Part shown: positions 1 through 64,000 of the stretch, piece after piece | How positions within the stretch are numbered: position 1 is the first letter of the stretch | Layout: each line of letters begins with the position of its first letter | Assembly: GCA_030824115.1 (NCBI GenBank) | Contig: JAVBYI010000012.1 | Location: 1-64,000, forward strand | DNA length: 64,000 nt | Direction: 5' to 3' | Source of the DNA: Rhodocyclaceae bacterium | GTDB taxonomy: Bacteria; Pseudomonadota; Gammaproteobacteria; Burkholderiales; Rhodocyclaceae | The notes under the pieces: generated by a model | Told to the model about the DNA's origin: nothing | Seen by the model: the letters and a program-made list of their open reading frames with translations, nothing else | Database searches by the model: none | Translations under genes and position numbers: made by a program

Positions 1-562
1 GTGTGACGGGGGCAGCGGGGGGCGGCGTAGCGTTTTTCACGCTTTTCGGCTGGATGATGGCCGTGACGCGTGCGGCAGGGGTTCCCGGTTTTGCGCCGGG
101 AACGGAGGTCACCAGGTATTGCTCGGTGATGCCGTCGTACTGAATGTAGTTGCCGCGCACTTCATCGACACCGCTTTTTACATAGGCACGTATGAAAAAT
201 TCCGACTTCTCGGAGCGGGAGTCATATTCGATGCGCTCACCTTCGCCATCGACATACTCGTCCTTGCCCTCGCGCTTTTGGCGAAAGCGCGCCAATCCGT
301 CGGCGCCACCACTCGCAACCCCTTTCTGGAAACCTTCTGCGTCCTGGGTAACGACCAGCTTGGCGCTGCGGATCAATAGCGTGCCCTGGGTCAGCGCGAC
401 ATTACCCTCGAAGATATGCACACGCTTGATGTCATCGACCGTGACGCGATCAGCTTCCAAATTTACGGGCTTGTCGCGATCAGCCCGCTCCGCCTGGGCG
501 GCTCCTACAATTAGACTGCTGGCAAGCAGGGTGGCAAAAAAGAGGTGCACAGGTGTTTTCAT
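1..562 (-). CDS. lptA: LptA, periplasmic LPS transport protein (C-terminus outside window)
   Basis: The frame runs from ATG at 562 off the left edge, so about 187 residues are visible and the stop is missing. A signal peptide is clear: the protein starts MKTPVHLFFATLLASS and a cleavage site follows AQA near residue 24. The mature part begins with the OstA/LptA-like pattern 'KPVNLEADRVTVDD...FEGNVALTQGT', the start of the beta-jellyroll repeats that bridge LPS between LptC and LptD in the periplasm. The start lies one base beyond the lptC stop, and both follow kdsC/kdsD as in many betaproteobacteria, which supports the call. An lptB gene would be expected just beyond the left edge. Confidence 0.9.
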   Translation of the reverse strand, partial: MKTPVHLFFATLLASSLIVGAAQAERADRDKPVNLEADRVTVDDIKRVHIFEGNVALTQGTLLIRSAKLVVTQDAEGFQKGVASGGADGLARFRQKREGKDEYVDGEGERIEYDSRSEKSEFFIRAYVKSGVDEVRGNYIQYDGITEQYLVTSVPGAKPGTPAARVTAIIQPKSVKNATPPPAAPVT

Positions 563-563
563 C

Positions 564-1241
564 TTAGCGTTTGGTTCGTGAGTTTGATTTTTGCTTGGAC
601 TTTTTGGCGTTGCGCTTGGTCACGGTAGGGGCTGCCTGGACGGGCGGAGGCAATACGATGGCAGGCGATGTCCCTTTGCGGTAGAAAATACCATTGACCG
701 GCCCTGTCAGGACATACTGCGCAACCTTGTTGTCGGCGCGAAGACCGCTGCCGCGGACATTGGATTGTCCCTGGGTGATCGTGACAGCGGCGTCGGTTGA
801 GGCGGTTTCCTCATCCGGAAAAGCATCCAGCACCTGGGTGGTCAGTACCGTCCCAGGCTTGTTAAGCCCCGCTCGCCTGATAATTACATCGTCTACCAGT
901 TTGACGTGCGTGGCGCCGCTGTCCAGGTAGGCTTTCTGCGCCGAAACATGGGTTTCTGGCGTTCGATGGTAGGTCAGTTCTGGCTTGAGCACCAAGGTGC
1001 TGTCATCATCGGGGAAGTGGCGCATATGGTCGGCATGCAGGGTGTGCTGCAAAAACCCTTCCGGGCCAAAGCGGCGCACGCTGAATTTGTCGATCAGGTA
1101 ATCAGGGTCATGGCGCGCCTTGCCATCCATGCCGGTCATCGGCGGGCGCGCGGCACGCTCAAGCCAGAAGGTCATGGCGGCGAGCAAGCCCGCCAGCAGG
1201 ACCGGAAACAGCGAGGTCGCGAAGTTGTCGCGTGCCAGCAT
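564..1241 (-). CDS. lptC: LptC, inner-membrane LPS export protein
   Basis: 225 residues. One N-terminal membrane segment (about residues 8-26, 'LFPVLLAGLLAAMTFWL') is followed by a periplasmic beta-rich domain with the LptC-like pattern 'DYLIDKFSVRRFGPEGFLQHTL...ADHMRHFPDDDS'. In the family, LptC anchors to LptBFG and passes LPS to LptA. The C-terminal tail from about residue 195 is rich in Lys, Arg and Ser and longer than in enterobacterial LptC, so it is probably disordered. It lies 8 bases after kdsC and one base before lptA, in the same operon. Confidence 0.9.
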   Translation of the reverse strand: MLARDNFATSLFPVLLAGLLAAMTFWLERAARPPMTGMDGKARHDPDYLIDKFSVRRFGPEGFLQHTLHADHMRHFPDDDSTLVLKPELTYHRTPETHVSAQKAYLDSGATHVKLVDDVIIRRAGLNKPGTVLTTQVLDAFPDEETASTDAAVTITQGQSNVRGSGLRADNKVAQYVLTGPVNGIFYRKGTSPAIVLPPPVQAAPTVTKRNAKKSKQKSNSRTKR

Positions 1242-1249
1242 GTGATTAT

Positions 1250-1774
1250 TCAGACCAGATAGGGCGCCATGACCCGTTCCCAGTTGCTTTGTGCCCGCAG
1301 GATCAGTTCGCAGACTTCGCGGACCGCACCGGCACCGGCGGGGGCTTGGGCGACATAGCAGGCATGCTGACGTACGAGCGCATGACCATCTGGCACGGTA
1401 GCCGAAAAGCCGCAGGCTTTGAGCACCGGCAGGTCGATCATGTCGTCGCCCATGTAGCCGGCTGCGCTGAAATCGAGACCGGCATCGGCCAGCAGTCCGG
1501 CCATGGCGGTGCGCTTGTCCTCAACGCCTTGCAGCACGAGGTCGATGCCCAGATTGGCGGCACGCTGGGCCACAATCGGCGAATCGCGGCCGGTGATGAT
1601 GGCCAGCTTGACGCCCGACTTGGCCAGCAGTTTTAGCCCCAGCCCGTCGCGACTGAAGAATGCCTTGCAGAAATCGCCCTCGGGCCCGAAGTAGAGGTGC
1701 CCGTCGGTCATCACGCCATCAACATCAAAACCCATCAGGCGAATCCTGGCGGCCTGTTCGAGACAGTTCATCAC
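1250..1774 (-). CDS. kdsC: KdsC, 3-deoxy-D-manno-octulosonate 8-phosphate phosphatase
   Basis: 174 residues, the normal length for the KdsC subfamily of C0 HAD phosphatases. HAD motif I is 'FDVDGVMTDG' (Asp17, Asp19); the downstream 'ITGRDS' and 'YMGDDMIDLPVL' correspond to motifs II and IV. It removes phosphate from Kdo-8-P in the cytoplasm to give Kdo for the LPS core. The start overlaps the end of kdsD by four bases (ATGA), so translation is probably coupled. Confidence 0.94.
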   Translation of the reverse strand: MMNCLEQAARIRLMGFDVDGVMTDGHLYFGPEGDFCKAFFSRDGLGLKLLAKSGVKLAIITGRDSPIVAQRAANLGIDLVLQGVEDKRTAMAGLLADAGLDFSAAGYMGDDMIDLPVLKACGFSATVPDGHALVRQHACYVAQAPAGAGAVREVCELILRAQSNWERVMAPYLV

Positions 1775-2745
1775 ACCACCTTGGCGCGGAAAAGATCGTG
1801 CATATTGAGGGCGCCGGCGAGTGTTCCGTCGGCTTTCATGACCAGCAGCTGATTGATCTTGTGGCGCTCCATCATTTCCACCGCCTCAACAGCCAAGCGC
1901 TCCGGCGCAATGCTGTGCGGATGGGCAGTCATCACGGTGCCAACCGCCAACTGACGGAGGTCACCATGCTTTTCGAGAGCGCGGCGGAGGTCGCCATCGG
2001 TGAAGATGCCGGCGATATGGCCGGATGATTCCTGTACAACCGCCATGCCCAGACCGCCCTGTGACATGGACACCAGAACGGTGGGTACGAGGTCTGTGGT
2101 TTTGGCCATGGCGACCTGATCTGCCGGCTTCATCACATCGCTGACATGGGTGAGCAGCTTGCGACCCAATGCTCCGCCAGGGTGGGAGCGGGCAAAATCC
2201 TCGGCGCCAAAGCCGCGCGCATCCAGCAGGGCCACCGCCAGCGCATCACCCAACGCCAGAGCCGCTGTGGTACTGGCCGTGGGGGCAAGGTTAAGCGGAC
2301 AGGCTTCCTCATCCACCTGCGCATCCAGATGCACATCGGCCTCACGTGCCAGGGATGAACTGGCGTTGCCGGTGATGGCAATCAGTTTGCCACCCTGCCG
2401 CTTGACCAGCGGCACGATGGTCAACAACTCGTCATTTTCGCCGGAATTCGACAGGGCAATTAGCACATCGTCGCGCGTGATCATGCCGAGGTCGCCATGC
2501 ACCGCTTCGGCGGCATGGACGAAATAGGCCGGTGTGCCCGTACTGGCCATCGTGGCGGCGATCTTGCGGGCGATGTGGCCGGACTTGCCAATGCCGCTGA
2601 CAATCACGCGACCATGGCTGGCCAGAATGATCTCGATGGCGCGGGTGAAATCCCCATTGAGGCGATCCGCTAAAGCGGTAATGGCGCTTGCTTCGATCTG
2701 CAAGACGCGTTGCGCAAGCTGAAGCTGTTGTGTGGTAGAGGACAT
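1771..2745 (-). CDS. kdsD: KdsD, arabinose-5-phosphate isomerase
   Basis: 324 residues. An N-terminal SIS sugar-isomerase domain (about 35-170, with 'GRVIVSGIGKSGHIARKIAA' and 'HAAEAVHGDLGMI') is followed by two CBS domains (about 205-324). This is the KdsD/GutQ/KpsF architecture, converting ribulose-5-P to arabinose-5-P for Kdo synthesis. Linkage to kdsC, lptC and lptA favours the housekeeping KdsD over a capsule or gut paralogue. It is the first gene of the minus-strand LPS operon, and the strong terminator of the pilin gene lies just upstream. Confidence 0.93.
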   Translation of the reverse strand: MSSTTQQLQLAQRVLQIEASAITALADRLNGDFTRAIEIILASHGRVIVSGIGKSGHIARKIAATMASTGTPAYFVHAAEAVHGDLGMITRDDVLIALSNSGENDELLTIVPLVKRQGGKLIAITGNASSSLAREADVHLDAQVDEEACPLNLAPTASTTAALALGDALAVALLDARGFGAEDFARSHPGGALGRKLLTHVSDVMKPADQVAMAKTTDLVPTVLVSMSQGGLGMAVVQESSGHIAGIFTDGDLRRALEKHGDLRQLAVGTVMTAHPHSIAPERLAVEAVEMMERHKINQLLVMKADGTLAGALNMHDLFRAKVV

Positions 2746-2765
2746 GGCAGCTGATTATAACGGCC

Positions 2766-2800
2766 GGAAAAAACAAAGCCCGCCGAAGCGGGCTTTGTTT
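2766..2800 (-). terminator. Rho-independent terminator of the pilin-like gene
   Basis: A perfect 13-bp inverted repeat (AAACAAAGCCCGC at 2771-2783 with GCGGGCTTTGTTT at 2788-2800) has a four-base loop. Read on the minus strand it is followed by a T-run (TTTGTTTTTTCC). It lies 14 bases beyond the stop of the pilin-like gene at 2815 and isolates it from kdsD. Confidence 0.9.
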
Positions 2801-2814
2801 GAGTCAGCCTTAAC

Positions 2815-3489
2815 TTAATATGTCATGCAGACCGTGTAACGTGTGCCATCAACATAACTCGCTGCTGCTGCAGATGCTGTCGGACCGAGGGCTGCTGTAG
2901 CCCCCGAAACTTGCGCAATTGCCATCATGCTCCCCTTGTCGGCGTTGCCATCATCCATGGTCAGGTCAAGTTGGCGGGCAAACTTGCCATCAATACCGTC
3001 AGAGCATACATAGTAGGATCCGCCGTTCATTGTTGTGATTGGCATAACCCCACTAATGCCGATGCGACCACCATCAGCATTGGTTGGCACGCTAGCAGCA
3101 GTCTTGGTGGCATCGGCGAAATCTGTTGGGCCAGACGCAAAATTCCCTCTACGCACATGCTCCCAGAAGAAAACTGACTCACTGGTACCATCAGTTTGAG
3201 CTGGATCGGTTGAGTTCCATGCGCCTTGGATAACGCCATTACCATTTCCGTTATGACCTGTCGCCGCTTGTACGTTGGTTACTGCAGAGTTGTCATCGCC
3301 GGGTAGTCGCTTGAATTTGTCCTGATAGCCATAAATGAAAATTGGAATATTGCGAAAATCGTTAGCCATATTCTTGACCTTCGCACTATTGATCAACTCC
3401 TGCCCCTTCAGCACGCCACCGAGCAGCAATCCGATAATCACCAGCACGATGGCGATTTCGACGAGGGTGAAACCTGATTGTTTTTGCAT
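2815..3489 (-). CDS. type IV pilin-like / type II pseudopilin-like protein
   Basis: 224 residues from the chosen ATG. The N-terminus 'MQKQSGFTLVEIAIVLVIIG' is a classic prepilin leader: a short positive leader, cleavage after Gly6, N-methyl-Phe, Glu5 of the mature form, then a hydrophobic helix. A GGAG motif six bases upstream decides this start over a GTG four codons earlier. The body has 'GYQDKFKRLPGDDNSAV' and ends with 'YVCSDG...YTVCMTY', suggesting a C-terminal disulfide loop. It is monocistronic, with its own sigma-54-like promoter and strong terminator. It is a candidate major or minor pilin for the msh-like machine, which has no obvious MshA gene of its own. The assignment to that machine is inference. 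Confidence 0.82.
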   Translation of the reverse strand: MQKQSGFTLVEIAIVLVIIGLLLGGVLKGQELINSAKVKNMANDFRNIPIFIYGYQDKFKRLPGDDNSAVTNVQAATGHNGNGNGVIQGAWNSTDPAQTDGTSESVFFWEHVRRGNFASGPTDFADATKTAASVPTNADGGRIGISGVMPITTMNGGSYYVCSDGIDGKFARQLDLTMDDGNADKGSMMAIAQVSGATAALGPTASAAAASYVDGTRYTVCMTY

Positions 3490-3527
3490 TACAGTCTCCA
3501 CTTAAGGCATATATGTGCCATGTTATA

Positions 3528-3543
3528 AGCAGCATTTGTGCCA
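3528..3543 (-). promoter_or_regulatory. sigma-54-type promoter for the pilin-like gene
   Basis: On the minus strand the site reads TGGCACAAATGCTGCT: a perfect TGGCAC -24 box and TGCT at -12, with the obligatory GG-N10-GC spacing. The predicted transcript start falls near 3517, about 28 bases before the ATG at 3489. RpoN control of pilins is well known in other bacteria; here it is read from the sequence only. Confidence 0.6.
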
Positions 3544-3669
3544 TTAACTATGGCCGCAGTTTTTGTGTTGAAAATAGAATAAAAACATATAGTTGCATCT
3601 GATCCGGAGTTTTTGGTCAAGAAACAGGGCGATTTATCAAACGGTGGTCTGTCAGGGTATCGACGCATT

Positions 3670-3683
3670 GTCGAAATTTCGAC
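3670..3683. promoter_or_regulatory. perfect 14-bp palindrome, possible operator
   Basis: GTCGAAATTTCGAC is a perfect palindrome, flanked by further CGAC copies (3661-3664). It lies 51 bases upstream of the chosen kinase start, in the 245-base gap between the divergent pilin and kinase genes. The gap is AT-rich (3541-3600). The palindrome could be a repressor or activator site; no binding protein can be named. Confidence 0.35.
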
Positions 3684-3734
3684 GTCTATATGGTTTGGCT
3701 ACGGGAGAAACTACAATCCCGCCAGGATGACACA

Positions 3735-5429
3735 ATGATTTCGCTCCCCCTTGATATTGTCCGACGGCGCTGGCTGTTTCTGGCCTTGCTTTCCAGCGTG
3801 CACCTGGTGATGCTGGTCGGGCCGGCCACGACGCTGGGGCGTCTGCTTTTCCTCACGCATATCGGGTTGGGCTTGCTGTGGCAGCCATTTGTTCAGCCAC
3901 GCCGGCGCTTGGGGTTTGGCGGCATTGCCTTGGTGATTCTGGCAGCGACGCTGTTTGCCAGTTATCTCAACTGGGGGCTGCTGGTGCTTTGGCTGATGTT
4001 GCTGACTGGCGTGGTGGGTGGCAAGGTGTTTCTCTTCCCGGATCGCTGGGAGCGGCTGTTTTACTTGCTGGCGCTGGGATATCTGGCCACGGCCCTGATG
4101 GCGATTGCCCTGCCGGAGTCGGTCAGGCCGTTACTGGGAGGGGTGATTGAGCCCATGGCGGGCGGTTATCTGACCTTCATCGTCATTGTCCTGATGGCGT
4201 TCCTTCCCGTCGCGCGCAGCGAGGCCGGTAGCCGGCCGGAAATCGTCGATTACATCTATGGGGTGATGGTCTTCCAGACGATGGGACTGATCGTGCTGGG
4301 CAGTCTTGGTTTTTCGATGATTTTCAAGGCGACGTATATCGAGTCTCTGGTGGTCACCCTGCTGCTCGTGGCGGGCACCTTGCTCCTGCTGGGCTTCATC
4401 TGGAACCCGCGAGCAGGCTTTGGCGGTTTGGGCGGGGCCGTGGCGCAGCATGTACTGTCGACAGGCATGCCCTTTGAGGAATGGCTCGAATCCTTGGCCA
4501 ATCTATCGCAAGGCGAGGAACGCCCGGCCCGTTTTCTGGCGCAGGCCTGTGGATTGCTGACGCGACATCTGCATGCGGTGGTGGGTGTTCGTTGGCAGAC
4601 CGAGGACGAGCAGGGGGCCTATGGTGAGCAGAATGGTCATCTGATCTATTTCAATAATGGCCCAACGCGCCTGGCCTTGTTTTGCCGCGTGCCCCCCAGC
4701 CCGTCTTTACGCTGGCAATACGATCTTGCGGTGCGCTTGCTGATGGATGCCTACGCGGACAAGCAGCGCGCGCAGGAACTCAAACGCCTCTCGTTTGTTG
4801 AGGCGGTTTATGAGACGGGGGCGCGGCTGACCCATGACGTCAAGAACCTGCTGCAGTCACTGGATGCGCTTTGTGCTGCGGCAGAAAGGCCGGGCAGCGA
4901 TTCCTCCAAGCGGTTCAACGAATTGTTGCGGCGGCAGTTGCCGGAAATCTCCGCGCGTTTGCGCCAGACGCTGGCCAAACTGACCAGCCCGCAAGCCGAC
5001 GAAATGCCCAGCCCGCAAGTGGCGACCGAGTGGTTCGATGCGCTGCAGCGCCGCTATACGGGGATGCCGGTGCATTTTTCTGCACAGGGCATACTACCCG
5101 GCCATCAGGTGCCGGATGCGCTGCTGTTTTCAACGGTGGTTGAAAACCTGCTGCAAAACATTGCGGAAAAGCGTCAGATGGCGCCTGATTTACAGGCTGC
5201 GGTGGATCTTCGCCTGGAAGGCGAAAGACTGATTGTGGACATTACCGATAACGGGTGCGCGATCCCTGCAGAAATCGCCAGCCGGATATTTCATGAACGT
5301 ATCGCCTCCGCAAATGGTTTGGGCGTCGGACTGTATCAGTGTGCCCGTCTGGCCGAACGACACGGTTATCGGCTCGAACTGGCCGAGAATCGGGCCGGCG
5401 CTGTACGTTTCCGGTTGGCACCGAACTAA
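3735..5429 (+). CDS. orphan membrane sensor histidine kinase
   Basis: 564 residues from ATG 3735, which has an AGGA motif seven bases upstream; an upstream start at 3690 is possible but lacks this. The first about 220 residues form seven or eight hydrophobic segments. A GAF-like linker region may follow. The H-box 'ETGARLTHDVKNLLQSL' has its His near residue 367. The ATPase part has an N-box 'VVENLLQNIAEK', a G1 box 'DITDNGCAIP' and a G2 box 'NGLGVGLYQ'. No receiver gene adjoins it. The NtrC-type regulator at 24277-25719 is a plausible partner, since both flank the pilus region. That pairing is inference, as is a loose architectural resemblance to PrsK/PrsR pairs of exosortase systems. Confidence 0.82.
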   Translation: MISLPLDIVRRRWLFLALLSSVHLVMLVGPATTLGRLLFLTHIGLGLLWQPFVQPRRRLGFGGIALVILAATLFASYLNWGLLVLWLMLLTGVVGGKVFLFPDRWERLFYLLALGYLATALMAIALPESVRPLLGGVIEPMAGGYLTFIVIVLMAFLPVARSEAGSRPEIVDYIYGVMVFQTMGLIVLGSLGFSMIFKATYIESLVVTLLLVAGTLLLLGFIWNPRAGFGGLGGAVAQHVLSTGMPFEEWLESLANLSQGEERPARFLAQACGLLTRHLHAVVGVRWQTEDEQGAYGEQNGHLIYFNNGPTRLALFCRVPPSPSLRWQYDLAVRLLMDAYADKQRAQELKRLSFVEAVYETGARLTHDVKNLLQSLDALCAAAERPGSDSSKRFNELLRRQLPEISARLRQTLAKLTSPQADEMPSPQVATEWFDALQRRYTGMPVHFSAQGILPGHQVPDALLFSTVVENLLQNIAEKRQMAPDLQAAVDLRLEGERLIVDITDNGCAIPAEIASRIFHERIASANGLGVGLYQCARLAERHGYRLELAENRAGAVRFRLAPN

Positions 5430-5442
5430 CCGAACTACTGAA

Positions 5443-6729
5443 CTAAGCTCTCCTGCCGATCAGGCGATACACCGTCATGTCGCCCTTGCCCTTCAGATAA
5501 ATCGTCTGGGGTTCGTGGAAATCGAAGCGATCGGACAGACGCCGATAGGTGGCCGTATCGCACTGGATCATGCCGGGCACGCCCTCGCTGGTAATGCGGC
5601 TGGCGAGATTGACGGTGTCACCCCACAGATCGTAAATAAACTTTTTCTTGCCCACGACACCTGCAACGACGGGCCCGGTGCCGATGCCCATGCGCATTTC
5701 GAGGTGGGAAGTATTGACGGCGAAATCATGCCGCAACAGTTTCTGCATTGCCAGGGCCAGATCGGCAATGGCTGCCGAGTAGTCGTCGTTGTCACTGTTG
5801 ATGCCGCCAGCCACCATATAGGCATCGCCAATCGTCTTGATCTTTTCCAGCCCGTGCTGCTCGGCCATGTCGTCGAAGGCGGAGAAGATGCTGTTGAGCA
5901 TGCTGAACACTTGGCTGGGCGTCATGTTGGCGGCCACCTGGGTGAAATTGACAATGTCGGCAAACATCACCGTGGCATCGGCAAAACCATCGGCAATCGT
6001 GTGCTCGGCATTCTTCAGGCGCAGGGCTACCGGCGCGGGCAGGATGTTGAGCAGCAAACGCTCGGAGCGCTCCTGCTCGTGTTCCAGTGCATGGTGAGCG
6101 TCTTCGAAACGGGCCTGCGCCTTGTGCTTTTCGGCGATCGAGAAGCGCAGCAGCAGGTAAATCATGGTCGAGACGAAAAGGAAATTCAGCGCGAAGAAGA
6201 CGATGCTGGTACGCAAGGGAATCTGTACCGCCGGCTTCAGGGCTGCGTCAGCCAGCAGATAATCGAAAACGCCGGAGAGTGCGATCAGGAAGGCCCAGGC
6301 AAAGAACCAGGCTAGTGATTCGCGTACACCAAAGAACAGGATTGCCCCGACTGGCGCCAGCAAACCCCAGAGCACGATGCCGCTGGCGTCGAGGAAATTA
6401 CCGACACCCCATTGCATGGCAAAGGGCGCGAACAGGAACAGCGACAATTGCGCGACGCGGAACAGGTTGAAGTTGCGCGTCTGGATGTAGATCAGCACAT
6501 TGGCGGTTAACGCCAGTAAGAACAGGTATGGGAAGTTAACCGGAAACTGTGGCCCCAGGAACCAGTAGATCGTCAGCCACACCATCGACGCGGCGCTGAC
6601 CAGACCGGTGGCAAACATCAGGAGCTGCTTGTTGAGCTGTGTCTCTTCGCTGTCGCCCGGCTCAATACCGGCATTGCGCAGACGCTGGATAAAGCTGGCT
6701 TGGGATGACGGAGGGGCGGGGGAATCCAT
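5443..6729 (-). CDS. class III adenylate cyclase with N-terminal membrane domain
   Basis: 428 residues. About six hydrophobic segments (residues 35-195) precede a short linker and a catalytic CHD domain from about residue 245. 'VMFADIVNFT' gives the first metal Asp (258) and 'EKIKTIGDAYM' gives the second metal Asp (302) and the substrate Lys (296). 'YDLWGDTVNLASR' carries the Asp that selects adenine. The Lys/Asp pair predicts ATP rather than GTP as substrate. It converges on the histidine kinase, with 13 bases between the stops. A second cyclase with a CHASE2 sensor occurs at 54837, so cAMP appears to be an important messenger here. Confidence 0.88.
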   Translation of the reverse strand: MDSPAPPSSQASFIQRLRNAGIEPGDSEETQLNKQLLMFATGLVSAASMVWLTIYWFLGPQFPVNFPYLFLLALTANVLIYIQTRNFNLFRVAQLSLFLFAPFAMQWGVGNFLDASGIVLWGLLAPVGAILFFGVRESLAWFFAWAFLIALSGVFDYLLADAALKPAVQIPLRTSIVFFALNFLFVSTMIYLLLRFSIAEKHKAQARFEDAHHALEHEQERSERLLLNILPAPVALRLKNAEHTIADGFADATVMFADIVNFTQVAANMTPSQVFSMLNSIFSAFDDMAEQHGLEKIKTIGDAYMVAGGINSDNDDYSAAIADLALAMQKLLRHDFAVNTSHLEMRMGIGTGPVVAGVVGKKKFIYDLWGDTVNLASRITSEGVPGMIQCDTATYRRLSDRFDFHEPQTIYLKGKGDMTVYRLIGRRA

Positions 6730-6781
6730 AGCGCGCAGTTTCGCAGGAAGCAGGTTGCCTGGTCAAGGCGCTACAACAGGT

Positions 6782-6805
6782 GCCGTTTTGCCAGCGCCGA
6801 CATTT
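6782..6805 (+). repeat. dispersed 24-bp element, copy 1 (intergenic)
   Basis: GCCGTTTTGCCAGCGCCGAC followed by ATTT; two differences from the consensus. It lies between the divergent cyclase and porin genes and is one of the few fully intergenic copies. Confidence 0.8.
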
Positions 6806-6822
6806 CGATTAGTTGTCAAAAA

Positions 6823-6848
6823 ACAACAACCATGCACTGGTTTGTTGT
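6823..6848. promoter_or_regulatory. imperfect inverted repeat upstream of porin gene
   Basis: ACAACAACC (6823-6831) and GGTTTGTTGT (6839-6848) pair with a single bulge around a seven-base loop. It lies about 150 bases upstream of the porin start and just after the dispersed element. It may be an operator or an mRNA leader hairpin. There is no T-run, so it is not a terminator. Confidence 0.3.
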
Positions 6849-6881
6849 ACGAAAGTCATTCTCGGCTGGACTTGGACGGTG

Positions 6882-6897
6882 TGGCTGGCAGAATGCA
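6882..6897 (+). promoter_or_regulatory. weak sigma-54-like site upstream of porin
   Basis: TGGCTGGCAGAATGCA has GG-N10-GC spacing and a TGGC -24 core, but the -12 box is ATGCA and there is no CACG after TGGC. The site is 100 bases before the ATG. It could be chance, and no convincing -35/-10 pair was found instead. Confidence 0.25.
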
Positions 6898-6996
6898 CAC
6901 ATCTCCAAGCAATTGGAGGGAGCCGGGAACAGTGACCAACCACGTGGAGTCATTGAACCCAAACACCCTAAGCAAACCCTTATCAAGGAGTTTTAA

Positions 6997-8175
6997 ATGC
7001 AAAAGAAAATCATCGCTCTGGCAGTTGCTGGCCTGATGTCTGGCGCCGCTTTCGCCCAGTCGAACGTCACCATTTACGGCGTTGCTGACGCTTTCTTCGG
7101 TCAGGACAAGGCATCTACCGCTGCTGGCGCCACCACCCCGATCAAGCGTACTGTTGTGGATGACGGCGTTCTGGCTGGTTCGCGTATCGGCTTCAAGGGC
7201 ACGGAAGATCTGGGCGGTGGCCTGAAGGCGCTGTTCGTGATGGAGTTTGGTGTTAACAGCGAAGAAGCTGCTGGCCTCCAAAGCAACGCTCGCCAGCAAA
7301 TGGTTGGTCTGACCGGTGGTTTTGGTACCTTTGTTGCTGGCCGCTTGTACTCGCCCGGCTATAACATCGCCAACAAGTTCAACACCGGTGTTGGTGGTCA
7401 GCGCCTGAGCGCCCTGGCTGCGCTGCAAGACGAAGTGGGTGCCACGATCAACATGGGCGCAACTGGCCGCCTGAACAACGGCATGGCCTATGTTTCGCCG
7501 AGCATGTCGGGTCTGGTTGCTACCGTTGCCTACACGACCATGGCTGAAAACACTCGCGGTGAAAGCGACCGCGTTTGGGGTCTGGGCTTGGACTATGACA
7601 ATGGCCCGATCTCCGCTGGCTTTGCTCACCATAACATCGTTACCAACACTGCTGCTGTTGCCGCCAACACGACTTTGACTTTGAGCACCGCTGCTACCCT
7701 GACTGGCAGTACGCTGGTGAGCACTGTTTCTGGTACGCCTGGCCTGAATGTTTTTGGCAACAACGCTGCTGCAGCCTTTGATACCAAGATTAAGGAAAAC
7801 ATCGTCGCTGGTTCGTATGACTTCGGTGTTGCCAAGGCTGTCATGACCTATCAAAACCAGAAGACAACGGCTGCTGGTGTTGAGTCCGCCAAGAACAACA
7901 TCTGGAACATGGGCGCTATCGTTCCCGTGGGTGGTGCTGGTTCTTTCCGTATCAACTATGCTCGCCTGAACGACAAGATGGTTGCCAACAACGATGCCAA
8001 GTCGTGGTCCACGGGTTATATCCACTCCCTGTCCAAGCGCACCAGCGTCTACGGTGGTTACAGCCAAACCAAGAGCAAGAACGCTGCGATGGCTGCAGTT
8101 GCTGGTGGTCTGGCTCCGACCAACAACGACGGCAAGTCCCGCACCTATGGTGTTGGTCTGAACCACTCCTTCTAA
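6997..8175 (+). CDS. Gram-negative general porin (OmpC/Omp32-like trimeric type)
   Basis: 392 residues. The signal peptide 'MQKKIIALAVAGLMSGAAFA' is cleaved before 'QSNVTIYGVADAFF', the hallmark first strand of betaproteobacterial porins. Further marks are 'SRIGFKGTEDLGGGLKALF' and the C-terminal 'YGVGLNHSF' ending in Phe for BAM recognition. A strong AAGGAG site lies just upstream. Codon use is strongly biased, as in highly expressed genes, which also leaves a long spurious open frame on the opposite strand. The gene is monocistronic with a terminator. Confidence 0.95.
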   Translation: MQKKIIALAVAGLMSGAAFAQSNVTIYGVADAFFGQDKASTAAGATTPIKRTVVDDGVLAGSRIGFKGTEDLGGGLKALFVMEFGVNSEEAAGLQSNARQQMVGLTGGFGTFVAGRLYSPGYNIANKFNTGVGGQRLSALAALQDEVGATINMGATGRLNNGMAYVSPSMSGLVATVAYTTMAENTRGESDRVWGLGLDYDNGPISAGFAHHNIVTNTAAVAANTTLTLSTAATLTGSTLVSTVSGTPGLNVFGNNAAAAFDTKIKENIVAGSYDFGVAKAVMTYQNQKTTAAGVESAKNNIWNMGAIVPVGGAGSFRINYARLNDKMVANNDAKSWSTGYIHSLSKRTSVYGGYSQTKSKNAAMAAVAGGLAPTNNDGKSRTYGVGLNHSF

Positions 8176-8214
8176 TTCATGCGCAGCCGCAAGGCTGCTG
8201 TGTGATGCAGAACA

Positions 8215-8244
8215 AAACAGCCGCCCTTGGGCGGCTGTTTTTTT
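8215..8244 (+). terminator. Rho-independent terminator of the porin gene
   Basis: A perfect 12-bp stem (AAACAGCCGCCC with GGGCGGCTGTTT) has a two-base apparent loop and is followed by a run of eight T. It lies about 40 bases after the porin stop. Confidence 0.92.
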
Positions 8245-8281
8245 GTGAGTAATGGGGTTGTTTCCATAAAGGAGATTGGAC

Positions 8282-10135
8282 ATGTCAAGTCAGGGCTGGA
8301 GTGCTGATACCTATCTTGAAGGTGCGCCGGATAAGAAAAAAAGATCAGGTTCGATCTTGATGCGCCTCGTCGTGGCGGCCGGGCTGGCGCTGGCGCTGGT
8401 CTTTCATGGGGGCAATGGACAGTATTTTCCTTTGGAATATAAATGGCTCGGACTGGCCCTGATGGCGGGGGGCATGTTGATCGCTGCCGGGGTTCACTTG
8501 TGGCGCAGCCAGGGCTTTAAATCTGATGTTGTCGACTATGGCGCCTTGCTCTTTTTTGCTTGGGCCGTGGCGAGTTGGTTCTGGTCTGCAGATCCCATTG
8601 GGGGCGTGGACACGCTCATGAAGTTGTTATTGTTGTTCATTGTGTTTGTTATTCTGCGCCGTTACAACGATGTGATATTGGATCGGGTCATCATCGGTAC
8701 GGTTGCTGGGTCAGCCATGCTTTCAATGCTGATCGAGCGCGGTGGTATCGCTGCTTTTGGGGGTTACTTCAACCAGAACTACCAGACTGAAATGCTATTG
8801 GCGACCCTGCCGTTCATGCTCTACTTTCACCGGATTTTCGGGCGCCCCGGCCTGAAATGGTTGAGCTGGGGGCTTGGCGGTTTGACAGTGGTTTATTTGC
8901 TCTTGTTGAATCAGTCCAAGATTGAGTTTGTTGTTATACCGGCGATGCTCTCTTCGGCCCTCTTGGTCATGGCATGGCGGAAATCCTGGGCCATCTCGGT
9001 GACGGTTGGCGTAGCCGCCGTGATTTTGTTCTTCGCGCTAGGCTGGCTAGGCTGGGAAAGTGGTTTTGCGGGGCTGACCGGCGCGGTTAAGACCTCCTTG
9101 CTGCCGCGGGTTGAAATTACGACCAATACCTTGTTGCTTTGGTTGGAGCGTCCCTTACTGGGGATTGGGGTGGGCAGTTTTACTGCGGTGTATCCGCTAT
9201 TTCAGACGGCCCACCGCGATTTACTACCCTTCGATACTGGCCAAGGTATGCTTACTGGTCAAAATATTATTCTTGCGCAGGCGCATAACGACTGGGCACA
9301 ACTGCTCGCGGTTTTCGGTTTGGTCGGACTCCTGATATTGCTGCTGACATTCTTTATTGCCTGGCGTCGGGGAATGATCGTGTTGCGTGATCAGCCCATA
9401 GTCCAAGCCGGTGGCTTGTTGGTCGTCGGGATTTGCGCCAATGCGCTGATTGACTTTCCTTTGCAAAACGCGGCCACCGCGCTGTTGGCGGCGATTGGGT
9501 TTGCTTGGCTGCTTCGTGTTGAGTCCGCAGTGCAGGAAGGGGCTGGTGGCCTTAGGGCCTCGGTGCCGATGCGCCTTGTGGCCATTTTGGTTGCGCTGTT
9601 GGCAGCTTTACCGTTGTTCTGGGGTGAGCGGTTGGCCCTGGCACACGTAACGTTTACTCAGGGGGTGCAGAACCATTATGTTCGGGCGGAGCAGGCTTAC
9701 CGTCTCTATCGGCAGGCTGAAAGTTTGTATCCCCCCTTCATACAGTTCCGGGCGCAGATCTATATGGCACTGCAGGTCTGGGAGGAGGTGGCCAAAGCGC
9801 GGCAACCAGAATCAGAGCATGATCGGGCCTTTGCCATCAGCCTTTCGACAGGGCCGCAAACGGTCGTGCTGATGCCCAGATTGGCCCATCTATACAATAC
9901 CGGTCAATATACCGGCGAGGAGGTTGAGCGCTGGCGCAAGTTGGTGACCAAGAATGCACCTGATGTGCCGCAGGTTTGGCTTCAGGAGTCGCTATTTGAG
10001 TTGCGCAATGGCAACCCGGAGGGGGTTGTTGCGGCACTTGCCAGATTCGAGAGGTTGGAGGCGAACCCCAATACGTATACTGTGTCCTTGGTGCAAAACA
10101 TTCGCCAAGAGGCGGCAGCGTTAAGAAAGCCTTAG
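8282..10135 (+). CDS. Wzy/O-antigen-ligase-like polytopic membrane protein
   Basis: 617 residues from ATG 8282, which has GGAG seven bases upstream. About a dozen hydrophobic segments fill residues 20-450. The long periplasmic loop with 'LLGIGVGSFTAVYPLF' and 'AQAHNDWAQLLAVFGLVGL' is the Wzy_C/WaaL signature, where the His is functionally important. The C-terminal about 150 residues are soluble and TPR-like. Family members include O-antigen ligases, polymerases and PglL/TfpO pilin glycosyltransferases. Its stop overlaps that of a minor pilin gene, and pilus genes lie on both sides, so pilin O-glycosylation is an attractive but unproven role. Confidence 0.75.
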   Translation: MSSQGWSADTYLEGAPDKKKRSGSILMRLVVAAGLALALVFHGGNGQYFPLEYKWLGLALMAGGMLIAAGVHLWRSQGFKSDVVDYGALLFFAWAVASWFWSADPIGGVDTLMKLLLLFIVFVILRRYNDVILDRVIIGTVAGSAMLSMLIERGGIAAFGGYFNQNYQTEMLLATLPFMLYFHRIFGRPGLKWLSWGLGGLTVVYLLLLNQSKIEFVVIPAMLSSALLVMAWRKSWAISVTVGVAAVILFFALGWLGWESGFAGLTGAVKTSLLPRVEITTNTLLLWLERPLLGIGVGSFTAVYPLFQTAHRDLLPFDTGQGMLTGQNIILAQAHNDWAQLLAVFGLVGLLILLLTFFIAWRRGMIVLRDQPIVQAGGLLVVGICANALIDFPLQNAATALLAAIGFAWLLRVESAVQEGAGGLRASVPMRLVAILVALLAALPLFWGERLALAHVTFTQGVQNHYVRAEQAYRLYRQAESLYPPFIQFRAQIYMALQVWEEVAKARQPESEHDRAFAISLSTGPQTVVLMPRLAHLYNTGQYTGEEVERWRKLVTKNAPDVPQVWLQESLFELRNGNPEGVVAALARFERLEANPNTYTVSLVQNIRQEAAALRKP

Positions 10136-10830
10136 GGTAGCCGTCCCGCCGAAACCATGCGGTTAATGAGGATGCTGGGGGGCAGCCAGGTCGCGATGTC
10201 ATCGAAACCGGCTGTTGGGGTGTGATGAACGAAGTCCGTGTCGCCATTGGTGTTTTGGAGCTCGGCGTCGTCGGCGGGTGTGGCCGCCCCGTTTTTGCCT
10301 AGCGAAATAGTGATGGCGGGAACGTCGCTGGCAAGAACGTTACTAGTGGGCGACGTCGTGCAGGGGCTGCTATCGCAGATACGCAGGTCGCCAGTGGAAA
10401 GCAGCGTGAAGCCGGTGGCGCTGTTCGAGAACGCGCTGGTAACGCGGTAGCGTAGCGCGTTGCCCCAAGCATCGTAGCGGCCGACGCCGAGCGTGGCCCA
10501 AGGGAGGGTGCCTTCAGCACTGGTACACGTGTCACCTGTGCGGTTTTCGCTACCGTCGCTGTCGGTATCCGGGCAGGGCAGGTAGGGCTTGCCATCACTG
10601 GCGGCTTTGCTGGCGGCAAAGCCATAGAGTGCATCGGTAACGTCGGAAAGGGCTTTTTGCGTTTCGCTGACGTTACGGATGTCTTGCTGGGCGGACATCG
10701 GCAGGATCATGCCGCCGATCAGCAGGGCGACGATGGCGAGTACAACCGCCATTTCGGTAAGCGTGAAGCCGCGCTGGACAAATGTCGGCGGTGGCGGGAC
10801 GGCTATTGAAGGGGCAGTCAGTCGATCCAT
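10132..10830 (-). CDS. minor pilin / pseudopilin (GspH-MshO-like)
   Basis: 232 residues. The prepilin motif 'QRGFTLTEMAVVLAIVALLI' begins only at residue 19, after an unusually long leader that contains 'AVPPPPTF', the translation of a dispersed 24-bp element. The body has a 'YLPCPDTDSDG...GTLPWATLGVGRYDAWGNALRYRVT' pattern, similar in layout to 'GYLPLPD...FPWQLFG' in the upstream 1082-residue protein, so the two are probably related. It starts 13 bases inside the end of that gene, so translation is likely coupled. Its stop overlaps the convergent Wzy-like gene by four bases (TTAG). It is the last gene of the msh-like operon. Confidence 0.8.
   Translation of the reverse strand: MDRLTAPSIAVPPPPTFVQRGFTLTEMAVVLAIVALLIGGMILPMSAQQDIRNVSETQKALSDVTDALYGFAASKAASDGKPYLPCPDTDSDGSENRTGDTCTSAEGTLPWATLGVGRYDAWGNALRYRVTSAFSNSATGFTLLSTGDLRICDSSPCTTSPTSNVLASDVPAITISLGKNGAATPADDAELQNTNGDTDFVHHTPTAGFDDIATWLPPSILINRMVSAGRLP
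10780..10803 (-). repeat. dispersed 24-bp element, copy 2 (in minor pilin leader)
   Basis: The minus strand matches the consensus with one base changed in the core (GCCACC for GCCAGC), translated 'AVPPPPTF' just ahead of the prepilin cleavage motif. Confidence 0.8.
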
Positions 10831-13800
10831 GTCGTGAAGGCGTTGCTGATCGTGAAGCTTTGGTCTATGACGGAGGTGCGCTGGCCGATGGTGTAGCCGA
10901 GACGTACGTTGCGGAAAGGATACGGGATTTTCGGGGTGGTACGCAGGTGCGCGGTGAAGGTCGGCGAGAGTAGGCTCATCGGGCGCGTGGTGTTTTTCAG
11001 GGCAGCGATGCGCGTGGCATCGGTGAGACTATCCTGCAGGATCCACGCTTCAAGGGTGTAGCTGGGCGAGCCGTCGATGGATGACCACACGGTGGCACCG
11101 GTTTGGCGGAAAGCGCGACCGCTGTCAGTGCCTTCCAGTATCTGCATCAGCCCGGCGGTGGGCCAAGTAAGAGGCGTCATTGCGCTCGCTGCACCAGTCC
11201 AGGTGTAGAGACCGTTCTCGCTGGCGGTTGTTTGTGCCTTGACCAGCACACGATCACCATTGACTAGTGTCACACTGTCAATCGCCGCGCCGGGACTTGC
11301 GAGATTGAGGCTGGATTGTGTGGCGACTCGCGCGGACTGGCGCGACCAGTTGCTGCCGTCGTAATGCCACCAGCCGGAAGCATCGCTACCCTGTTGGACT
11401 TGGATAACGGTGTTGGTGTTAGCGGCAATGAGTGTCAGTGTGGCCGCGGCACTTTGCCAAGTGTAGATGCCATTCTCGGCGGTATTGGTCTGTGCCTTGA
11501 CGAGAATGCGGTCAGCACTTCTCATCAGGATGTTGTCGATGTGCGTGCCGACAGCGGCGCTCAGGTTAATGTTGGATTGCGTTGCCACTTTGACACGCAG
11601 ATCGTGCCAACTGATGGACGAAGTGCCTATAGTTGGGCTGGCGGTGGTTTGATGCCACAGAGAACGGGCATGGGTGGTGCCCTGGCTGATTTCAACGATG
11701 CCGCCGTTGAGTTCCGCAGCGCTATCAAAATCGCTAGCGCGGGCCATGGCACTGGCGCTGCCATTCCAGATGTAGACGCCATTTTCCTTTGAGTCTGTTT
11801 GGTTTTTGACCAATACGCGGTCGCCGCTGGCGAGATAGGCACCGTCGATAGCGGTTATTGCTGGATTGGTGAGCGTGAGGGCGGTGGTTGTGGCGACTCT
11901 TACTTTTGACAGGCTGGCATCCGAGGGCAGGCGGGTGAGTTCGACGCGGACGTGGATGTCCTTGTTGGTCGGGACGGCACTGCGGCTGGGGTCGAGCTTG
12001 TAGATGCCTTGCGGGGTATCCGGCGGTACATCCAGCGGGGGATTGGGTGCGCCGGGGTTGGCGGGTGGTACGGGATAGCCGGTGCGACTCAGCGTGTAGG
12101 GCGCCAGCGGATGACCATGGACATTGTCATCCTGCTCGGGTGCCAGCGATCCGATGGTGCTGTCCCCACCCCAATACACGAAGCCGACATGGCCGCCCCG
12201 ATATTGGGATGATGTTGTGGACGGGTCGTTACGCCCGTTTCGCAGCGTATCGCTGGCGGTTTCGTCAAAGTAGAACGTCAGGTCGGTCGGGTGCTGATTG
12301 CGACTGCTGCGCGTGTCAATCTCGAAACCGATCTTGGGCTGGACAATGAAGGCACTTTCACCGTTTTTGCCGGAATAGCCCATGTGCTGTGAGGCGGCAC
12401 CACAGGCCGTAATGTCATTGTTGTCACCATCGACGATGGCGAAGGTAACGCCTTCGGCGGGGGCGCTGGAAAAACCGGCATCGTTGATGCGGAACAGGAA
12501 GTAGCTGCGCAGCCCACCGCCCATGGCATGGGTTTCCGGTTTCCAGGCGCAAGCGTAGAGGTAGCCGGCCACAGCCGAGTCCAACGCGGTGCTGATGGTT
12601 TGGCCCAGCGTGAGCGTTTGTGTGGCAGGTGAATAGCTGGCAAGCGATCCGATGCCGGTCGCCGCCAGTGCTGACGAAGAAGAAGTGGCGGTCGCGAAGT
12701 TCGGCGTATTGGGGATGCAGCGCACGATGTCCTGTGCGACGGATTGTGTGGTGGAAACGCGCTCGAAGATTTCCGGGCCGGAGAAAACGGTGCCGGTGCC
12801 GCTTCGAAGGTTGGTGAGGTTAATGTCTTCAAGGTAGTTGGCATAAGCGATGGGATACAGCGCCGTGTTTTTTTCCGCATCGATGCTGCGATTCTGGCCG
12901 CTGCCGCGCTGGCTGGCGAATAACAGCGCGCCATTGCAGGGCGTGCCGTTGGCGACCACACCAGCGTTTGGCGCGACGAAGGTCATTTCGCCGTAATGCG
13001 CGTAGTAGTTTTGTGGATCGACCGTGTCGGCATAGCAGGTGCTGGGATAGGCGCTGATCTTGTTGTAGGCCGGCAGTGAGCCGGCTCCATAGTATTCATC
13101 GCGCAGACAGCTGACCATGCGGTCAAGCATCGAATTGATATCCTGACGGAAGTAGGCGTTGCGGCGTACCTGTTCGAAAATGTCGGCGGGCGTGGCAGCT
13201 GTTCCGGTATCGTTGGCGCTCAGGGTGCACGCCGTGTTGCTGGCGGAGCAGCTGCGCCGGTAGGCACCGCTTTCCTGATAGAGCTTGCCTTGGGTGGACA
13301 GGGCAAGCTGGCTTGTGGCTGTGTCGTTGGAAACATTGCCGGTGAAGTAGGTGCTTGAGGAGGTCTCGATGAGCAGGTTGGGATCGAGGTAGTTGGCAGG
13401 GTTGTAGTTGCCACCGCAGAAGTTGACGTTATTGCCATCGGTCGCGTCGCGATCCTGTCCGGACAAAACTGGCCCTGGTGAGAGGATGATGACGGTCGGG
13501 CGCTCGTGGGCGGTGGCCAACACACTGCGCAATCTCGCGGAACTCCCCCCGTCTACCGTGACGATGTCGATCTGGCCCAGCGTATCCCAGTTCATGGGGG
13601 ATGCCTTGTCGACGCGCTGATGACTGCCGGAGACGATGTACCACAGGCATTCCTCATGGCCATCCCGCACGGGGCCGGCGCCGAAAAGTTGCCAGGGAAA
13701 ACGGCCGACAATGGTTTTGTTGAGCGCGCTACCGGAGAGGTTGGCATCGCAGCCCTCCAGTGTGCAGCTGACATTGGTGTTGGCTGTTGTGCCCAGATCG

Positions 13801-14066
13801 GGCAGCGGCAGGTAGCCGTAGGCGTAATGCGTGCTGGGATCAATCTGATATTGCCGGTCGCGGAAGGTTTGCGTGTACCAGTACAGTGCCTGTTTAGCCA
13901 AGGCCAGTGCCTGCTGGGTTTTTTGCATGCGCCGAGCCTCGACAGCCTCGGGGGTCAGGTTGTTGACGGCAAAAGTCAGCGATGCCGTGACGACGAGTAC
14001 CAGGAAAATCAGCAGCGCCGCACCGCGCTGACGGGTAGGGAGGTGCCGTCCCGCCATCGCCGACAT
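10818..14066 (-). CDS. large pilin-like protein with phage-tail-type repeats, candidate pilus-tip adhesin (MshQ/PilX-like)
   Basis: 1082 residues. The N-terminus 'RQRGAALLIFLVLVVTASL' is a prepilin-like processing and membrane helix of the PilX/GspK/MshP type lacking Glu5. It is followed by 'GYLPLPD...GRFPWQLFGAGPVRDGHEECLWYIV'. The middle (about 200-700) is Cys-containing and not assigned. From Val724 there are three tandem copies of a roughly 90-residue unit. Each has a 'VAT...NL...AIDG.....GDRVLVK.QT...ENG.Y.W' pattern typical of phage tail proteins. The last about 90 residues return to pilin-operon sequence. The position at the end of the msh operon fits MshQ, whose distal part is thought to be an adhesin. 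The start codon lies inside a dispersed 24-bp element. Confidence 0.78.
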   Translation of the reverse strand: MSAMAGRHLPTRQRGAALLIFLVLVVTASLTFAVNNLTPEAVEARRMQKTQQALALAKQALYWYTQTFRDRQYQIDPSTHYAYGYLPLPDLGTTANTNVSCTLEGCDANLSGSALNKTIVGRFPWQLFGAGPVRDGHEECLWYIVSGSHQRVDKASPMNWDTLGQIDIVTVDGGSSARLRSVLATAHERPTVIILSPGPVLSGQDRDATDGNNVNFCGGNYNPANYLDPNLLIETSSSTYFTGNVSNDTATSQLALSTQGKLYQESGAYRRSCSASNTACTLSANDTGTAATPADIFEQVRRNAYFRQDINSMLDRMVSCLRDEYYGAGSLPAYNKISAYPSTCYADTVDPQNYYAHYGEMTFVAPNAGVVANGTPCNGALLFASQRGSGQNRSIDAEKNTALYPIAYANYLEDINLTNLRSGTGTVFSGPEIFERVSTTQSVAQDIVRCIPNTPNFATATSSSSALAATGIGSLASYSPATQTLTLGQTISTALDSAVAGYLYACAWKPETHAMGGGLRSYFLFRINDAGFSSAPAEGVTFAIVDGDNNDITACGAASQHMGYSGKNGESAFIVQPKIGFEIDTRSSRNQHPTDLTFYFDETASDTLRNGRNDPSTTSSQYRGGHVGFVYWGGDSTIGSLAPEQDDNVHGHPLAPYTLSRTGYPVPPANPGAPNPPLDVPPDTPQGIYKLDPSRSAVPTNKDIHVRVELTRLPSDASLSKVRVATTTALTLTNPAITAIDGAYLASGDRVLVKNQTDSKENGVYIWNGSASAMARASDFDSAAELNGGIVEISQGTTHARSLWHQTTASPTIGTSSISWHDLRVKVATQSNINLSAAVGTHIDNILMRSADRILVKAQTNTAENGIYTWQSAAATLTLIAANTNTVIQVQQGSDASGWWHYDGSNWSRQSARVATQSSLNLASPGAAIDSVTLVNGDRVLVKAQTTASENGLYTWTGAASAMTPLTWPTAGLMQILEGTDSGRAFRQTGATVWSSIDGSPSYTLEAWILQDSLTDATRIAALKNTTRPMSLLSPTFTAHLRTTPKIPYPFRNVRLGYTIGQRTSVIDQSFTISNAFTTWID
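11097..11897 (-). repeat. three tandem protein repeats of phage-tail type
   Basis: Units start near residues 724, 827 and 914 of the 1082-residue protein. Core strings are 'GDRVLVKNQTDSKENGVYIW', 'ADRILVKAQTNTAENGIYTW' and 'GDRVLVKAQTTASENGLYTW'. Each is followed by a Trp-rich stretch ('SLWHQTT', 'GWWHYDGSNW', 'AFRQTGATVW'). The pattern matches repeats I know from phage tail fibre and tail-spike proteins. Confidence 0.8.
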
Positions 14067-14068
14067 TT
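14045..14068 (+). repeat. dispersed 24-bp element, copy 3 (start of the large pilin-like gene)
   Basis: GCCGTCCCGCCATCGCCGAC followed by ATTT; one core base differs. Read on the minus strand it supplies the ATG of the 1082-residue protein and two bases of the stop codon of the mshK-like gene. Confidence 0.8.
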
Positions 14069-14489
14069 ACCGGCCGGGGCGGATCCGGATTTCGCCGCCG
14101 GCCAGACCGCCGCTGGTTTCCCGTGTCGCCCGATCAAGGGTGACGCCGACTTTGAGATCGGCAGGCGCTTCGTTACCGGTGGTCAACGAAGCCTGACCTG
14201 GGTTCTTGTGTGAGGTGCTGGTGATGACGCCGGTTTCGCGGGTGTCCTGGTTGTTGACCCAGACGGTGGATTTTCCCGAGGAGCGCACGACGATGCCATC
14301 GAGACGAATCGTGCCGGCTTCGAGGCTGCGGGCTTCCTGAATGTTGAATTGGCGCTGACGCTCAAGTTGGGCGCGGGTTTCCGGCGCAAGGAACAGCCGT
14401 CCCAATGGGGTCGGGTTTGTTTGTGCTTGAACCTGGCCAGCGAGTAGCGAGGGGAGGAGGGCCATGAGGGCGACTTGCATGCGATTCAT
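14067..14489 (-). CDS. mshK: MshK-like periplasmic pilus biogenesis protein
   Basis: 140 residues. The signal peptide 'MNRMQVALMALLPSLLAGQVQA' is followed by a small domain containing 'IRLDGIVVRSSGKSTVWVNN', the PilP/GspC-like pattern of MshK proteins that contact the secretin. It overlaps the mshJ-like gene by four bases and abuts the large pilin-like gene, matching the mshI-J-K order. Sequence alone gives a moderate family match; position gives most of the support. Confidence 0.72.
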   Translation of the reverse strand: MNRMQVALMALLPSLLAGQVQAQTNPTPLGRLFLAPETRAQLERQRQFNIQEARSLEAGTIRLDGIVVRSSGKSTVWVNNQDTRETGVITSTSHKNPGQASLTTGNEAPADLKVGVTLDRATRETSGGLAGGEIRIRPGR

Positions 14490-15088
14490 CGCTTTTCCTG
14501 GAGTTTGATCCAGTCGATATCGCAGACTGCCTTGAGATTGGCGCTTCCTTGCGTACCCGGGGCAAGGCGGTCAATCTGACAGCGTCTGACGCCGATCAAT
14601 GCGTGAATCTGGGATGACAGATCGGATAGCAGGCCGAGCAGGTCTTCTTCATGGAGCATGGGGAGATCCAGCTTCATGGTGCTGACAAGGAAATCGTAGC
14701 CGCCCGAGGTGACTTGCTTGGGATCAAGCGGACGCTGCGGGGCGATTTCATAATTGAGGCCGAGCAGTCGGCGCGATTCCTTGATGGCTTTGAGTGTTTC
14801 GACCCACTGTAGGCGCTGTTCCGGCTGGGTGAGGCCGCGCTGGACGATTTCCTGGTAGCGGACAATTTTCTCGCGGATATCGCGCTCGTCTTCATTGACC
14901 CGCGCAAGGCGGGCCTTCGTTTCACTCTGGCGCGTCAGCGCCAGCTTGTGCTGCTGGGCAGTTTGCTGGGCCTGCTGGAATGTCCAGCCAATGGCGGCAG
15001 CCGTGATCAGAATGGCGCCGACCAGCAAGCCAAGTGAGAGGCCCAGAGCGCGAATGTTGATCGTGGTAGCGGGGGCTGGCGTGTTCAT
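14486..15088 (-). CDS. mshJ: MshJ/PilO/GspM-like inner-membrane assembly protein
   Basis: 200 residues. One membrane segment (about 13-35) is followed by a long coiled coil (about 38-85) and a small ferredoxin-like periplasmic domain, the usual layout of PilO, GspM and MshJ. It lies six bases after the mshI-like gene and overlaps mshK by four. It is expected to form the alignment subcomplex with the MshI- and MshK-like proteins. Confidence 0.75.
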   Translation of the reverse strand: MNTPAPATTINIRALGLSLGLLVGAILITAAAIGWTFQQAQQTAQQHKLALTRQSETKARLARVNEDERDIREKIVRYQEIVQRGLTQPEQRLQWVETLKAIKESRRLLGLNYEIAPQRPLDPKQVTSGGYDFLVSTMKLDLPMLHEEDLLGLLSDLSSQIHALIGVRRCQIDRLAPGTQGSANLKAVCDIDWIKLQEKR

Positions 15089-15094
15089 TGGCGG

Positions 15095-16630
15095 CTACAG
15101 TTTGCGGATCAGGCGGAAGGCGAAGCGCGGTGCCTCGGGGGTGCCACGCGCCTGGTCGCTTTTGAGTGTCGTGGTGGATTGTGCGTCGACCGGCATTTGC
15201 AGGATGGCAATCACGGTGTCGGGTGCCTGGGCCAGGTCCTTGAAGAACATATTGACACGGTCGATTTGGGCCATTTGCATGCTGGCCATGCTAACCGGCA
15301 AATGTGCATTGACGCTAAGTTGTGCAAAAGGCCCTGGCCCCAAGGAAGCCGATGACGTGCTGCCCGGGAATTGGGTGCCAACCGTAGCGGCTTCCAACTT
15401 TTCAATGACCTGCCATTCGACTTTGTCGAGGCTGATATCGGGGAAACGATCCAGCGACTGGCTAAGCTGCATCAGCGTTGGCCCCAACCCCTGCGCACGC
15501 TTGCTTTCTGCCTCGAAGCGGGTGACCAGGGCGCGCAGATTGTCTGTCGTCAGGGATATCTTTGGCAGGGCCTGCAGGGTGGCGTCATAGCGCTGCTGAT
15601 CCAGCCGGGTCTGCTGTTCGATCTGCTGAATTTCCGCCTGAACATTGAGTATTTCGAGAAGCTGCTTGGCGCTGAACAGGAACCCACTGGCCAGAATGAT
15701 TGCGCTGGCGATTTTGAGTGCAAAACGGGTTTGCCAGAGGCGGAAGAAGCGGCGCTGCGTCGGCAAGGCAAACTGTTCGGCAGGCGCTTTTTTGGCCAGC
15801 AGATGGCAAAAGAGCATGCCGGCATGCAGTTTTCCGTCGCTTTTTCGCAAGCCGAGGCGGGTGCTTTCCTGCAGCAGGTCGACGATGTCGAAGCGCAGGG
15901 CGTTTGTGTCCAGGCACCGCTCGCGCAGGGCACTGATCTGCTCTGGGTGGGCGAGAACACGCACGGCCAGCGGCTTGTTGCGGTCGACGAGGCGTTGGCC
16001 GGACAGGTACTGGTGCATCTTGCCGGCTTCGATGGCAGCGGCAATGGCGGTTTCCTGCGCGTTGCCAGTGGCCAATGGCGTTTGACGCGAAAGCCGTAAC
16101 TGGCGGTGGCCGAAAAAGATTTGTCGCAGGCCGGCCGGCGTGGGAACGATCAGCAGTTGCTGATCACTGGCCTCATTCGGTAACAACTGAACGGCCAGTT
16201 GCGGCAGGGAGTAGATGCCACTGAGTGCAACCTTGGCGTCTTCGAGACGCTGCAACCAGGGTTCGAAGGTTTGCGGCTGGGTCAGCGCCATCAGGAGCAG
16301 ACGTTCGTCGCGCCGACCTTCCTTCAGGCGACCTTCGGCGTGTGCGAGAGAGAACGGGGTGCCGTAATAGTGCTGACCAAGCTTGCGCTTGATGATAGCG
16401 GCGCGATCCTTGCCGGTGCTGTAGGGAACATCCTCAAGCTGGAAGCCCTCCTCGGCGATGTCGGCGAGGATGGTATACAACCACTGGCCGTGACTGCGCA
16501 GGTGACTGGCAAACCGCTCGTAACCGGCTTCGTCGGCCGGGAAGTGCTCACCGTTGCGCACGGATTTGCCATCCGCCTGGAATACCGTGAGGCCGGTGGG
16601 ATCGAGCAGAAGGATGCAGCGTGTGGGCAT
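15095..16630 (-). CDS. mshI: MshI/GspL-like assembly protein (PilM-PilN type fusion)
   Basis: 511 residues. The first about 270 resemble the actin-like cytoplasmic part of PilM/GspL ('RCILLLDPTGLTVFQ', 'RAAIIKRKLGQHYYGTPFSL'). One membrane helix lies at about 303-323, followed by a coiled coil and a PilN-like periplasmic domain. In GspL and MshI these parts are one chain and link the ATPase to the periplasm. It lies between the platform gene and mshJ with eight- and six-base gaps. The family call rests on architecture and order. Confidence 0.75.
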   Translation of the reverse strand: MPTRCILLLDPTGLTVFQADGKSVRNGEHFPADEAGYERFASHLRSHGQWLYTILADIAEEGFQLEDVPYSTGKDRAAIIKRKLGQHYYGTPFSLAHAEGRLKEGRRDERLLLMALTQPQTFEPWLQRLEDAKVALSGIYSLPQLAVQLLPNEASDQQLLIVPTPAGLRQIFFGHRQLRLSRQTPLATGNAQETAIAAAIEAGKMHQYLSGQRLVDRNKPLAVRVLAHPEQISALRERCLDTNALRFDIVDLLQESTRLGLRKSDGKLHAGMLFCHLLAKKAPAEQFALPTQRRFFRLWQTRFALKIASAIILASGFLFSAKQLLEILNVQAEIQQIEQQTRLDQQRYDATLQALPKISLTTDNLRALVTRFEAESKRAQGLGPTLMQLSQSLDRFPDISLDKVEWQVIEKLEAATVGTQFPGSTSSASLGPGPFAQLSVNAHLPVSMASMQMAQIDRVNMFFKDLAQAPDTVIAILQMPVDAQSTTTLKSDQARGTPEAPRFAFRLIRKL

Positions 16631-16638
16631 GTGCCGAT

Positions 16639-17838
16639 TCAGATCTTGAGTTTGCTGATGGTGTCGTAGATCGGGCCGAGGACCGACAACATGACCCAGC
16701 CCATGATAACGCCGACAATCACCGTCATGGCGGGTTCGATCATCGTTTGCACCCTGGCAATCGACTCACGGACATCCCGATTGTAAAAGTAACTGACATT
16801 GCTCAGGGCGGTATCCAGCGAGCCGGTGTTTTCGCCGACCCGCAGCATGCGAATGACCAAGGGCGGGAACAGTCCCACATTCTGAAAGGCGACGGTGATG
16901 TTCTGGCCGTCGTTGATCATCTGCTCCACTTGTTCAAGTCCCTCGCGGATGACGGTGTTGCCGACGATGGCTTGTGTGGTGCGAATCGAGTCGATGACCG
17001 AAATGCCCGAGGCGTACATCATCGCGAAGACGCCGGCAAAGCGCGACAGGATGATTTTTTTGAGGATTTCGCCAATGTAGGGAAACGCCAGCTTTGCCGC
17101 ATCGTAGCGACGTTGTGCCCGTGGGTTGGTGCGTACCGCCACCGTAGCGGCGATGACCAGAAGGATGGGCAGGCCCAAGGCGATATACCAGTAGTTCACG
17201 AAGAAATTCGAGGTGGCGATCAGCGCCTTGGTGTGGAGCGGCAATTCCTGCCCCATGTTTTTCATGAAGCTCACCATCTTCGGGACGAGGTAGATCATCA
17301 TGAACAGCGTGACGAGAATAATGACCCCGCCGAGAAAGGACGGGTACATGATCAACTTTTTGGTTTGCGCTGCCAGTTCGTCTTCCCATTTGAGGGTTTC
17401 GGTGAGGCTGTGCAGCACAACGGTGAGATTGCCGCTTTCCTCACCGGCCTTGACCAGACTGACGAACACGTTGTCGAACACTTTGGCATGTCCGGCCAAT
17501 GCTTGAGAGAGTGTTTTGCCGCCTTCGACACTCTCGATCAGGTCGGCGATGACCTCGCGAAAACGTGGGTTTTCCAGGCTATCGCGCAGGTCGGTGAGGC
17601 TTTCGATCAGGGGTACGCCGGCGCGGGAAAGCTGTTCGAGATGGAAGCAGAAGGCGATGAGTTCACGCCGCGTGATCTTCATCCCGCCAAAGCCACCCTG
17701 CTTGACCGGATCGCCGCTGATGAGGTCGAGCTCCATGCGCTTCAGGCGCATTTCAAGGTCAACGGAATTAATGGCATCCATTCGGCCGAAGATCAGCCGG
17801 CCATTCGCATCCATCGCTTTATAGGCGTAGAGAGACAC
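16639..17838 (-). CDS. mshG: MshG, GspF/PilC-type inner-membrane platform protein
   Basis: 399 residues, the standard length. There are two GspF domains: the first has 'FCFHLEQLSRAGVPLIESL', the second 'LSRFAGVFAMMYASGISVIDSI'. Each is followed by 'GEESGNL...L' or 'VGENTGSLDTAL', and hydrophobic segments lie near 170-195, 220-240 and 370-390. It forms the rotor that the assembly ATPase turns to add pilins. It begins directly after the ATPase gene with no gap. Confidence 0.92.
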   Translation of the reverse strand: MSLYAYKAMDANGRLIFGRMDAINSVDLEMRLKRMELDLISGDPVKQGGFGGMKITRRELIAFCFHLEQLSRAGVPLIESLTDLRDSLENPRFREVIADLIESVEGGKTLSQALAGHAKVFDNVFVSLVKAGEESGNLTVVLHSLTETLKWEDELAAQTKKLIMYPSFLGGVIILVTLFMMIYLVPKMVSFMKNMGQELPLHTKALIATSNFFVNYWYIALGLPILLVIAATVAVRTNPRAQRRYDAAKLAFPYIGEILKKIILSRFAGVFAMMYASGISVIDSIRTTQAIVGNTVIREGLEQVEQMINDGQNITVAFQNVGLFPPLVIRMLRVGENTGSLDTALSNVSYFYNRDVRESIARVQTMIEPAMTVIVGVIMGWVMLSVLGPIYDTISKLKI

Positions 17839-19542
17839 TTACATCCGCTCGGTCAGGTCAACTACGCGCGCCACTTCATCAAGGGAGGTGAGGCCTTCCA
17901 GCACTCGGCGCAGACCATCTTCGGCCAGTGAGCGAAAGCCCTTTTCGCTGGCGGCACGGCGAATCTCACGGATCGTGGCACGGCGGACGACCAGATCGTC
18001 AAGATCGCCATCCATGCGCAGGATTTCCATGATCGCCACGCGACCACGATAGCCTTGGTAGTCGCACTGCGGGCAGCCCGAAGGACGATAGAGAATCGGC
18101 GTTTGCCGGAAACGTTCGGCCCCTAACAGTTGCAACTCCTCCTTGCCGGCCGGATAGGGTTTGCGACAGTGTGCGCACAGTTTGCGCACCAGTCGTTGGG
18201 CAACGACACCAATGATGTTGCCGGCCATGATGTCGGGCAGTACACCGATGTCGAGCAGGCGCGGAATGGCGCCGAGCGCCGAGTTGGTGTGCAGGGTGGA
18301 GAAGACCTGATGGCCGGTCATGGCGGCGCGAAAGGCCATTTCGGCGGTATCGGCATCGCGGATTTCGCCCACCAGGATGATGTCCGGATCCTGGCGCATC
18401 ATCGAACGGATGCCGTTGGCGAAGTCGAGCTTGGCGGTTTCGGCCACCGAGGTCTGGCGGATCATTGCCATCGGGTATTCGACCGGGTCTTCCAGGGTCA
18501 TGATATTCACGCCCTCTTCGTTGATGTGATTCAACATTGAGTAGAGCGTGGTGGTTTTACCGCTACCGGTCGGGCCGGTCACCAGAATGATGCCTTCGGG
18601 GCGCGCCATCATGCGGCGCAACTGTTCCTGCTGGGCGTCGTCGAGGCCGATCCGGTCGAGCGGCACGATGCCTTTCTGGCGATCGAGAATCCGCAGGACA
18701 AGGTTTTCGCCATGGATGGTGGGCTGGGCGGCGCAGCGGAAGTCGACCGAACGGCCGGTGATGGTCATTGAAATGCGACCATCCTGCGGCGCCCGCGTTT
18801 CGGCAATGTTCATGCCGCTCATGACCTTGAGGCGCACGGCCATGGCCGACCAGTAGGATTTGTGCAGCGCGCGGATCTGGCGCAGGATGCCATCGATCCG
18901 ATAGCGGATGCGCAGGAAACTGGCTTCCGGCTCGAAGTGAATGTCGGAGGCGTCGCGCTTCACCGCATCGGAAAGCAGCGCGTCAATGAGGCGGACGACC
19001 GGTTGGCTGTATTCGTCGGAGGACGTGGATAGGCTGTGAAAATCGATTTCGCCGGTTTCGATCTCGTGCAAGATGCCGTCGATCGATAGTTCGTGGCCAT
19101 AGTGCTGATCGATGCCCCGGGCAATCTCGGACTCGCCGGCGAGGACGGTGTCGATGAGCAGGTCCGGCGAGATGAGGGCGCGCAGACGATCCAGGGCGAC
19201 GATATCGTTGGGATCGGCCAGCGCGATGGTCATGCGCTTCTGATCGGCTTTGTAGTCAAGCGGCAGCAAGCGATGGCGCTTGGCGATTTCGTGCGGAACC
19301 AGACTTAAAGCAACCGGGTCGACGGTGGCGCGCGAAAGGTCAATGGACTTTTGGCCGAGCGATTCGCCCAGCGCATCGCGCAGTGTGGCCTCCGAGACAA
19401 AGCCGAGACTGACCAGCAGCTTGCCGACCGGCTGGTTCGACTTCATCTGCTCAAGGAGCGCAATGCGCAACTGATCCTCGCTGATGATGCCCTGGGCGAT
19501 CAGTACCTGACCGATGGGCTGGCGATTGACGTTGGTGTTCAT
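17839..19542 (-). CDS. mshE: MshE, GspE/PilB-type assembly ATPase with MshEN-like c-di-GMP-binding N-terminus
   Basis: 567 residues. Walker A is 'GPTGSGKTTTLYS' near residue 320; the Asp box 'ITLEDPVEYP' reads 'MTLEDPVEYP', Walker B is 'DPDIILVGEIRD' and the His box 'GHQVFSTLHTN'. A four-Cys zinc motif lies at 'CAHCRK' and 'CPQCDY'. The first 60 residues contain two copies of a 'GxxLxxxGxxxxxxLxxALxxQ'-like unit ('QPIGQVLIAQGIISEDQLRI' and 'PVGKLLVSLGFVSEATLRDA'), matching the published MshEN c-di-GMP motif. That predicts activation by c-di-GMP; binding here is inference. Confidence 0.92.
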   Translation of the reverse strand: MNTNVNRQPIGQVLIAQGIISEDQLRIALLEQMKSNQPVGKLLVSLGFVSEATLRDALGESLGQKSIDLSRATVDPVALSLVPHEIAKRHRLLPLDYKADQKRMTIALADPNDIVALDRLRALISPDLLIDTVLAGESEIARGIDQHYGHELSIDGILHEIETGEIDFHSLSTSSDEYSQPVVRLIDALLSDAVKRDASDIHFEPEASFLRIRYRIDGILRQIRALHKSYWSAMAVRLKVMSGMNIAETRAPQDGRISMTITGRSVDFRCAAQPTIHGENLVLRILDRQKGIVPLDRIGLDDAQQEQLRRMMARPEGIILVTGPTGSGKTTTLYSMLNHINEEGVNIMTLEDPVEYPMAMIRQTSVAETAKLDFANGIRSMMRQDPDIILVGEIRDADTAEMAFRAAMTGHQVFSTLHTNSALGAIPRLLDIGVLPDIMAGNIIGVVAQRLVRKLCAHCRKPYPAGKEELQLLGAERFRQTPILYRPSGCPQCDYQGYRGRVAIMEILRMDGDLDDLVVRRATIREIRRAASEKGFRSLAEDGLRRVLEGLTSLDEVARVVDLTERM

Positions 19543-19561
19543 CTGGTTCGGTGAGGCTGTA

Positions 19562-20905
19562 TCAGGGTGTCACAGCCGCTTGCAGCTGACTTAGCCTGTT
19601 GAGGACTTCGGCCCGGTCAAAACCAGCCGGCTGGCCGGGTTGTCGCTCGGACACAGCAAGTGCTTCGTTGTAATAGCGGGCGGCCAATCTGGCTTGGTGA
19701 AGCTGATCAAGACTGACGGCGAGGTTGAAGACATAGCCGGCATTGGCAGGCTCGGTTGTGTAGGCTTTAAAGTAGGCCTGTTGCGCTTCTGCCCAGCGTT
19801 GTTGGCGGGCAAACTGGTTGCCCAGTGCGAAATTGAGATAGGCAGAATCGGGTTGCTCGGCCAGCAAGGTTTTCAGGCGGCTCTCTGCCTGAATCATGTC
19901 GGTCGGCATTTTGAGCGCCATCAGGCCTGTCAGGGCAATGGCGTCCTTCGGGTCGACCTCCAGCGCGCGCTGGTAATAGTTGACCGCCTCACCCCATTGC
20001 TGGTGTTGCTGCGCCACAACGGCCAGACCACGCAGGGCATCGAGGTTGCGCGAATCCTTGGCCAGCACTTTTTGCCATGCTTGCCGGGCTAGTTCGCTTT
20101 CGCCTCTGTTGTAAGCCCCGTGCGCCTGAATGAGCAATGGGTCGGTTTTTTCGGCGGTGGTGGTCTTGCGTACGGGCGATTCCGGCTGGGGAGCCGCCGG
20201 CGCCGTGGGCGGAGGCTTGATTTCGCGTTTGGGCGGGACTGGGATGTCCTCTTCCTCATCGTTCTGCTGGCTGACGGCAGTCGGACTGGAAAACGTCGGC
20301 GCTGGCGGGACGGCAACTTGTGCAAGCTGCGCGGGGGGGGCTGCAGGCGTAATGCTGGGTGCAGTGACGGGAGGCGGGCTCTTGGTCGCCACCATCATGC
20401 TGCCCTTGGGCTGCAATTGCCACCAGAAATACGCGCCGATACTGATCGCCGCTACCAGACTGATCAATCCGATGGCAATGGCAAAGTTCCGGTTGTTGCG
20501 CGGCTGCTGCTTGGCTTCAAATACATTGCGTGCACTGTCGCGGGCAACATCGACCTTGGGTTGTGTCGGAGGCGGTGGAGAGGGCTCACACAAGAGTGGT
20601 TGAGCGGCAACCACAGGAGGACGTCGTGCCGGCTTGCTCTGTGCTGCGTGGGCCAGAAACTGTTCGTCGAGGGCTTCGAGGCTGGTCGGTAGTTCGGGCA
20701 GGATCGAGTGATAGTCTGCGGCAGCATGGGGGGGGGCGGACTCGGGTAGCGGCTGCCCTTCATGCCTGGAGAGCGGTTCAAGCGACAGATCGCTTTGCGA
20801 ATTAACGGGTGCGCCAGTTCCTGCTTCACCCGCTATCGAACCCTGTGCCGACAGTTTTTGTTTTTGCTGCTCCGCCTTGCGGAGCGCGTCCATCAGCAGG
20901 CTCAC
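19562..20905 (-). CDS. mshN: MshN-like TPR protein
   Basis: 447 residues. It starts 'MSLLMDALRKAEQQKQ', the usual MshN opening. A single membrane segment ('NFAIAIGLISLVAAISIGAYF', about residues 141-162) follows, then a Pro-rich periplasmic linker and at least four TPR units in the last about 190 residues. One dispersed 24-bp element is translated as 'AVPPAPTF' in the linker. The start overlaps the secretin gene by four bases. A role in stabilising the secretin is suggested by analogy with other TPR pilotins. Confidence 0.8.
   Translation of the reverse strand: MSLLMDALRKAEQQKQKLSAQGSIAGEAGTGAPVNSQSDLSLEPLSRHEGQPLPESAPPHAAADYHSILPELPTSLEALDEQFLAHAAQSKPARRPPVVAAQPLLCEPSPPPPTQPKVDVARDSARNVFEAKQQPRNNRNFAIAIGLISLVAAISIGAYFWWQLQPKGSMMVATKSPPPVTAPSITPAAPPAQLAQVAVPPAPTFSSPTAVSQQNDEEEDIPVPPKREIKPPPTAPAAPQPESPVRKTTTAEKTDPLLIQAHGAYNRGESELARQAWQKVLAKDSRNLDALRGLAVVAQQHQQWGEAVNYYQRALEVDPKDAIALTGLMALKMPTDMIQAESRLKTLLAEQPDSAYLNFALGNQFARQQRWAEAQQAYFKAYTTEPANAGYVFNLAVSLDQLHQARLAARYYNEALAVSERQPGQPAGFDRAEVLNRLSQLQAAVTP
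20291..20314 (-). repeat. dispersed 24-bp element, copy 4 (inside mshN-like gene)
   Basis: The minus strand reads GCCGTCCCGCCAGCGCCGAC then GTTT; one difference from the consensus. It is translated 'AVPPAPTF' in the Pro-rich linker, a place where extra residues are easily tolerated. Confidence 0.85.
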
Positions 20906-22710
20906 TGTGGCCGGCCCCCAAAATCAAATCGCTGTTGTTGCGGCCCAGGGTTGTTGGCGAAGAAGTCCTTGTTGGGCATGAATCGGACGTGGTCGCGGTA
21001 GTCACCCGCCATGCTGGGATCACGAATGACGGTTGGTTTGAGAAGAATCACCAATTCGGTTTTCTTCACGACATCCTTGCGCGCAGTAAAAAAGGCACCG
21101 ATTCCTGCAAGGCTAGAGAGCCCAGGGACCGCATCTGTGTCATTGGTGAGCGTATCCGACATCAGGCCACCCATGACGGCAATTTCCCCGTCAGTGAGCC
21201 GCAACATTGACTCCATTTCACGAGTCTCGATTTCCGGCACACGGTTCTCTATGGTGATGTTGGGATTAGGATCCAGCCTGCCAAGACCTTTCAAACGAGA
21301 GATTGTTGGACGCACATTCAGCAGTACAGTGCTGTCCTCGCTGATTTGCGGCGTAACGCTCATAACTAAACCAACAGCAACAGAGTTTGGTGTCGTGGTT
21401 ACGGTAGTTTGCCCGGTGCCGGTGGCCGAAGTGGTCGTATCAGCTTTGACTGTGAAATAGATGACGTTATCCACCACCTTTAGCATGGCGGTCTGATTAT
21501 TCAGGACGCTCAACTTAGGGCTGGATAGAACCTTGAGATTGCCAAAAGTTTCCAAAAGTTTGAGAGTCGCTGAGAATGTGCTGCCACCTGTAGTTTTTTG
21601 CTTGGCGCCAATGGTAAGAATGCCTGCTCCCGTCACAGTGGTGGCTGCCTGCACAAGACTGAGCCCTGTGTTTGCGGCTGCAAATCCTGCAGCAACCCTA
21701 CTCCAGTCGATACCCTGTTGATAGTTGCTGGTCAGACTTATTTCGGCGATTGTCGCTTCGATCATGACTAGGCGACGACTGCTGGCGAGAACTTGACTTA
21801 GGTACTCCTGTACTTTCTCGTGCTGGCGTGACGTTGCACGTACGACAATGACGCCAGCCTCCGGGTTGGCGATGACAGATGCTGCCTCACGGAAGGTGAC
21901 GCGACGAGTGACCGTGGTGTTGTTTTGCTGGAGGGTTGCAGGATTCGGGCTTGCCGCGAGGTTGGTGGGTGATGCACCGCGCCCCGTGGCCGGTGGCGCA
22001 CCAGTGCCAGTAGTTGCCTGCTCGTCTTGCCGCTCAACGACGGTTTCACTTGAGCCTGAGGGAAGAATCTTGTCGGTTTCACGCAGGATGTCTTTGATGT
22101 TGCGTTCGACGGACCCCCAGAAATTGTTGGTTGCCTTGCTAGTAACTGAGGTAGAGGAATTGTTGCCTCCCCCCGTGTTGCTTGGACTTGCACCGGTTGT
22201 GGCCCCGGCGCTTGTCGAGGCGATTTGGGTGCTGATGGCAACTGTGCCTGAGACGTCACGCGACATGTTGACGTAATCCACCTTGTATGTCCGTAGGAAG
22301 GGCGTATCCGGCATGACGGCAAGATTCGGGCCGTCCAGTTCCCAGCGTAAGTCGACCTGCTTGGAAATCCGGGTCAGCAACTGCTGCAGGGTTTGGTCGA
22401 TGGCATTTAAAGTGACAATCCCTTCAATGCCCGGATGGATATCGACATTGAGTTTGGCGTCGCGCGCCAGGGCAAACAGCAACTCCTGCACTTTGACGTT
22501 ATTGACGACGACGCTATACGTTTCCGTCTTTGGGGTGGGTTTGGGGGCCGGGAGGCTGAGTACCTGTTGTACCGGAGCTGGAATCGATGCCGTCCCGCCA
22601 GCGCCGATTTTTTCCGCACGCAGATGGCCTTCTCCCGGGGGTTGTATGGGCGCATTGCTGCAGGCGGTGGCGAGCCAAGTAAGCACCGGGAGAAATATCA
22701 GTTTTTTCAT
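20902..22710 (-). CDS. mshL: MshL, outer-membrane secretin (lipoprotein)
   Basis: 602 residues from ATG 22710. The start 'MKKLIFLPVLTWLATAC' is a lipoprotein signal with a weak lipobox. An N-terminal secretin/TonB short domain follows ('VVVNNVKVQELLFALARDAK', 'LLTRISKQVDLRWEL'). After a Ser/Thr-rich linker come N-domains and the secretin core ('LGLVMSVTPQISEDSTVLLN', 'EMESMLRLTDGEIAVMGGLM', 'KKTELVILLKPTVI'). An ATG 13 codons upstream is open, but it lies upstream of the transcript start predicted from a sigma-54-type promoter overlapping it, so 22710 is preferred. Confidence 0.9.
   Translation of the reverse strand: MKKLIFLPVLTWLATACSNAPIQPPGEGHLRAEKIGAGGTASIPAPVQQVLSLPAPKPTPKTETYSVVVNNVKVQELLFALARDAKLNVDIHPGIEGIVTLNAIDQTLQQLLTRISKQVDLRWELDGPNLAVMPDTPFLRTYKVDYVNMSRDVSGTVAISTQIASTSAGATTGASPSNTGGGNNSSTSVTSKATNNFWGSVERNIKDILRETDKILPSGSSETVVERQDEQATTGTGAPPATGRGASPTNLAASPNPATLQQNNTTVTRRVTFREAASVIANPEAGVIVVRATSRQHEKVQEYLSQVLASSRRLVMIEATIAEISLTSNYQQGIDWSRVAAGFAAANTGLSLVQAATTVTGAGILTIGAKQKTTGGSTFSATLKLLETFGNLKVLSSPKLSVLNNQTAMLKVVDNVIYFTVKADTTTSATGTGQTTVTTTPNSVAVGLVMSVTPQISEDSTVLLNVRPTISRLKGLGRLDPNPNITIENRVPEIETREMESMLRLTDGEIAVMGGLMSDTLTNDTDAVPGLSSLAGIGAFFTARKDVVKKTELVILLKPTVIRDPSMAGDYRDHVRFMPNKDFFANNPGPQQQRFDFGGRPQ
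22589..22612 (+). repeat. dispersed 24-bp element, copy 5 (inside mshL)
   Basis: GCCGTCCCGCCAGCGCCGAT followed by TTTT. On the coding strand it is read as 'KIGAGGTA' near residue 35 of the secretin precursor, in the linker after the lipid anchor. Confidence 0.8.
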
Positions 22711-22740
22711 TTCCGGTCGGCGAACGGGGAGGTTGACGTT

Positions 22741-22756
22741 GGCATTCATCGTACCA
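22741..22756 (-). promoter_or_regulatory. sigma-54-type promoter of the msh operon
   Basis: The minus strand reads TGGTACGATGAATGCC: TGG-ACG at -24 and TGC at -12 with GG-N10-GC spacing. It differs from the TGGCACG-N4-TTGC consensus at two positions. The predicted start of transcription is near 22730, about 20 bases before the secretin ATG. The NtrC-type activator lies only 1.5 kb upstream. Confidence 0.55.
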
Positions 22757-22804
22757 TGTGAAGTTTGTTTTACAACTTTTTGATATGTATCAGTTTACGG
22801 CCGT

Positions 22805-24262
22805 TCACTCTGTGTTGCGGTTTGGCTTCAGTCGCACTGCTTTTCGGGCATAAGGGCGGGTGTGCTTCAATGCATCTGGAAGCTGGTTGAGCGCATTAAC
22901 GGCATCTTGGCGGGAATCATAATCCCCATAGATAATGCCGTAGCGGCTCGTCGTCCCGAGGTTGGCGTGATAGGCGCGCAAGCTCTCTTTTGACAGCCCG
23001 GCATGCTGCACTTTGAGGAGGTATTTTTCGACCAGATCCGGGCGTTGCGTATCGGTGGTCGTATAGAGTTGAATGAACCAGCGGTGGCCGGCCGTCTGGT
23101 CAATCCAGACTTTGCCTGCCGCGAGGGCGTGGTCCAGTTCTGTTGCTGCAAGCGCGGCAATTTCAGCGGCAACTGGCTGGGAAAGTGAAACAGGCGCAGC
23201 CGGGAGGGCTTTCGGCAAAGGCTCTACGGGCTTGGTGACGGTCGCAGGTGGAGGGGCCGGTGATGGAGCTGGTGATGGGGCGATGATGGCCTTGGTTTGC
23301 GTCGGCGGACTGTTTGGTGCGGAAGGGGATAGGGGGGGCTGTGTGGTTTTGAATAGCGCTTGCCATGTACCAATGACCAGCAACATTAGTGCTGCACCGC
23401 CCGCAGCCCAAAGGATGGGGAGAGGGAGGCTTTTCACCATTGAGGTTTGAACGGCCGAAAACTCCGAATCGCGAATCGCGGCACGCGCTTCTTTGATGCC
23501 GACCTGATGGCTGCCAGCTGCAAACGTGGCGAGCAGGGCCTTGTCGGCCAGGATATTGATACGCCGGGTCAGTCCCTGTGAGGCTTGCGCAATTAGCTTG
23601 ATGGCAGCTGGCGCAAAGACGTTCGGGCCTTTGTAGCCAGCGGCGCGCATGCGAAAGTCGAGGTACTTTTCGATGTCTTCGCGTACCAGGGGTTCCAGGC
23701 TGAAATTGTGGGTGATGCGCTCGCGCAGCTGGCGCATGTCGTCGCGTACCAGGGTGGCGTTCAATTCCGGTTGCCCAAACAACACCAGCTGCAGTAGTTT
23801 GTGGCGGTTAGTTTCGAGATTCGACAGCAGGCGGATTTCCTCAAGGGTTTCCATCGGCATGGCATGCGCCTCGTCGATTAGGACAACTACTTGGCGGCCT
23901 TCGGCGTGCAGTTTCACCAAGGTTTCCTGAAGCGTGCGCATCACGGCGCCGCTGCGGCTCTGCTCAGGAACCGCGATGCCCAATTCATCGGCCAGCGCAT
24001 ACAGAATGTCGTCGCGCGACAAGGAGGGATTGGCCAGGTAAATGATGACGACGGTTTCTGGGAGGCGTTCCATCAGGACGCGGCACAGCATGGTTTTGCC
24101 GCTGCCGACCTCGCCGCTGATCTTGACGATGCCCTCATCGTGGGTGATGGCGTAGAGCAAGGCTTCCAGTGTGGCACCCCGGTTGGCACCGGAAAAGAAG
24201 AAGTCGGTGTGTGGCGTGATACGGAAGGGGGCTTCGGTCAGACCGTAATGTTCCAGGTACAT
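22805..24262 (-). CDS. mshM: MshM/ExeA-like AAA ATPase with C-terminal SPOR-like domain
   Basis: 485 residues. The opening 'MYLEHYGLTEAPFRITPHTD' is the ExeA/MshM signature. Walker A is 'GEVGSGKT' (50-57) and Walker B is 'VVVLIDEAHAMP'. A membrane helix lies near residue 285, followed by a Pro/Ala-rich stretch and a C-terminal region with 'WFIQLYTTTD...YGIIYGDYDSRQDA', which looks like a peptidoglycan-binding SPOR domain. Relatives help place the secretin in the cell wall. It begins 14 bases after the regulator gene and ends just before the msh promoter. Confidence 0.85.
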   Translation of the reverse strand: MYLEHYGLTEAPFRITPHTDFFFSGANRGATLEALLYAITHDEGIVKISGEVGSGKTMLCRVLMERLPETVVIIYLANPSLSRDDILYALADELGIAVPEQSRSGAVMRTLQETLVKLHAEGRQVVVLIDEAHAMPMETLEEIRLLSNLETNRHKLLQLVLFGQPELNATLVRDDMRQLRERITHNFSLEPLVREDIEKYLDFRMRAAGYKGPNVFAPAAIKLIAQASQGLTRRINILADKALLATFAAGSHQVGIKEARAAIRDSEFSAVQTSMVKSLPLPILWAAGGAALMLLVIGTWQALFKTTQPPLSPSAPNSPPTQTKAIIAPSPAPSPAPPPATVTKPVEPLPKALPAAPVSLSQPVAAEIAALAATELDHALAAGKVWIDQTAGHRWFIQLYTTTDTQRPDLVEKYLLKVQHAGLSKESLRAYHANLGTTSRYGIIYGDYDSRQDAVNALNQLPDALKHTRPYARKAVRLKPNRNTE

Positions 24263-24276
24263 GGCGCCTCTGATGG

Positions 24277-25719
24277 CTAGCGGTGCGATTCGTCTTCAGG
24301 CGGGGTGAGGCCTTCGCGGGCCAGAACCTCGAGTCGGTTATACAGGGTGGTGCGCTGGATGCCCAGCAGCTTGGCCGCCTGACTCATGTTTCCCTTGGCC
24401 AAGCGTCGCGCGCCCTCAATATAGGCGTCTTCCCAGCGCAGCAGCAGGTTGTCAAGTTTGAACTGCTCGCCCTGCATGGCCATTTGCTCGATGGCATGAC
24501 CGATCAGGGCCTCGCGGTCCTGCGGCGGCGCTGGGGCGCTGTCCGCAGCCGGATCGAACTCATCGGCAAGTACCTCGGGGCCTATGGTCTGGCCGGGATG
24601 GCGGGTGGCGAGGCGAATGGTGATGTTGCGCAATTCACGAACATTGCCGGGGAATGGATAGGTCAGCCAGCATTTTTCGGCTTCCGGGCTGAGAGTGAAA
24701 GGCGCCTGTTTGAATTGCGCGGCGATTTGCTGCTTGAAGTGTTCGAGCAGGCGCAGACGATCCTCCCCCAGCTCACGCAGGGGCGGAACCGATATGGTGA
24801 AGACTGAAAGACGGTGGTACAGGTCGGCGCGAAAGCGGCTACCCCGTACTTCCTGCTTGAGGTCGCGATTGGTGGCGGCGAGGATGCGCGCGCGCGACTG
24901 GCGTACCTGTGTTTCGCCAACGCGCTGATATTCGCCATTCTCGAGCACGCGCAATAGTTTTGGCTGCAACTCGAGAGGCAGCTCACCAATTTCATCCAGC
25001 AGCAGGCTGCCTGTGCCGGCTTCCTCAAAATAGCCGGCACGGGCCGTTACCGCACCGGTGAACGCCCCTTTTGCATGACCAAACAGGGCGGCTTCGACCA
25101 GCGTCGGGGCAATCGCAGCACAGTTGAGCGTCAAATAAGGGTGGTTACGCCGCGAAGAAAGGCTATGCAAGGCGGCCGCCGCCAGTTCCTTGCCACTCCC
25201 CGACTCCCCCTCGATCAATACCGGAAACGGGGTGTCGGCATATTGCCGTAGTTGGGTGCGCAGCTTCTGCATCGGGGCGCTTTGCCCCAAAAGGGGAATT
25301 TCATCGGCAATCGGATCCTGGCCGAGCGCAAGCAGCCGCAGCAGCAGCTTGCGTAAGGTCTCCGGATCTGCCGGTTTGGCAACAAACTCGACAGCCCCCA
25401 GGGCGCGGGCGTGGCGTGCATTGGCGCTATCGTTTTGGCCGGAAAGCACAACGATATTCATTTTGGGGGCACCCGCCAGCAGTTCGCTGATGAGTGCAAA
25501 TCCCTCATCAGGACGATGGGGGCATGGCGGCAGGCCGAGATCGACCAGTGCAATTTGCGGTGCTGACGCTTGGCTTTTTAGCCACTTCATTGCCTCCGGT
25601 CGGGAAGCAGCTCGACCGATCTGAAAGTCTTCTTCTAGAAGGTAGTCCAGTGTGTCGACGATGAGCGGGTCGTCGTCAACGATAAGGAGAGATGGCTTGC
25701 CATCGATACCAACGGTCAT
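24277..25719 (-). CDS. sigma-54-dependent NtrC-family response regulator
   Basis: 480 residues. The receiver (1-125) has acidic residues in 'IVDDDP', likely phosphoacceptor Asp60 ('LVDLGLPP') and Lys in 'FVAKPADP'. The AAA+ domain has 'GESGSGKE', the sigma-54 contact loop 'GAFTGA', and 'FPGNVRELRN'. A Fis-type helix-turn-helix ends the chain ('MSQAAKLLGIQRTTLYNRLE'). It is therefore an RpoN activator. Adjacency to msh genes and sigma-54-like sites before the msh operon, the pilin-like gene and pilA suggest it controls pili. Its kinase may be the orphan at 3735. Confidence 0.92.
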   Translation of the reverse strand: MTVGIDGKPSLLIVDDDPLIVDTLDYLLEEDFQIGRAASRPEAMKWLKSQASAPQIALVDLGLPPCPHRPDEGFALISELLAGAPKMNIVVLSGQNDSANARHARALGAVEFVAKPADPETLRKLLLRLLALGQDPIADEIPLLGQSAPMQKLRTQLRQYADTPFPVLIEGESGSGKELAAAALHSLSSRRNHPYLTLNCAAIAPTLVEAALFGHAKGAFTGAVTARAGYFEEAGTGSLLLDEIGELPLELQPKLLRVLENGEYQRVGETQVRQSRARILAATNRDLKQEVRGSRFRADLYHRLSVFTISVPPLRELGEDRLRLLEHFKQQIAAQFKQAPFTLSPEAEKCWLTYPFPGNVRELRNITIRLATRHPGQTIGPEVLADEFDPAADSAPAPPQDREALIGHAIEQMAMQGEQFKLDNLLLRWEDAYIEGARRLAKGNMSQAAKLLGIQRTTLYNRLEVLAREGLTPPEDESHR

Positions 25720-25761
25720 GTGGGAATCTTACCGTATTACCCCTTCATTAATGAGGCTGGT

Positions 25762-25767
25762 TATAAT
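25762..25767 (+). promoter_or_regulatory. -10 box candidate for the mla operon
   Basis: A perfect TATAAT lies 35 bases before the mlaF start in the 83-base divergent gap. No good -35 hexamer is seen at the right distance, so confidence is limited. Confidence 0.4.
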
Positions 25768-25802
25768 CGCCCGCCTGTTGGCCAACCAGACTCTGATCTT
25801 CC

Positions 25803-26630
25803 GTGTCTCCCGATCCTCTCGTCGAAATCCGCGACCTTAACTTTGCCTATGATAATCGGGCGATCCTGACCGGGATCAATATGACCATCCCGCGCGGCAA
25901 GGTCGTTGCCATCATGGGTTTGTCCGGCTGCGGCAAGACGACCACCCTGCGTCTGATTGGTGGGCAGTTGCGTCCGACATCGGGGGCTGTGCGTGTGGCA
26001 GGGCAAGTGGTGCATGAGTTGGATGAGACCGGTCTTTACCAACTGCGCCGCCGCATGGGCATGTTGTTCCAGTTTGGTGCGTTGTTTACGGACATGTCCG
26101 TGTATGACAATGTGGCATTTCAGATGCGTGAGCATACAGATTTGCCCGAGGAGTTGATTCATGACCTGGTACTCATGAAGTTGCATGCGGTCGGTTTGCG
26201 CGGCGCACATCATTTGATGCCCGCCGAGCTGTCCGGGGGCATGGCGCGTCGTGTGGCGCTGGCGCGAGCAATTTCACTTGATCCGATGCTGATGATGTAC
26301 GACGAGCCGTTTGCCGGACTTGATCCAATTTCCTTGTCGATTGTCGGCGAATTGATTCGCAAGCTTAACGATGCGCTCGGTATTAGCTCTATCGTGGTTA
26401 CGCACGATGTCCAGGAATCTCTGAAAATCGTCGATTATGTCTATTTTGTGTCTGCTGGAAAGATCGTTGCGGAAGGAACTGCCGAAGACATCAAGCATTC
26501 CCGGGAGCCGTTTGTGCATCAGTTTGTCTGGGGTGAAGTTGATGGGCCGGTCAATTTCCATTATCCCGCGCAGCCGTATCGCCAGGAGCTGCATGAGCAG
26601 CCGGCCAGGCCGAGTGGGTGGTGGTCATGA
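25803..26630 (+). CDS. mlaF: MlaF, phospholipid transport ABC ATPase
   Basis: 275 residues from GTG. Walker A is 'GLSGCGKTT', the signature '[14 protein letters not shown]' and Walker B '[13 protein letters not shown]'. It powers the MlaFEDB complex that moves phospholipids between the inner membrane and periplasmic MlaC. It is first in a mlaF-E-D-A-C-B operon, the arrangement common in betaproteobacteria. Confidence 0.95.
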
Positions 26631-27415
26631 GTCCTGCTGATTTGTTGCGCCGCCTTGGTCGGGCGATGACGGATCGTATCTGGCGTCTGGGGTTCGCCAG
26701 CCGCTTCATGCTGATGACCCTGCTTTATTCGGGTACTGCATTGAAGCGTTTCCAGCTCACCATGCGGGAAATCTATTTCACCGGCGTGCTGTCGCTCATC
26801 ATCATTCTGGTGTCCGGCCTGTTTGTCGGCATGGTGCTGGGGCTGCAGGGCTATGACACATTGCAGCGTTATGGCTCATCAGAGGCACTAGGTATTCTGG
26901 TCGCCCTGTCGCTGGTCCGGGAACTTGGTCCGGTGGTTGCAGCCCTGCTGTTTGCCAGCCGTGCGGGTTCTGCGATTACGGCCGAAATAGGTTTGATGAA
27001 AGCGACCGAACAGTTGTCCGCGATGGAAATGATGGCCGTTAACCCGATTGCCCGTGTTGTGGCGCCGCGCTTCTGGGCGGGGGTGATCTCGATGCCCTTG
27101 CTGGCCGCCCTGTTTTCAGCCATGGGGGTGCTGGGCGGCTATGTGGTTGGCGTGCAGTTGATCGGCGTTGACGAGGGATCGTTCTGGTCGCAAATGCAGG
27201 CGGCCGTCGATTTTCGCCAGGACATTCTGAATGGCGTTATCAAGAGTTTCGTATTTGGCGTTATCGTGTCCTGGATTGCCGTTTTTGAAGGCTATGACGC
27301 TGATCCGACGGCAGAGGGGGTTTCGCGCGCGACAACCCGTACTGTAGTTACTTCATCTTTGGCAATTCTGGCGGCTGACTTCGTGTTGACTGCCTTCATG
27401 TTCAGGGGAATCTGA
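26627..27415 (+). CDS. mlaE: MlaE, phospholipid transport permease
   Basis: 262 residues from the ATG that overlaps the mlaF stop (ATGA). It is a typical MlaE/DUF140 permease with five or six hydrophobic segments. The conserved motifs are '[20 protein letters not shown]' and '[19 protein letters not shown]'. It forms the membrane part of the MlaFEDB complex. Confidence 0.95.
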
Positions 27416-27885
27416 TGAATCGAGCCGTAATCGATCTCTGGGTGGGCTTTTTTGTGGCCCTTGGTTTGGCCGCCTTGTTGTTTTTGGCCCTCAAGGTGGG
27501 TAACTTGAGTTCGACGGATGTCGGGCAGACTTACAATTTGCAGGCCCACTTTGATAACATCGGGGGCCTGAAGGTGCGGGCGCCGGTGAAAAGTGCCGGC
27601 GTGGTTGTCGGTCGAGTCGGGGAAATTCGTTTTGATCCGGAGACTTACACTGCAAAAGTGGCGATGCAAATCGATACGCGTTATCAGTTTCCGCGTGATA
27701 CTTTTGCGACCATCAACACCTCTGGTTTGTTGGGCGAGCAGTATGTGGGGTTTGAAGTCGGGGGAGACCCCGATATGCTGAAGTCAGGCGAGGTCATCAA
27801 GAAGACTCAGTCGGCAATGGTGCTTGAAAAACTGATCAGCCAGTTCATGTTCAGCAAGGCGGCTGAGGACGAAGTTAAAAAATAG
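27415..27885 (+). CDS. mlaD: MlaD, MCE-domain phospholipid-binding subunit
   Basis: 156 residues. One N-terminal membrane helix ('LWVGFFVALGLAALLFLALKV') is followed by an MCE domain (about 38-118, 'NIGGLKVRAPVKSAGVVVGR', 'INTSGLLGEQYVGFEVG'). The length is typical for MlaD. The start overlaps the mlaE stop by one base. Confidence 0.94.
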   Translation: MNRAVIDLWVGFFVALGLAALLFLALKVGNLSSTDVGQTYNLQAHFDNIGGLKVRAPVKSAGVVVGRVGEIRFDPETYTAKVAMQIDTRYQFPRDTFATINTSGLLGEQYVGFEVGGDPDMLKSGEVIKKTQSAMVLEKLISQFMFSKAAEDEVKK

Positions 27886-27893
27886 GAAAAGGC

Positions 27894-28616
27894 ATGTTCA
27901 ACATGGTCAAGCAGACAAGTGGTTCCGTGAAAAAAACCGTTGCAGTTGCTCTACTGGCGGCAGCGTTAAGTGGTTGTGCGACTTCCGGAAATCAAAAAGA
28001 CCCGGTTGAAGGCTTTAACCGTGCGATGTTTTCCTTCAATGAGGGGCTTGATGCCGTGATCATCAAGCCAGTCGCGCAGGGTTACGATGCCGTCATGCCA
28101 TCTCCGGTGCGTACCGGCGTGACGAATTTCTTCGGCAACATTGCTGATTTTTTCATTGGTGTTAACAACCTCCTGCAGGGCAAGCCCACAGAAGCTGCCA
28201 GTGATATCGGCCGTGTGCTGGTCAATAGCACGATTGGTCTGCTGGGCGTGATCGATGTAGCGTCGAACATGGGCATGGAAAAGCATGAGGAAGACTTCGG
28301 TCAGACTTTTGGCCGCTGGGGCGTCGGTGACGGCGCCTATGTCGTCGTGCCGGTCTTCGGGCCACGTACGGTACGTGATACGGCCGGTTTGGTACTGGAT
28401 GTTGCTGCTGATCCGGTTGCCCATGTGGATCATGTGCCAACACGCAATTCTTTATTGGTCTTGCGTGTCGTCGATACCCGTGCTGACATGTTGCCGGCCG
28501 ACAAGGTTATTGAGGAAGCCGCGCTCGATAAGTATGCCTACGTTCGCGACGGCTATTTGCAGCGTCGACGTAACCTGATTCATGATGGCAATGCGCCGCG
28601 TGAAAAGGCCGACTGA
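27894..28616 (+). CDS. mlaA: MlaA (VacJ), outer-membrane lipoprotein
   Basis: 240 residues. Lipoprotein signal ends 'ALSGCATSG'. The VacJ hallmark is 'DPVEGFNRAMFSFNEGLDAV', followed by 'EDFGQTFGRWGVGDGAYVVVPVFGPRTVRD'-type motifs. It extracts phospholipids from the outer leaflet and passes them to MlaC. Its place inside the mla operon, rather than at a distance as in E. coli, is normal for this group. Confidence 0.95.
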   Translation: MFNMVKQTSGSVKKTVAVALLAAALSGCATSGNQKDPVEGFNRAMFSFNEGLDAVIIKPVAQGYDAVMPSPVRTGVTNFFGNIADFFIGVNNLLQGKPTEAASDIGRVLVNSTIGLLGVIDVASNMGMEKHEEDFGQTFGRWGVGDGAYVVVPVFGPRTVRDTAGLVLDVAADPVAHVDHVPTRNSLLVLRVVDTRADMLPADKVIEEAALDKYAYVRDGYLQRRRNLIHDGNAPREKAD

Positions 28617-28656
28617 TTCCTGCCCTGATTCCAATCACCTAAACGAGAGTATCAAT

Positions 28657-29280
28657 ATGAAGCGCGGACTGCTGGGATTGCTGGCCGGCGTGGTGTTCTT
28701 TGCCTTGCCGGTCTTCGCTAACGATATGGCGCCGGATGTGCTGGTCAAGAACGTCACCAGCGAGGTGCTGGATATCGTGCGCAAGGACAAGGATATCCAG
28801 TCCGGTAACACGAAAAAGTCGATCGAACTGGTCGACGCCAAGGTGTTGCCCCATTTCAACTTCAAGCGCATGACGCAGCTGGCACTGGGGCGCGAGGCGC
28901 GCAAGACGACCCCTGAACAACTGACAGTGTTGGCCGAAGAATTCAAGACCTTGTTGGTGCGCACCTATGCCAAGGCCCTGACGGAGTTTCGCAATCAGGA
29001 GGTGATCTTCAAGCCGTTCAAGATGGAGGCCGCCGATACCGATGCCAAAGTGCGTACCGAGATCCGGCAGTCAGGCGGCAAGCCGGTGCCAATGGATTAC
29101 TATCTTGAGAAGTTGTCCAGTGGCTGGAAGGTGTATGACATGGAAGTAGGTGGTGTGAGTTTGGTGACCAACTACCGCAGTTCATTTTCCCAGGAAATAC
29201 AGGCCAATGGAATCGACGGATTGATTCGCAGCTTGCAGGCCAAGAACAAGTCTACCGAGACCGTACAGAAAGCAAAATGA
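28657..29280 (+). CDS. mlaC: MlaC, periplasmic phospholipid shuttle
   Basis: 207 residues from ATG 28657, which follows a GAG-rich region and begins a clean signal peptide ('MKRGLLGLLAGVVFFALPVFA'). An in-frame ATG 75 bases upstream would bury this signal and is not preferred. The Tol-Tol-Ttg2/MlaC pattern is seen in 'PHFNFKRMTQLALGREARKT' and 'WKVYDMEVGGVSLVTNYRSS'. Confidence 0.94.
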   Translation: MKRGLLGLLAGVVFFALPVFANDMAPDVLVKNVTSEVLDIVRKDKDIQSGNTKKSIELVDAKVLPHFNFKRMTQLALGREARKTTPEQLTVLAEEFKTLLVRTYAKALTEFRNQEVIFKPFKMEAADTDAKVRTEIRQSGGKPVPMDYYLEKLSSGWKVYDMEVGGVSLVTNYRSSFSQEIQANGIDGLIRSLQAKNKSTETVQKAK

Positions 29281-29573
29281 CTGTCAGCGTTGAGGCCAGG
29301 GATGGATGTTTGCACGTCAGCGGTGATATGACGCTGGAGACGGCAAGTGCCTTGTTCGCGCGTGGCCTCGAAATTTCCAAAAGCCAGTCGCAGTTACCCG
29401 TGTTTGATCTTGCCGGTGTCGATGAGGTTGACTCCTCGGGACTGGCAGTGCTGTTCGGTTGGATGCGTGCGGCGGAGGTTCAGGGCAAAACCTTGCGGAT
29501 TGATAATCCACCAGCCAGTCTGGTCAGTCTGGCGCAGGTGTATGACGTCAGCGATCTTTTGCCGCTTTCCTGA
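29277..29573 (+). CDS. mlaB: MlaB, STAS-domain subunit
   Basis: 98 residues, one STAS domain with 'VDSSGLAVLFGWMRAA', including the conserved Ser-Ser/Thr site. In the Mla complex MlaB binds and stabilises MlaF. The start overlaps the mlaC stop by four bases. Confidence 0.9.
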   Translation: MTVSVEARDGCLHVSGDMTLETASALFARGLEISKSQSQLPVFDLAGVDEVDSSGLAVLFGWMRAAEVQGKTLRIDNPPASLVSLAQVYDVSDLLPLS

Positions 29574-29587
29574 AGGGTCTTTAAGCA

Positions 29588-31728
<2,141 letters not shown>

Positions 31729-31732
<4 letters not shown>

Positions 31733-33027
31733 TCCGTCGCTTGTCCTCACGCGATCCTGAATTTCTTGCAACGCTCGATGCGTTGCTGGCCTTCGACAAT
31801 TCGACCGATGAGGCCATCGAGCGCACGGTTGCCGAGGTTTTGTCCAATGTGCGCACCGTGGGCGACGCGGCTGTACTGGATTACACCTGCCGCTTTGACA
31901 AGCTGACAGCGACAACGATGGCCGCATTGGAACTGCCGCTTGCGGAACTTGCCACTGCTTTCGCTGGCTTGCCGCAAGTGCAGCGCGCCGCGCTGGAACA
32001 GGCGGCCGAGCGTATCCGTCTCTATCATGAGCGGCAGAAGATTGAATCCTGGGAGTACACCGAAGCCGACGGCACACGTCTCGGCCAGAAGGTGACGCCG
32101 CTGGATCGAGTTGGCCTCTATGTGCCCGGCGGCAAGGCGGCCTATCCCAGTTCGGTGCTGATGAATGCCATTCCGGCCAAGGTGGCTGGGGTCAAAGAGT
32201 TGATCATGGTTGTACCGACGCCGGGCGGCCAGAAAAATGCCCTCGTGCTGGCAGCGGCGCATCTGGCCGGGGTGGATCGCGTATTTACCATCGGTGGCGC
32301 GCAGGCGGTTGCTGCGCTGGCCTATGGCACGCAGACCATCCCGCAGGTAGACAAAATTGTCGGTCCGGGCAATGCCTATGTTGCCAGCGCCAAGCGCCGC
32401 GTCTTTGGTACGGTCGGTATCGACATGGTGGCCGGGCCTTCCGAGGTACTGGTGATTGCTGATGGTTCGGGTGATCCAGACTGGACGGCCATTGACCTGT
32501 TTGCCCAGGCCGAACACGACGAATTGGCGCAGTCGATCCTGCTGTGTCCGGATGCCACCTACCTTGATCGCGTGCAGGCGAGCATCGAAAAGCTGCTGCC
32601 AACCATGCCGCGAAAGGACGTCATTGCTGCTTCGCTTTCCGGGCGTGGGGCGCTGATCCTCGTGACCGACCTCAACGAAGCTTGCGTGATTGCCAACCGG
32701 ATTGCACCCGAACATCTGGAATTGTCGGTAGCTGAGCCACGCGCGTTACTCGACAAGATCCGTCATGCCGGCGCGATTTTCATGGGCCACCATTGTTCCG
32801 AGTCGCTCGGTGATTATTGCGCCGGGCCGAACCACGTGCTGCCGACCTCGCGCAGCGCCCGTTTCTCTTCGCCGCTGGGCGTCTACGACTTCCAGAAGCG
32901 CTCAAGTATCATTGAGATTTCAGCCGCAGGGGCACAGACCCTGGGGCCGATTGCGGCCACGCTGGCGCATGGCGAGGGCCTGACAGCCCATGCCCGCGCG
33001 GCAGAACTGCGTATCAAGCCCCAGTAA
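31729..33027 (+). CDS. hisD: HisD, histidinol dehydrogenase
   Basis: 432 residues, normal length. Motifs include '[20 protein letters not shown]', '[17 protein letters not shown]', '[15 protein letters not shown]' and '[10 protein letters not shown]', which contain zinc and catalytic residues. It performs the last two oxidations to histidine. It overlaps hisG by four bases. Its last 14 bases overlap the end of the inverted hisC. Confidence 0.96.
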
Positions 33028-34078
33028 ATTCCTTCAGCGCGGCAACCAGTTTCTCGCATTGCTCATCCGTTCCCACGGTAATGCGCAGGAACTGATCGAT
33101 ACGCGGTGCCTTGAAGTGGCGCACGATGATGCCCTGTTGCCGTAGTGCGAGCGCCGACATTTCGGCATCGTGCTGTGGGTGGCGCGCAAAAACGAAGTTT
33201 GCTGCGGACGGCAGCACCTCGAAGCCCATGGCCTGCAGGTTTGCGACGAGCTGGGTACGACTGCGCATGACGGCCTGCCGGGTGCGCTCGAACCATTCGC
33301 GATCTTCGATGGCCGCGACGGCGCCGGCCAATGCCAGTCGATCCAGCGGGTAGGAATTAAAGCTGTTCTTGACGCGCTCGAGGGCGTCGATCAGGTCGGG
33401 ATGGCCGACCGCAAAGCCGACACGCAGACCGGCTAGCGAGCGTGACTTGGAGAGCGTTTGCACGACCAGCAGATTCGGGTAGCGCTTGACCAAGGTGACT
33501 GCACTTTCACCGCCGAAGTCGATGTAAGCCTCATCCACGACGATGACCGAATCCGGATTGGCGTCGAGCAGGCGGGCGATATCGCCCAGCGGCAACAGAC
33601 GACCGGTGGGCGCATTTGGGTTGGGGAAGATAATGCCGCCGTTCGGACGCTGGTAATCATCCACCCGGATGGCAAACTCGGCGTCCAGTGGTACGGTCGC
33701 GTATTCGATGTCATACAGTCTGCAATAAACCGGATAGAAGCTGTAGCTGATGTCAGGGAAAAGGATTGGCTGATCATGTTTCAGCAAGCCAAGGAAGACG
33801 TGCGCCAACACTTCATCGGAACCATTGCCGACAAATACGTTGCGTGGTTCGATGTCGCCAAAATAGGTGGCAACTGCTTCTTTGAGTCGTTCGCCATTCG
33901 GGTCGGGATATAGCCGCAGGCTATCGCCGACCTCGCGGGAGATGGCCTCGCTGACTTTGGGTGAGGGCCCGTAGGGGTTCTCGTTGGTGTTCAGCTTGAC
34001 GAGATTGGGCAGCTTGGGCTGCTCGCCCGGAACGTAGGGCTGCAATGCAAGTGCAGTGGCACTCCAGAATCGGCTCAT
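33014..34078 (-). CDS. hisC: HisC, histidinol-phosphate aminotransferase (inverted in the his cluster)
   Basis: 354 residues from ATG 34078 ('[20 protein letters not shown]'). It is a class I/II PLP aminotransferase with '[12 protein letters not shown]', '[11 protein letters not shown]' and the PLP-lysine motif '[15 protein letters not shown]'. It is the only his gene on the minus strand, lying exactly where hisC would be expected between hisD and hisB. Its end overlaps hisD by 14 bases. It shares a 97-base divergent gap with hisB, which must hold promoters for both. Confidence 0.93.
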
Positions 34079-34175
34079 GGTGGGGTGATGGCGGGGTTGC
34101 AATGGCGACAGAATGGTACGTGGTGGTATTATCGCCCGGCTTGCAACCATTGGCAAAACACGGACAGACACCGTC

Positions 34176-34775
34176 ATGGCTACGATACAGCGCACCGCCG
34201 ATATTCACCGCACCACGCTGGAAACCCAGATCCGCGTCAAGCTCGATCTGGAAGGGACTGGCAAGTCGCAACTGGCGACAGGCGTCGGTTTCTTTGATCA
34301 CATGCTGGATCAGATCGCCCGTCATGGTCTGATCGACATGCAGGTCGATGCACGGGGTGATCTGCACATCGATGCGCACCACACGGTCGAGGATGTCGGC
34401 ATCACGCTTGGTCAGGCATTGGCACAGGCACTCGGTGACAAGAAGGGCTTGACCCGTTACGGCCATGCGTATGTGCCCCTGGACGAGGCTCTGTCGCGCG
34501 TGGTCGTTGATTTGTCCGGCCGCCCCGGCCTGGAATTCAATGTCGATTTTGTGCGGCCACGTATTGGTGATTTCGATGTCGACCTGGTGCGCGAGTTCTT
34601 CCAGGGACTCGTCAATCATGCGGGCATCACCGTCCATATCGACAACCTGCGTGGCGTGAATGCACACCACCAGGCCGAAACTGTGTTCAAGGCTTTTGCG
34701 CGTGCCTTGCGCATGGCGATGACGGCCGATCCGCGTCTCGGCGAGGCCGTGCCTTCCACGAAGGGCAGCCTGTAA
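34176..34775 (+). CDS. hisB: HisB, imidazoleglycerol-phosphate dehydratase
   Basis: 199 residues from ATG 34176. It is monofunctional (no HAD phosphatase domain). Metal-binding motifs are '[13 protein letters not shown]', '[13 protein letters not shown]', '[18 protein letters not shown]' and '[19 protein letters not shown]'. The start is preceded by a weak ribosome site. Confidence 0.95.
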
Positions 34776-34804
34776 TATTCCTTTGTAGGTTCGAAAAGCG
34801 AGCG

Positions 34805-35443
34805 ATGAATACTGTAGCAATCGTCGATTACGGCATGGGCAACCTGCGCTCGGTGGCGAAGGCCGTCGAACATGTGGCGCCAACAGCCAAGGTTATCGTC
34901 ACCGCCAATCCGGCGGATCTGTCAGCAGCCGATCGGATCATTGTGCCGGGGCAGGGTGCGATGCCCGATTGCATGCGCGAACTCAAGGCACGCCAGCTCG
35001 CCGATGCGGTGATCCAGATGGCGGCGAGCAAACCTTTCCTGGGCATCTGTATCGGGCAGCAAATGCTGTTCGAGCATAGTGAAGAAGGCGATGTGGCCGG
35101 TCTGGGGCTGTTCCCCGGTCAGGTACGCCGCTTTCCAGCTGAAGCGATGCATGATGCCGCGGGTATCCCGTTGAAAGTGCCGCACATGGGCTGGAATGGC
35201 GTGCGCCAGTCAGAGTCACATCCGCTCTGGCAGGGCATTGCCGATGGCGAGCGTTTCTATTTCGTCCATAGCTATTATGTTGAGCCTGCCAGCCCCGAGG
35301 TGATTGCCGGTTCGACGCATTACGGCATTATCTTTACCAGTGCGGTGGCGCGCGCCAACATTTTTGCCGTACAGTTCCACCCGGAAAAGAGTGCCGCTGC
35401 CGGCCTCAAGCTGCTTGAAAATTTCATGCACTGGAATCCATAA
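34805..35443 (+). CDS. hisH: HisH, glutamine amidotransferase subunit of IGP synthase
   Basis: 212 residues, class I glutamine amidotransferase. The nucleophile Cys is in '[12 protein letters not shown]' and the His/Glu pair in 'VQFHPEKS'. It supplies ammonia to HisF. Confidence 0.95.
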
Positions 35444-35481
35444 CCCATTTTATTGGCTCACTTTTTGGATCAAGACTTCCC

Positions 35482-36225
35482 ATGCTGCTGATTCCTGCGA
35501 TCGACCTGAAAGATGGGCATTGTGTGCGTCTCAAACAAGGCGCGATGGACGATGCCACCGTGTTCTCCGAAGACCCGGGCGCGATGGCCCGCCACTGGAT
35601 CGACCAGGGGGCGCGCCGCCTGCATCTGGTCGACCTGAATGGTGCGTTTGCCGGCAAGCCCAAGAACGAGACGGCGATCAAGGCCATTCTTGATGAAGTG
35701 GGGGATGAGATTCCCGTGCAACTGGGCGGCGGCATCCGCGATCTCGATACCATCGAGCGTTGTCTCGACGATGGCATCAGCTACGTCATCATCGGTACGG
35801 CAGCCGTCAAGAATCCCGGTTTCCTGCACGATGCATGTACCGCGTTCCCTGGCCACATCATCGTCGGTCTGGACGCCAAGGATGGCAAGGTGGCCGTGGA
35901 TGGCTGGTCGAAAATGACCGGCCACGACGTGATCGACCTCGCCAAAAAGTTCGAGGATTATGGCGTCGAAGGCGTGATTTATACTGACATCGGTCGTGAC
36001 GGCATGCTCTCCGGCGTGAATGTGGATGCGACGCTTAAACTCGCCCAGGCCTTGCGCATTCCGGTCATCGCCAGCGGCGGCATCGCCAGCATTGAGGACG
36101 TCACCGCCCTTTGCAAGGTGGCTGATGAAGGCATCATGGGGGCCATTACCGGCCGTGCCATTTATGAGGGCAAGCTTGATTTCCGTAAGGCGCAGGCCGA
36201 AGCGGACAAGTGCGCCAAAAAATAA
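35482..36225 (+). CDS. hisA: HisA, phosphoribosylformimino-AICAR-phosphate isomerase
   Basis: 247 residues, a beta/alpha barrel beginning '[20 protein letters not shown]' with the catalytic Asp of that motif. The second Asp is in '[14 protein letters not shown]'. Confidence 0.95.
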
Positions 36226-36230
36226 ATCCC

Positions 36231-36989
36231 ATGCTTGCCAAACGCATCATTCCCTGCCTTGACGTCAGTGCCGGGCGCGTCGTCAAGGGCGTGAACTTCG
36301 TTGAACTGCGCGATGCCGGTGATCCGGTCGAGATTGCGCGCCGCTACGACGAACAGGGCGCCGATGAAATTACCTTCCTCGACATCACGGCCAGTTCCGA
36401 CCAGCGCGACATCATTCTCGATATCGTCCAGGCTTGTGCCGAGCAGGTCTTTATTCCCCTGACGGTGGGTGGCGGCGTGCGCAAGGTCGAGGATGTGCGG
36501 CGTCTGCTCAACGCCGGCGCCGACAAGGTCAGCATGAACACAGCCGCCGTGCAGAATCCGCAACTGGTTGCCGATGCGGCCGGTAAAGTCGGCTCGCAGT
36601 GCATTGTCGTGGCCATCGACGCCAAACAGACCAGCCCGGGCAAGTGGGAGGTGTTTACCCACGGCGGGCGCAACAACACGCATATCGATGCGATCGATTG
36701 GGCAAAACAGGTGACCGCGCTGGGCGCAGGCGAAATCCTGCTGACCAGCATGGATCGTGACGGCACCAAGAATGGTTTTGATCTCGGCCTGACGCGCGCG
36801 GTTTCCGATGCCGTGTCGATCCCCGTTATCGCCAGCGGTGGCGTGGGCAACCTGCAGCATCTCGCCGATGGCGTGACCCAGGGCCGTGCCGATGCCGTGC
36901 TGGCTGCCAGCATCTTCCACTATGGCGAATACACCGTGCGCCAGGCCAAAGAACACATGCGGGCGCAGGGGATTGAGGTGCGGCTGTGA
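36231..36989 (+). CDS. hisF: HisF, cyclase subunit of IGP synthase
   Basis: 252 residues from ATG 36231 ('[20 protein letters not shown]'), with catalytic Asp in 'PCLDV' and in '[14 protein letters not shown]'. An in-frame upstream start at 36210 lies inside hisA and is not preferred. Confidence 0.95.
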
Positions 36990-37372
36990 GCAAGAAGTGG
37001 CTGAATGACGTGAAGTGGGACGAGCAGGGCCTCGTCCCCGTCATCGCGCAGGACGCGCACACGGGCGAGGTGCTGATGTTCGCCTGGATGAACCGCGAAG
37101 CGCTGGAAAAAACCGCGCAATTGGGCGAGGCGGTGTATTGGTCGCGCTCGCGCCGAAAGCTCTGGCACAAGGGCGAGGAATCCGGCCATACGCAGAAGGT
37201 GGTCGAGGTTCGCACCGATTGCGATAACGACGTCGTGCTGCTCAAGGTCGAGCAGACCGGCGGAATCGCCTGTCATACCGGCCGGCGTAGTTGTTTCTTC
37301 AACAGGCTTGAAACAGAGATGTGGCAGGATGTCGAGCCCGTGCTGAAAGACCCCAAGGAAATCTACAAATGA
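36986..37372 (+). CDS. hisI: HisI, phosphoribosyl-AMP cyclohydrolase
   Basis: 128 residues, single-domain PRA-CH. It has '[20 protein letters not shown]', the metal-binding 'DCDND' and the Cys pair of '[14 protein letters not shown]'. It overlaps hisF by four bases. HisI and HisE are separate here, unlike the enterobacterial fusion. Confidence 0.95.
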
Positions 37373-37695
37373 TCGATCTCGAAGTCATCCACCGCATTCA
37401 GGACACCCTGGAAGCCCGCAAGGGGGCGGCCCCCGATTCCTCGTATGTGGCCAGTCTTTACGCCAAGGGTACCGACGCCATCTGCAAGAAGATTGCCGAG
37501 GAAGGCGCGGAAGTCATTATGGCGGCCAAGGATGGCGATCGTCTGCATCTGGTGCGTGAAACTTGCGACTTGTGGTTTCACAGTATGGTTTTGCTGTCGC
37601 ACTTTGGCATTGGTGTCGATGACATCATGATGGAGTTCCGTCGCCGCGAAGGCATTTCCGGCATCGACGAAAAGGCCAGCCGAGGCAAGCAATGA
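37369..37695 (+). CDS. hisE: HisE, phosphoribosyl-ATP pyrophosphohydrolase
   Basis: 108 residues from ATG 37369, overlapping the hisI stop (ATGA). The all-alpha MazG-like motifs are '[17 protein letters not shown]' and '[14 protein letters not shown]'. Confidence 0.94.
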
Positions 37696-38042
37696 GCGAC
37701 TGTATTTTTTGCAAGATCGTGCGCGGGGAGATTCCCTGCAACAAGATTTATGAGGATGACGACCTCTTTGCCTTCCACGACATTGCACCGCAGGCGCCGG
37801 TACATTTCATGGTGATTCCGAAGTTACACCTCGCCTCGCTGGCCGATGCGGATGTGCGCCACGCCCCGATGCTTGGCAAATTGTTCGCCAAGGTGGGTGA
37901 ACTGGCCCGCAGCCAGGGACTGACGGATGGCTTCCGTACCATCGTCAACACCGGTAGGGTGGGTCAGCAGGAGGTGTATCATCTTCACGTTCATATCGTC
38001 GGCGGGCCGGATCGTCTCGGCCCCATGCTGGCGCACAAATAA
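37692..38042 (+). CDS. HIT-family nucleotide hydrolase (HinT-like)
   Basis: 116 residues. The zinc-site start is '[16 protein letters not shown]', and the histidine triad is '[10 protein letters not shown]'. HinT proteins hydrolyse AMP-lysine-like phosphoramidates. It overlaps hisE by four bases and is a common passenger between hisE and tatA in this group. Confidence 0.92.
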
Positions 38043-38059
38043 ATCCGGAGGAGAGACTG

Positions 38060-38287
38060 ATGGGAAGCTTTAGTATCTGGCACTGGCTAATTGTGCTGGT
38101 CATCGTCATGCTGGTTTTCGGCACCAAGAAACTGCGCAATATCGGCTCTGACCTGGGCGGTGCGGTCAAGGGCTTCAAGGATGGCATGAAGGAAGGCACC
38201 CAGGCCCAGACCGATGCCAAGCAGGTTCAGGATCAAGCCGGTAATACCATTGAGGGCCAGGCCCGCAAGGAAGAGACCAAGTCCTGA
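38060..38287 (+). CDS. tatA: TatA, twin-arginine translocase pore subunit
   Basis: 75 residues. It starts '[20 protein letters not shown]' with a short membrane helix, a Gly-containing hinge ('[10 protein letters not shown]') and an amphipathic helix, then a charged tail. A GGAGGAG-like site lies upstream. Confidence 0.95.
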
Positions 38288-38302
38288 CGCCTTAGTCTTT
38301 TC

Positions 38303-38326
38303 GCCGTCTTACCAGCGCCGACTTTT
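38303..38326 (+). repeat. dispersed 24-bp element, copy 7 (tatA-tatB gap)
   Basis: GCCGTCTTACCAGCGCCGAC followed by TTTT. It occupies most of the 49-base gap before the tatB GTG, so it may affect tatB translation. Confidence 0.8.
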
Positions 38327-38336
38327 TCAGCACACC

Positions 38337-38702
38337 GTGTTCGATATCGGGTTTACCGAACTGATGGTCATTGCCCTCGTCGGGCTGATCGTCATCGGGC
38401 CGGAACGTATGCCCAAAGTGGCGCGCACAGTGGGTCATCTGCTCGGGCGCTTGCAGCGTTACGTCAGCGATGTGAAGTCGGACATTAACCGTGAAATGCA
38501 GCTCGACGAGTTGAAAAAGTTGCAGACTCAGGTGGTCGATCAGGCGCACGACATGGAGCGTCAGGTGAACGAACAACTCAACTCGGTTGAAACCAGTCTC
38601 AACCAGTCTATTGTGGCTGCCGGGGAGTTAAAGCCAGAGCCGGAGGCTATGCCTGCCCTATCGGATAGCACAGTGCCCTCAGATACCAAGCCCGCCGCGT
38701 GA
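38337..38702 (+). CDS. tatB: TatB, twin-arginine translocase receptor subunit
   Basis: 121 residues from GTG 38337, giving the conserved opening 'MFDIGFTELMVIALVGLIVI'. An open frame extends further upstream but runs through tatA and the dispersed element, so it is rejected. A membrane helix, hinge 'GPERMP' and long charged helix follow. Confidence 0.93.
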   Translation: MFDIGFTELMVIALVGLIVIGPERMPKVARTVGHLLGRLQRYVSDVKSDINREMQLDELKKLQTQVVDQAHDMERQVNEQLNSVETSLNQSIVAAGELKPEPEAMPALSDSTVPSDTKPAA

Positions 38703-39544
38703 TGGAAACCCCGCAGGAAAGTTTCATCTCCCATTTGGTCGAGTTGCGTGATCGCCTGATCCGCGCCCTGGTGTTTGTGCTGGTCATTTTCCTTGGGTTG
38801 GTGAACTGGGCGCGTGACATCTACACGCTGCTGGCTGCGCCGATGCTGGCGGCCCTGCCGGAAGGCGGGCAGATGATCGCCACGGATGTTGCCGGCGCCT
38901 TCTTTGTGCCGATGAAGGTGACCATGATGGTCGCTTTCCTGATTGCGCTGCCCTATGTGCTTTACCAGGCTTGGGCCTTTGTTGCCCCTGGCTTGTATGC
39001 CCACGAGAAGAAGCTGGCCCTGCCGCTGCTGGCAGCCAGCGTGCTGCTGTTTTTCATCGGCATGGGCTTCGCCTATTTCATCGTCTTCCCAACCGTATTC
39101 ACCTTCATCAATGCCTTTGCCCCAGAAGGGGTGGCGGTGATGACGGATATCGACAAGTATCTTTCTTTTGTCCTGTCCACCTTCCTGGCCTTCGGCATCA
39201 CTTTCGAGGTGCCGGTGGTGGTGATCGTGCTGGTGCGCGTCGGTCTGGTGACGGTCGAGAAACTCAAGGAAATCCGCCCCTACATCATCGTCGCGGCATT
39301 TGTCGTGGGTGCGATATTTACCCCTCCCGACGTACTGTCACAGTTCATGTTGGCGGTACCGATGTGGCTGCTGTATGAGTTGGGTATCGTGATGGCGCAA
39401 ATCATTGGCAAGTCGGAGCGTGCCGACGAGGGCAGCTATCAGCCAGCAGGTCAGTCTGTCAGTCAGCCCATGAGCGAGGCCGAGATGGAACGCGAACTCG
39501 ATCGCGCCGAGGCTGAATCCGACGCCAATCGCAACAGGGGCTGA
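38702..39544 (+). CDS. tatC: TatC, twin-arginine signal receptor
   Basis: 280 residues from the ATG overlapping the tatB stop. It has six hydrophobic segments. The conserved 'SFISHLVELRDRLIRAL' start and 'FEVPVVVIVLVRVGLVTVEK' loop are present. The hydrophilic C-terminal tail (about 240-280) is long and acidic. Confidence 0.95.
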   Translation: METPQESFISHLVELRDRLIRALVFVLVIFLGLVNWARDIYTLLAAPMLAALPEGGQMIATDVAGAFFVPMKVTMMVAFLIALPYVLYQAWAFVAPGLYAHEKKLALPLLAASVLLFFIGMGFAYFIVFPTVFTFINAFAPEGVAVMTDIDKYLSFVLSTFLAFGITFEVPVVVIVLVRVGLVTVEKLKEIRPYIIVAAFVVGAIFTPPDVLSQFMLAVPMWLLYELGIVMAQIIGKSERADEGSYQPAGQSVSQPMSEAEMERELDRAEAESDANRNRG

Positions 39545-39549
39545 ACGCG

Positions 39550-40704
39550 TTATCTTGTCGGCTTTGGGCGCTTGCCGATGGTGACGTTCAGGTCGCGCAA
39601 TTTGCCTTCGCGGCTGACGCTAAAGGAAGCGGCTTCTCCCGGTGTCAGTCCGGCAATCAATTCCAGCATCGCCTGCGCATCCCTGACCGGTTGACCGCCG
39701 ATCCCGAGCAGAATATCTCCCGGTTTCATGCCCGCCTTGTCGGCCGGGCTGTTGCGCATTACGCCGGCAATCAGTGCACCTGCGCTGCTTTTCAGCCCGA
39801 AGGATTCGGCCAGTTCGGCCGTCATGTCCTGAACCTCGACGCCAATCCAGCCACGCGTGACCGTGCCGGTCTTGATGATCTGCTCCATTACACTTTTCGC
39901 GAGCGACACGGGGATGGCAAAGCCGATGCCCATCGAGCCGCCGCTTTGCGAATAGATCGCCGTGTTGATGCCGACCAGATGGCCGTTGCTGTCCACCAGT
40001 CCGCCGCCCGAGTTGCCCGGATTGATCGCGGCATCGGTCTGGATGAAGTTCTCGAAGGTGTTGATGCCCAGGTGCGAACGGCCGAGGGCGGAGACGATGC
40101 CGGAGGTGACGGTTTGACCGACGCCGAAAGGATTGCCAATGGCCAGCACCACATCGCCGATGCGCAGCGATTCAGCCTGGGCGAAGGTGATTGGCGTCAG
40201 CGACTGAAGATTTGAAATCTTCAGCACAGCGAGATCGGATTCCGGGTCGGCACCGACCAGTTTGGCCTTGGTCTTACGGCCATCGTACAGGGCTACCTCG
40301 ATTTCATCCGCTGATTCGATGACGTGGTTGTTGGTCAGCACCAGACCATCGGCCGAGACGATGACACCGCTGCCCAAGCCGGACTGACGCTGCGATTCCG
40401 GTCCGAAGCGGTCGCCGAAGAAGTGGCGGAACACCGGGTCGTTGATGAAGGGGTGACGACGGACTTCCTGGCTGGTGAAGATATGCACGACCGCCGGCAG
40501 GGCCGCTTGCGCAGCGTCGGCAAAACTCGCCACCTTGCGCGGGTTGCCGTCTGACCGCGCCTCCTGAATGGCGACGATGGCGGGACGTTCCGGCAGCGAC
40601 ACTCCGCGTGGCCCGAGCCATTCGGGTTTCAGGGTTTGCACGACGAACAATCCGGCGACACTGATTGTGACGGCCTGGGCGAAAATGAGCCAGAATCTAC
40701 GCAT
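39550..40704 (-). CDS. DegS/HtrA-like serine protease with one PDZ domain
   Basis: 384 residues from ATG 40704. An N-terminal membrane anchor ('FWLIFAQAVTISVAGLFVV') is followed by a trypsin-like domain: His in 'LTNNHVI', Asp in 'PESDLAVLKI' and Ser in 'NPGNSGGGLVD'. A single PDZ domain (about 280-375) follows. One PDZ and a membrane anchor fit DegS/AlgW, which senses misfolded outer-membrane proteins, better than DegP. It converges on tatC with only five bases between. Confidence 0.9.
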   Translation of the reverse strand: MRRFWLIFAQAVTISVAGLFVVQTLKPEWLGPRGVSLPERPAIVAIQEARSDGNPRKVASFADAAQAALPAVVHIFTSQEVRRHPFINDPVFRHFFGDRFGPESQRQSGLGSGVIVSADGLVLTNNHVIESADEIEVALYDGRKTKAKLVGADPESDLAVLKISNLQSLTPITFAQAESLRIGDVVLAIGNPFGVGQTVTSGIVSALGRSHLGINTFENFIQTDAAINPGNSGGGLVDSNGHLVGINTAIYSQSGGSMGIGFAIPVSLAKSVMEQIIKTGTVTRGWIGVEVQDMTAELAESFGLKSSAGALIAGVMRNSPADKAGMKPGDILLGIGGQPVRDAQAMLELIAGLTPGEAASFSVSREGKLRDLNVTIGKRPKPTR

Positions 40705-40727
40705 GGGAATAATCAAAGGAAGAGAAG

Positions 40728-41474
40728 ATGCAGCGTGACGAATTGAACAGCTACTTGCGCGACCTGCTGGGCGTGGAACGTTTCCACGATTATTGCCCAA
40801 ACGGTCTGCAAGTGGAAGGACGCGCCGCAGTACAGCGCATCGTCTGCGGGGTGACCGCGAGCCAGGCGCTGATCGAGGCGGCGATTGAACGCAAGGCCGA
40901 TGCGATTCTCGTGCACCATGGCTGGTTCTGGAAAGGCGAGGATGGGCGTGTGACCGGTTTTCGCAAGCAGCGCCTGCAACGCCTGCTGGCGCATGACATC
41001 AACCTGTTTGCCTTCCACCTACCGCTGGATGCCCACGCCGAACTGGGCAACAACGCGCAGTTGGCCGTCCGCTTTGGTTGGCAGATCGAACGCCATTTTG
41101 GCGAGCAGGATCTGGGTTGTCTTGCCGTCCTGCCAGCGCCGACATTTGCGGGTGAATTGGCGCGTCAGGCAGCGATGGTGCTGGGGCGAACGCCGCTATT
41201 GTTGGGCGCAGCGGAACAGCCGGTGACCCGGGTGGCTTGGTGCAGCGGTGGGGCGCAGGACTGGTTCGAGGCTGCCATTGATGCCGGGGCTGATTTGTTC
41301 CTGTCCGGCGAGGTGTCTGAGCAGACGACGCATCTGGCGCGCGAGTGCGGTGTCGCCTACCTCGCCGCCGGCCACCATGCAACAGAGCGTTACGGGGTAA
41401 CGGCGCTGGGCCAGCACCTGACCGAGCACTGCGGCCTTGCCTGCGAATTCATCGACATCGACAATCCGGTTTAG
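40728..41474 (+). CDS. NIF3/DUF34 family metal protein (YbgI-like)
   Basis: 248 residues, matching YbgI of E. coli in length. Metal-site motifs are '[15 protein letters not shown]', 'FHLPLDAH', 'GEVSEQTTH' and '[12 protein letters not shown]'. It is often annotated as GTP cyclohydrolase 1 type 2; the biochemical role is unsettled. A dispersed 24-bp element is translated in frame as 'AVLPAPTF' in a variable segment. The stop overlaps the convergent FimV-like gene by four bases. Confidence 0.9.
41124..41147 (+). repeat. dispersed 24-bp element, copy 8 (inside NIF3 gene)
   Basis: GCCGTCCTGCCAGCGCCGAC followed by ATTT, a full consensus match. Translated 'AVLPAPTF'. Confidence 0.88.
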
Positions 41475-42496
41475 ATGTCGCGTGCCTTGAGCATCGACGT
41501 CAGTAACAGGAACTCTTCGGCTACCGATTGCGGGAAGCCCGAGCGGGCGCCACTACGGTTGTCGGCCAACAGGTTCTGCAGGTAAACCAGACAGGCAGGG
41601 CGGTCCCATAGCTCACATAGGCGCGTGGCGATATGGGGATAGTCCTCGATGCTGTGCCGGGAGTCGGGACCGACCTGCCAATCCTCTGGCCGCACGTTGA
41701 AGTGCTGGCGTAGTTCCTCGGCGGACGTCTCGAACTCGGCCTGCTGTCCGTTCTGACGATAAATCGCCAGCAACTTCAGCCAGTGCCGTAGCGCTTGCTT
41801 GGGCTCGTTGCGGATCTGCTCGGTGAGTGTCTGCGCCGCGCCATGGCCAAGGCCCATCGACAGCATGATGTCGGCCAGTTCGAGCGCCTGGTCGGCCTGC
41901 CCCTTTGAGGGTTCCATGGCGCCAGCGCGCTGGATGTTCGAATGCGCATGAGGTTGCTTCATCTCGGCGGGCGCGGTTTTCGCCGGCGTTGCGGCGACAA
42001 CTTCTGCGGGCTTTTTCGTTGTCGTTGTCTTGCGATGACGCCGCACGATCATTAGCACCAACAACAGTAACCCGATACCGGCCAGAATACTGCCCCATTC
42101 ACCCAGGAAGCCGAAGATGCCGGGCGACGCAGGTTTTGGTGGGGAAAATTGGACGCCCGGTTTGGGCAAGGTGGTGGGCGGGGCCGTGACAGGTGAAGTA
42201 CCGGCGGGCAGTTGCGCTACCAACTGATGGATTTCGCGTACCAGACTCTCGATGCGCGAGAGTCGTACCAGGATATCGTCAAGCAGTTTGTCCTGCTCTG
42301 CAAACCAGCGGCGCAGCGGATCATCGGCCTCCGTGGGCAAGGTCTGGCTGACCTTTAGGGCGCTGTCGACCGCGTTGGCCGTTGTTGCCCACACAGGTGT
42401 TATCGCCATGAGCAGATAGCTCAGAAGGGCAAATAACAGGCAACGAATGGGCGCGGACTTATTCAAGGGCGAACACACAATGAGGGGTGTCCGCAT
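41471..42496 (-). CDS. FimV-like membrane protein, function uncertain
   Basis: 341 residues. A hydrophobic N-terminus ('[19 protein letters not shown]') looks like a signal peptide. A coiled-coil segment (about 60-95), a Pro-rich stretch, a membrane helix ('[17 protein letters not shown]', about 133-150) and a cytoplasmic part follow. The cytoplasmic part contains '[20 protein letters not shown]' and '[17 protein letters not shown]', resembling the FimV/TspA C-terminal TPR region. FimV proteins link cell-wall binding with type IV pili and cAMP signalling. No LysM domain is visible, so it is not a full FimV. Confidence 0.6.
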
Positions 42497-42557
42497 TGTG
42501 CTGGCCGTACAAAAACCTTAAAGGGCGAAATACGCGGAGAAAATGACCTTGGCGAGA

Positions 42558-42581
42558 GAAAGTCGGGGCTGACGGGACGGC
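42558..42581 (-). repeat. dispersed 24-bp element, copy 9 (degenerate, intergenic)
   Basis: The minus strand reads GCCGTCCCGTCAGCCCCGAC then TTTC; three differences from the consensus. It lies in the 107-base gap between a small membrane protein gene and the FimV-like gene. Confidence 0.65.
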
Positions 42582-42603
42582 GTCAGCAGAATGTCCGGGT
42601 CTG

Positions 42604-42828
42604 TCAGGCGCCTTCGCGCTCGGCCAGCCGCCGTAGTACCAGCGGGAAAGCGCCGGTGAGGAAGCAGGCAATCGCCGAGACGATCAGGCCGATGCCGGCC
42701 ATCGGATCGGCAAGCAGAGGATGAACGCCGTCGAGCAGGCCGGCGAATGAGGCGATACCGGCGATTGCGCAGACGATGCCGAGAAAGCTGAAGACGAGGA
42801 AGGTCCAGGGCCAGTGATGGGGTTTCAT
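42604..42828 (-). CDS. small two-helix membrane protein
   Basis: 74 residues, starting 'MKPHHWPWTFLVFSFLGIVC' with two hydrophobic segments (about 8-32 and 42-66) and a charged end. The start overlaps the paaK stop by four bases, so it is co-translated. I do not recognise a family; similar small proteins follow paaK in related genomes as far as I recall, but no function can be given. Confidence 0.7.
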   Translation of the reverse strand: MKPHHWPWTFLVFSFLGIVCAIAGIASFAGLLDGVHPLLADPMAGIGLIVSAIACFLTGAFPLVLRRLAEREGA

Positions 42829-44111
42829 GCCTGGTTCCTCAGGTCGACAATACGTTTTGCCTTGCCGGCGGAGCGCTCGACACCGCCGACGTCCATGACC
42901 TCGATCTTGGTGTTGATACCGATCAGCGCCTTGATGTGGTGCTGCAGTTCCCAGCCGGCCGCCTTGCGCACTTCTTCCGGCGCAGTCGCGTATTCCGGCT
43001 TGAGCTCGACGCGCACAGCGAGGTCGTCCATGTGGCCTTTGCGCGAGACTTCGAGCTGATAGTGCGGCGAGAGCCTGGGCGTCTTGAGGATCAGCTCCTC
43101 GATTTGCGAGGGGAAAAGATTGACGCCACGGATGATCAGCATGTCGTCCGAGCGACCGGTGATCTTGCCGATGCGGCGGAAACTTCTGGCTGTTGGTGCC
43201 AGCAGACGCGTCAGGTCGCGGGTGCGGTAGCGAATCACCGGTAGCGCCTCCTTGGTCAGCGAGGTGAACACCAGTTCGCCGGGTTCGCCGTCGGGCAATA
43301 CCTTTCCAGTTTCCGGGTCGATGATCTCGGGATAGAAGTGGTCTTCCCAGATTGTCGGGCCGTCGCGTGATTCGATGCACTCAACCGCTACGCCGGGGCC
43401 AATCATCTCGGAGAGGCCATACAGATCCATGGCGACGATGCCGAGGCGCGATTCCAGTTCGTGGCGCATTTCCTCGCCCCAAGGCTCAGCGCCGAAGATG
43501 CCGCGCTGCAAGGTGCTTGCCTGCGGGTCAAGGCCCTGGCGCTCGAACTCGTCGACGATATTGAGAATGTAGGAGGGCGTGCCGACGATCATCGTTGCGC
43601 CGAAGTCGCGGATCAACTGCACCTGGCGCTCGGTTTGCCCGCCGGAGATCGGCACGACGGTACAGCCGAGTTTTTCCGCGCCGTAATGCACGCCCAGGCC
43701 GCCGGTGAACAGGCCGTAGCCGTGGGTGACGTGGATGATGTCCTTCTTCGTGCCGCCGGCTGCCGCAATCGAGCGCGCCATGATGCCGGCCCAGGTGTCG
43801 ATGTCGTTCTGCGTATAGGCGACGACGGTGGGTTTGCCGGTCGTGCCCGATGAGGCGTGCAGGCGGACGATGTTCTCCAGTGGCTCGGCGAACATGCCAT
43901 AAGGGTAGGTCTGGCGCAAATCCTCTTTCCCTGTGAAGGGGAATTTCGCCAGATCGTCGAGGGACTTCAGATCGTCGGGCTTGACGCCAGCGGCGTCGAA
44001 CTTTGCGCGGTAATGCGGCACGCGCTCATAGGCGCGCTTGAGGGTGAGCTTTAGGCGTTCAAGTTGCAGGGCCGCGATCTCGTCGCGGCTCGCACGGGTG
44101 ATGTCGTTCAT
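42825..44111 (-). CDS. paaK: phenylacetate-CoA ligase (second copy)
   Basis: 428 residues, PaaK family of AMP-forming ligases. The phosphate-binding loop is 'LHASSGTTGKPTVVAYT'; 'YGLSEMIGPGV' and 'RYRTRDLTRLL' are the other family motifs. It makes phenylacetyl-CoA from phenylacetate, CoA and ATP. It is roughly three-quarters identical by eye to the upstream copy, and starts directly after its stop. Confidence 0.92.
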   Translation of the reverse strand: MNDITRASRDEIAALQLERLKLTLKRAYERVPHYRAKFDAAGVKPDDLKSLDDLAKFPFTGKEDLRQTYPYGMFAEPLENIVRLHASSGTTGKPTVVAYTQNDIDTWAGIMARSIAAAGGTKKDIIHVTHGYGLFTGGLGVHYGAEKLGCTVVPISGGQTERQVQLIRDFGATMIVGTPSYILNIVDEFERQGLDPQASTLQRGIFGAEPWGEEMRHELESRLGIVAMDLYGLSEMIGPGVAVECIESRDGPTIWEDHFYPEIIDPETGKVLPDGEPGELVFTSLTKEALPVIRYRTRDLTRLLAPTARSFRRIGKITGRSDDMLIIRGVNLFPSQIEELILKTPRLSPHYQLEVSRKGHMDDLAVRVELKPEYATAPEEVRKAAGWELQHHIKALIGINTKIEVMDVGGVERSAGKAKRIVDLRNQA

Positions 44112-45413
44112 TTATTTCGGCCGCGTGTCGATCACGCGCTTTGCTTTTCCTATGGAGCGCTCAATGCTGCCGACGCCCTTGATGTCCACGCGCGTCGAGA
44201 TGCCGACGTAGGACTTGATATGGTGCTGCAAGTCGTGGGCGACAAATTCCTTTTCGGCCACGGTGGCGGTGGCGAATTCCGGCTTGATCTCGACGTTGAC
44301 GACCATTGAATCGAGGTGGCCTTCGCGGCTGACTTCGAGCTGATAGTGCGGCGAGAGCTTGGGCTGCTTGAGGATCAGTTCCTCGATCTGGCTTGGGAAG
44401 ACGTTGACGCCACGGATGATCAGCATGTCGTCGGAACGGCCGGTGATTTTGGCGATGCGGCGCATGCTGCGTGCGGTCGGCGGCAACAGGCGGGTGAGGT
44501 CGCGCGTGCGGTAGCGGATGATCGGCAGGGCTTCTTTGGTGAGCGAGGTGAACACGAGTTCGCCCAGTTCGCCATCGGGCAGGACGGCGCCCGTTTGCGG
44601 GTCGATGATTTCTGGGTAGAAGTGGTCTTCCCAGATGGTCGGGCCGTCCTTGCTCTCGATGCACTCCTGCGCGACGCCGGGGCCCATGACTTCCGACAGG
44701 CCGTAGATGTCGATGGCGTCGATGGCGAAGCGCTTTTCGATTTCAGCACGCATTTCCTGCGTCCATGGCTCGGCACCGTGAATGCCGATCTTCAGGGCGC
44801 AGTCGGCCGGGTTAAGCCCCTGGCGGTCGAACTCGTCGGCGATGGCGAGCATGTAGGAGGGCGTCACCATGATGATCTTCGGCTGAAAGTCCTGGATCAG
44901 TTGCACCTGACGTTCAGTCTGGCCGCCACCGAAGGGGATGACCGTGCAGCCAAGCCGTTCGGCGCCGTAGTGGGCACCCAGGCCGCCGGTGAACAGGCCG
45001 TAGCCGTAGGAGACATGTACCTTGTCGCCGGGGCGTCCGCCCGCAGCGTGAATCGAGCGCGCCATCAGACCGGCCCAGGTGTCGATGTCCTTCCGCGTAT
45101 AGCCGACCACAGTGGGTTTGCCCGTCGTGCCTGAGGAGGCATGGACGCGTGCCACCTGGTTCTGCGGTACGGCGAACATGCCGAAGGGGTAGGTGTCGCG
45201 CAAATCCTGCTTGGTGGTGAATGGGAATTTGGCGAGGTCTGCCAGTTCGCGGAAGTCATCGGGCTTGACACCCGCAGTGTCAAATTTCGCGCGGATGTGA
45301 GCGACGTTGTCATAAGTGTGGCGCAGGCTCCAGCGCAGACGCTCGGTCTGCAAGGCAACGATTTCGTCGCGGCTGGCGGTTTCGATGGCGTCGAGCGCGT
45401 GCCCATTTTTCAT
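44112..45413 (-). CDS. paaK: phenylacetate-CoA ligase (first copy)
   Basis: 433 residues from ATG 45413, which has a GGAGGG site just upstream. The frame stays open far beyond this start, antisense to paaN, but that part has no protein features. Motifs match the sister copy: 'VHASSGTTGKPTVVGYT', 'YGLSEVMGPGV', 'RYRTRDLTRLL'. The tandem pair may cover different aromatic acids or aerobic versus anaerobic growth; that is inference. Confidence 0.92.
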   Translation of the reverse strand: MKNGHALDAIETASRDEIVALQTERLRWSLRHTYDNVAHIRAKFDTAGVKPDDFRELADLAKFPFTTKQDLRDTYPFGMFAVPQNQVARVHASSGTTGKPTVVGYTRKDIDTWAGLMARSIHAAGGRPGDKVHVSYGYGLFTGGLGAHYGAERLGCTVIPFGGGQTERQVQLIQDFQPKIIMVTPSYMLAIADEFDRQGLNPADCALKIGIHGAEPWTQEMRAEIEKRFAIDAIDIYGLSEVMGPGVAQECIESKDGPTIWEDHFYPEIIDPQTGAVLPDGELGELVFTSLTKEALPIIRYRTRDLTRLLPPTARSMRRIAKITGRSDDMLIIRGVNVFPSQIEELILKQPKLSPHYQLEVSREGHLDSMVVNVEIKPEFATATVAEKEFVAHDLQHHIKSYVGISTRVDIKGVGSIERSIGKAKRVIDTRPK

Positions 45414-45482
45414 TTTTCCCTCCACGTCCCGAACTAGAATGAGGGGGCGAACTTTATCACGGTGCTTACTCTGGAGACCGCC

Positions 45483-47177
45483 ATGACCCACCCGCTGTTC
45501 GAGAAACACCGCACCCTGCTTGAGGAGGCGCAAGCGGCCATTACGCGTCGCACGCATTGGACTCCCTACCCTGAAAACCCACGGGTCTATGGCGAAACGG
45601 CATTGGATGAGGGCGCCCAAGCCTTCGAGGCTTACCGTGATGCGCAGTTCTATGTTGATCAGCCCGGGGTGCAGGGGCGTGGTGGCGAGGAAGCATCTCC
45701 CTACGGTTTGCCGCTCAATATTTCCTATCCTTGCTGTGCGCCGGATGCTTTGGTGGCTGCCGCCCATTCGGCGATGTTGCCCTGGGTGCGCGCCGGGATC
45801 GATGCGCGCACGGGCGTTTGTCTGGAAATCCTCGCACGCTTGAATGCGGGCAGTGCCGAGATGGCCTATGCCCTGATGCACACCACGGGGCAGAGCCTCC
45901 ATCTGGCTTTCCTGACCGGTGGACCGCAGGCGCAGGCACGTGGCCTCGAAGCCATGGCCTGGGCGCATCGGGAAATGTCCCAAGTGCCGCAGCAGGCCGA
46001 ATGGCAGCGCAATACCAGCCAGCGCCTGGAAAAACGCTTCATGGTGGCGCCGCAAGGCATTTCGCTGGTCATTGGCAGTGCCACGCAGCCGACCTGGAAT
46101 GCTTATCCGGCCCTGTTTGCCAGTCTGGCGACTGGCAATCCGGTGATCGTCAAACCGCATCCCACGGCGATTCTGCCACTGGCGATTACCGTGGCGGTAG
46201 CACGGCAGGTACTCAAGGAAAACGGTTTCGATCCCAACCTGGTCACCTTGCTGATCGGCAATCCCGATGGCCCGGTTGCCCGCGATATTGCGCTGAAACC
46301 TGAGGTGCGCCTGATCGATTATTCCGGGGCGCCGGATTTTGGTCACTGGTTGCTCGACAATGCGCGCCAAGCGCGACTGGTGGTCGAGACCGGTGGCGTG
46401 AATTGCGTTCTGGTGGATTCCACCTACGATTACAAGGCGCTGCTCAAGAACCTCGTGTTCTCGCTGTGCCTTGATTCGGGCCAGTTGCGCGCGACGCCAC
46501 GGACGATCTTTGTCAGCCGTGAAGGGATTCAGACGCCGGAAGGCCTGATTGCCGAGGATCAATTCTGCCGCGACCTGGCGTTTGCCCTCGGCAAGTTTCT
46601 CGAAGCGCCGCAGCGTGCGGTGGAGGTACTGGGTGCGATCCAGTCGCCGGCGACGGTGGCGCGGATTGCCGCAGCGCGCGATCTGGCGGAGGAGACGGCG
46701 GATATTTTGCGCGATTCCAGTCCGATCAGCCATCCGCAATGGCCGAGCGCCCGCGTGCTTTCCCCGCTGCTGATCCGCGCCCAGGCAGACCAGAAGAGTT
46801 TTTATATGGAAGAGCGTTTCGGCCCGATGGCCACTCTGGTGTCGACCGTCAATACGGCTGAGAGTCTGGCCTTGGCGGAAGCCACGATGCGCGAGAAGGG
46901 TGCCCTCAATTTCCTTGTCCACACCACCCGCCCCCACGTCCAGCAACTCGCCGAGGATGTCGCCTTGCGCCGGGGCGTGGCGCTGTCGTTCAACTTGACT
47001 GGAGCGGTGCTGATTAATCAGCCCGCCGGTTTTGCCGATTTCCACGCCAGTGGCGCCAACCCGGCGGCCAGTTGCGGCATGATCGATGCTGCCTTTGTGG
47101 CCAACCGTTTCTACTTCTCGCAGGTCCAGCAGCACTACCTTCCGCCCTCATCCATCGACTGGGTCGTCGATTTGTAA
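45483..47177 (+). CDS. paaN: PaaN-like aldehyde-dehydrogenase family protein with atypical active site
   Basis: 564 residues from ATG 45483, with TGGAG seven bases upstream. The PaaN-like ALDH fold is shown by 'SATQPTWNAYPALFASLATG', 'NPVIVKPHPTAILPLAITV' and 'VVETGGVN', which holds the general-base Glu. At the usual catalytic position the family pattern is GQxC, but here it reads 'LDSGQLRATPRT', so the Cys appears to be replaced by Arg; another Cys lies six residues earlier. The enzyme may be inactive or changed. It is divergent from the paaK pair with a 69-base gap. Confidence 0.75.
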   Translation: MTHPLFEKHRTLLEEAQAAITRRTHWTPYPENPRVYGETALDEGAQAFEAYRDAQFYVDQPGVQGRGGEEASPYGLPLNISYPCCAPDALVAAAHSAMLPWVRAGIDARTGVCLEILARLNAGSAEMAYALMHTTGQSLHLAFLTGGPQAQARGLEAMAWAHREMSQVPQQAEWQRNTSQRLEKRFMVAPQGISLVIGSATQPTWNAYPALFASLATGNPVIVKPHPTAILPLAITVAVARQVLKENGFDPNLVTLLIGNPDGPVARDIALKPEVRLIDYSGAPDFGHWLLDNARQARLVVETGGVNCVLVDSTYDYKALLKNLVFSLCLDSGQLRATPRTIFVSREGIQTPEGLIAEDQFCRDLAFALGKFLEAPQRAVEVLGAIQSPATVARIAAARDLAEETADILRDSSPISHPQWPSARVLSPLLIRAQADQKSFYMEERFGPMATLVSTVNTAESLALAEATMREKGALNFLVHTTRPHVQQLAEDVALRRGVALSFNLTGAVLINQPAGFADFHASGANPAASCGMIDAAFVANRFYFSQVQQHYLPPSSIDWVVDL

Positions 47178-47220
47178 GGATGCTGCAAGCTGCATTAGTA
47201 AAAATGAGGCGCTCATAACG

Positions 47221-47229
47221 TGATATTAT
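47221..47229 (+). promoter_or_regulatory. extended -10 promoter candidate for sucCD
   Basis: TGATATTAT fits an extended -10 (TGN-TATTAT). No clear -35 is present. It lies about 60 bases before the sucC start in a 113-base gap. Confidence 0.4.
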
Positions 47230-47236
47230 TTGCGCC

Positions 47237-47265
47237 CCGTGACCGAGTTAGTCGCCACGGTTTTT
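47237..47265 (+). terminator. hairpin with T-run between paaN and sucC
   Basis: CCGTGAC pairs with GTCGCCACGG with a small bulge, followed by TTTTT. It could end the paaN transcript or act as a leader hairpin of sucC, since the candidate -10 box lies just before it. Confidence 0.35.
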
Positions 47266-47290
47266 CAACCCCCCTCGGCAAGGAAGATCC

Positions 47291-48451
<1,161 letters not shown>

Positions 48452-48460
48452 GGAGCCGAT

Positions 48461-49354
48461 ATGTCCATTCTCATCAACAAAGACACCAAGATCATCACCC
48501 AGGGCATCACCGGCAAGACCGGCCAGTTCCATACCGAGAAGTGCATCGAGTACGCGAATGGCAAGAACTGTTTCGTCGCCGGGGTGAACCCGAAGAAGGC
48601 CGGCGAGTCGATCTTCGACGTGCCGATCTTCGCCTCGGTCAAGGAAGCCAAGGCCCAGACCGGTGCGACTGTTTCCGTCATCTACGTGCCGCCCGCCGGC
48701 GCGGCTGATGCGATCTGGGAAGCCTGCGAAGCTGATCTTGATCTCGCCATCTGCATTACCGAAGGCATTCCCGTGCGCGACATGCTGGTGGTGCGCAACA
48801 AGATGAAGCAGAAGGAAGCCAAGGGTGGCAAGAAGACGCTGCTGCTTGGCCCCAACTGCCCCGGCCTGATCACGCCCGATGAAGTCAAGATCGGCATCAT
48901 GCCCGGCCACATCCATCGCAAGGGCCGCATCGGCGTCGTGTCGCGCTCCGGCACGCTGACCTACGAAGCCGTGGCCCAGTTGACCGAAATCGGCCTCGGC
49001 CAGTCTTCGGCGGTCGGTATCGGCGGCGATCCGATCAACGGGCTCAAGCATATTGACATCATGCAGGCGTTCAATGACGATCCCGATACCGACGCGGTTA
49101 TCATGATCGGCGAAATCGGTGGCCCGGACGAAGCCGATGCTGCGCGCTGGTGCAAAGAGAACATGAAGAAGCCGATCGTCGGCTTCATCGCAGGTGTCAC
49201 GGCCCCGGCCGGCAAGCGCATGGGCCATGCCGGTGCGCTGATCTCCGGCGGTGCCGACACGGCGGATGCCAAGCTCGCCATCATGGAAGAATGCGGCTTC
49301 AAAGTGACGCGCAACCCGTCCGAGATGGCCAAGCTGCTGAAGGCCATGCTCTAA
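48461..49354 (+). CDS. sucD: SucD, succinyl-CoA synthetase alpha subunit
   Basis: 297 residues. A CoA-binding Rossmann domain ('[20 protein letters not shown]') is followed by the phosphohistidine loop '[17 protein letters not shown]'. It lies nine bases after sucC with an AGGAG site. Confidence 0.97.
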
Positions 49355-49373
49355 GTAATTTCAGCGACAATGC

Positions 49374-49409
49374 AAGGCGAGCAAGGGTGATTCCTGCTCG
49401 CCTTTTTCT
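49374..49409 (+). terminator. Rho-independent terminator of sucCD
   Basis: AAGGCGAGCA (49374-49383) pairs perfectly with TGCTCGCCTT (49395-49404) and is followed by TTTCTTT. The following gene starts only 12 bases later, so some read-through is likely. Confidence 0.85.
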
Positions 49410-49421
49410 TTGGGAGTTCCT

Positions 49422-50375
49422 GTGGCAATTTTCCTTTCAGAAGCCAATGTGCGTCAGTTGCTGACGATGGATTTGGCGCTGGCTGCTGTCGAGTCTGCCC
49501 ATCGTGCCCATGCCTTGGGGCGTGCCATCGACATCCCGCGCCAGCGTACCCGTGTGCCGACGGCCTCGCTGCACATCCTGCAGGGCGCGCTGCCCGACGA
49601 AAATGTCATGGGGTACAAGGCTTATACAGCCAGCAAAGAGGGCGCGCGCTTTCTCGTCCATCTGTTCGACGCGGCCAATGGCAAGTTGCAGGCCGTAATC
49701 GAGGCGGATTATTTGGGCATGATGCGTACGGGTGCCGCTGGTGGGGTGGCGGCAAAGTATCTTGCGCAACCGGAAGCGGCGACGGTCGGCCTGATCGGTG
49801 CCGGCTGGCAGGCGCAGAGTCAGTTGGAAGCGCTGTGCAAGGTGCGGCCGATCCGGCAAGTCAAACTGTTTTCCCGCAATGCAGAAAAGTGCCGTCTTGC
49901 CAGCGCCGACTTTTCCGAACGCTTTGGTATTGAGGTCGTCCCGGTCGAATCGGCCGAAGCCGCGGTGCGTGACAGCGATCTTGTCGTGACCATCACGACC
50001 GCTGTCTCTCCTGTGGTGCAGGGTGATTGGCTGTCAGCAGGTACTCACATCAATGCCGCCGGCTCCAATGCACTGATCCGCCGTGAGCTGGACGAGAAGG
50101 CCGTCGGGCGTGCTCAACTGGTATGCGTGGATAGTCGTGCCATCGCACTGGCCGAGGCGGGGGACTTGCAGCCGGCGCTGGAAAAAGGGCGTCTGCATGC
50201 GGGGCAACTGGTTGAGTTGGGCGAGATCATTTGCGGCGTGAAGCCGGGCAGGGCGAGTGCCGAGTCGATCACCCTGTTCGAGTCGCAGGGCATGGCGATT
50301 CAGGACCTTGCCCTGGCGCAGCGTTTGTTGTCGTTCGCAAAGACACAGGGGATTGGTGCGGAATTGCCCTATTGA
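49422..50375 (+). CDS. ornithine cyclodeaminase / mu-crystallin family protein
   Basis: 317 residues from GTG 49422, which follows a GGGAG site. The Rossmann motif is 'VGLIGAGWQAQSQLEAL'; 'YKAYTASKEGARFLVHLFDA' and 'ADYLGMMRTGAAGGVAAKYL' are family motifs. Members include ornithine cyclodeaminase, alanine dehydrogenase and ketimine reductases; the substrate cannot be told. A dispersed element is read in a third frame as 'CRLASADF' without changing the usual length of that region. Confidence 0.85.
   Translation: MAIFLSEANVRQLLTMDLALAAVESAHRAHALGRAIDIPRQRTRVPTASLHILQGALPDENVMGYKAYTASKEGARFLVHLFDAANGKLQAVIEADYLGMMRTGAAGGVAAKYLAQPEAATVGLIGAGWQAQSQLEALCKVRPIRQVKLFSRNAEKCRLASADFSERFGIEVVPVESAEAAVRDSDLVVTITTAVSPVVQGDWLSAGTHINAAGSNALIRRELDEKAVGRAQLVCVDSRAIALAEAGDLQPALEKGRLHAGQLVELGEIICGVKPGRASAESITLFESQGMAIQDLALAQRLLSFAKTQGIGAELPY
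49891..49914 (+). repeat. dispersed 24-bp element, copy 10 (inside OCD-family gene)
   Basis: GCCGTCTTGCCAGCGCCGAC followed by TTTT; one difference from the consensus. It is translated in a different frame from most other copies. Confidence 0.82.
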
Positions 50376-50527
50376 GCCGGCTTTTTGTGCAGCGGGCATG
50401 AAAAGTCATTGACGGACTTGAGGGTGGGCTGCAAGAATGACGCATATCACCCTGTTTCTGAATCAAGTTGTCCTGATTGGGTGGATCATCGAACACATCA
50501 AGGCGATAGGAAAAAGAGTCCAGAGCA

Positions 50528-53200
50528 GTGGCTGGCAAACGTAACCTGAATTTCTGGAAAAGCGACTGGTTCGTTGGCCTGTTGGTCAGCGCGACGGTGC
50601 TCGCCCTCGGCAGCAGCAGCCTGCTGCAAAGCCTGGAGCGCAAGGCCTACGACTTGGCCATGGGGATGACCGATCGTGTGCCATCCGATCGCATCGCCAT
50701 CATTGCCATCGACAAGCAGAGCCTCGACAACATCGGCCGCTGGCCGTGGTCGCGCGAGATCTTTGCCGACATGATCGAGAAGCTGTCGGCGGCCAAGGCG
50801 AAAGTGATTACCACCAGCGTGTTCTTTTCTGAGCCGCAGCGGGATGCAGGGCTGGGCTATGTCGACCGCCTGATCGAACTGAATAACGCACGCCTGGCGG
50901 CTGAGTCGGCGCGTGCGGCCGAACGTGCGGCTGCGGAAGCGGCCGCTGCTGCCCAAGCTGCTGCAAAGCGCCAGGGGGCGATGCAGGTACGAGCAGGAAT
51001 CCCAATTCCGCCGCCACCACAAGCCCTGCCTCTCGAGGCAACCGCGCCGACAATCGATCCCCAATCCGATCCAATCGGTGCCCTACTGGCTGAGGCCGAA
51101 CACAAGTTGAATACCGATCGCCGCCTAGGCGAGGCGATTACCCAGGCGGGGAATGTCGCCCTGCCGATGTTGTTCCAGATCGGTGAGCCGATTGGCCGCC
51201 CGGATCGGCTACTGCCCGAGTTTGTGCAGCGAAATGCGGTCAAGCTGGCGAATGCCGAAGCCGTGGCGCCGATTCCGACGGCTACCATCGATGCGGGCGT
51301 GATCGACACGCTGGGCGAAAAAGCGGCGGCGATTGGCCACTTCAACGTGCTGACGGATGTGGATGGCGCAATCCGGGCTGAGCCGCTGGTCCTGCAACAT
51401 TTTGACCATGCCCTGCCGTCACTGGCGCTGCGGGTTGCGGCGCAGAGCCTGAACCTTGCCCCTGCTGATATTCAGGTGCAGAGTGGCGCGGTCAAACTCG
51501 GCAAGTTGAAAATTGCCACCGACCCTGCGTTGCGTATGCTGACCTATTTTTATCGCGATGCCGGCGCTTTTCCAATTGACTCTTTCTACGATGTGGTCAG
51601 CGGCAAGATTCCGTATGGCAAGTATCGCGACAAGATTGTCCTGATCGGTCCGACAGCCGCCGGCGTGGGCAGTCTGTTCGTGACGCCGGTTTCGCCGTCA
51701 ATGGCTTCGGTCGAGGTGATGGCGCATACCGTTTCCAGCATCCTCTCGGAACATTTTTTCGTCGCGCCGGACTGGGGTGTGTGGGTTGAGTACGGTGTTT
51801 TCCTGCTGGTGGCGCTCTACCTGATTCTGGCCTTGCCGCGCTTGTCGGCCGGCATGGGTGCGGTAATTACGGCGTTGTTGCTGATTATGCTGGTCGGCGC
51901 ACATTTTGGTTTGATGATGACGCAACTGATGTGGCTGCAACTGATGTTGCCCGCGACTTTGCTGCTCGTCGGTCACCTGCTGCTGACCACCAAGCGCTTT
52001 CTGGTCACCGAACGGGGCAAGGAAAAGTCGGAAGCCGAGTCGGCCGAGTCGAACCGCATGCTCGGCTTGGCTTTCCAGGGACAGGGTCAGCTCGACATGG
52101 CCTTCGACAAGTTCCGCAAGTGTCCGCTGGATGACCAGTTGATGGAGAATCTTTACAGTCTGGGCCTTGATTTCGAGCGCAAGCGCCAGTTCAACAAGGC
52201 GGAATCGGTGTTCCGCTACATGGCGGATTACAACATCGCGTTCCGTGATCTGGCGCAGCGCATCGCGCGCACCAAGCAGCTTTCGGAAACCGTCATCCTC
52301 GGCGGGGCGGGAGCCGGCCGCAGTAATGCGAGCACGATGATTCTCGATGGCGGTGATATGGAAAAGCCGATGCTCGGCCGCTACCAGATCGAGAAGGAAC
52401 TGGGCAAGGGGGCGATGGGCGTGGTGTATCTCGGCCGCGATCCGAAGATCAATCGCGTGGTCGCGATCAAGACCATGGCCCTGTCACAGGAGTTTGATGA
52501 GGATGAATTGGTCGAGGTCAAGGAACGCTTTTTCCGCGAGGCGGAAACTGCCGGGCGACTCAATCATGCCAACATCGTGACGATGTTTGATGCCGGCGAG
52601 GAGCATGATCTCGCCTACATCGCGATGGAATTCCTCAAGGGCAAGGATCTGGTACCGCAGACCAAGCCGGACGGTCTGCTGCCCTTGCCCCAAGTGCTTT
52701 CCATCATCGCCCGGGTGGCCGAGGCGCTCGACTACGCACATAGCAATCAGGTCGTCCATCGCGACATCAAGCCCGCCAACATCATGTATGAGCCGACCGA
52801 GGATCAGGTCAAGGTGACCGACTTCGGCATCGCGCGCATCACTGACTCATCCAAGACAAAAACCGGCATGGTGCTCGGTACGCCCTCCTACATGTCGCCG
52901 GAGCAATTGGCGGGCAAGAAGATCGACGGGCGTTCCGACCTGTTCTCGCTAGGTGTCACCTTGTTCCAGATGGCTTCCGGCAAGCTGCCCTTTGTCGGCG
53001 AGTCGATGGCGCAATTAATGTTCAAGATTGCCAGCGATCCGCATCCTGATATCCGCACCTTGGTGTCAGGCATTCCCGATTGCGTGGCGACGATTATCGA
53101 CAAGGCGCTGGTGAAAGACCCAGATCAGCGCTACCAAACTGGCGGCGAATTTGCGCGTGACCTGCGTACTTGCCTTGCTGCACTGGGGGGCACGACGTAA
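50528..53200 (+). CDS. CHASE2-domain serine/threonine protein kinase
   Basis: 890 residues from GTG. An N-terminal membrane helix (about 14-33) is followed by a periplasmic CHASE2 sensor (about 35-410) with an Ala-rich helix and a Pro-rich stretch inserted at about 120-180. Three membrane helices follow (about 415-490), then a TPR-like linker and a full Hanks kinase domain from about 616. The kinase has 'LGKGAMGVVYLG', Lys648, 'VHRDIKPANIMY' (Asp746), 'DFGIARI' and 'GTPSYMSPEQL'. It is first in an eight-gene operon whose next genes encode a PP2C phosphatase and an FHA protein, the natural partners. The external ligand is unknown. Confidence 0.93.
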   Translation: MAGKRNLNFWKSDWFVGLLVSATVLALGSSSLLQSLERKAYDLAMGMTDRVPSDRIAIIAIDKQSLDNIGRWPWSREIFADMIEKLSAAKAKVITTSVFFSEPQRDAGLGYVDRLIELNNARLAAESARAAERAAAEAAAAAQAAAKRQGAMQVRAGIPIPPPPQALPLEATAPTIDPQSDPIGALLAEAEHKLNTDRRLGEAITQAGNVALPMLFQIGEPIGRPDRLLPEFVQRNAVKLANAEAVAPIPTATIDAGVIDTLGEKAAAIGHFNVLTDVDGAIRAEPLVLQHFDHALPSLALRVAAQSLNLAPADIQVQSGAVKLGKLKIATDPALRMLTYFYRDAGAFPIDSFYDVVSGKIPYGKYRDKIVLIGPTAAGVGSLFVTPVSPSMASVEVMAHTVSSILSEHFFVAPDWGVWVEYGVFLLVALYLILALPRLSAGMGAVITALLLIMLVGAHFGLMMTQLMWLQLMLPATLLLVGHLLLTTKRFLVTERGKEKSEAESAESNRMLGLAFQGQGQLDMAFDKFRKCPLDDQLMENLYSLGLDFERKRQFNKAESVFRYMADYNIAFRDLAQRIARTKQLSETVILGGAGAGRSNASTMILDGGDMEKPMLGRYQIEKELGKGAMGVVYLGRDPKINRVVAIKTMALSQEFDEDELVEVKERFFREAETAGRLNHANIVTMFDAGEEHDLAYIAMEFLKGKDLVPQTKPDGLLPLPQVLSIIARVAEALDYAHSNQVVHRDIKPANIMYEPTEDQVKVTDFGIARITDSSKTKTGMVLGTPSYMSPEQLAGKKIDGRSDLFSLGVTLFQMASGKLPFVGESMAQLMFKIASDPHPDIRTLVSGIPDCVATIIDKALVKDPDQRYQTGGEFARDLRTCLAALGGTT

Positions 53201-54039
53201 TGGCAAAGATCGATCTTTCCGGCGCCATTGAGATGGCTACCTGTAGCGATCCTGGCAAGGTGCGTACTAACAACGAGGATTCAGTGCTGGCCAATCCCCA
53301 ACTGGGGCTGGCTGTACTCGCTGATGGCATGGGCGGCTACAACGCCGGCGAGGTGGCGAGTAGCATGGCCACCGCCGTGCTGGGTTGTGAACTGGAGCAT
53401 GCCTTTGGGCTTCAGCCGCCACATCAGGTACGTGAGGATGGCAAGACCTGGGCCCGCGCTGCCTTGATGGATCGCGTGGCCAAGACCAATGCGGCGATCC
53501 ATCATGCCGCCAGCAACAATGCCCAATATGCCGGCATGGGTACGACCCTGGTGATGGCGCAGTTCTTTGATAATCGCATGGCGGTGGCCCATATCGGCGA
53601 TTCGCGCTTGTATCGCCTGCGCGATGGGGCGTTGTTTCAGGTGACACGCGATCATTCGTTGCTTCAGGAGCAGCTCGACAGCGGCTTGATTACCCCGGAG
53701 CAGGCCCGTTTTTCGCAGAACAAAAATCTGGTGACGCGGGCAATGGGCGTCGATGCGGATGTTGATACGGAACTGGCCGAGCATGTCGTGTTGCCGGGGG
53801 ATGTCTATCTGCTTTGCTCGGATGGTCTGAATGACATGGTCGAGGATGACGAGATTGCATTGACCCTCTCATCCCTGTCGGCCAATCTGCCCTTGTGTGC
53901 GCAGCAACTGGTCGATATGGCCAATGACAATGGGGGCCGGGACAATATCTCGGTCATTCTTGTCAAAATAAAGCAGCCCTTTCCTGCGCCCGGGATGACA
54001 TCCGGCTGGAAAGAGCGTGTACAGTCGTGGTTCAGTTAA
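53200..54039 (+). CDS. PP2C-family Ser/Thr protein phosphatase
   Basis: 279 residues from ATG 53200, which overlaps the kinase stop (TAATG). All PP2C metal motifs are present: 'NNEDSVL', 'VLADGMGGYNAGEVAS', 'GMGTTLV', 'HIGDSRLYRL', 'CSDGLNDMV' and 'GGRDNISVILV'. It should reverse the upstream kinase. It is similar in type to PppA/Stp1; there are no type VI secretion genes near it. Confidence 0.94.
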   Translation: MAKIDLSGAIEMATCSDPGKVRTNNEDSVLANPQLGLAVLADGMGGYNAGEVASSMATAVLGCELEHAFGLQPPHQVREDGKTWARAALMDRVAKTNAAIHHAASNNAQYAGMGTTLVMAQFFDNRMAVAHIGDSRLYRLRDGALFQVTRDHSLLQEQLDSGLITPEQARFSQNKNLVTRAMGVDADVDTELAEHVVLPGDVYLLCSDGLNDMVEDDEIALTLSSLSANLPLCAQQLVDMANDNGGRDNISVILVKIKQPFPAPGMTSGWKERVQSWFS

Positions 54040-54066
54040 ATTTCGAAGTCTTCAAGGACGCGCAAG

Positions 54067-54825
54067 ATGGCTAAGCTCATACTCAGCATGGACAACCTGG
54101 TGCTCAAGGAAATTCCCTTGAACAAGGAGCGCACCACGCTCGGTCGCAAGGCCTCGAACGATATCCAGATCGACAATCTGGCGATTTCGGGCGAGCATGC
54201 GGTGATCGTGACCATCCTCAACGACTCGTTCCTTGAGGATTTGAACAGTACCAACGGTACCTGCGTCAATGGCCAGCAGATCAAGAAACATTTTCTGCAA
54301 AACAATGACGTGATCGAGCTGGGCAAATATCGGCTCAAGTATGTCAATGAGGCACCGGCCCAGGCTTCGCAGGCTGATTTTGAGAAAACCATGGTGTTGC
54401 GCCCGGACATGATGCGCAAGGCAGCCGAGCATGCCGGCGGCAAGTCTGCCGAGGCCGTTGAGGCAGGGCACGCGCCAATGATGCCGGCGGTCGATCTGGC
54501 CCCCCCCATTGGTGCGGCTGTGCCAAAGCCCGCGCCAGTACCTGAGGCAGCACCGGTCATCCCGCTTGGCGCAATTCAGGTACTCAATGGCAGCAACGCC
54601 GGCAAGACGCTGGAACTGGTCAAGTCGCTGACCACTCTGGGCAAGCCGGGTGTGCAGGTGGCGGTGATTGCCCGTCGTCCGCATGGTTATTTCCTGACCC
54701 ATGTCGAAGGTGCGAAGTTTCCCTCCGTCAATGGTGAGGCCATCGATACCCAGGCGCATGAACTGAAAGATCATGATGTCATCGAGTTGGCCGGGGTCAA
54801 GATGGAGTTCTTCTTCAAGCTCTGA
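54067..54825 (+). CDS. FHA-domain phosphothreonine-binding protein
   Basis: 252 residues. The first FHA domain (about 1-100) has the binding residues in 'TTLGRKASNDIQID', 'ISGEHAVI' and 'LNSTNGTCVNG'. A linker rich in Ala and Pro (about 110-170) is followed by a second, degenerate FHA-like fold (about 170-252) with 'VNGEAIDTQAHELKDHDVIE' but no GR or SxxH. It lies 27 bases after the phosphatase gene and is a likely reader of kinase products. Confidence 0.92.
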   Translation: MAKLILSMDNLVLKEIPLNKERTTLGRKASNDIQIDNLAISGEHAVIVTILNDSFLEDLNSTNGTCVNGQQIKKHFLQNNDVIELGKYRLKYVNEAPAQASQADFEKTMVLRPDMMRKAAEHAGGKSAEAVEAGHAPMMPAVDLAPPIGAAVPKPAPVPEAAPVIPLGAIQVLNGSNAGKTLELVKSLTTLGKPGVQVAVIARRPHGYFLTHVEGAKFPSVNGEAIDTQAHELKDHDVIELAGVKMEFFFKL

Positions 54826-54836
54826 GTACCCAGGCC

Positions 54837-57050
54837 GTGAAGCGCCATCTCGCTCGCTATCTCCTCGGTTCAATCCTGTTGCTGGTGATGCTCGGCCATT
54901 CGGCCGGGTTTTATCGCATCGGACTGGTCGAACGCTTTGACGCAATCTTCTACGACGTCAAATTGCGATTGACCATGCCGCGCGATGTCGATCAACGGAT
55001 TGTGGTGGTCGACATCGACGAGAAATCGCTGGCTGAGCAGGGACGTTGGCCCTGGGGGCGTGACCGCATGGCCCGCCTGATGGACAAGTTGTTTGATAGC
55101 TATGGGGTTCAACTGGTCGGCTTCGACGTGGTGTTTGCCGAGCCGGATGTCAGTTCCGGCATCAAGTCGCTGGAACAGATTGCCCGTAGTGATTTGCGTG
55201 GCAATGCCGCCTTCCAGTCGGCGCTGCGTGAAATGCGTCCACGCCTCGACTACGATGCCCGATTTGCGGCTTCGCTGAAGAATCGCAAGGTCATTCTTGG
55301 TTATTACCTTTCCAATAACGAGAATGGGCAATCCAGTGGCGTCCTGCCAGCGCCGACATTTGGTGGAGAAGTGCTGGCCGGCAAGCCGCTGGCAGTGACC
55401 CGCTGGCAGACGCATGGTGGCAACCTGCCGATCCTGCAGTCTGCCGCCGCCGGCGCGGGCCACTTCAATCCGCTAGTGGATTTTGATGGTATTTCCCGCC
55501 GCGTGCCCTTGCTGGCGGAATATCAGGGCGCTTACTATGATTCACTTGCCCTGGCCGTTGTGCGCGCCCTGCATGGCTTCCCCCCCGTGTTGCCGGGTTT
55601 TGCCGATGCCGATAACACCTATCTCGAATGGCTCGAGCTGCCCACCGCAAAGGGCAGCTTGCAACTGCCGGTCGATGAAAACATTGCGGCCTTGATTCCT
55701 TACCGTGGTCCGCAAGGCAGCTTCCTCTATCTGCCAGCGACGGATGTGCTGAATGACCGTGTACCGCAGGAAAGCCTGCGTGGGCGCATTGTCCTGATCG
55801 GTACCACGGCGCCCGGCCTGATGGATCTACGGGCCACCCCCGTCTCAGCGGCTTATCCGGGGGTCGAGGTGCATGCCAATCTCATCGCGGGCATGCTGGA
55901 TGGTGCCCTTAAGCACAAGCCGGATTATCTGCTGGCGGCCGATGTCGTGCAGGTTTTCGTGGCAGGCGCCCTGATGGTATTCCTACTGCCGCTGCTGTCA
56001 CCCCTTAAAGCCACACTGACGGGTACCTTCATCCTGTTGGTGCTGTTCAGTATCAATCTGTCGCTCTGGCAGGCGGGCAATCTGGTGCTGCCGTTTGCTG
56101 GTGCCGGCCTGCTGGTGGTGCTGTTGTATGCCGTGAATATGTCCTGGGGCTATTTTGTCGAGTCGAAGACCAAACGTCAGTTCACCGAATTGTTCGGCCA
56201 GTATGTGCCGCCCGAACTAGTCGATGAAATGGCGAAGAATCCCGAGGGTTACAGCATGTCCGGCCGTAAGGCGGAGCTGACCGTTTTGTTTTCCGATGTA
56301 CGCGGGTTTACGACGATATCCGAGGGCTTGCAGCCGGATGAACTGGCTGCCCTGATGAACGAATACCTCGGGGCGATGACGGCGGTGGTGCGTGATCATC
56401 GCGGCACGCTCGATAAATACATCGGTGATGCGATCATGGCGTTCTGGGGTGCGCCAATGGCCGATCCTGAGCATGCCCAGCATGCGGTTGTGACGGCACT
56501 GGAAATGCAGGTGGCCCTGAAAGCGCTCAATCAGCGCCTGATGGCGAAGGGCTGGCCCGAATTGAAAATTGGTGTGGGTGTCAACACGGGGCCGATGACC
56601 GTGGGCGACATGGGCTCGCCGGTACGCAAGGCCTATACCGTGATGGGCGATGCAGTCAACCTCGGGTCGCGTCTTGAAAGCATCACCAAACAGTATGGTG
56701 TCGGCATCATCGTCGGCGAAGGAACGCGTGATGTGCTGGGCAACCGCTTTGTGCTGCGCGAACTGGATCGGGTACGCGTCAAGGGCAAGGCGGAACCGGT
56801 GGGCATTTACGAGCCGCTGGGCCTGGATGGTCAAGTTGACACGGCTATACTCGAAAAGCTCAAGCTCTGGAATCAGGCCCTGCAGGCTTATCGTAGCCAG
56901 GAGTGGGATCGTGCCGACATGCTGCTCCTGAACCTGATTCGCCAGGAGCCACATTATCTCTATGAACTTTACGTCAAGCGCGTTAGTTATTACCGCGAGA
57001 ATCTGCCCCCGGCGGGTTGGGATGGCGTGACCACCTTCGAGACGAAATAA
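54837..57050 (+). CDS. CHASE2-domain class III adenylate cyclase
   Basis: 737 residues from GTG. An N-terminal helix, a CHASE2 periplasmic sensor (about 30-370), three membrane helices (about 375-450) and a cyclase domain (about 480-660) follow in order. The metal Asp residues are in 'LFSDVRGFT' and 'YIGDAIMAF'. Substrate Lys lies in 'TLDKYIGD' and Thr in 'YTVMGDAVN', the Lys/Thr pair common in bacterial adenylate cyclases. A dispersed element is read as 'GVLPAPTF' within CHASE2. Sharing the sensor type with the kinase suggests both respond to related external cues. Confidence 0.93.
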   Translation: MKRHLARYLLGSILLLVMLGHSAGFYRIGLVERFDAIFYDVKLRLTMPRDVDQRIVVVDIDEKSLAEQGRWPWGRDRMARLMDKLFDSYGVQLVGFDVVFAEPDVSSGIKSLEQIARSDLRGNAAFQSALREMRPRLDYDARFAASLKNRKVILGYYLSNNENGQSSGVLPAPTFGGEVLAGKPLAVTRWQTHGGNLPILQSAAAGAGHFNPLVDFDGISRRVPLLAEYQGAYYDSLALAVVRALHGFPPVLPGFADADNTYLEWLELPTAKGSLQLPVDENIAALIPYRGPQGSFLYLPATDVLNDRVPQESLRGRIVLIGTTAPGLMDLRATPVSAAYPGVEVHANLIAGMLDGALKHKPDYLLAADVVQVFVAGALMVFLLPLLSPLKATLTGTFILLVLFSINLSLWQAGNLVLPFAGAGLLVVLLYAVNMSWGYFVESKTKRQFTELFGQYVPPELVDEMAKNPEGYSMSGRKAELTVLFSDVRGFTTISEGLQPDELAALMNEYLGAMTAVVRDHRGTLDKYIGDAIMAFWGAPMADPEHAQHAVVTALEMQVALKALNQRLMAKGWPELKIGVGVNTGPMTVGDMGSPVRKAYTVMGDAVNLGSRLESITKQYGVGIIVGEGTRDVLGNRFVLRELDRVRVKGKAEPVGIYEPLGLDGQVDTAILEKLKLWNQALQAYRSQEWDRADMLLLNLIRQEPHYLYELYVKRVSYYRENLPPAGWDGVTTFETK
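55338..55361 (+). repeat. dispersed 24-bp element, copy 11 (inside CHASE2 cyclase gene)
   Basis: GGCGTCCTGCCAGCGCCGAC followed by ATTT; one difference. Translated 'GVLPAPTF'. Confidence 0.85.
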
Positions 57051-57817
57051 TGAAAATACGGGTTCTCGGCTGTAGCGGCGGTATTGGTGGTCGGCATTTG
57101 CGAACCACCTCGTTGCTGATCGATAACGACATCCTGATCGATTGCGGTACAGGCGTGGCGGATCTGTCGATTGCTGAACTGGCGCAGGTCGACCATGTGT
57201 TCCTGACCCATACGCACATGGATCATATCGCCTGCCTGCCTTTGATGATCGATACGGTTGGGGATATGCGTAATCGCCCGTTGATGGTGCATGCGACCGC
57301 AGCAATTGAGGAGATGCTGCGTGCGCATGTGTTCAACTGGGCGATCTGGCCAGATTTTTCGGAAATCCCGACACCTGCCGAACCCTGGTTGCGATTTGTG
57401 CCCCTCCGCGAGGGAGATGTGGTTGATTTGCAGGGACGGAAAATTCGTCCGCTGCCCGCCAATCACACGGTACCGGCGGTTGGTTATCAGTGTGATTCGG
57501 GCAAGGCCAGTCTGGTCTTCTCCGGCGATACCGGCCCCTGTGCTGCTCTGTGGGAGGCGGTTAATCGTATTGATAACCTGAAAACCCTGATTATCGAGAC
57601 TGCCTTTTCCAACCGCGAACGCAAACTTGCCGAGGCATCTCTGCACCTGTGCCCCAGCATGCTGTTCGAGGAACTGGCCTACCTGCAGTCCCGGCCGGAT
57701 ATTTTCATCACCCATCTCAAGCCGGGCCAAATCGAACTGACGATGGAGGAAATCGAAGACAGCATCGGCGAGTTCAGGCCCCGCATGTTGCAAAACAATC
57801 AGGTCTTCGAATTATGA
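57050..57817 (+). CDS. metallo-beta-lactamase-fold cyclic-nucleotide phosphodiesterase (class II-like)
   Basis: 255 residues from ATG 57050, overlapping the cyclase stop (TAATG). It begins 'MKIRVLGCSGGIGG'. Metal-binding motifs are 'FLTHTHMDHIACLP', 'PANHTVPAVGY', 'FSGDTGP' and 'ITHLKPG'. The pattern resembles class II 3',5'-cyclic nucleotide phosphodiesterases. Placement directly after a cyclase supports cAMP breakdown, though other MBL hydrolases cannot be excluded. Confidence 0.82.
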   Translation: MKIRVLGCSGGIGGRHLRTTSLLIDNDILIDCGTGVADLSIAELAQVDHVFLTHTHMDHIACLPLMIDTVGDMRNRPLMVHATAAIEEMLRAHVFNWAIWPDFSEIPTPAEPWLRFVPLREGDVVDLQGRKIRPLPANHTVPAVGYQCDSGKASLVFSGDTGPCAALWEAVNRIDNLKTLIIETAFSNRERKLAEASLHLCPSMLFEELAYLQSRPDIFITHLKPGQIELTMEEIEDSIGEFRPRMLQNNQVFEL

Positions 57818-58899
57818 GTACGCCGGCTATGTCCACGGTGGCTCCAGAATCCTTGCGGCATCTTTCGCCTATGGGTAATCTGGGTGCGGATGCCTTGGCC
57901 CAAGTCGCTTCGGTGGCACACAACGAACGACTGAATCGTGGGCTGCACGATATGCCCTACCCCTGGCCCCATCAAGTGGTTTATCTATTGCACGGCGAGA
58001 TCAAGCTGGGATACGCTCATGGCATGAGCAAGGTCCTTGTCGGTGGCTTTGGCGGAGCACTGGCTCCCCTGGCATCGGCCGGGATGGAACCCAAGCACAT
58101 TCGTGCCATCACAAATACCGAGCTGCTCTGCTTTGATGAAAATGCGCTCGATATTCTGGTCACATGGGATCAATTGGTTCCCGTTCGTCAGCACCGCCAG
58201 GATGTGCAGCCATCCACCCCAGCGACCGACTGGCGCAACATGTCCGGGCTTTTTGATGCACAGCGCCTGACGTTCGGTACCTTCTCAAGCTTACCGCCGG
58301 CCCATATTGAAAGCCTGCTGGCCTCCTTTGATCGTCAACTCGTGAAGGCGGGTGATGTGATCGTGCGCCAGAATGAACCGGGCGATTTCTACTACGTGAT
58401 TGAACGCGGTCGTGCACAGGTGACACGCGATGTGGCGGGTGCGTCGATTGAGTTGGCTGAGATCAAGGCAGGGGATGCTTTTGGCGAAGAGGCGCTGATT
58501 GCCGAGACCAGCCGCAATGCCACCGTGACGATGAAAACCGATGGCGTGTTGCTGCGCCTCAATAGTGCCGATTTCATCCGGTTGTTGCGCGAGCCCTTGC
58601 TGCACTATGTTGACCTGAATCAGGCCAAAGAGCATGTGGCCAACGGGGCAATTTGGCTGGATGTGCGTTTTCCGGCGGAGTATCGGCATGATGGCTTGCC
58701 GGGAGCCATAAATATTCCCCTGAATGAACTGCGCGATGCGTTGGCGGCCCTGCCCAGGGACAAGGAGTACATCGCCTACTGCCAGACCGGCAGACGCAGC
58801 TCAGCGGCCGCTTTTCTGTTGTCGCAGCGCGGATTCAAGGCCAGGCTTCTGGCGGGTGGTTTGAAATCGAAGGGTTGTGTGGGGAGTCTGGCAGCATGA
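57814..58899 (+). CDS. cyclic-nucleotide-binding protein fused to a rhodanese domain
   Basis: 361 residues from ATG 57814, overlapping the previous stop (ATGA). The first about 120 residues look like a degenerate cNMP fold. The second cNMP domain (about 150-255) has the phosphate-binding cassette 'GDAFGEEALIAETSRNATV' with Glu and Arg in place. A rhodanese domain (about 265-355) ends the chain, with active Cys in 'AYCQTGRRSSAAAFLL'. It could read the cAMP made and destroyed by the two preceding genes; sulfur transfer or redox output is inference. Confidence 0.88.
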   Translation: MSTPAMSTVAPESLRHLSPMGNLGADALAQVASVAHNERLNRGLHDMPYPWPHQVVYLLHGEIKLGYAHGMSKVLVGGFGGALAPLASAGMEPKHIRAITNTELLCFDENALDILVTWDQLVPVRQHRQDVQPSTPATDWRNMSGLFDAQRLTFGTFSSLPPAHIESLLASFDRQLVKAGDVIVRQNEPGDFYYVIERGRAQVTRDVAGASIELAEIKAGDAFGEEALIAETSRNATVTMKTDGVLLRLNSADFIRLLREPLLHYVDLNQAKEHVANGAIWLDVRFPAEYRHDGLPGAINIPLNELRDALAALPRDKEYIAYCQTGRRSSAAAFLLSQRGFKARLLAGGLKSKGCVGSLAA

Positions 58900-61313
58900 G
58901 CGCGATACTGGAACCAACTGCATCAGGACAAGCGGGTCGGGAAGGTGCCAATTCGGGCGAACTGGGTGCCCGCCTGACATTCTTCAAGAATCTTCAGGCG
59001 GTTACCAACAAGATTCACGCGACCTCGAACATTGACGAGATCATGCTCGAACTGTCACAGGATATTTGTGATCTGTTCAATGCGGATCGGTTGACAATCT
59101 ATTCGGTCAGCGAGGACAGGACATCGATTGTTTCCAAGGTCAAGACCGGGCTTAACTCGTTCAAGGATCTCAAGCTGCCGATTGCCGACCAGAGTATTGC
59201 GGGCAATGTGGCCCTGTCGCGCAAGATTGTCAATATTCGCGATGTCTATGACGAGGCTGAACTCAAGGTCATCAACCCGAACCTGCGTTTCCTGCAGGAA
59301 GTCGACAAGCGCACGGGCTACCGCACCAAGCAAATGCTGGTTGGCCCCGTTACCGAGTTGCAGACCGGTGAATTGCTGGGTGTCGTTCAACTTATCAATA
59401 ACAAGGCGGGCGTGCCCTTTGCGATTGTGTCCGAGGAGGGCATCAAAGGCTTGTGCGAAACCCTTGCCATTGCCTTTGCCCAGCGGAATAAGCCCGCCCA
59501 GACGATCAAGACCAAGTACGATCATCTGGTGCTCGATGCGGTGGTTTCCGCGCAGGAAATGGATATCGCCAGCAAGTCGGCGCGCCGAAAAAATATTGAT
59601 GTCGAAGAAGCGTTGATCACCGAATTTCAGGTCAAGGTGCCCGCCATCGGTGCTGCCCTGGCCAAGTTCTTCGGCGTGCCTTACGAGCCTTACAAGAGCG
59701 ATCGCATCAAGCCGATCGATTTGATGAAGAACCTGCGGCGCGAGTATGTCGAGCAGAATCAGTGGTTGCCGATCGATGACACCAAGGATGGCATTCTGGT
59801 GCTGTGCATGGACCCTGAACAGGTCAAGAGTTCGCGGGTGGTTAACAACGTCTTTGCCAAGAGCAAGATCGTCTATCGTGTGACGACGATTCGCGAATTC
59901 AAACAGACGGTCGACCAGTTCTTCGGCGGTGGCGCCTTTTCCGACAATACCGATGTCGGTGACCTGCTTTCGGCGATGGATGAGGGCGAGAGCGAGGGCG
60001 ACTCCGGCGGTGATGATGTTTCCGCCGCCGCCGACAACGAACTCGTCAAACTGGTCAACAAGATCATCATCGATGCTTTCCAGCAAGGGGTTTCGGATAT
60101 CCACATCGAACCCGGCATGGGCAAGGACAAGGTGATGATCCGCTTCCGCCGCGATGGTTCGTTGCAGAAGTACATCGAGATTCCCCATAGCTTCCGTACT
60201 GCGCTGGTCGCCCGTCTCAAGATCATGTGTGACCTGGATATTTCCGAGAAACGCAGGCCGCAGGACGGCAAGATCAAGTTCAAGAAGTACGGCCCACTCG
60301 ATATTGAGTTGCGGGTGGCGACGATCCCGACCGCAGGCGGTGTTGAGGACGTGGTGATGCGTATTCTGGCGGCAGGCGAGCCGATTCCGCTCGACAAGCT
60401 GGGTCTGTTGCCGCATAACGAGGAACGTCTCAAAGCAGCGGTATCAAAACCCTATGGTCTGTTCTTCGTCTGCGGTCCGACTGGTTCGGGTAAGACGACA
60501 ACGCTGCACTCCGTGCTGAAGTTCCTGAATACACCGGATACCAAGATATGGACTGCGGAAGATCCGGTGGAAATCACCCAGAAGGGTCTGCGTCAGGTAC
60601 AGGTCAACAAGAAAGCCGGCCTTGATTTTGCGGTGGTCATGAAAGCCTTCCTGCGGGCTGACCCGGACATCATCATGGTGGGTGAAATGCGTGATGCCGA
60701 GACGACAGGCATCGGCATTGAGGCGTCGCTGACCGGTCACCTGGTGTTCGCCACGTTGCATACCAACAGCGCACCGGAATCCATCATTCGTCTGCTCGAC
60801 ATGGGCATGGACCCCTTCAACTTTGCCGATGCGCTGCTCGGCATTTTGGCCCAGCGCCTCGCCAAGCGCCTGTGCGGTAAATGCAAGGAAGCCTATGTCG
60901 CCAGCCCGGAGGAAATGAAACATTTCCTGACGGAATATTGCGAGGAACTGGCCAACACCGAAACCTTCAAGCGTGATGGCAAGGCGGCCTACGAGGCGGT
61001 CTACAAAGAGTGGGCGAAGAAATACGCCAACGAGCAGGGACAGTTCACGCTTTATCGTGCCAAGGAGGCCGGGGAAGAGGACACCAAGTGCGAGGCCTGC
61101 GGCGGTTCAGGTTACAAGGGGCGGATGGGCCTGCATGAGCTGATGATCGGCACCGATCCGGCCAAGAAGCTGATTCAGGAACACGCACGTGTGGCGCAGT
61201 TGGTGGCGCAGGCGCTTGAAGATGGCATGCGTACCCTCAAGCAGGACGGCATGGAGAAAGTGCTGCAGGGTATTACCGATATGAAGCAGGTCAGGGCTGT
61301 TTGTATCAAGTAG
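58896..61313 (+). CDS. GAF-domain PilB/GspE-type ATPase
   Basis: 805 residues from ATG 58896, overlapping the previous stop (ATGA). A GAF domain (about 40-195) precedes a GspE N-terminal region (about 230-350) and the ATPase. Walker A is 'GPTGSGKTTTLHS' near 527, the Asp box 'TAEDPVEI', Walker B 'DPDIIMVGEMRD' and the His box 'GHLVFATLHTN'. A four-Cys zinc site is made by 'CGKCKEAY' and 'CEACGGSGYKG'. It differs from the MshE of this window, which has an MshEN front instead. A GAF-regulated extension motor for pili or secretion is the likely role; its partners are not in the operon. Confidence 0.9.
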   Translation: MSAILEPTASGQAGREGANSGELGARLTFFKNLQAVTNKIHATSNIDEIMLELSQDICDLFNADRLTIYSVSEDRTSIVSKVKTGLNSFKDLKLPIADQSIAGNVALSRKIVNIRDVYDEAELKVINPNLRFLQEVDKRTGYRTKQMLVGPVTELQTGELLGVVQLINNKAGVPFAIVSEEGIKGLCETLAIAFAQRNKPAQTIKTKYDHLVLDAVVSAQEMDIASKSARRKNIDVEEALITEFQVKVPAIGAALAKFFGVPYEPYKSDRIKPIDLMKNLRREYVEQNQWLPIDDTKDGILVLCMDPEQVKSSRVVNNVFAKSKIVYRVTTIREFKQTVDQFFGGGAFSDNTDVGDLLSAMDEGESEGDSGGDDVSAAADNELVKLVNKIIIDAFQQGVSDIHIEPGMGKDKVMIRFRRDGSLQKYIEIPHSFRTALVARLKIMCDLDISEKRRPQDGKIKFKKYGPLDIELRVATIPTAGGVEDVVMRILAAGEPIPLDKLGLLPHNEERLKAAVSKPYGLFFVCGPTGSGKTTTLHSVLKFLNTPDTKIWTAEDPVEITQKGLRQVQVNKKAGLDFAVVMKAFLRADPDIIMVGEMRDAETTGIGIEASLTGHLVFATLHTNSAPESIIRLLDMGMDPFNFADALLGILAQRLAKRLCGKCKEAYVASPEEMKHFLTEYCEELANTETFKRDGKAAYEAVYKEWAKKYANEQGQFTLYRAKEAGEEDTKCEACGGSGYKGRMGLHELMIGTDPAKKLIQEHARVAQLVAQALEDGMRTLKQDGMEKVLQGITDMKQVRAVCIK

Positions 61314-61324
61314 CGGAGGTGAGC

Positions 61325-62959
61325 ATGGAATCGAGCGACGACCTGTTCAAGCGCCTGGAGCAACTCAACGAGGTCGGCGCCGCGCTGTCGAGTGAGCGCG
61401 ATATCCATCGTCTGCTGGAAAAAATTCTCGTCGCGGCCAAGGACATTACGCATGCCGATGGCGGCACACTCTATCGCATCACCGAGGACGGGAAGGCCCT
61501 GCGTTTCGAGATCGTGCGTAATGACACGCTGGGTATCGCGCTCGGTGGTTCGTCCGGCAACCCGATCAACTTTCCTGATCTGCCGCTCAAGGACGAACAG
61601 GGGGCGCCGAACAACGCCATGGTGGCCGCTTATGCCGCCATCAATGACAAGACGGTCAACATCGTGGATGCCTACAGCGAAGCGGGCTTCGATTTTTCCG
61701 GCACGCGCAAGTTCGACGAGCGTACTGGCTATCGCTCGCAGTCTTTCCTGACGGTGCCGATGAAGAATCATGAGAGTGAAATCATTGGCGTGCTGCAACT
61801 GATCAACTCGCTGGATTCGCAAACGCAAGCGGTACAAGCCTTCTCCATATCGGAGCAGCGCTTGGCAGAATCCCTGGCATCGCAGGCCGCCATCGCACTG
61901 ACCAATCGCCAACTCATTTCACAACTGGAAACGCTGTTTGAGTCTTTCATCAACCTCATCAACCTGGCGATTGACGAAAAGTCGCCCTACACCGGCGGGC
62001 ATTGCCAGCGCGTGCCGGCGCTGACCATGATGATCGCCGAGGCCGTGAATGCCACGCATGAAGGGCCGCTGTCCGCTTTCCAGATGACCGATGCGGATCT
62101 TTACGAACTGAAGATCGCCGGCCTGCTGCATGATTGTGGCAAGGTGACGACGCCCGTACATGTCGTCGACAAAGCCACCAAACTGCAGACGATCTTCGAC
62201 CGCATCGGCCTGGTCGATACGCGCTTCGAGGTACTCAAGCGTGATGTACAGATTGCCACTTTGCGTCGCTTGCTCGACATGCGGTCACAAGCCAATCCAG
62301 AAGCCGAGTCCGCCTGCTGGGCCGAGTGCTGGAATGAGTTGGGCGTGCTCGATGATGAGCGTGAATTCCTGCGGCGCGCCAATGTGGGCGGTGAAGCCAT
62401 GACAACCGAAGACCAGCAGCGCGTGCGTGATATTGGCACCCGGCATACCTGGCGCAATCCGTCCGGCGTGGATGCCGACTTTCTCGCTGCGGATGAAATC
62501 GAGAACTTGTCGATTCGCGCGGGCACCTTGACGGCCAAAGAGCGCGAAATCATCAACCACCATATTGTGGCCACTATCAAGATGCTCGAAGCGCTGCCCT
62601 GGCCGAAGCATCTCAAGAATGTGGCGGAATACGCCGGCGGCCATCACGAACGCATGGATGGCAAGGGCTACCCGAAAGGGCTGACGCGCGAGCAGATGTC
62701 GTTACCGGCCCGCATGATGGGCATTGCCGACATCTTCGAGGCCCTGACAGCCAAGGATCGCCCCTACAAACCGGGCATGAAGCTTTCTCAAGCGATTGAT
62801 ATCATGAGAAAGTTTAGTTCTGGCGGACATATCGACCCGGATTTGTTCGAAACTTTTCTGCAGCAGAATGTCTATCGGCGCTATGCCGAGGAATTTCTGG
62901 ACCCCAGCCAGATCGATGAGACTGCTTCGCAAAATGTCGGTGCTGGCGGGACGGCATAG
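61325..62959 (+). CDS. GAF/HD-GYP protein, putative c-di-GMP phosphodiesterase with large insertion
   Basis: 544 residues from ATG 61325, with GGAGG upstream. A GAF domain (about 10-190) is followed by an HD-GYP domain: 'HDCGKVTTP' (His269-Asp270) and 'HHERMDGKGYP' from His440, both complete. The 170-residue spacing is about 100 more than in standard HD-GYP proteins, owing to an insertion with 'RHTWRNPSG'. The last residues 'NVGAGGTA' come from a dispersed 24-bp element. It is the last gene of the signalling operon and probably lowers c-di-GMP. Confidence 0.88.
   Translation: MESSDDLFKRLEQLNEVGAALSSERDIHRLLEKILVAAKDITHADGGTLYRITEDGKALRFEIVRNDTLGIALGGSSGNPINFPDLPLKDEQGAPNNAMVAAYAAINDKTVNIVDAYSEAGFDFSGTRKFDERTGYRSQSFLTVPMKNHESEIIGVLQLINSLDSQTQAVQAFSISEQRLAESLASQAAIALTNRQLISQLETLFESFINLINLAIDEKSPYTGGHCQRVPALTMMIAEAVNATHEGPLSAFQMTDADLYELKIAGLLHDCGKVTTPVHVVDKATKLQTIFDRIGLVDTRFEVLKRDVQIATLRRLLDMRSQANPEAESACWAECWNELGVLDDEREFLRRANVGGEAMTTEDQQRVRDIGTRHTWRNPSGVDADFLAADEIENLSIRAGTLTAKEREIINHHIVATIKMLEALPWPKHLKNVAEYAGGHHERMDGKGYPKGLTREQMSLPARMMGIADIFEALTAKDRPYKPGMKLSQAIDIMRKFSSGGHIDPDLFETFLQQNVYRRYAEEFLDPSQIDETASQNVGAGGTA
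62932..62955 (-). repeat. dispersed 24-bp element, copy 12 (C-terminus of HD-GYP gene)
   Basis: On the minus strand GCCGTCCCGCCAGCACCGAC then ATTT; one difference. It encodes the final residues of the HD-GYP protein before TAG. Confidence 0.85.
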
Positions 62960-63069
62960 TGACGAAAATTGTCATGTTCTGCCAAGATAGAGATGGGTAG
63001 TGAGAAAAATTCCTGAGATGGATCGGCATAGCGCTAGGTTTTACGTGGATTCCATCAATATCGACAGGC

Positions 63070-63085
63070 TGGCACGCGGGTTGCT
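63070..63085 (+). promoter_or_regulatory. consensus sigma-54 promoter of pilA
   Basis: TGGCACG-N4-TTGCT is a perfect match to the -24/-12 consensus. The predicted start of transcription is near 63096, leaving a 37-base leader with AAGGAGAG before the pilin ATG. PilR-type control of pilA by RpoN is established in Pseudomonas. Confidence 0.85.
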
Positions 63086-63132
63086 GTTAGTTTCTCAGCA
63101 CAACTCAGTGCTTTACTTCAAGGAGAGATTCA

Positions 63133-63543
63133 ATGAAGAACGTTCAACAAGGCTTCACCCTGATCGAACTGATGATCGTCGTTGCCATTATCGGTATTCT
63201 GGCTGCAGTGGCAATCCCGGCCTATCAGGACTACACGATCAAGTCGCAAGCTGCTGGTGCCCTGGCCGAAATCGCTGGCGGTAAGGTTGGTCTTTCAACT
63301 GCCGTGAATGATGGTAAGACCCCATCCACTACTTCGACCGACGATGGCTTCATCGGTGTGCAGGCCTCAACCACTTTTTGTGACGTGGTGGTTGGCGCTA
63401 GCAGTATTACTTGTACCGCCAAAGCAGGTAATGCCGCCAACTTCAACGGCAAGAATATCGTTTTGACCCTGGATGCGGCGACGGGTGCCTGGACTTGCAC
63501 GACGACACTGGATGCAAAGTACAAGCCGAAGAACTGCACCTAA
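63133..63543 (+). CDS. pilA: PilA, type IV major pilin
   Basis: 136 residues. The leader 'MKNVQQG' is cleaved before '[20 protein letters not shown]', with Glu5 present. The chain is short with four Cys ('TFCDVV', 'ITCTAK', 'WTCTTT', 'KNCT'), giving one or two disulfides. It has its own perfect sigma-54 promoter and terminator, so it is monocistronic. It belongs to the standard type IVa class rather than the longer pilins near the msh genes. Confidence 0.93.
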
Positions 63544-63562
63544 TTAGTGCGCTAGTCTCATG

Positions 63563-63590
63563 AAAAACCCCGCGAATGCGGGGTTTTTCT
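63563..63590 (+). terminator. Rho-independent terminator of pilA
   Basis: An 11-bp perfect stem (AAAAACCCCGC with GCGGGGTTTTT) and a four-base loop, followed by TTTTTCTTT. It may also serve the convergent gene at 63614, as the A-run is symmetric. Confidence 0.92.
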
Positions 63591-63613
63591 TTGGAGCACT
63601 ATCAACCTCCCAG

Positions 63614-64000
63614 TTAGCGGATTTCTTCTGTAATACAGCGACCGATCAGCCAGTCGCCCGTTTCTTCCAGTTTCTCGTCGGCATGCAGTCGCCACGGGCG
63701 GCCATCCAGCAGGGTAACAAACACCGTGCCGTTTTCCCAGTAACTGGGCGCGATCAGGATGCGCACGCTGCTGTCGTCCTGCAGGGCATCAAGCACAATC
63801 AAATCCGTCTTGAGGCCACTGTCCATGACGGACAGCGGGCGTGGCAACTTCGACAGGGTCTCGATACCGGCAGAACCGTCGACCTCGCTTTGCCGCGTGA
63901 AGCGGCGAATGATGCCCACGTGCCAACCGGTCACGCCTTCGGGTTGAAAGCCTACCAGCGCCCCGACCTGTGCCCAGTCATTGCGTTTGATGGGCAGTTT
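63614..64000 (-). CDS. C-terminal part of an unidentified protein (start outside window)
   Basis: The frame is open from the right edge to TAA at 63614, giving about 128 visible residues with no start needed inside. It contains 'WAQVGALVGFQPEGVTGWHV' then 'GIIRRFTRQ' and ends 'LIGRCITEEIR'. The pattern looks like a beta-rich regulatory or PilZ-like end, but I cannot assign a family. Confidence 0.6.
   Translation of the reverse strand, partial: KLPIKRNDWAQVGALVGFQPEGVTGWHVGIIRRFTRQSEVDGSAGIETLSKLPRPLSVMDSGLKTDLIVLDALQDDSSVRILIAPSYWENGTVFVTLLDGRPWRLHADEKLEETGDWLIGRCITEEIR

Follow-up and report, generated by a model that had tools for sequence, protein, structure and literature searches.

An eight-gene row and its downstream pilin gene

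The window, by which we mean the whole 64,000-nucleotide stretch analyzed (Rhodocyclaceae bacterium, GCA_030824115.1, contig JAVBYI010000012.1, positions 1-64,000 of the forward strand), carries eight same-strand genes between positions 50528 and 62959, with intergenic gaps of at most 27 bases, followed by a type IV pilin gene. The features are as follows.

50528..53200, + strand: CHASE2 Ser/Thr kinase (PK), 890 aa, GTG start (Pfam CHASE2, Pkinase)
53200..54039, + strand: PP2C phosphatase, 279 aa, Stp1/IreP type (NF033484)
54067..54825, + strand: FHA protein, 252 aa, with a canonical FHA1 and, at the C terminus, a domain interpreted as a second, degenerate FHA
54376..54405, + strand: linker motif DFEKTMVLRP with the candidate phospho-acceptor Thr108 (codon 54388-54390)
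54837..57050, + strand: CHASE2 class III adenylate cyclase, 737 aa, substrate pair K527/T601
57050..57817, + strand: MBL-fold hydrolase, 255 aa, full zinc ligand set (PF02112, residue conservation)
57814..58899, + strand: cyclic-nucleotide-binding plus rhodanese (CNB) protein (Pfam, residue conservation)
58896..61313, + strand: GAF-MshEN(remnant)-T2SSE ATPase, 805 aa, a PilB-like motor
58962..59501, + strand: GAF domain of the ATPase, residues 23-202 (profile and fold comparison)
59670..59930, + strand: MshEN remnant of the ATPase, residues 259-345 (Pfam; c-di-GMP motif search)
61325..62959, + strand: GAF plus HD-GYP protein, probable c-di-GMP phosphodiesterase (Pfam, residue conservation)
63070..63085, + strand: sigma-54 type -24/-12 site before pilA (exact TGGCAC-N5-TTGCW match)
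63133..63543, + strand: pilA, type IV pilin, probably transcribed separately (Pfam Pilin, N_methyl)

The first-pass annotation of this DNA had described eight genes on one strand with overlaps or gaps of less than 30 bases, and all eight frames are indeed intact at these places and on this strand, with no internal stops in an ORF check. Its domain names were borne out by Pfam, which returned CHASE2 plus Pkinase, PP2C, FHA, and CHASE2 plus Guanylate_cyc for genes 1 to 4, and MBL fold, cNMP_binding plus Rhodanese, GAF plus MshEN plus T2SSE, and GAF plus HD_5/HD for genes 5 to 8. Overlaps and gaps depend on the start codons, which were our choice within each frame; with these starts, overlaps of 1, 1, 4, and 4 bases join kinase to PP2C, cyclase to MBL, MBL to CNB, and CNB to ATPase, and gaps of 27, 11, and 11 bases separate PP2C from FHA, FHA from cyclase, and ATPase from HD-GYP. 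Signals in a promoter and terminator scan were at or below chance, and the promoter-like site before the kinase gene (50409-50438) stands at the chance level (6 found, 7.2 expected).

The window's only exact match to TGGCAC-N5-TTGCW lies 47 bases upstream of pilA. With this sigma-54 site of its own, pilA was rejected as a ninth operon gene and is probably a separate transcription unit. The arrangement recurs among relatives: among the 97 loci whose downstream sequence spans at least 2.8 kb, a pilin gene lies no more than 4 kb downstream in 43, compared with 0 of 84 upstream controls, and a sigma-54-like site accompanies 35 of these 43 genes, while 54 of the 97 loci have no pilin within 4 kb downstream. 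The presence of PilQ was discarded as a test of a pilus role, because matches are near universal with or without the ATPase, at 40/40 genomes with it (including G031, which has no PilQ over the cut-off) and 29/32 genomes lacking it.

Conservation and co-variation of the gene set

Loci of relatives were hand-picked to spread over genera, together with the best 80 of 568 confirmed matches, a sampling that is not random. From 186 loci examined, 10 with an identical ATPase and 1 with a truncated ATPase were dropped, and 137 of the resulting 175 passed a length filter on flanking sequence. All eight genes are present in 53 of the 137 and the gene order is identical in every one, so the set is not a product of chance. 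Azospira oryzae DSM 21223 is among those that carry the full set, together with a pilin gene. The earlier picture of a phospho-Thr writer, eraser, and reader with a cAMP arm beside a PilB-like motor accordingly describes a row of genes conserved in many betaproteobacteria. As for the co-occurrence that it proposed as a check, the genes are not generally scattered, but 84 of the 137 loci lack one or more of them, and in six genomes the kinase is encoded elsewhere. The kinase/phosphatase/FHA set stands beside the GAF motor in 82 of the 137 sampled loci; the FHA gene is absent from 16, from which it follows that the ATPase can work without the FHA protein. The distinctive N-terminal part of the ATPase was found in 122 of 300 genomes of the same order (E 1e-110 or better).

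Catalytic and ligand sites were picked by us from known motifs and were counted over sets that include the window and five duplicate loci and exclude short copies. Kinase residues K648, D746, N751, D765, and E792 are kept in 60/60 relatives; PP2C D42, D134, D208, and D248 in 83 or 84 of 84; the FHA1 phospho-Thr pocket (R27, S41, H44, N63, N68) in 90/91; cyclase D487, K527, D531, T601, N608, and R612 in 76/76; the seven zinc ligands of the MBL protein in 96/96; G223, E224, R233, and C322 of the CNB-rhodanese protein in 76/76 and its R327 in 75/76; and the Walker, Glu, His, and first two Cys residues of the ATPase in 104/104, with its last two Cys in 103/104. An exception to this near-invariance is H412 of the HD-GYP protein (57/85). 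The phosphatase also matches NF033484 at 241.8 bits, above the cut-off of 230.

The CHASE2 parts of the kinase and the cyclase are homologous (profile E 6e-38), and the two genes are concordant in 123 of the 137 loci, 78 having both and 45 neither. This co-variation persists when relatedness is counted (17 independent pairs, 11.4 the same way, 0.0 opposite, p about 0.001). The PP2C and FHA genes, which lie between the two, are still present at 25 of the 45 loci that have lost both, and one deletion therefore does not explain the joint loss.

Judged by its residues, the operon cyclase carries the Lys/Thr substrate pair and metal Asp pair of class IIIb adenylate cyclases. The neighboring gene had been called an MBL phosphodiesterase, and although the MBL fold and its full ligand set stand, phosphodiesterase is a candidate activity: the protein matches PF02112 (class-II cAMP phosphodiesterase) at 35.4 bits, above the cut-off of 23.7, over just 61 of 340 model positions, and scores 48 bits against NF041851 (cut-off 400) and 80 bits against RNase Z (cut-off 293). 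It is possible that cAMP is its substrate. The gene is kept in 41 of 49 loci lacking the cyclase, so the enzyme is not simply the cyclase's partner, and a role as simple antagonist of the operon cyclase is correspondingly weakened. The last protein of the row is a probable c-di-GMP phosphodiesterase by its domains, and its GAF is related to that of the ATPase (blastp E 3e-14).

The FHA protein and its linker threonine

In a predicted model of the FHA protein, which contains no phosphate, the mean pLDDT is 85, both ends are beta-rich, and the linker falls to 51-56 in blocks 101-150; FHA1 and the C-terminal domain match each other in profile comparison (E 4e-6). By sequence and fold, the closest relatives of FHA1 are GarA/OdhI, and the linker sequence EKTMVLRPD resembles ETTSVFRAD, the phosphorylated peptide of GarA/OdhI (excerpt of PMC8546545). 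Conservation of EKTMVLRP averages 90%, compared with 36% across the rest of the otherwise hypervariable linker. Phosphorylation turns GarA off, blocking binding to its enzymes (excerpt of PMC5448819). In contrast to GarA/OdhI, however, the protein described here has a second FHA-like domain, its candidate site lies C-terminal to FHA1 whereas theirs lies N-terminal, where the ETTS motif is absent here, its neighbor is a pilus-type motor rather than 2-oxoglutarate dehydrogenase, and its host is betaproteobacterial, while GarA has been called unique to Actinobacteria (excerpt of PMC12321487). Against NCBIfam OdhI it scores 44.6 bits, below the cut-off of 200. On this comparison the FHA protein does not belong to the GarA/OdhI family, although its mode of action may be similar. 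A TMIL motif in the kinase linker was considered as a second FHA docking site and rejected, being present in the window and not conserved.

Thr108 was followed in three classes of loci: 90 that carry both kinase and PP2C, 38 that carry PP2C only, and 15 that carry neither. It is near-invariant in the first class (89/90, with Ala in L176) and occurs in 33/38 PP2C-only loci, seven of which fail the length filter, the complete ones keeping it in 27/31; a stricter linker motif gives 29/38 and misses the Thr in L042, L143, L144, and L195. Where kinase and PP2C are both missing, Thr108 is found in 0/9 complete loci (seven Ala, two gaps), six further loci cut by contig ends having been set aside (L093, L096, L109, L111, L128, and L139; three Thr, one Ala, two gaps). 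The gap in L057 is not a sure loss, because the FHA frame is split there, and one of the nine, L043, fails a 1.7 kb downstream filter, which brings the Thr counts to 81/82 with both enzymes and 0/8 with neither. The FHA1 pocket is intact in 9/9 loci that lack both enzymes and Thr108. The co-loss of Thr108 and the kinase is not significant when relatedness is taken into account: among 13 pairs, 3.1 change in the same direction and 0.2 in opposite directions (median p 0.25), and the stricter motif gives 3.8 and 0.2 (p 0.125). For PP2C loss there are only 2 independent pairs. A search of 19 kinase-less genomes with Thr108 found an unlinked kinase ortholog in 6, no more than a kinase domain of 46-52% identity that lacks CHASE2 in 5, and neither in 8; in the nine genomes whose locus has lost kinase, PP2C, and Thr108 alike, no kinase ortholog was found elsewhere.

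The GAF-ATPase and a model for its control

Like PilB and MshE, the GAF-ATPase is a T2SSE motor with part of MshEN, and its checked active-site residues are intact. It had been labeled a PilB/GspE ATPase, of which a PilB-like T2SSE protein with a GAF stands: its scores of 476 bits against the PilB model (TIGR02538, cut-off 675.65) and 424 bits against the GspE model are both below cut-off, a canonical pilB adjoins a pilC-type gene elsewhere in the genome, and Pfam finds no pilC-type gene in the operon. On these matches the motor is a separate GAF-type relative, not the canonical PilB. Each of 46 ATPase-bearing genomes (43 full-length, 3 partial) has at least six matches of this ATPase superfamily.

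The best profile match of the GAF is 1ykd (CyaB2 with cAMP bound; E 2e-33), followed by a GAF HD-GYP protein and the GAFs of PDE2/10/6/5. In sequence it is thus nearest to cyclic-nucleotide binders, although, unlike CyaB2 and these phosphodiesterases, it sits on a motor ATPase and its cyclic-nucleotide binding is a prediction from sequence. In fold comparison (VIA-align Z) the predicted domain is as near to a PtsP GAF (21.3) as to the cyclic-nucleotide GAFs (16-20: PDE5 19.8, PDE2 19.1, cAMP-bound Lcd1 17.9, 1ykd 16.4), and the fold search cannot single out a ligand. In the predicted model of the ATPase, the GAF and the N-terminal part that follows are mostly at pLDDT 85-94, and domain packing was disregarded because the motor core is largely at 32-60.

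With a pattern for the MshEN c-di-GMP motifs, both 24-residue motifs were found in the same genome's canonical PilB and none in the GAF-ATPase. Gating of the latter by c-di-GMP via MshEN was rejected on the absence of these motifs; unlike PilB and MshE under c-di-GMP control, it carries a GAF. A 2024 review of PilB gives the layout as two 24-residue motifs with a five-residue spacer and, in the excerpt consulted, has cAMP acting through transcription and c-di-GMP reaching the extension motor itself; a word search of that text finds neither GAF nor FHA (PMC11656802).

The reading that we favor, with a probability of roughly 0.45, is that a GarA-like phospho-switch and local cAMP control an alternative (second) type IV pilus extension motor. 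The two related CHASE2 sensors would relay an external condition along two paths: the kinase would phosphorylate Thr108 in the linker of the FHA protein, and the cyclase would make cAMP. The unphosphorylated FHA protein would bind a target through FHA1, most likely the neighboring GAF-ATPase; once phosphorylated, its FHA1 would fold onto its own linker and release the target, as in GarA/OdhI, and PP2C would reset it. The targets of cAMP would be the ATPase, via its GAF, and the CNB-rhodanese protein; local removal of cAMP may fall to the MBL enzyme, and the HD-GYP protein would lower c-di-GMP, for which canonical PilB, and not the GAF-ATPase, has the binding motifs. Observed here are the genes with their domains and intact active sites, their conservation and co-variation, the linker motif, and the absence of the c-di-GMP motifs; how the proteins interact, which way control runs, which ligands they bind, and the role in piliation are all inferred. 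More doubtful is the wider proposal of a widespread betaproteobacterial pilus motor under direct, protein-level gating by cAMP, via a GAF replacing the c-di-GMP motifs, and by a GarA-like phospho-Thr FHA switch, both fed by the sister CHASE2 pair. If true, a cAMP-type GAF motor beside a kinase/phosphatase/FHA set would represent a new control logic for extension motors, and a switch of the GarA/OdhI kind, which in Actinobacteria serves metabolism, would be found controlling a surface machine of bacteria. The proposal permits sharp tests on one residue (Thr108), one ligand (cAMP), and one motor.

Two alternatives concern what the motor does. The GAF-ATPase could be a brake that, at the base of the pilus, either associates with canonical PilB or competes with it, the cassette setting its active amount; the pilB and pilC-type genes elsewhere, the multiple superfamily members in each genome, and the operon's lack of a pilC-type gene are consistent with this, but invariant active-site residues, which a mere brake does not need, weaken it, and we consider it unlikely. 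We likewise think it improbable that the motor works for a different T4P-like machine (type II secretion, a competence pilus, or a minor pseudopilus), with pilA a neighbor by history only. Such a role would suit the 54 pilin-less loci and the genome without PilQ over the cut-off, itself a non-discriminating character, whereas the downstream bias of pilin genes, most with a sigma-54-like site, and the higher score of the PilB than the GspE model, both below cut-offs, argue for a pilus.

The remaining alternatives concern the signaling genes. Partial sets are common and the MBL gene usually outlasts the cyclase, as expected if the cAMP and phospho-Thr arms were separate systems sharing a promoter, their order reflecting operon inertia; the concordance of kinase and cyclase, which holds with relatedness counted and which one deletion cannot explain, makes this quite improbable. 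A type VI-like PpkA-PppA-Fha phosphorylation pathway had been suggested by the same trio of activities, kinase, PP2C, and FHA protein standing side by side, and the FHA protein does match TagH weakly (41 bits); this is far below the cut-off of 120.25, however, and TssC, the type VI sheath protein, although present in 11 of 40 ATPase-bearing genomes, has no match in the window's genome (92% complete) or in 28 others of the 40. The likeness ends with a generic trio whose FHA protein is nearer to GarA/OdhI than to TagH, and the link to type VI secretion was rejected as extremely improbable.

The earlier statement of knowing no described system with this set agrees with our search of open-licence PMC literature, where, among the matches listed and judged by title and abstract start, none described the eight-gene operon or its pilus link. 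In the archaellum regulatory network, the FHA protein ArnA, ArnB, and the kinases ArnC/ArnD control a T4P-like filament; unlike the operon described here, that control is of expression and involves a vWA partner, with no cyclase or GAF motor in the excerpt consulted (PMC6509490).

Class III cyclases also accompany the ATPase genome-wide, being present in 40/40 genomes with it and 19/32 without. When the 18 genomes with a cyclase at the locus are removed, the comparison is 22/22 (one, G278, resting on a weak match, E 5e-4) versus 19/32 (Fisher 3e-4, a test that ignores relatedness and genome size).

The operon and its surroundings

All eight same-strand genes assigned to this place by the first-pass annotation are there, separated by overlaps or gaps of at most 27 bases given the start codons chosen, and Pfam agrees with the domains it had claimed for them.

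50528-62959 (+): CHASE2 kinase, PP2C, FHA protein, CHASE2 cyclase, MBL protein, CNB-rhodanese protein, PilB-like GAF-ATPase (the motor), GAF/HD-GYP protein

As also claimed, pilA lies directly beyond the operon, beginning 173 bases past its last stop codon. Since the window contains a single exact match to the sigma-54 consensus TGGCAC-N5-TTGCW, and that match precedes pilA, the gene is best seen as a separate unit. The genes upstream of the operon, labelled from their reading frames and not from a family search, are sucC, sucD and an ornithine-cyclodeaminase-like gene. Past pilA, a 490-residue frame (Pfam search at 0.001: no match) runs off the window, with thymidylate synthase, glucokinase and sugar-metabolism genes farther out.

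63614-64000 (-), continuing in locus L051 at 8615-10084 (-): the 490-residue frame

The window's genome comprises 24 contigs (3.0 Mb, 92% complete), and its nearest named relatives, among the matches listed, are metagenome bins titled Rhodocyclaceae.

In the reading that we consider most likely, sister CHASE2 sensors would set both a GarA-like FHA switch and the cAMP level, and the switch and cAMP are predicted together to gate an alternative pilus motor. The component parts are already known; the predicted wiring is new, and in keeping with the earlier remark that no described system with this set was known, no description was found among the matches listed in the open-licence literature.

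Conservation and spread of the gene row

The row of genes is a real, conserved and operon-like unit. Among 175 distinct loci, 137 were retained with at least 8.5 kb upstream and at least 1.7 kb downstream, and gene order is identical in every one. Co-occurrence of all eight genes holds less widely: the full set is present in 53/137 loci and all except the CNB-rhodanese gene in a further 20, but reduced sets are frequent. The steadiest neighbour of the ATPase is MBL (125 loci), followed by FHA (121), PP2C (113), HD-GYP (106), cyclase (88), kinase (82) and CNB (59).

Reduced gene sets among the 137 loci
PP2C-FHA-MBL-ATPase-HD-GYP: 12 loci
PP2C-FHA-MBL-ATPase: 8 loci
FHA-MBL-ATPase: 7 loci
MBL-ATPase: 7 loci
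ATPase alone: 4 loci

A full-length ATPase ortholog occurs in 43 of 61 genomes searched (58-100% identity, the window's genome included) and a partial one in three more. Its N-terminal profile finds some match in 152 of 300 Burkholderiales genomes (E 1e-110 or better in 122), and a scan of named genomes confirmed at least 568 relatives, of which the best 80 were sampled. Beyond the order, with G000 (the window's genome), G001 and G051 left out as the order's own and hits accepted down to E 1e-60, distant relatives appear in 7/369 genomes of the class and 2/299 of the phylum (E 1e-71 to 1e-61). Within the 9-16.5 kb fetched around these nine, no kinase, PP2C, FHA, cyclase, MBL or CNB relatives adjoin, and a GAF/HD-GYP gene adjoins two. 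Since these ATPases lack cassette neighbours, the GAF motor seems to be the older part and the cassette, as sampled, seems confined to this order.

Some further loci were recorded:

L230-L238: GAF-type PilB-like ATPases without cassette genes in other genomes of the class and phylum
L101 and L112: metagenome bins titled Bordetella parapertussis with most or all of the operon, the title possibly a mislabel
G227:C286:1780-2874 and G120:C20:195798-196325: both match the ATPase N-terminal part but are interrupted by a stop codon, either decaying copies or assembly errors

Sister sensors and a proposed GarA-like FHA switch

Kinase and cyclase share homologous CHASE2 regions (blastp E 2e-15; profiles 6e-38), and the two genes come and go together: both are present in 78 of the 137 loci, neither in 45 and only one in 14, while PP2C and FHA, located between them, are kept in 25 of the 45 loci without either. 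When relatedness was controlled with independent pairs on a FastTree tree of the ATPase, 17 pairs differed in the cyclase; the kinase changed in step with it in 11.4 of them and against it in 0.0 (median p 0.001), while for the CNB gene the corresponding figures were 6.4 and 0.0 (p 0.03). This co-variation, which concerns presence at the locus and not genome-wide, argues most strongly for the two arms being one system. Six genomes of one family carry a full-length kinase ortholog away from the locus (58-65% identity). A second, divergent trio was also seen, with no motor-ATPase relative within the 14 kb fetched:

L223 (G009:C25) 4958-8016: kinase (512 aa), PP2C and FHA genes

In both sequence and fold, the N-terminal FHA domain (FHA1) comes closest to GarA/OdhI, its pocket is intact in 90/91 proteins, and the C-terminal domain beyond the long linker is related to it (profile E 4e-6). 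Where both kinase and PP2C are present (90 loci), conservation averages 90% across linker residues 104-112, versus 36% elsewhere in the linker. Their motif, FEKTMVLRP, resembles GarA's ETTSVFRAD (PMC8546545), whose phosphorylation stops GarA from binding its enzymes (PMC5448819). The candidate phospho-acceptor, Thr108, is present in 89 of these 90 loci, in 33/38 with PP2C only (27/31 of the complete ones) and in none of nine complete loci without kinase and PP2C, seven having Ala and two a gap. The association with kinase loss does not reach significance when relatedness is taken into account (13 pairs, 3.1 of them changing the same way and 0.2 the opposite way; median p 0.25). Among 19 kinase-less genomes with Thr, six have a kinase ortholog elsewhere, five only a 46-52% identical kinase domain and eight neither; the nine Thr-less genomes have no kinase ortholog elsewhere (best 218 bits). 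FHA1 retains its pocket in all nine, which is what additional, phosphate-independent binding of a target would predict; GarA is reported to bind in this way (Nott 2009).

The motor, its GAF domain and a possible pilus role

Each active-site and zinc residue checked in the ATPase is the same in at least 103 of 104 sequences. The genome's canonical PilB adjoins a PilC-type gene and carries two c-di-GMP motifs of 24 residues each, set five residues apart; none was found in the operon ATPase. At the front of the latter is a GAF domain whose best PDB sequence match is 1ykd (2e-33), followed by a GAF HD-GYP protein and then PDE2/10/6/5; the HD-GYP protein encoded next to the ATPase has a related GAF. 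That the ATPase's GAF binds cAMP is a prediction, since by fold alone PtsP and other GAFs score equally or higher. Class III cyclases occur in 40/40 ATPase-bearing genomes versus 19/32 without it, an excess that is partly automatic because 18 of the 40 have the cyclase at the locus; the remaining 22 all have one too, one of them weak (E 5e-4; Fisher 3e-4, ignoring kinship and genome size). One cyclase elsewhere in the window's genome has GAFs related to the motor's:

L228 (G000:C23) 4503-6962: GAF-GAF-class III cyclase, 820 aa

Among the 97 loci whose downstream flank spans at least 2.8 kb, a pattern test finds a same-strand pilin within 4 kb downstream in 43, accompanied by a sigma-54-like site in 35; the upstream control gave 0/84. 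The downstream pilin and the PilB-like core favour a role in a type IV pilus, a reading that stays tentative because 54 of the 97 loci show no pilin within 4 kb and PilQ is near universal, ATPase present or not. Roughly 2-6 kb downstream of the operon, two families of TPR-type proteins turn up repeatedly (in 16 and 15 loci); from their look only, our guess is pilin glycosylation.
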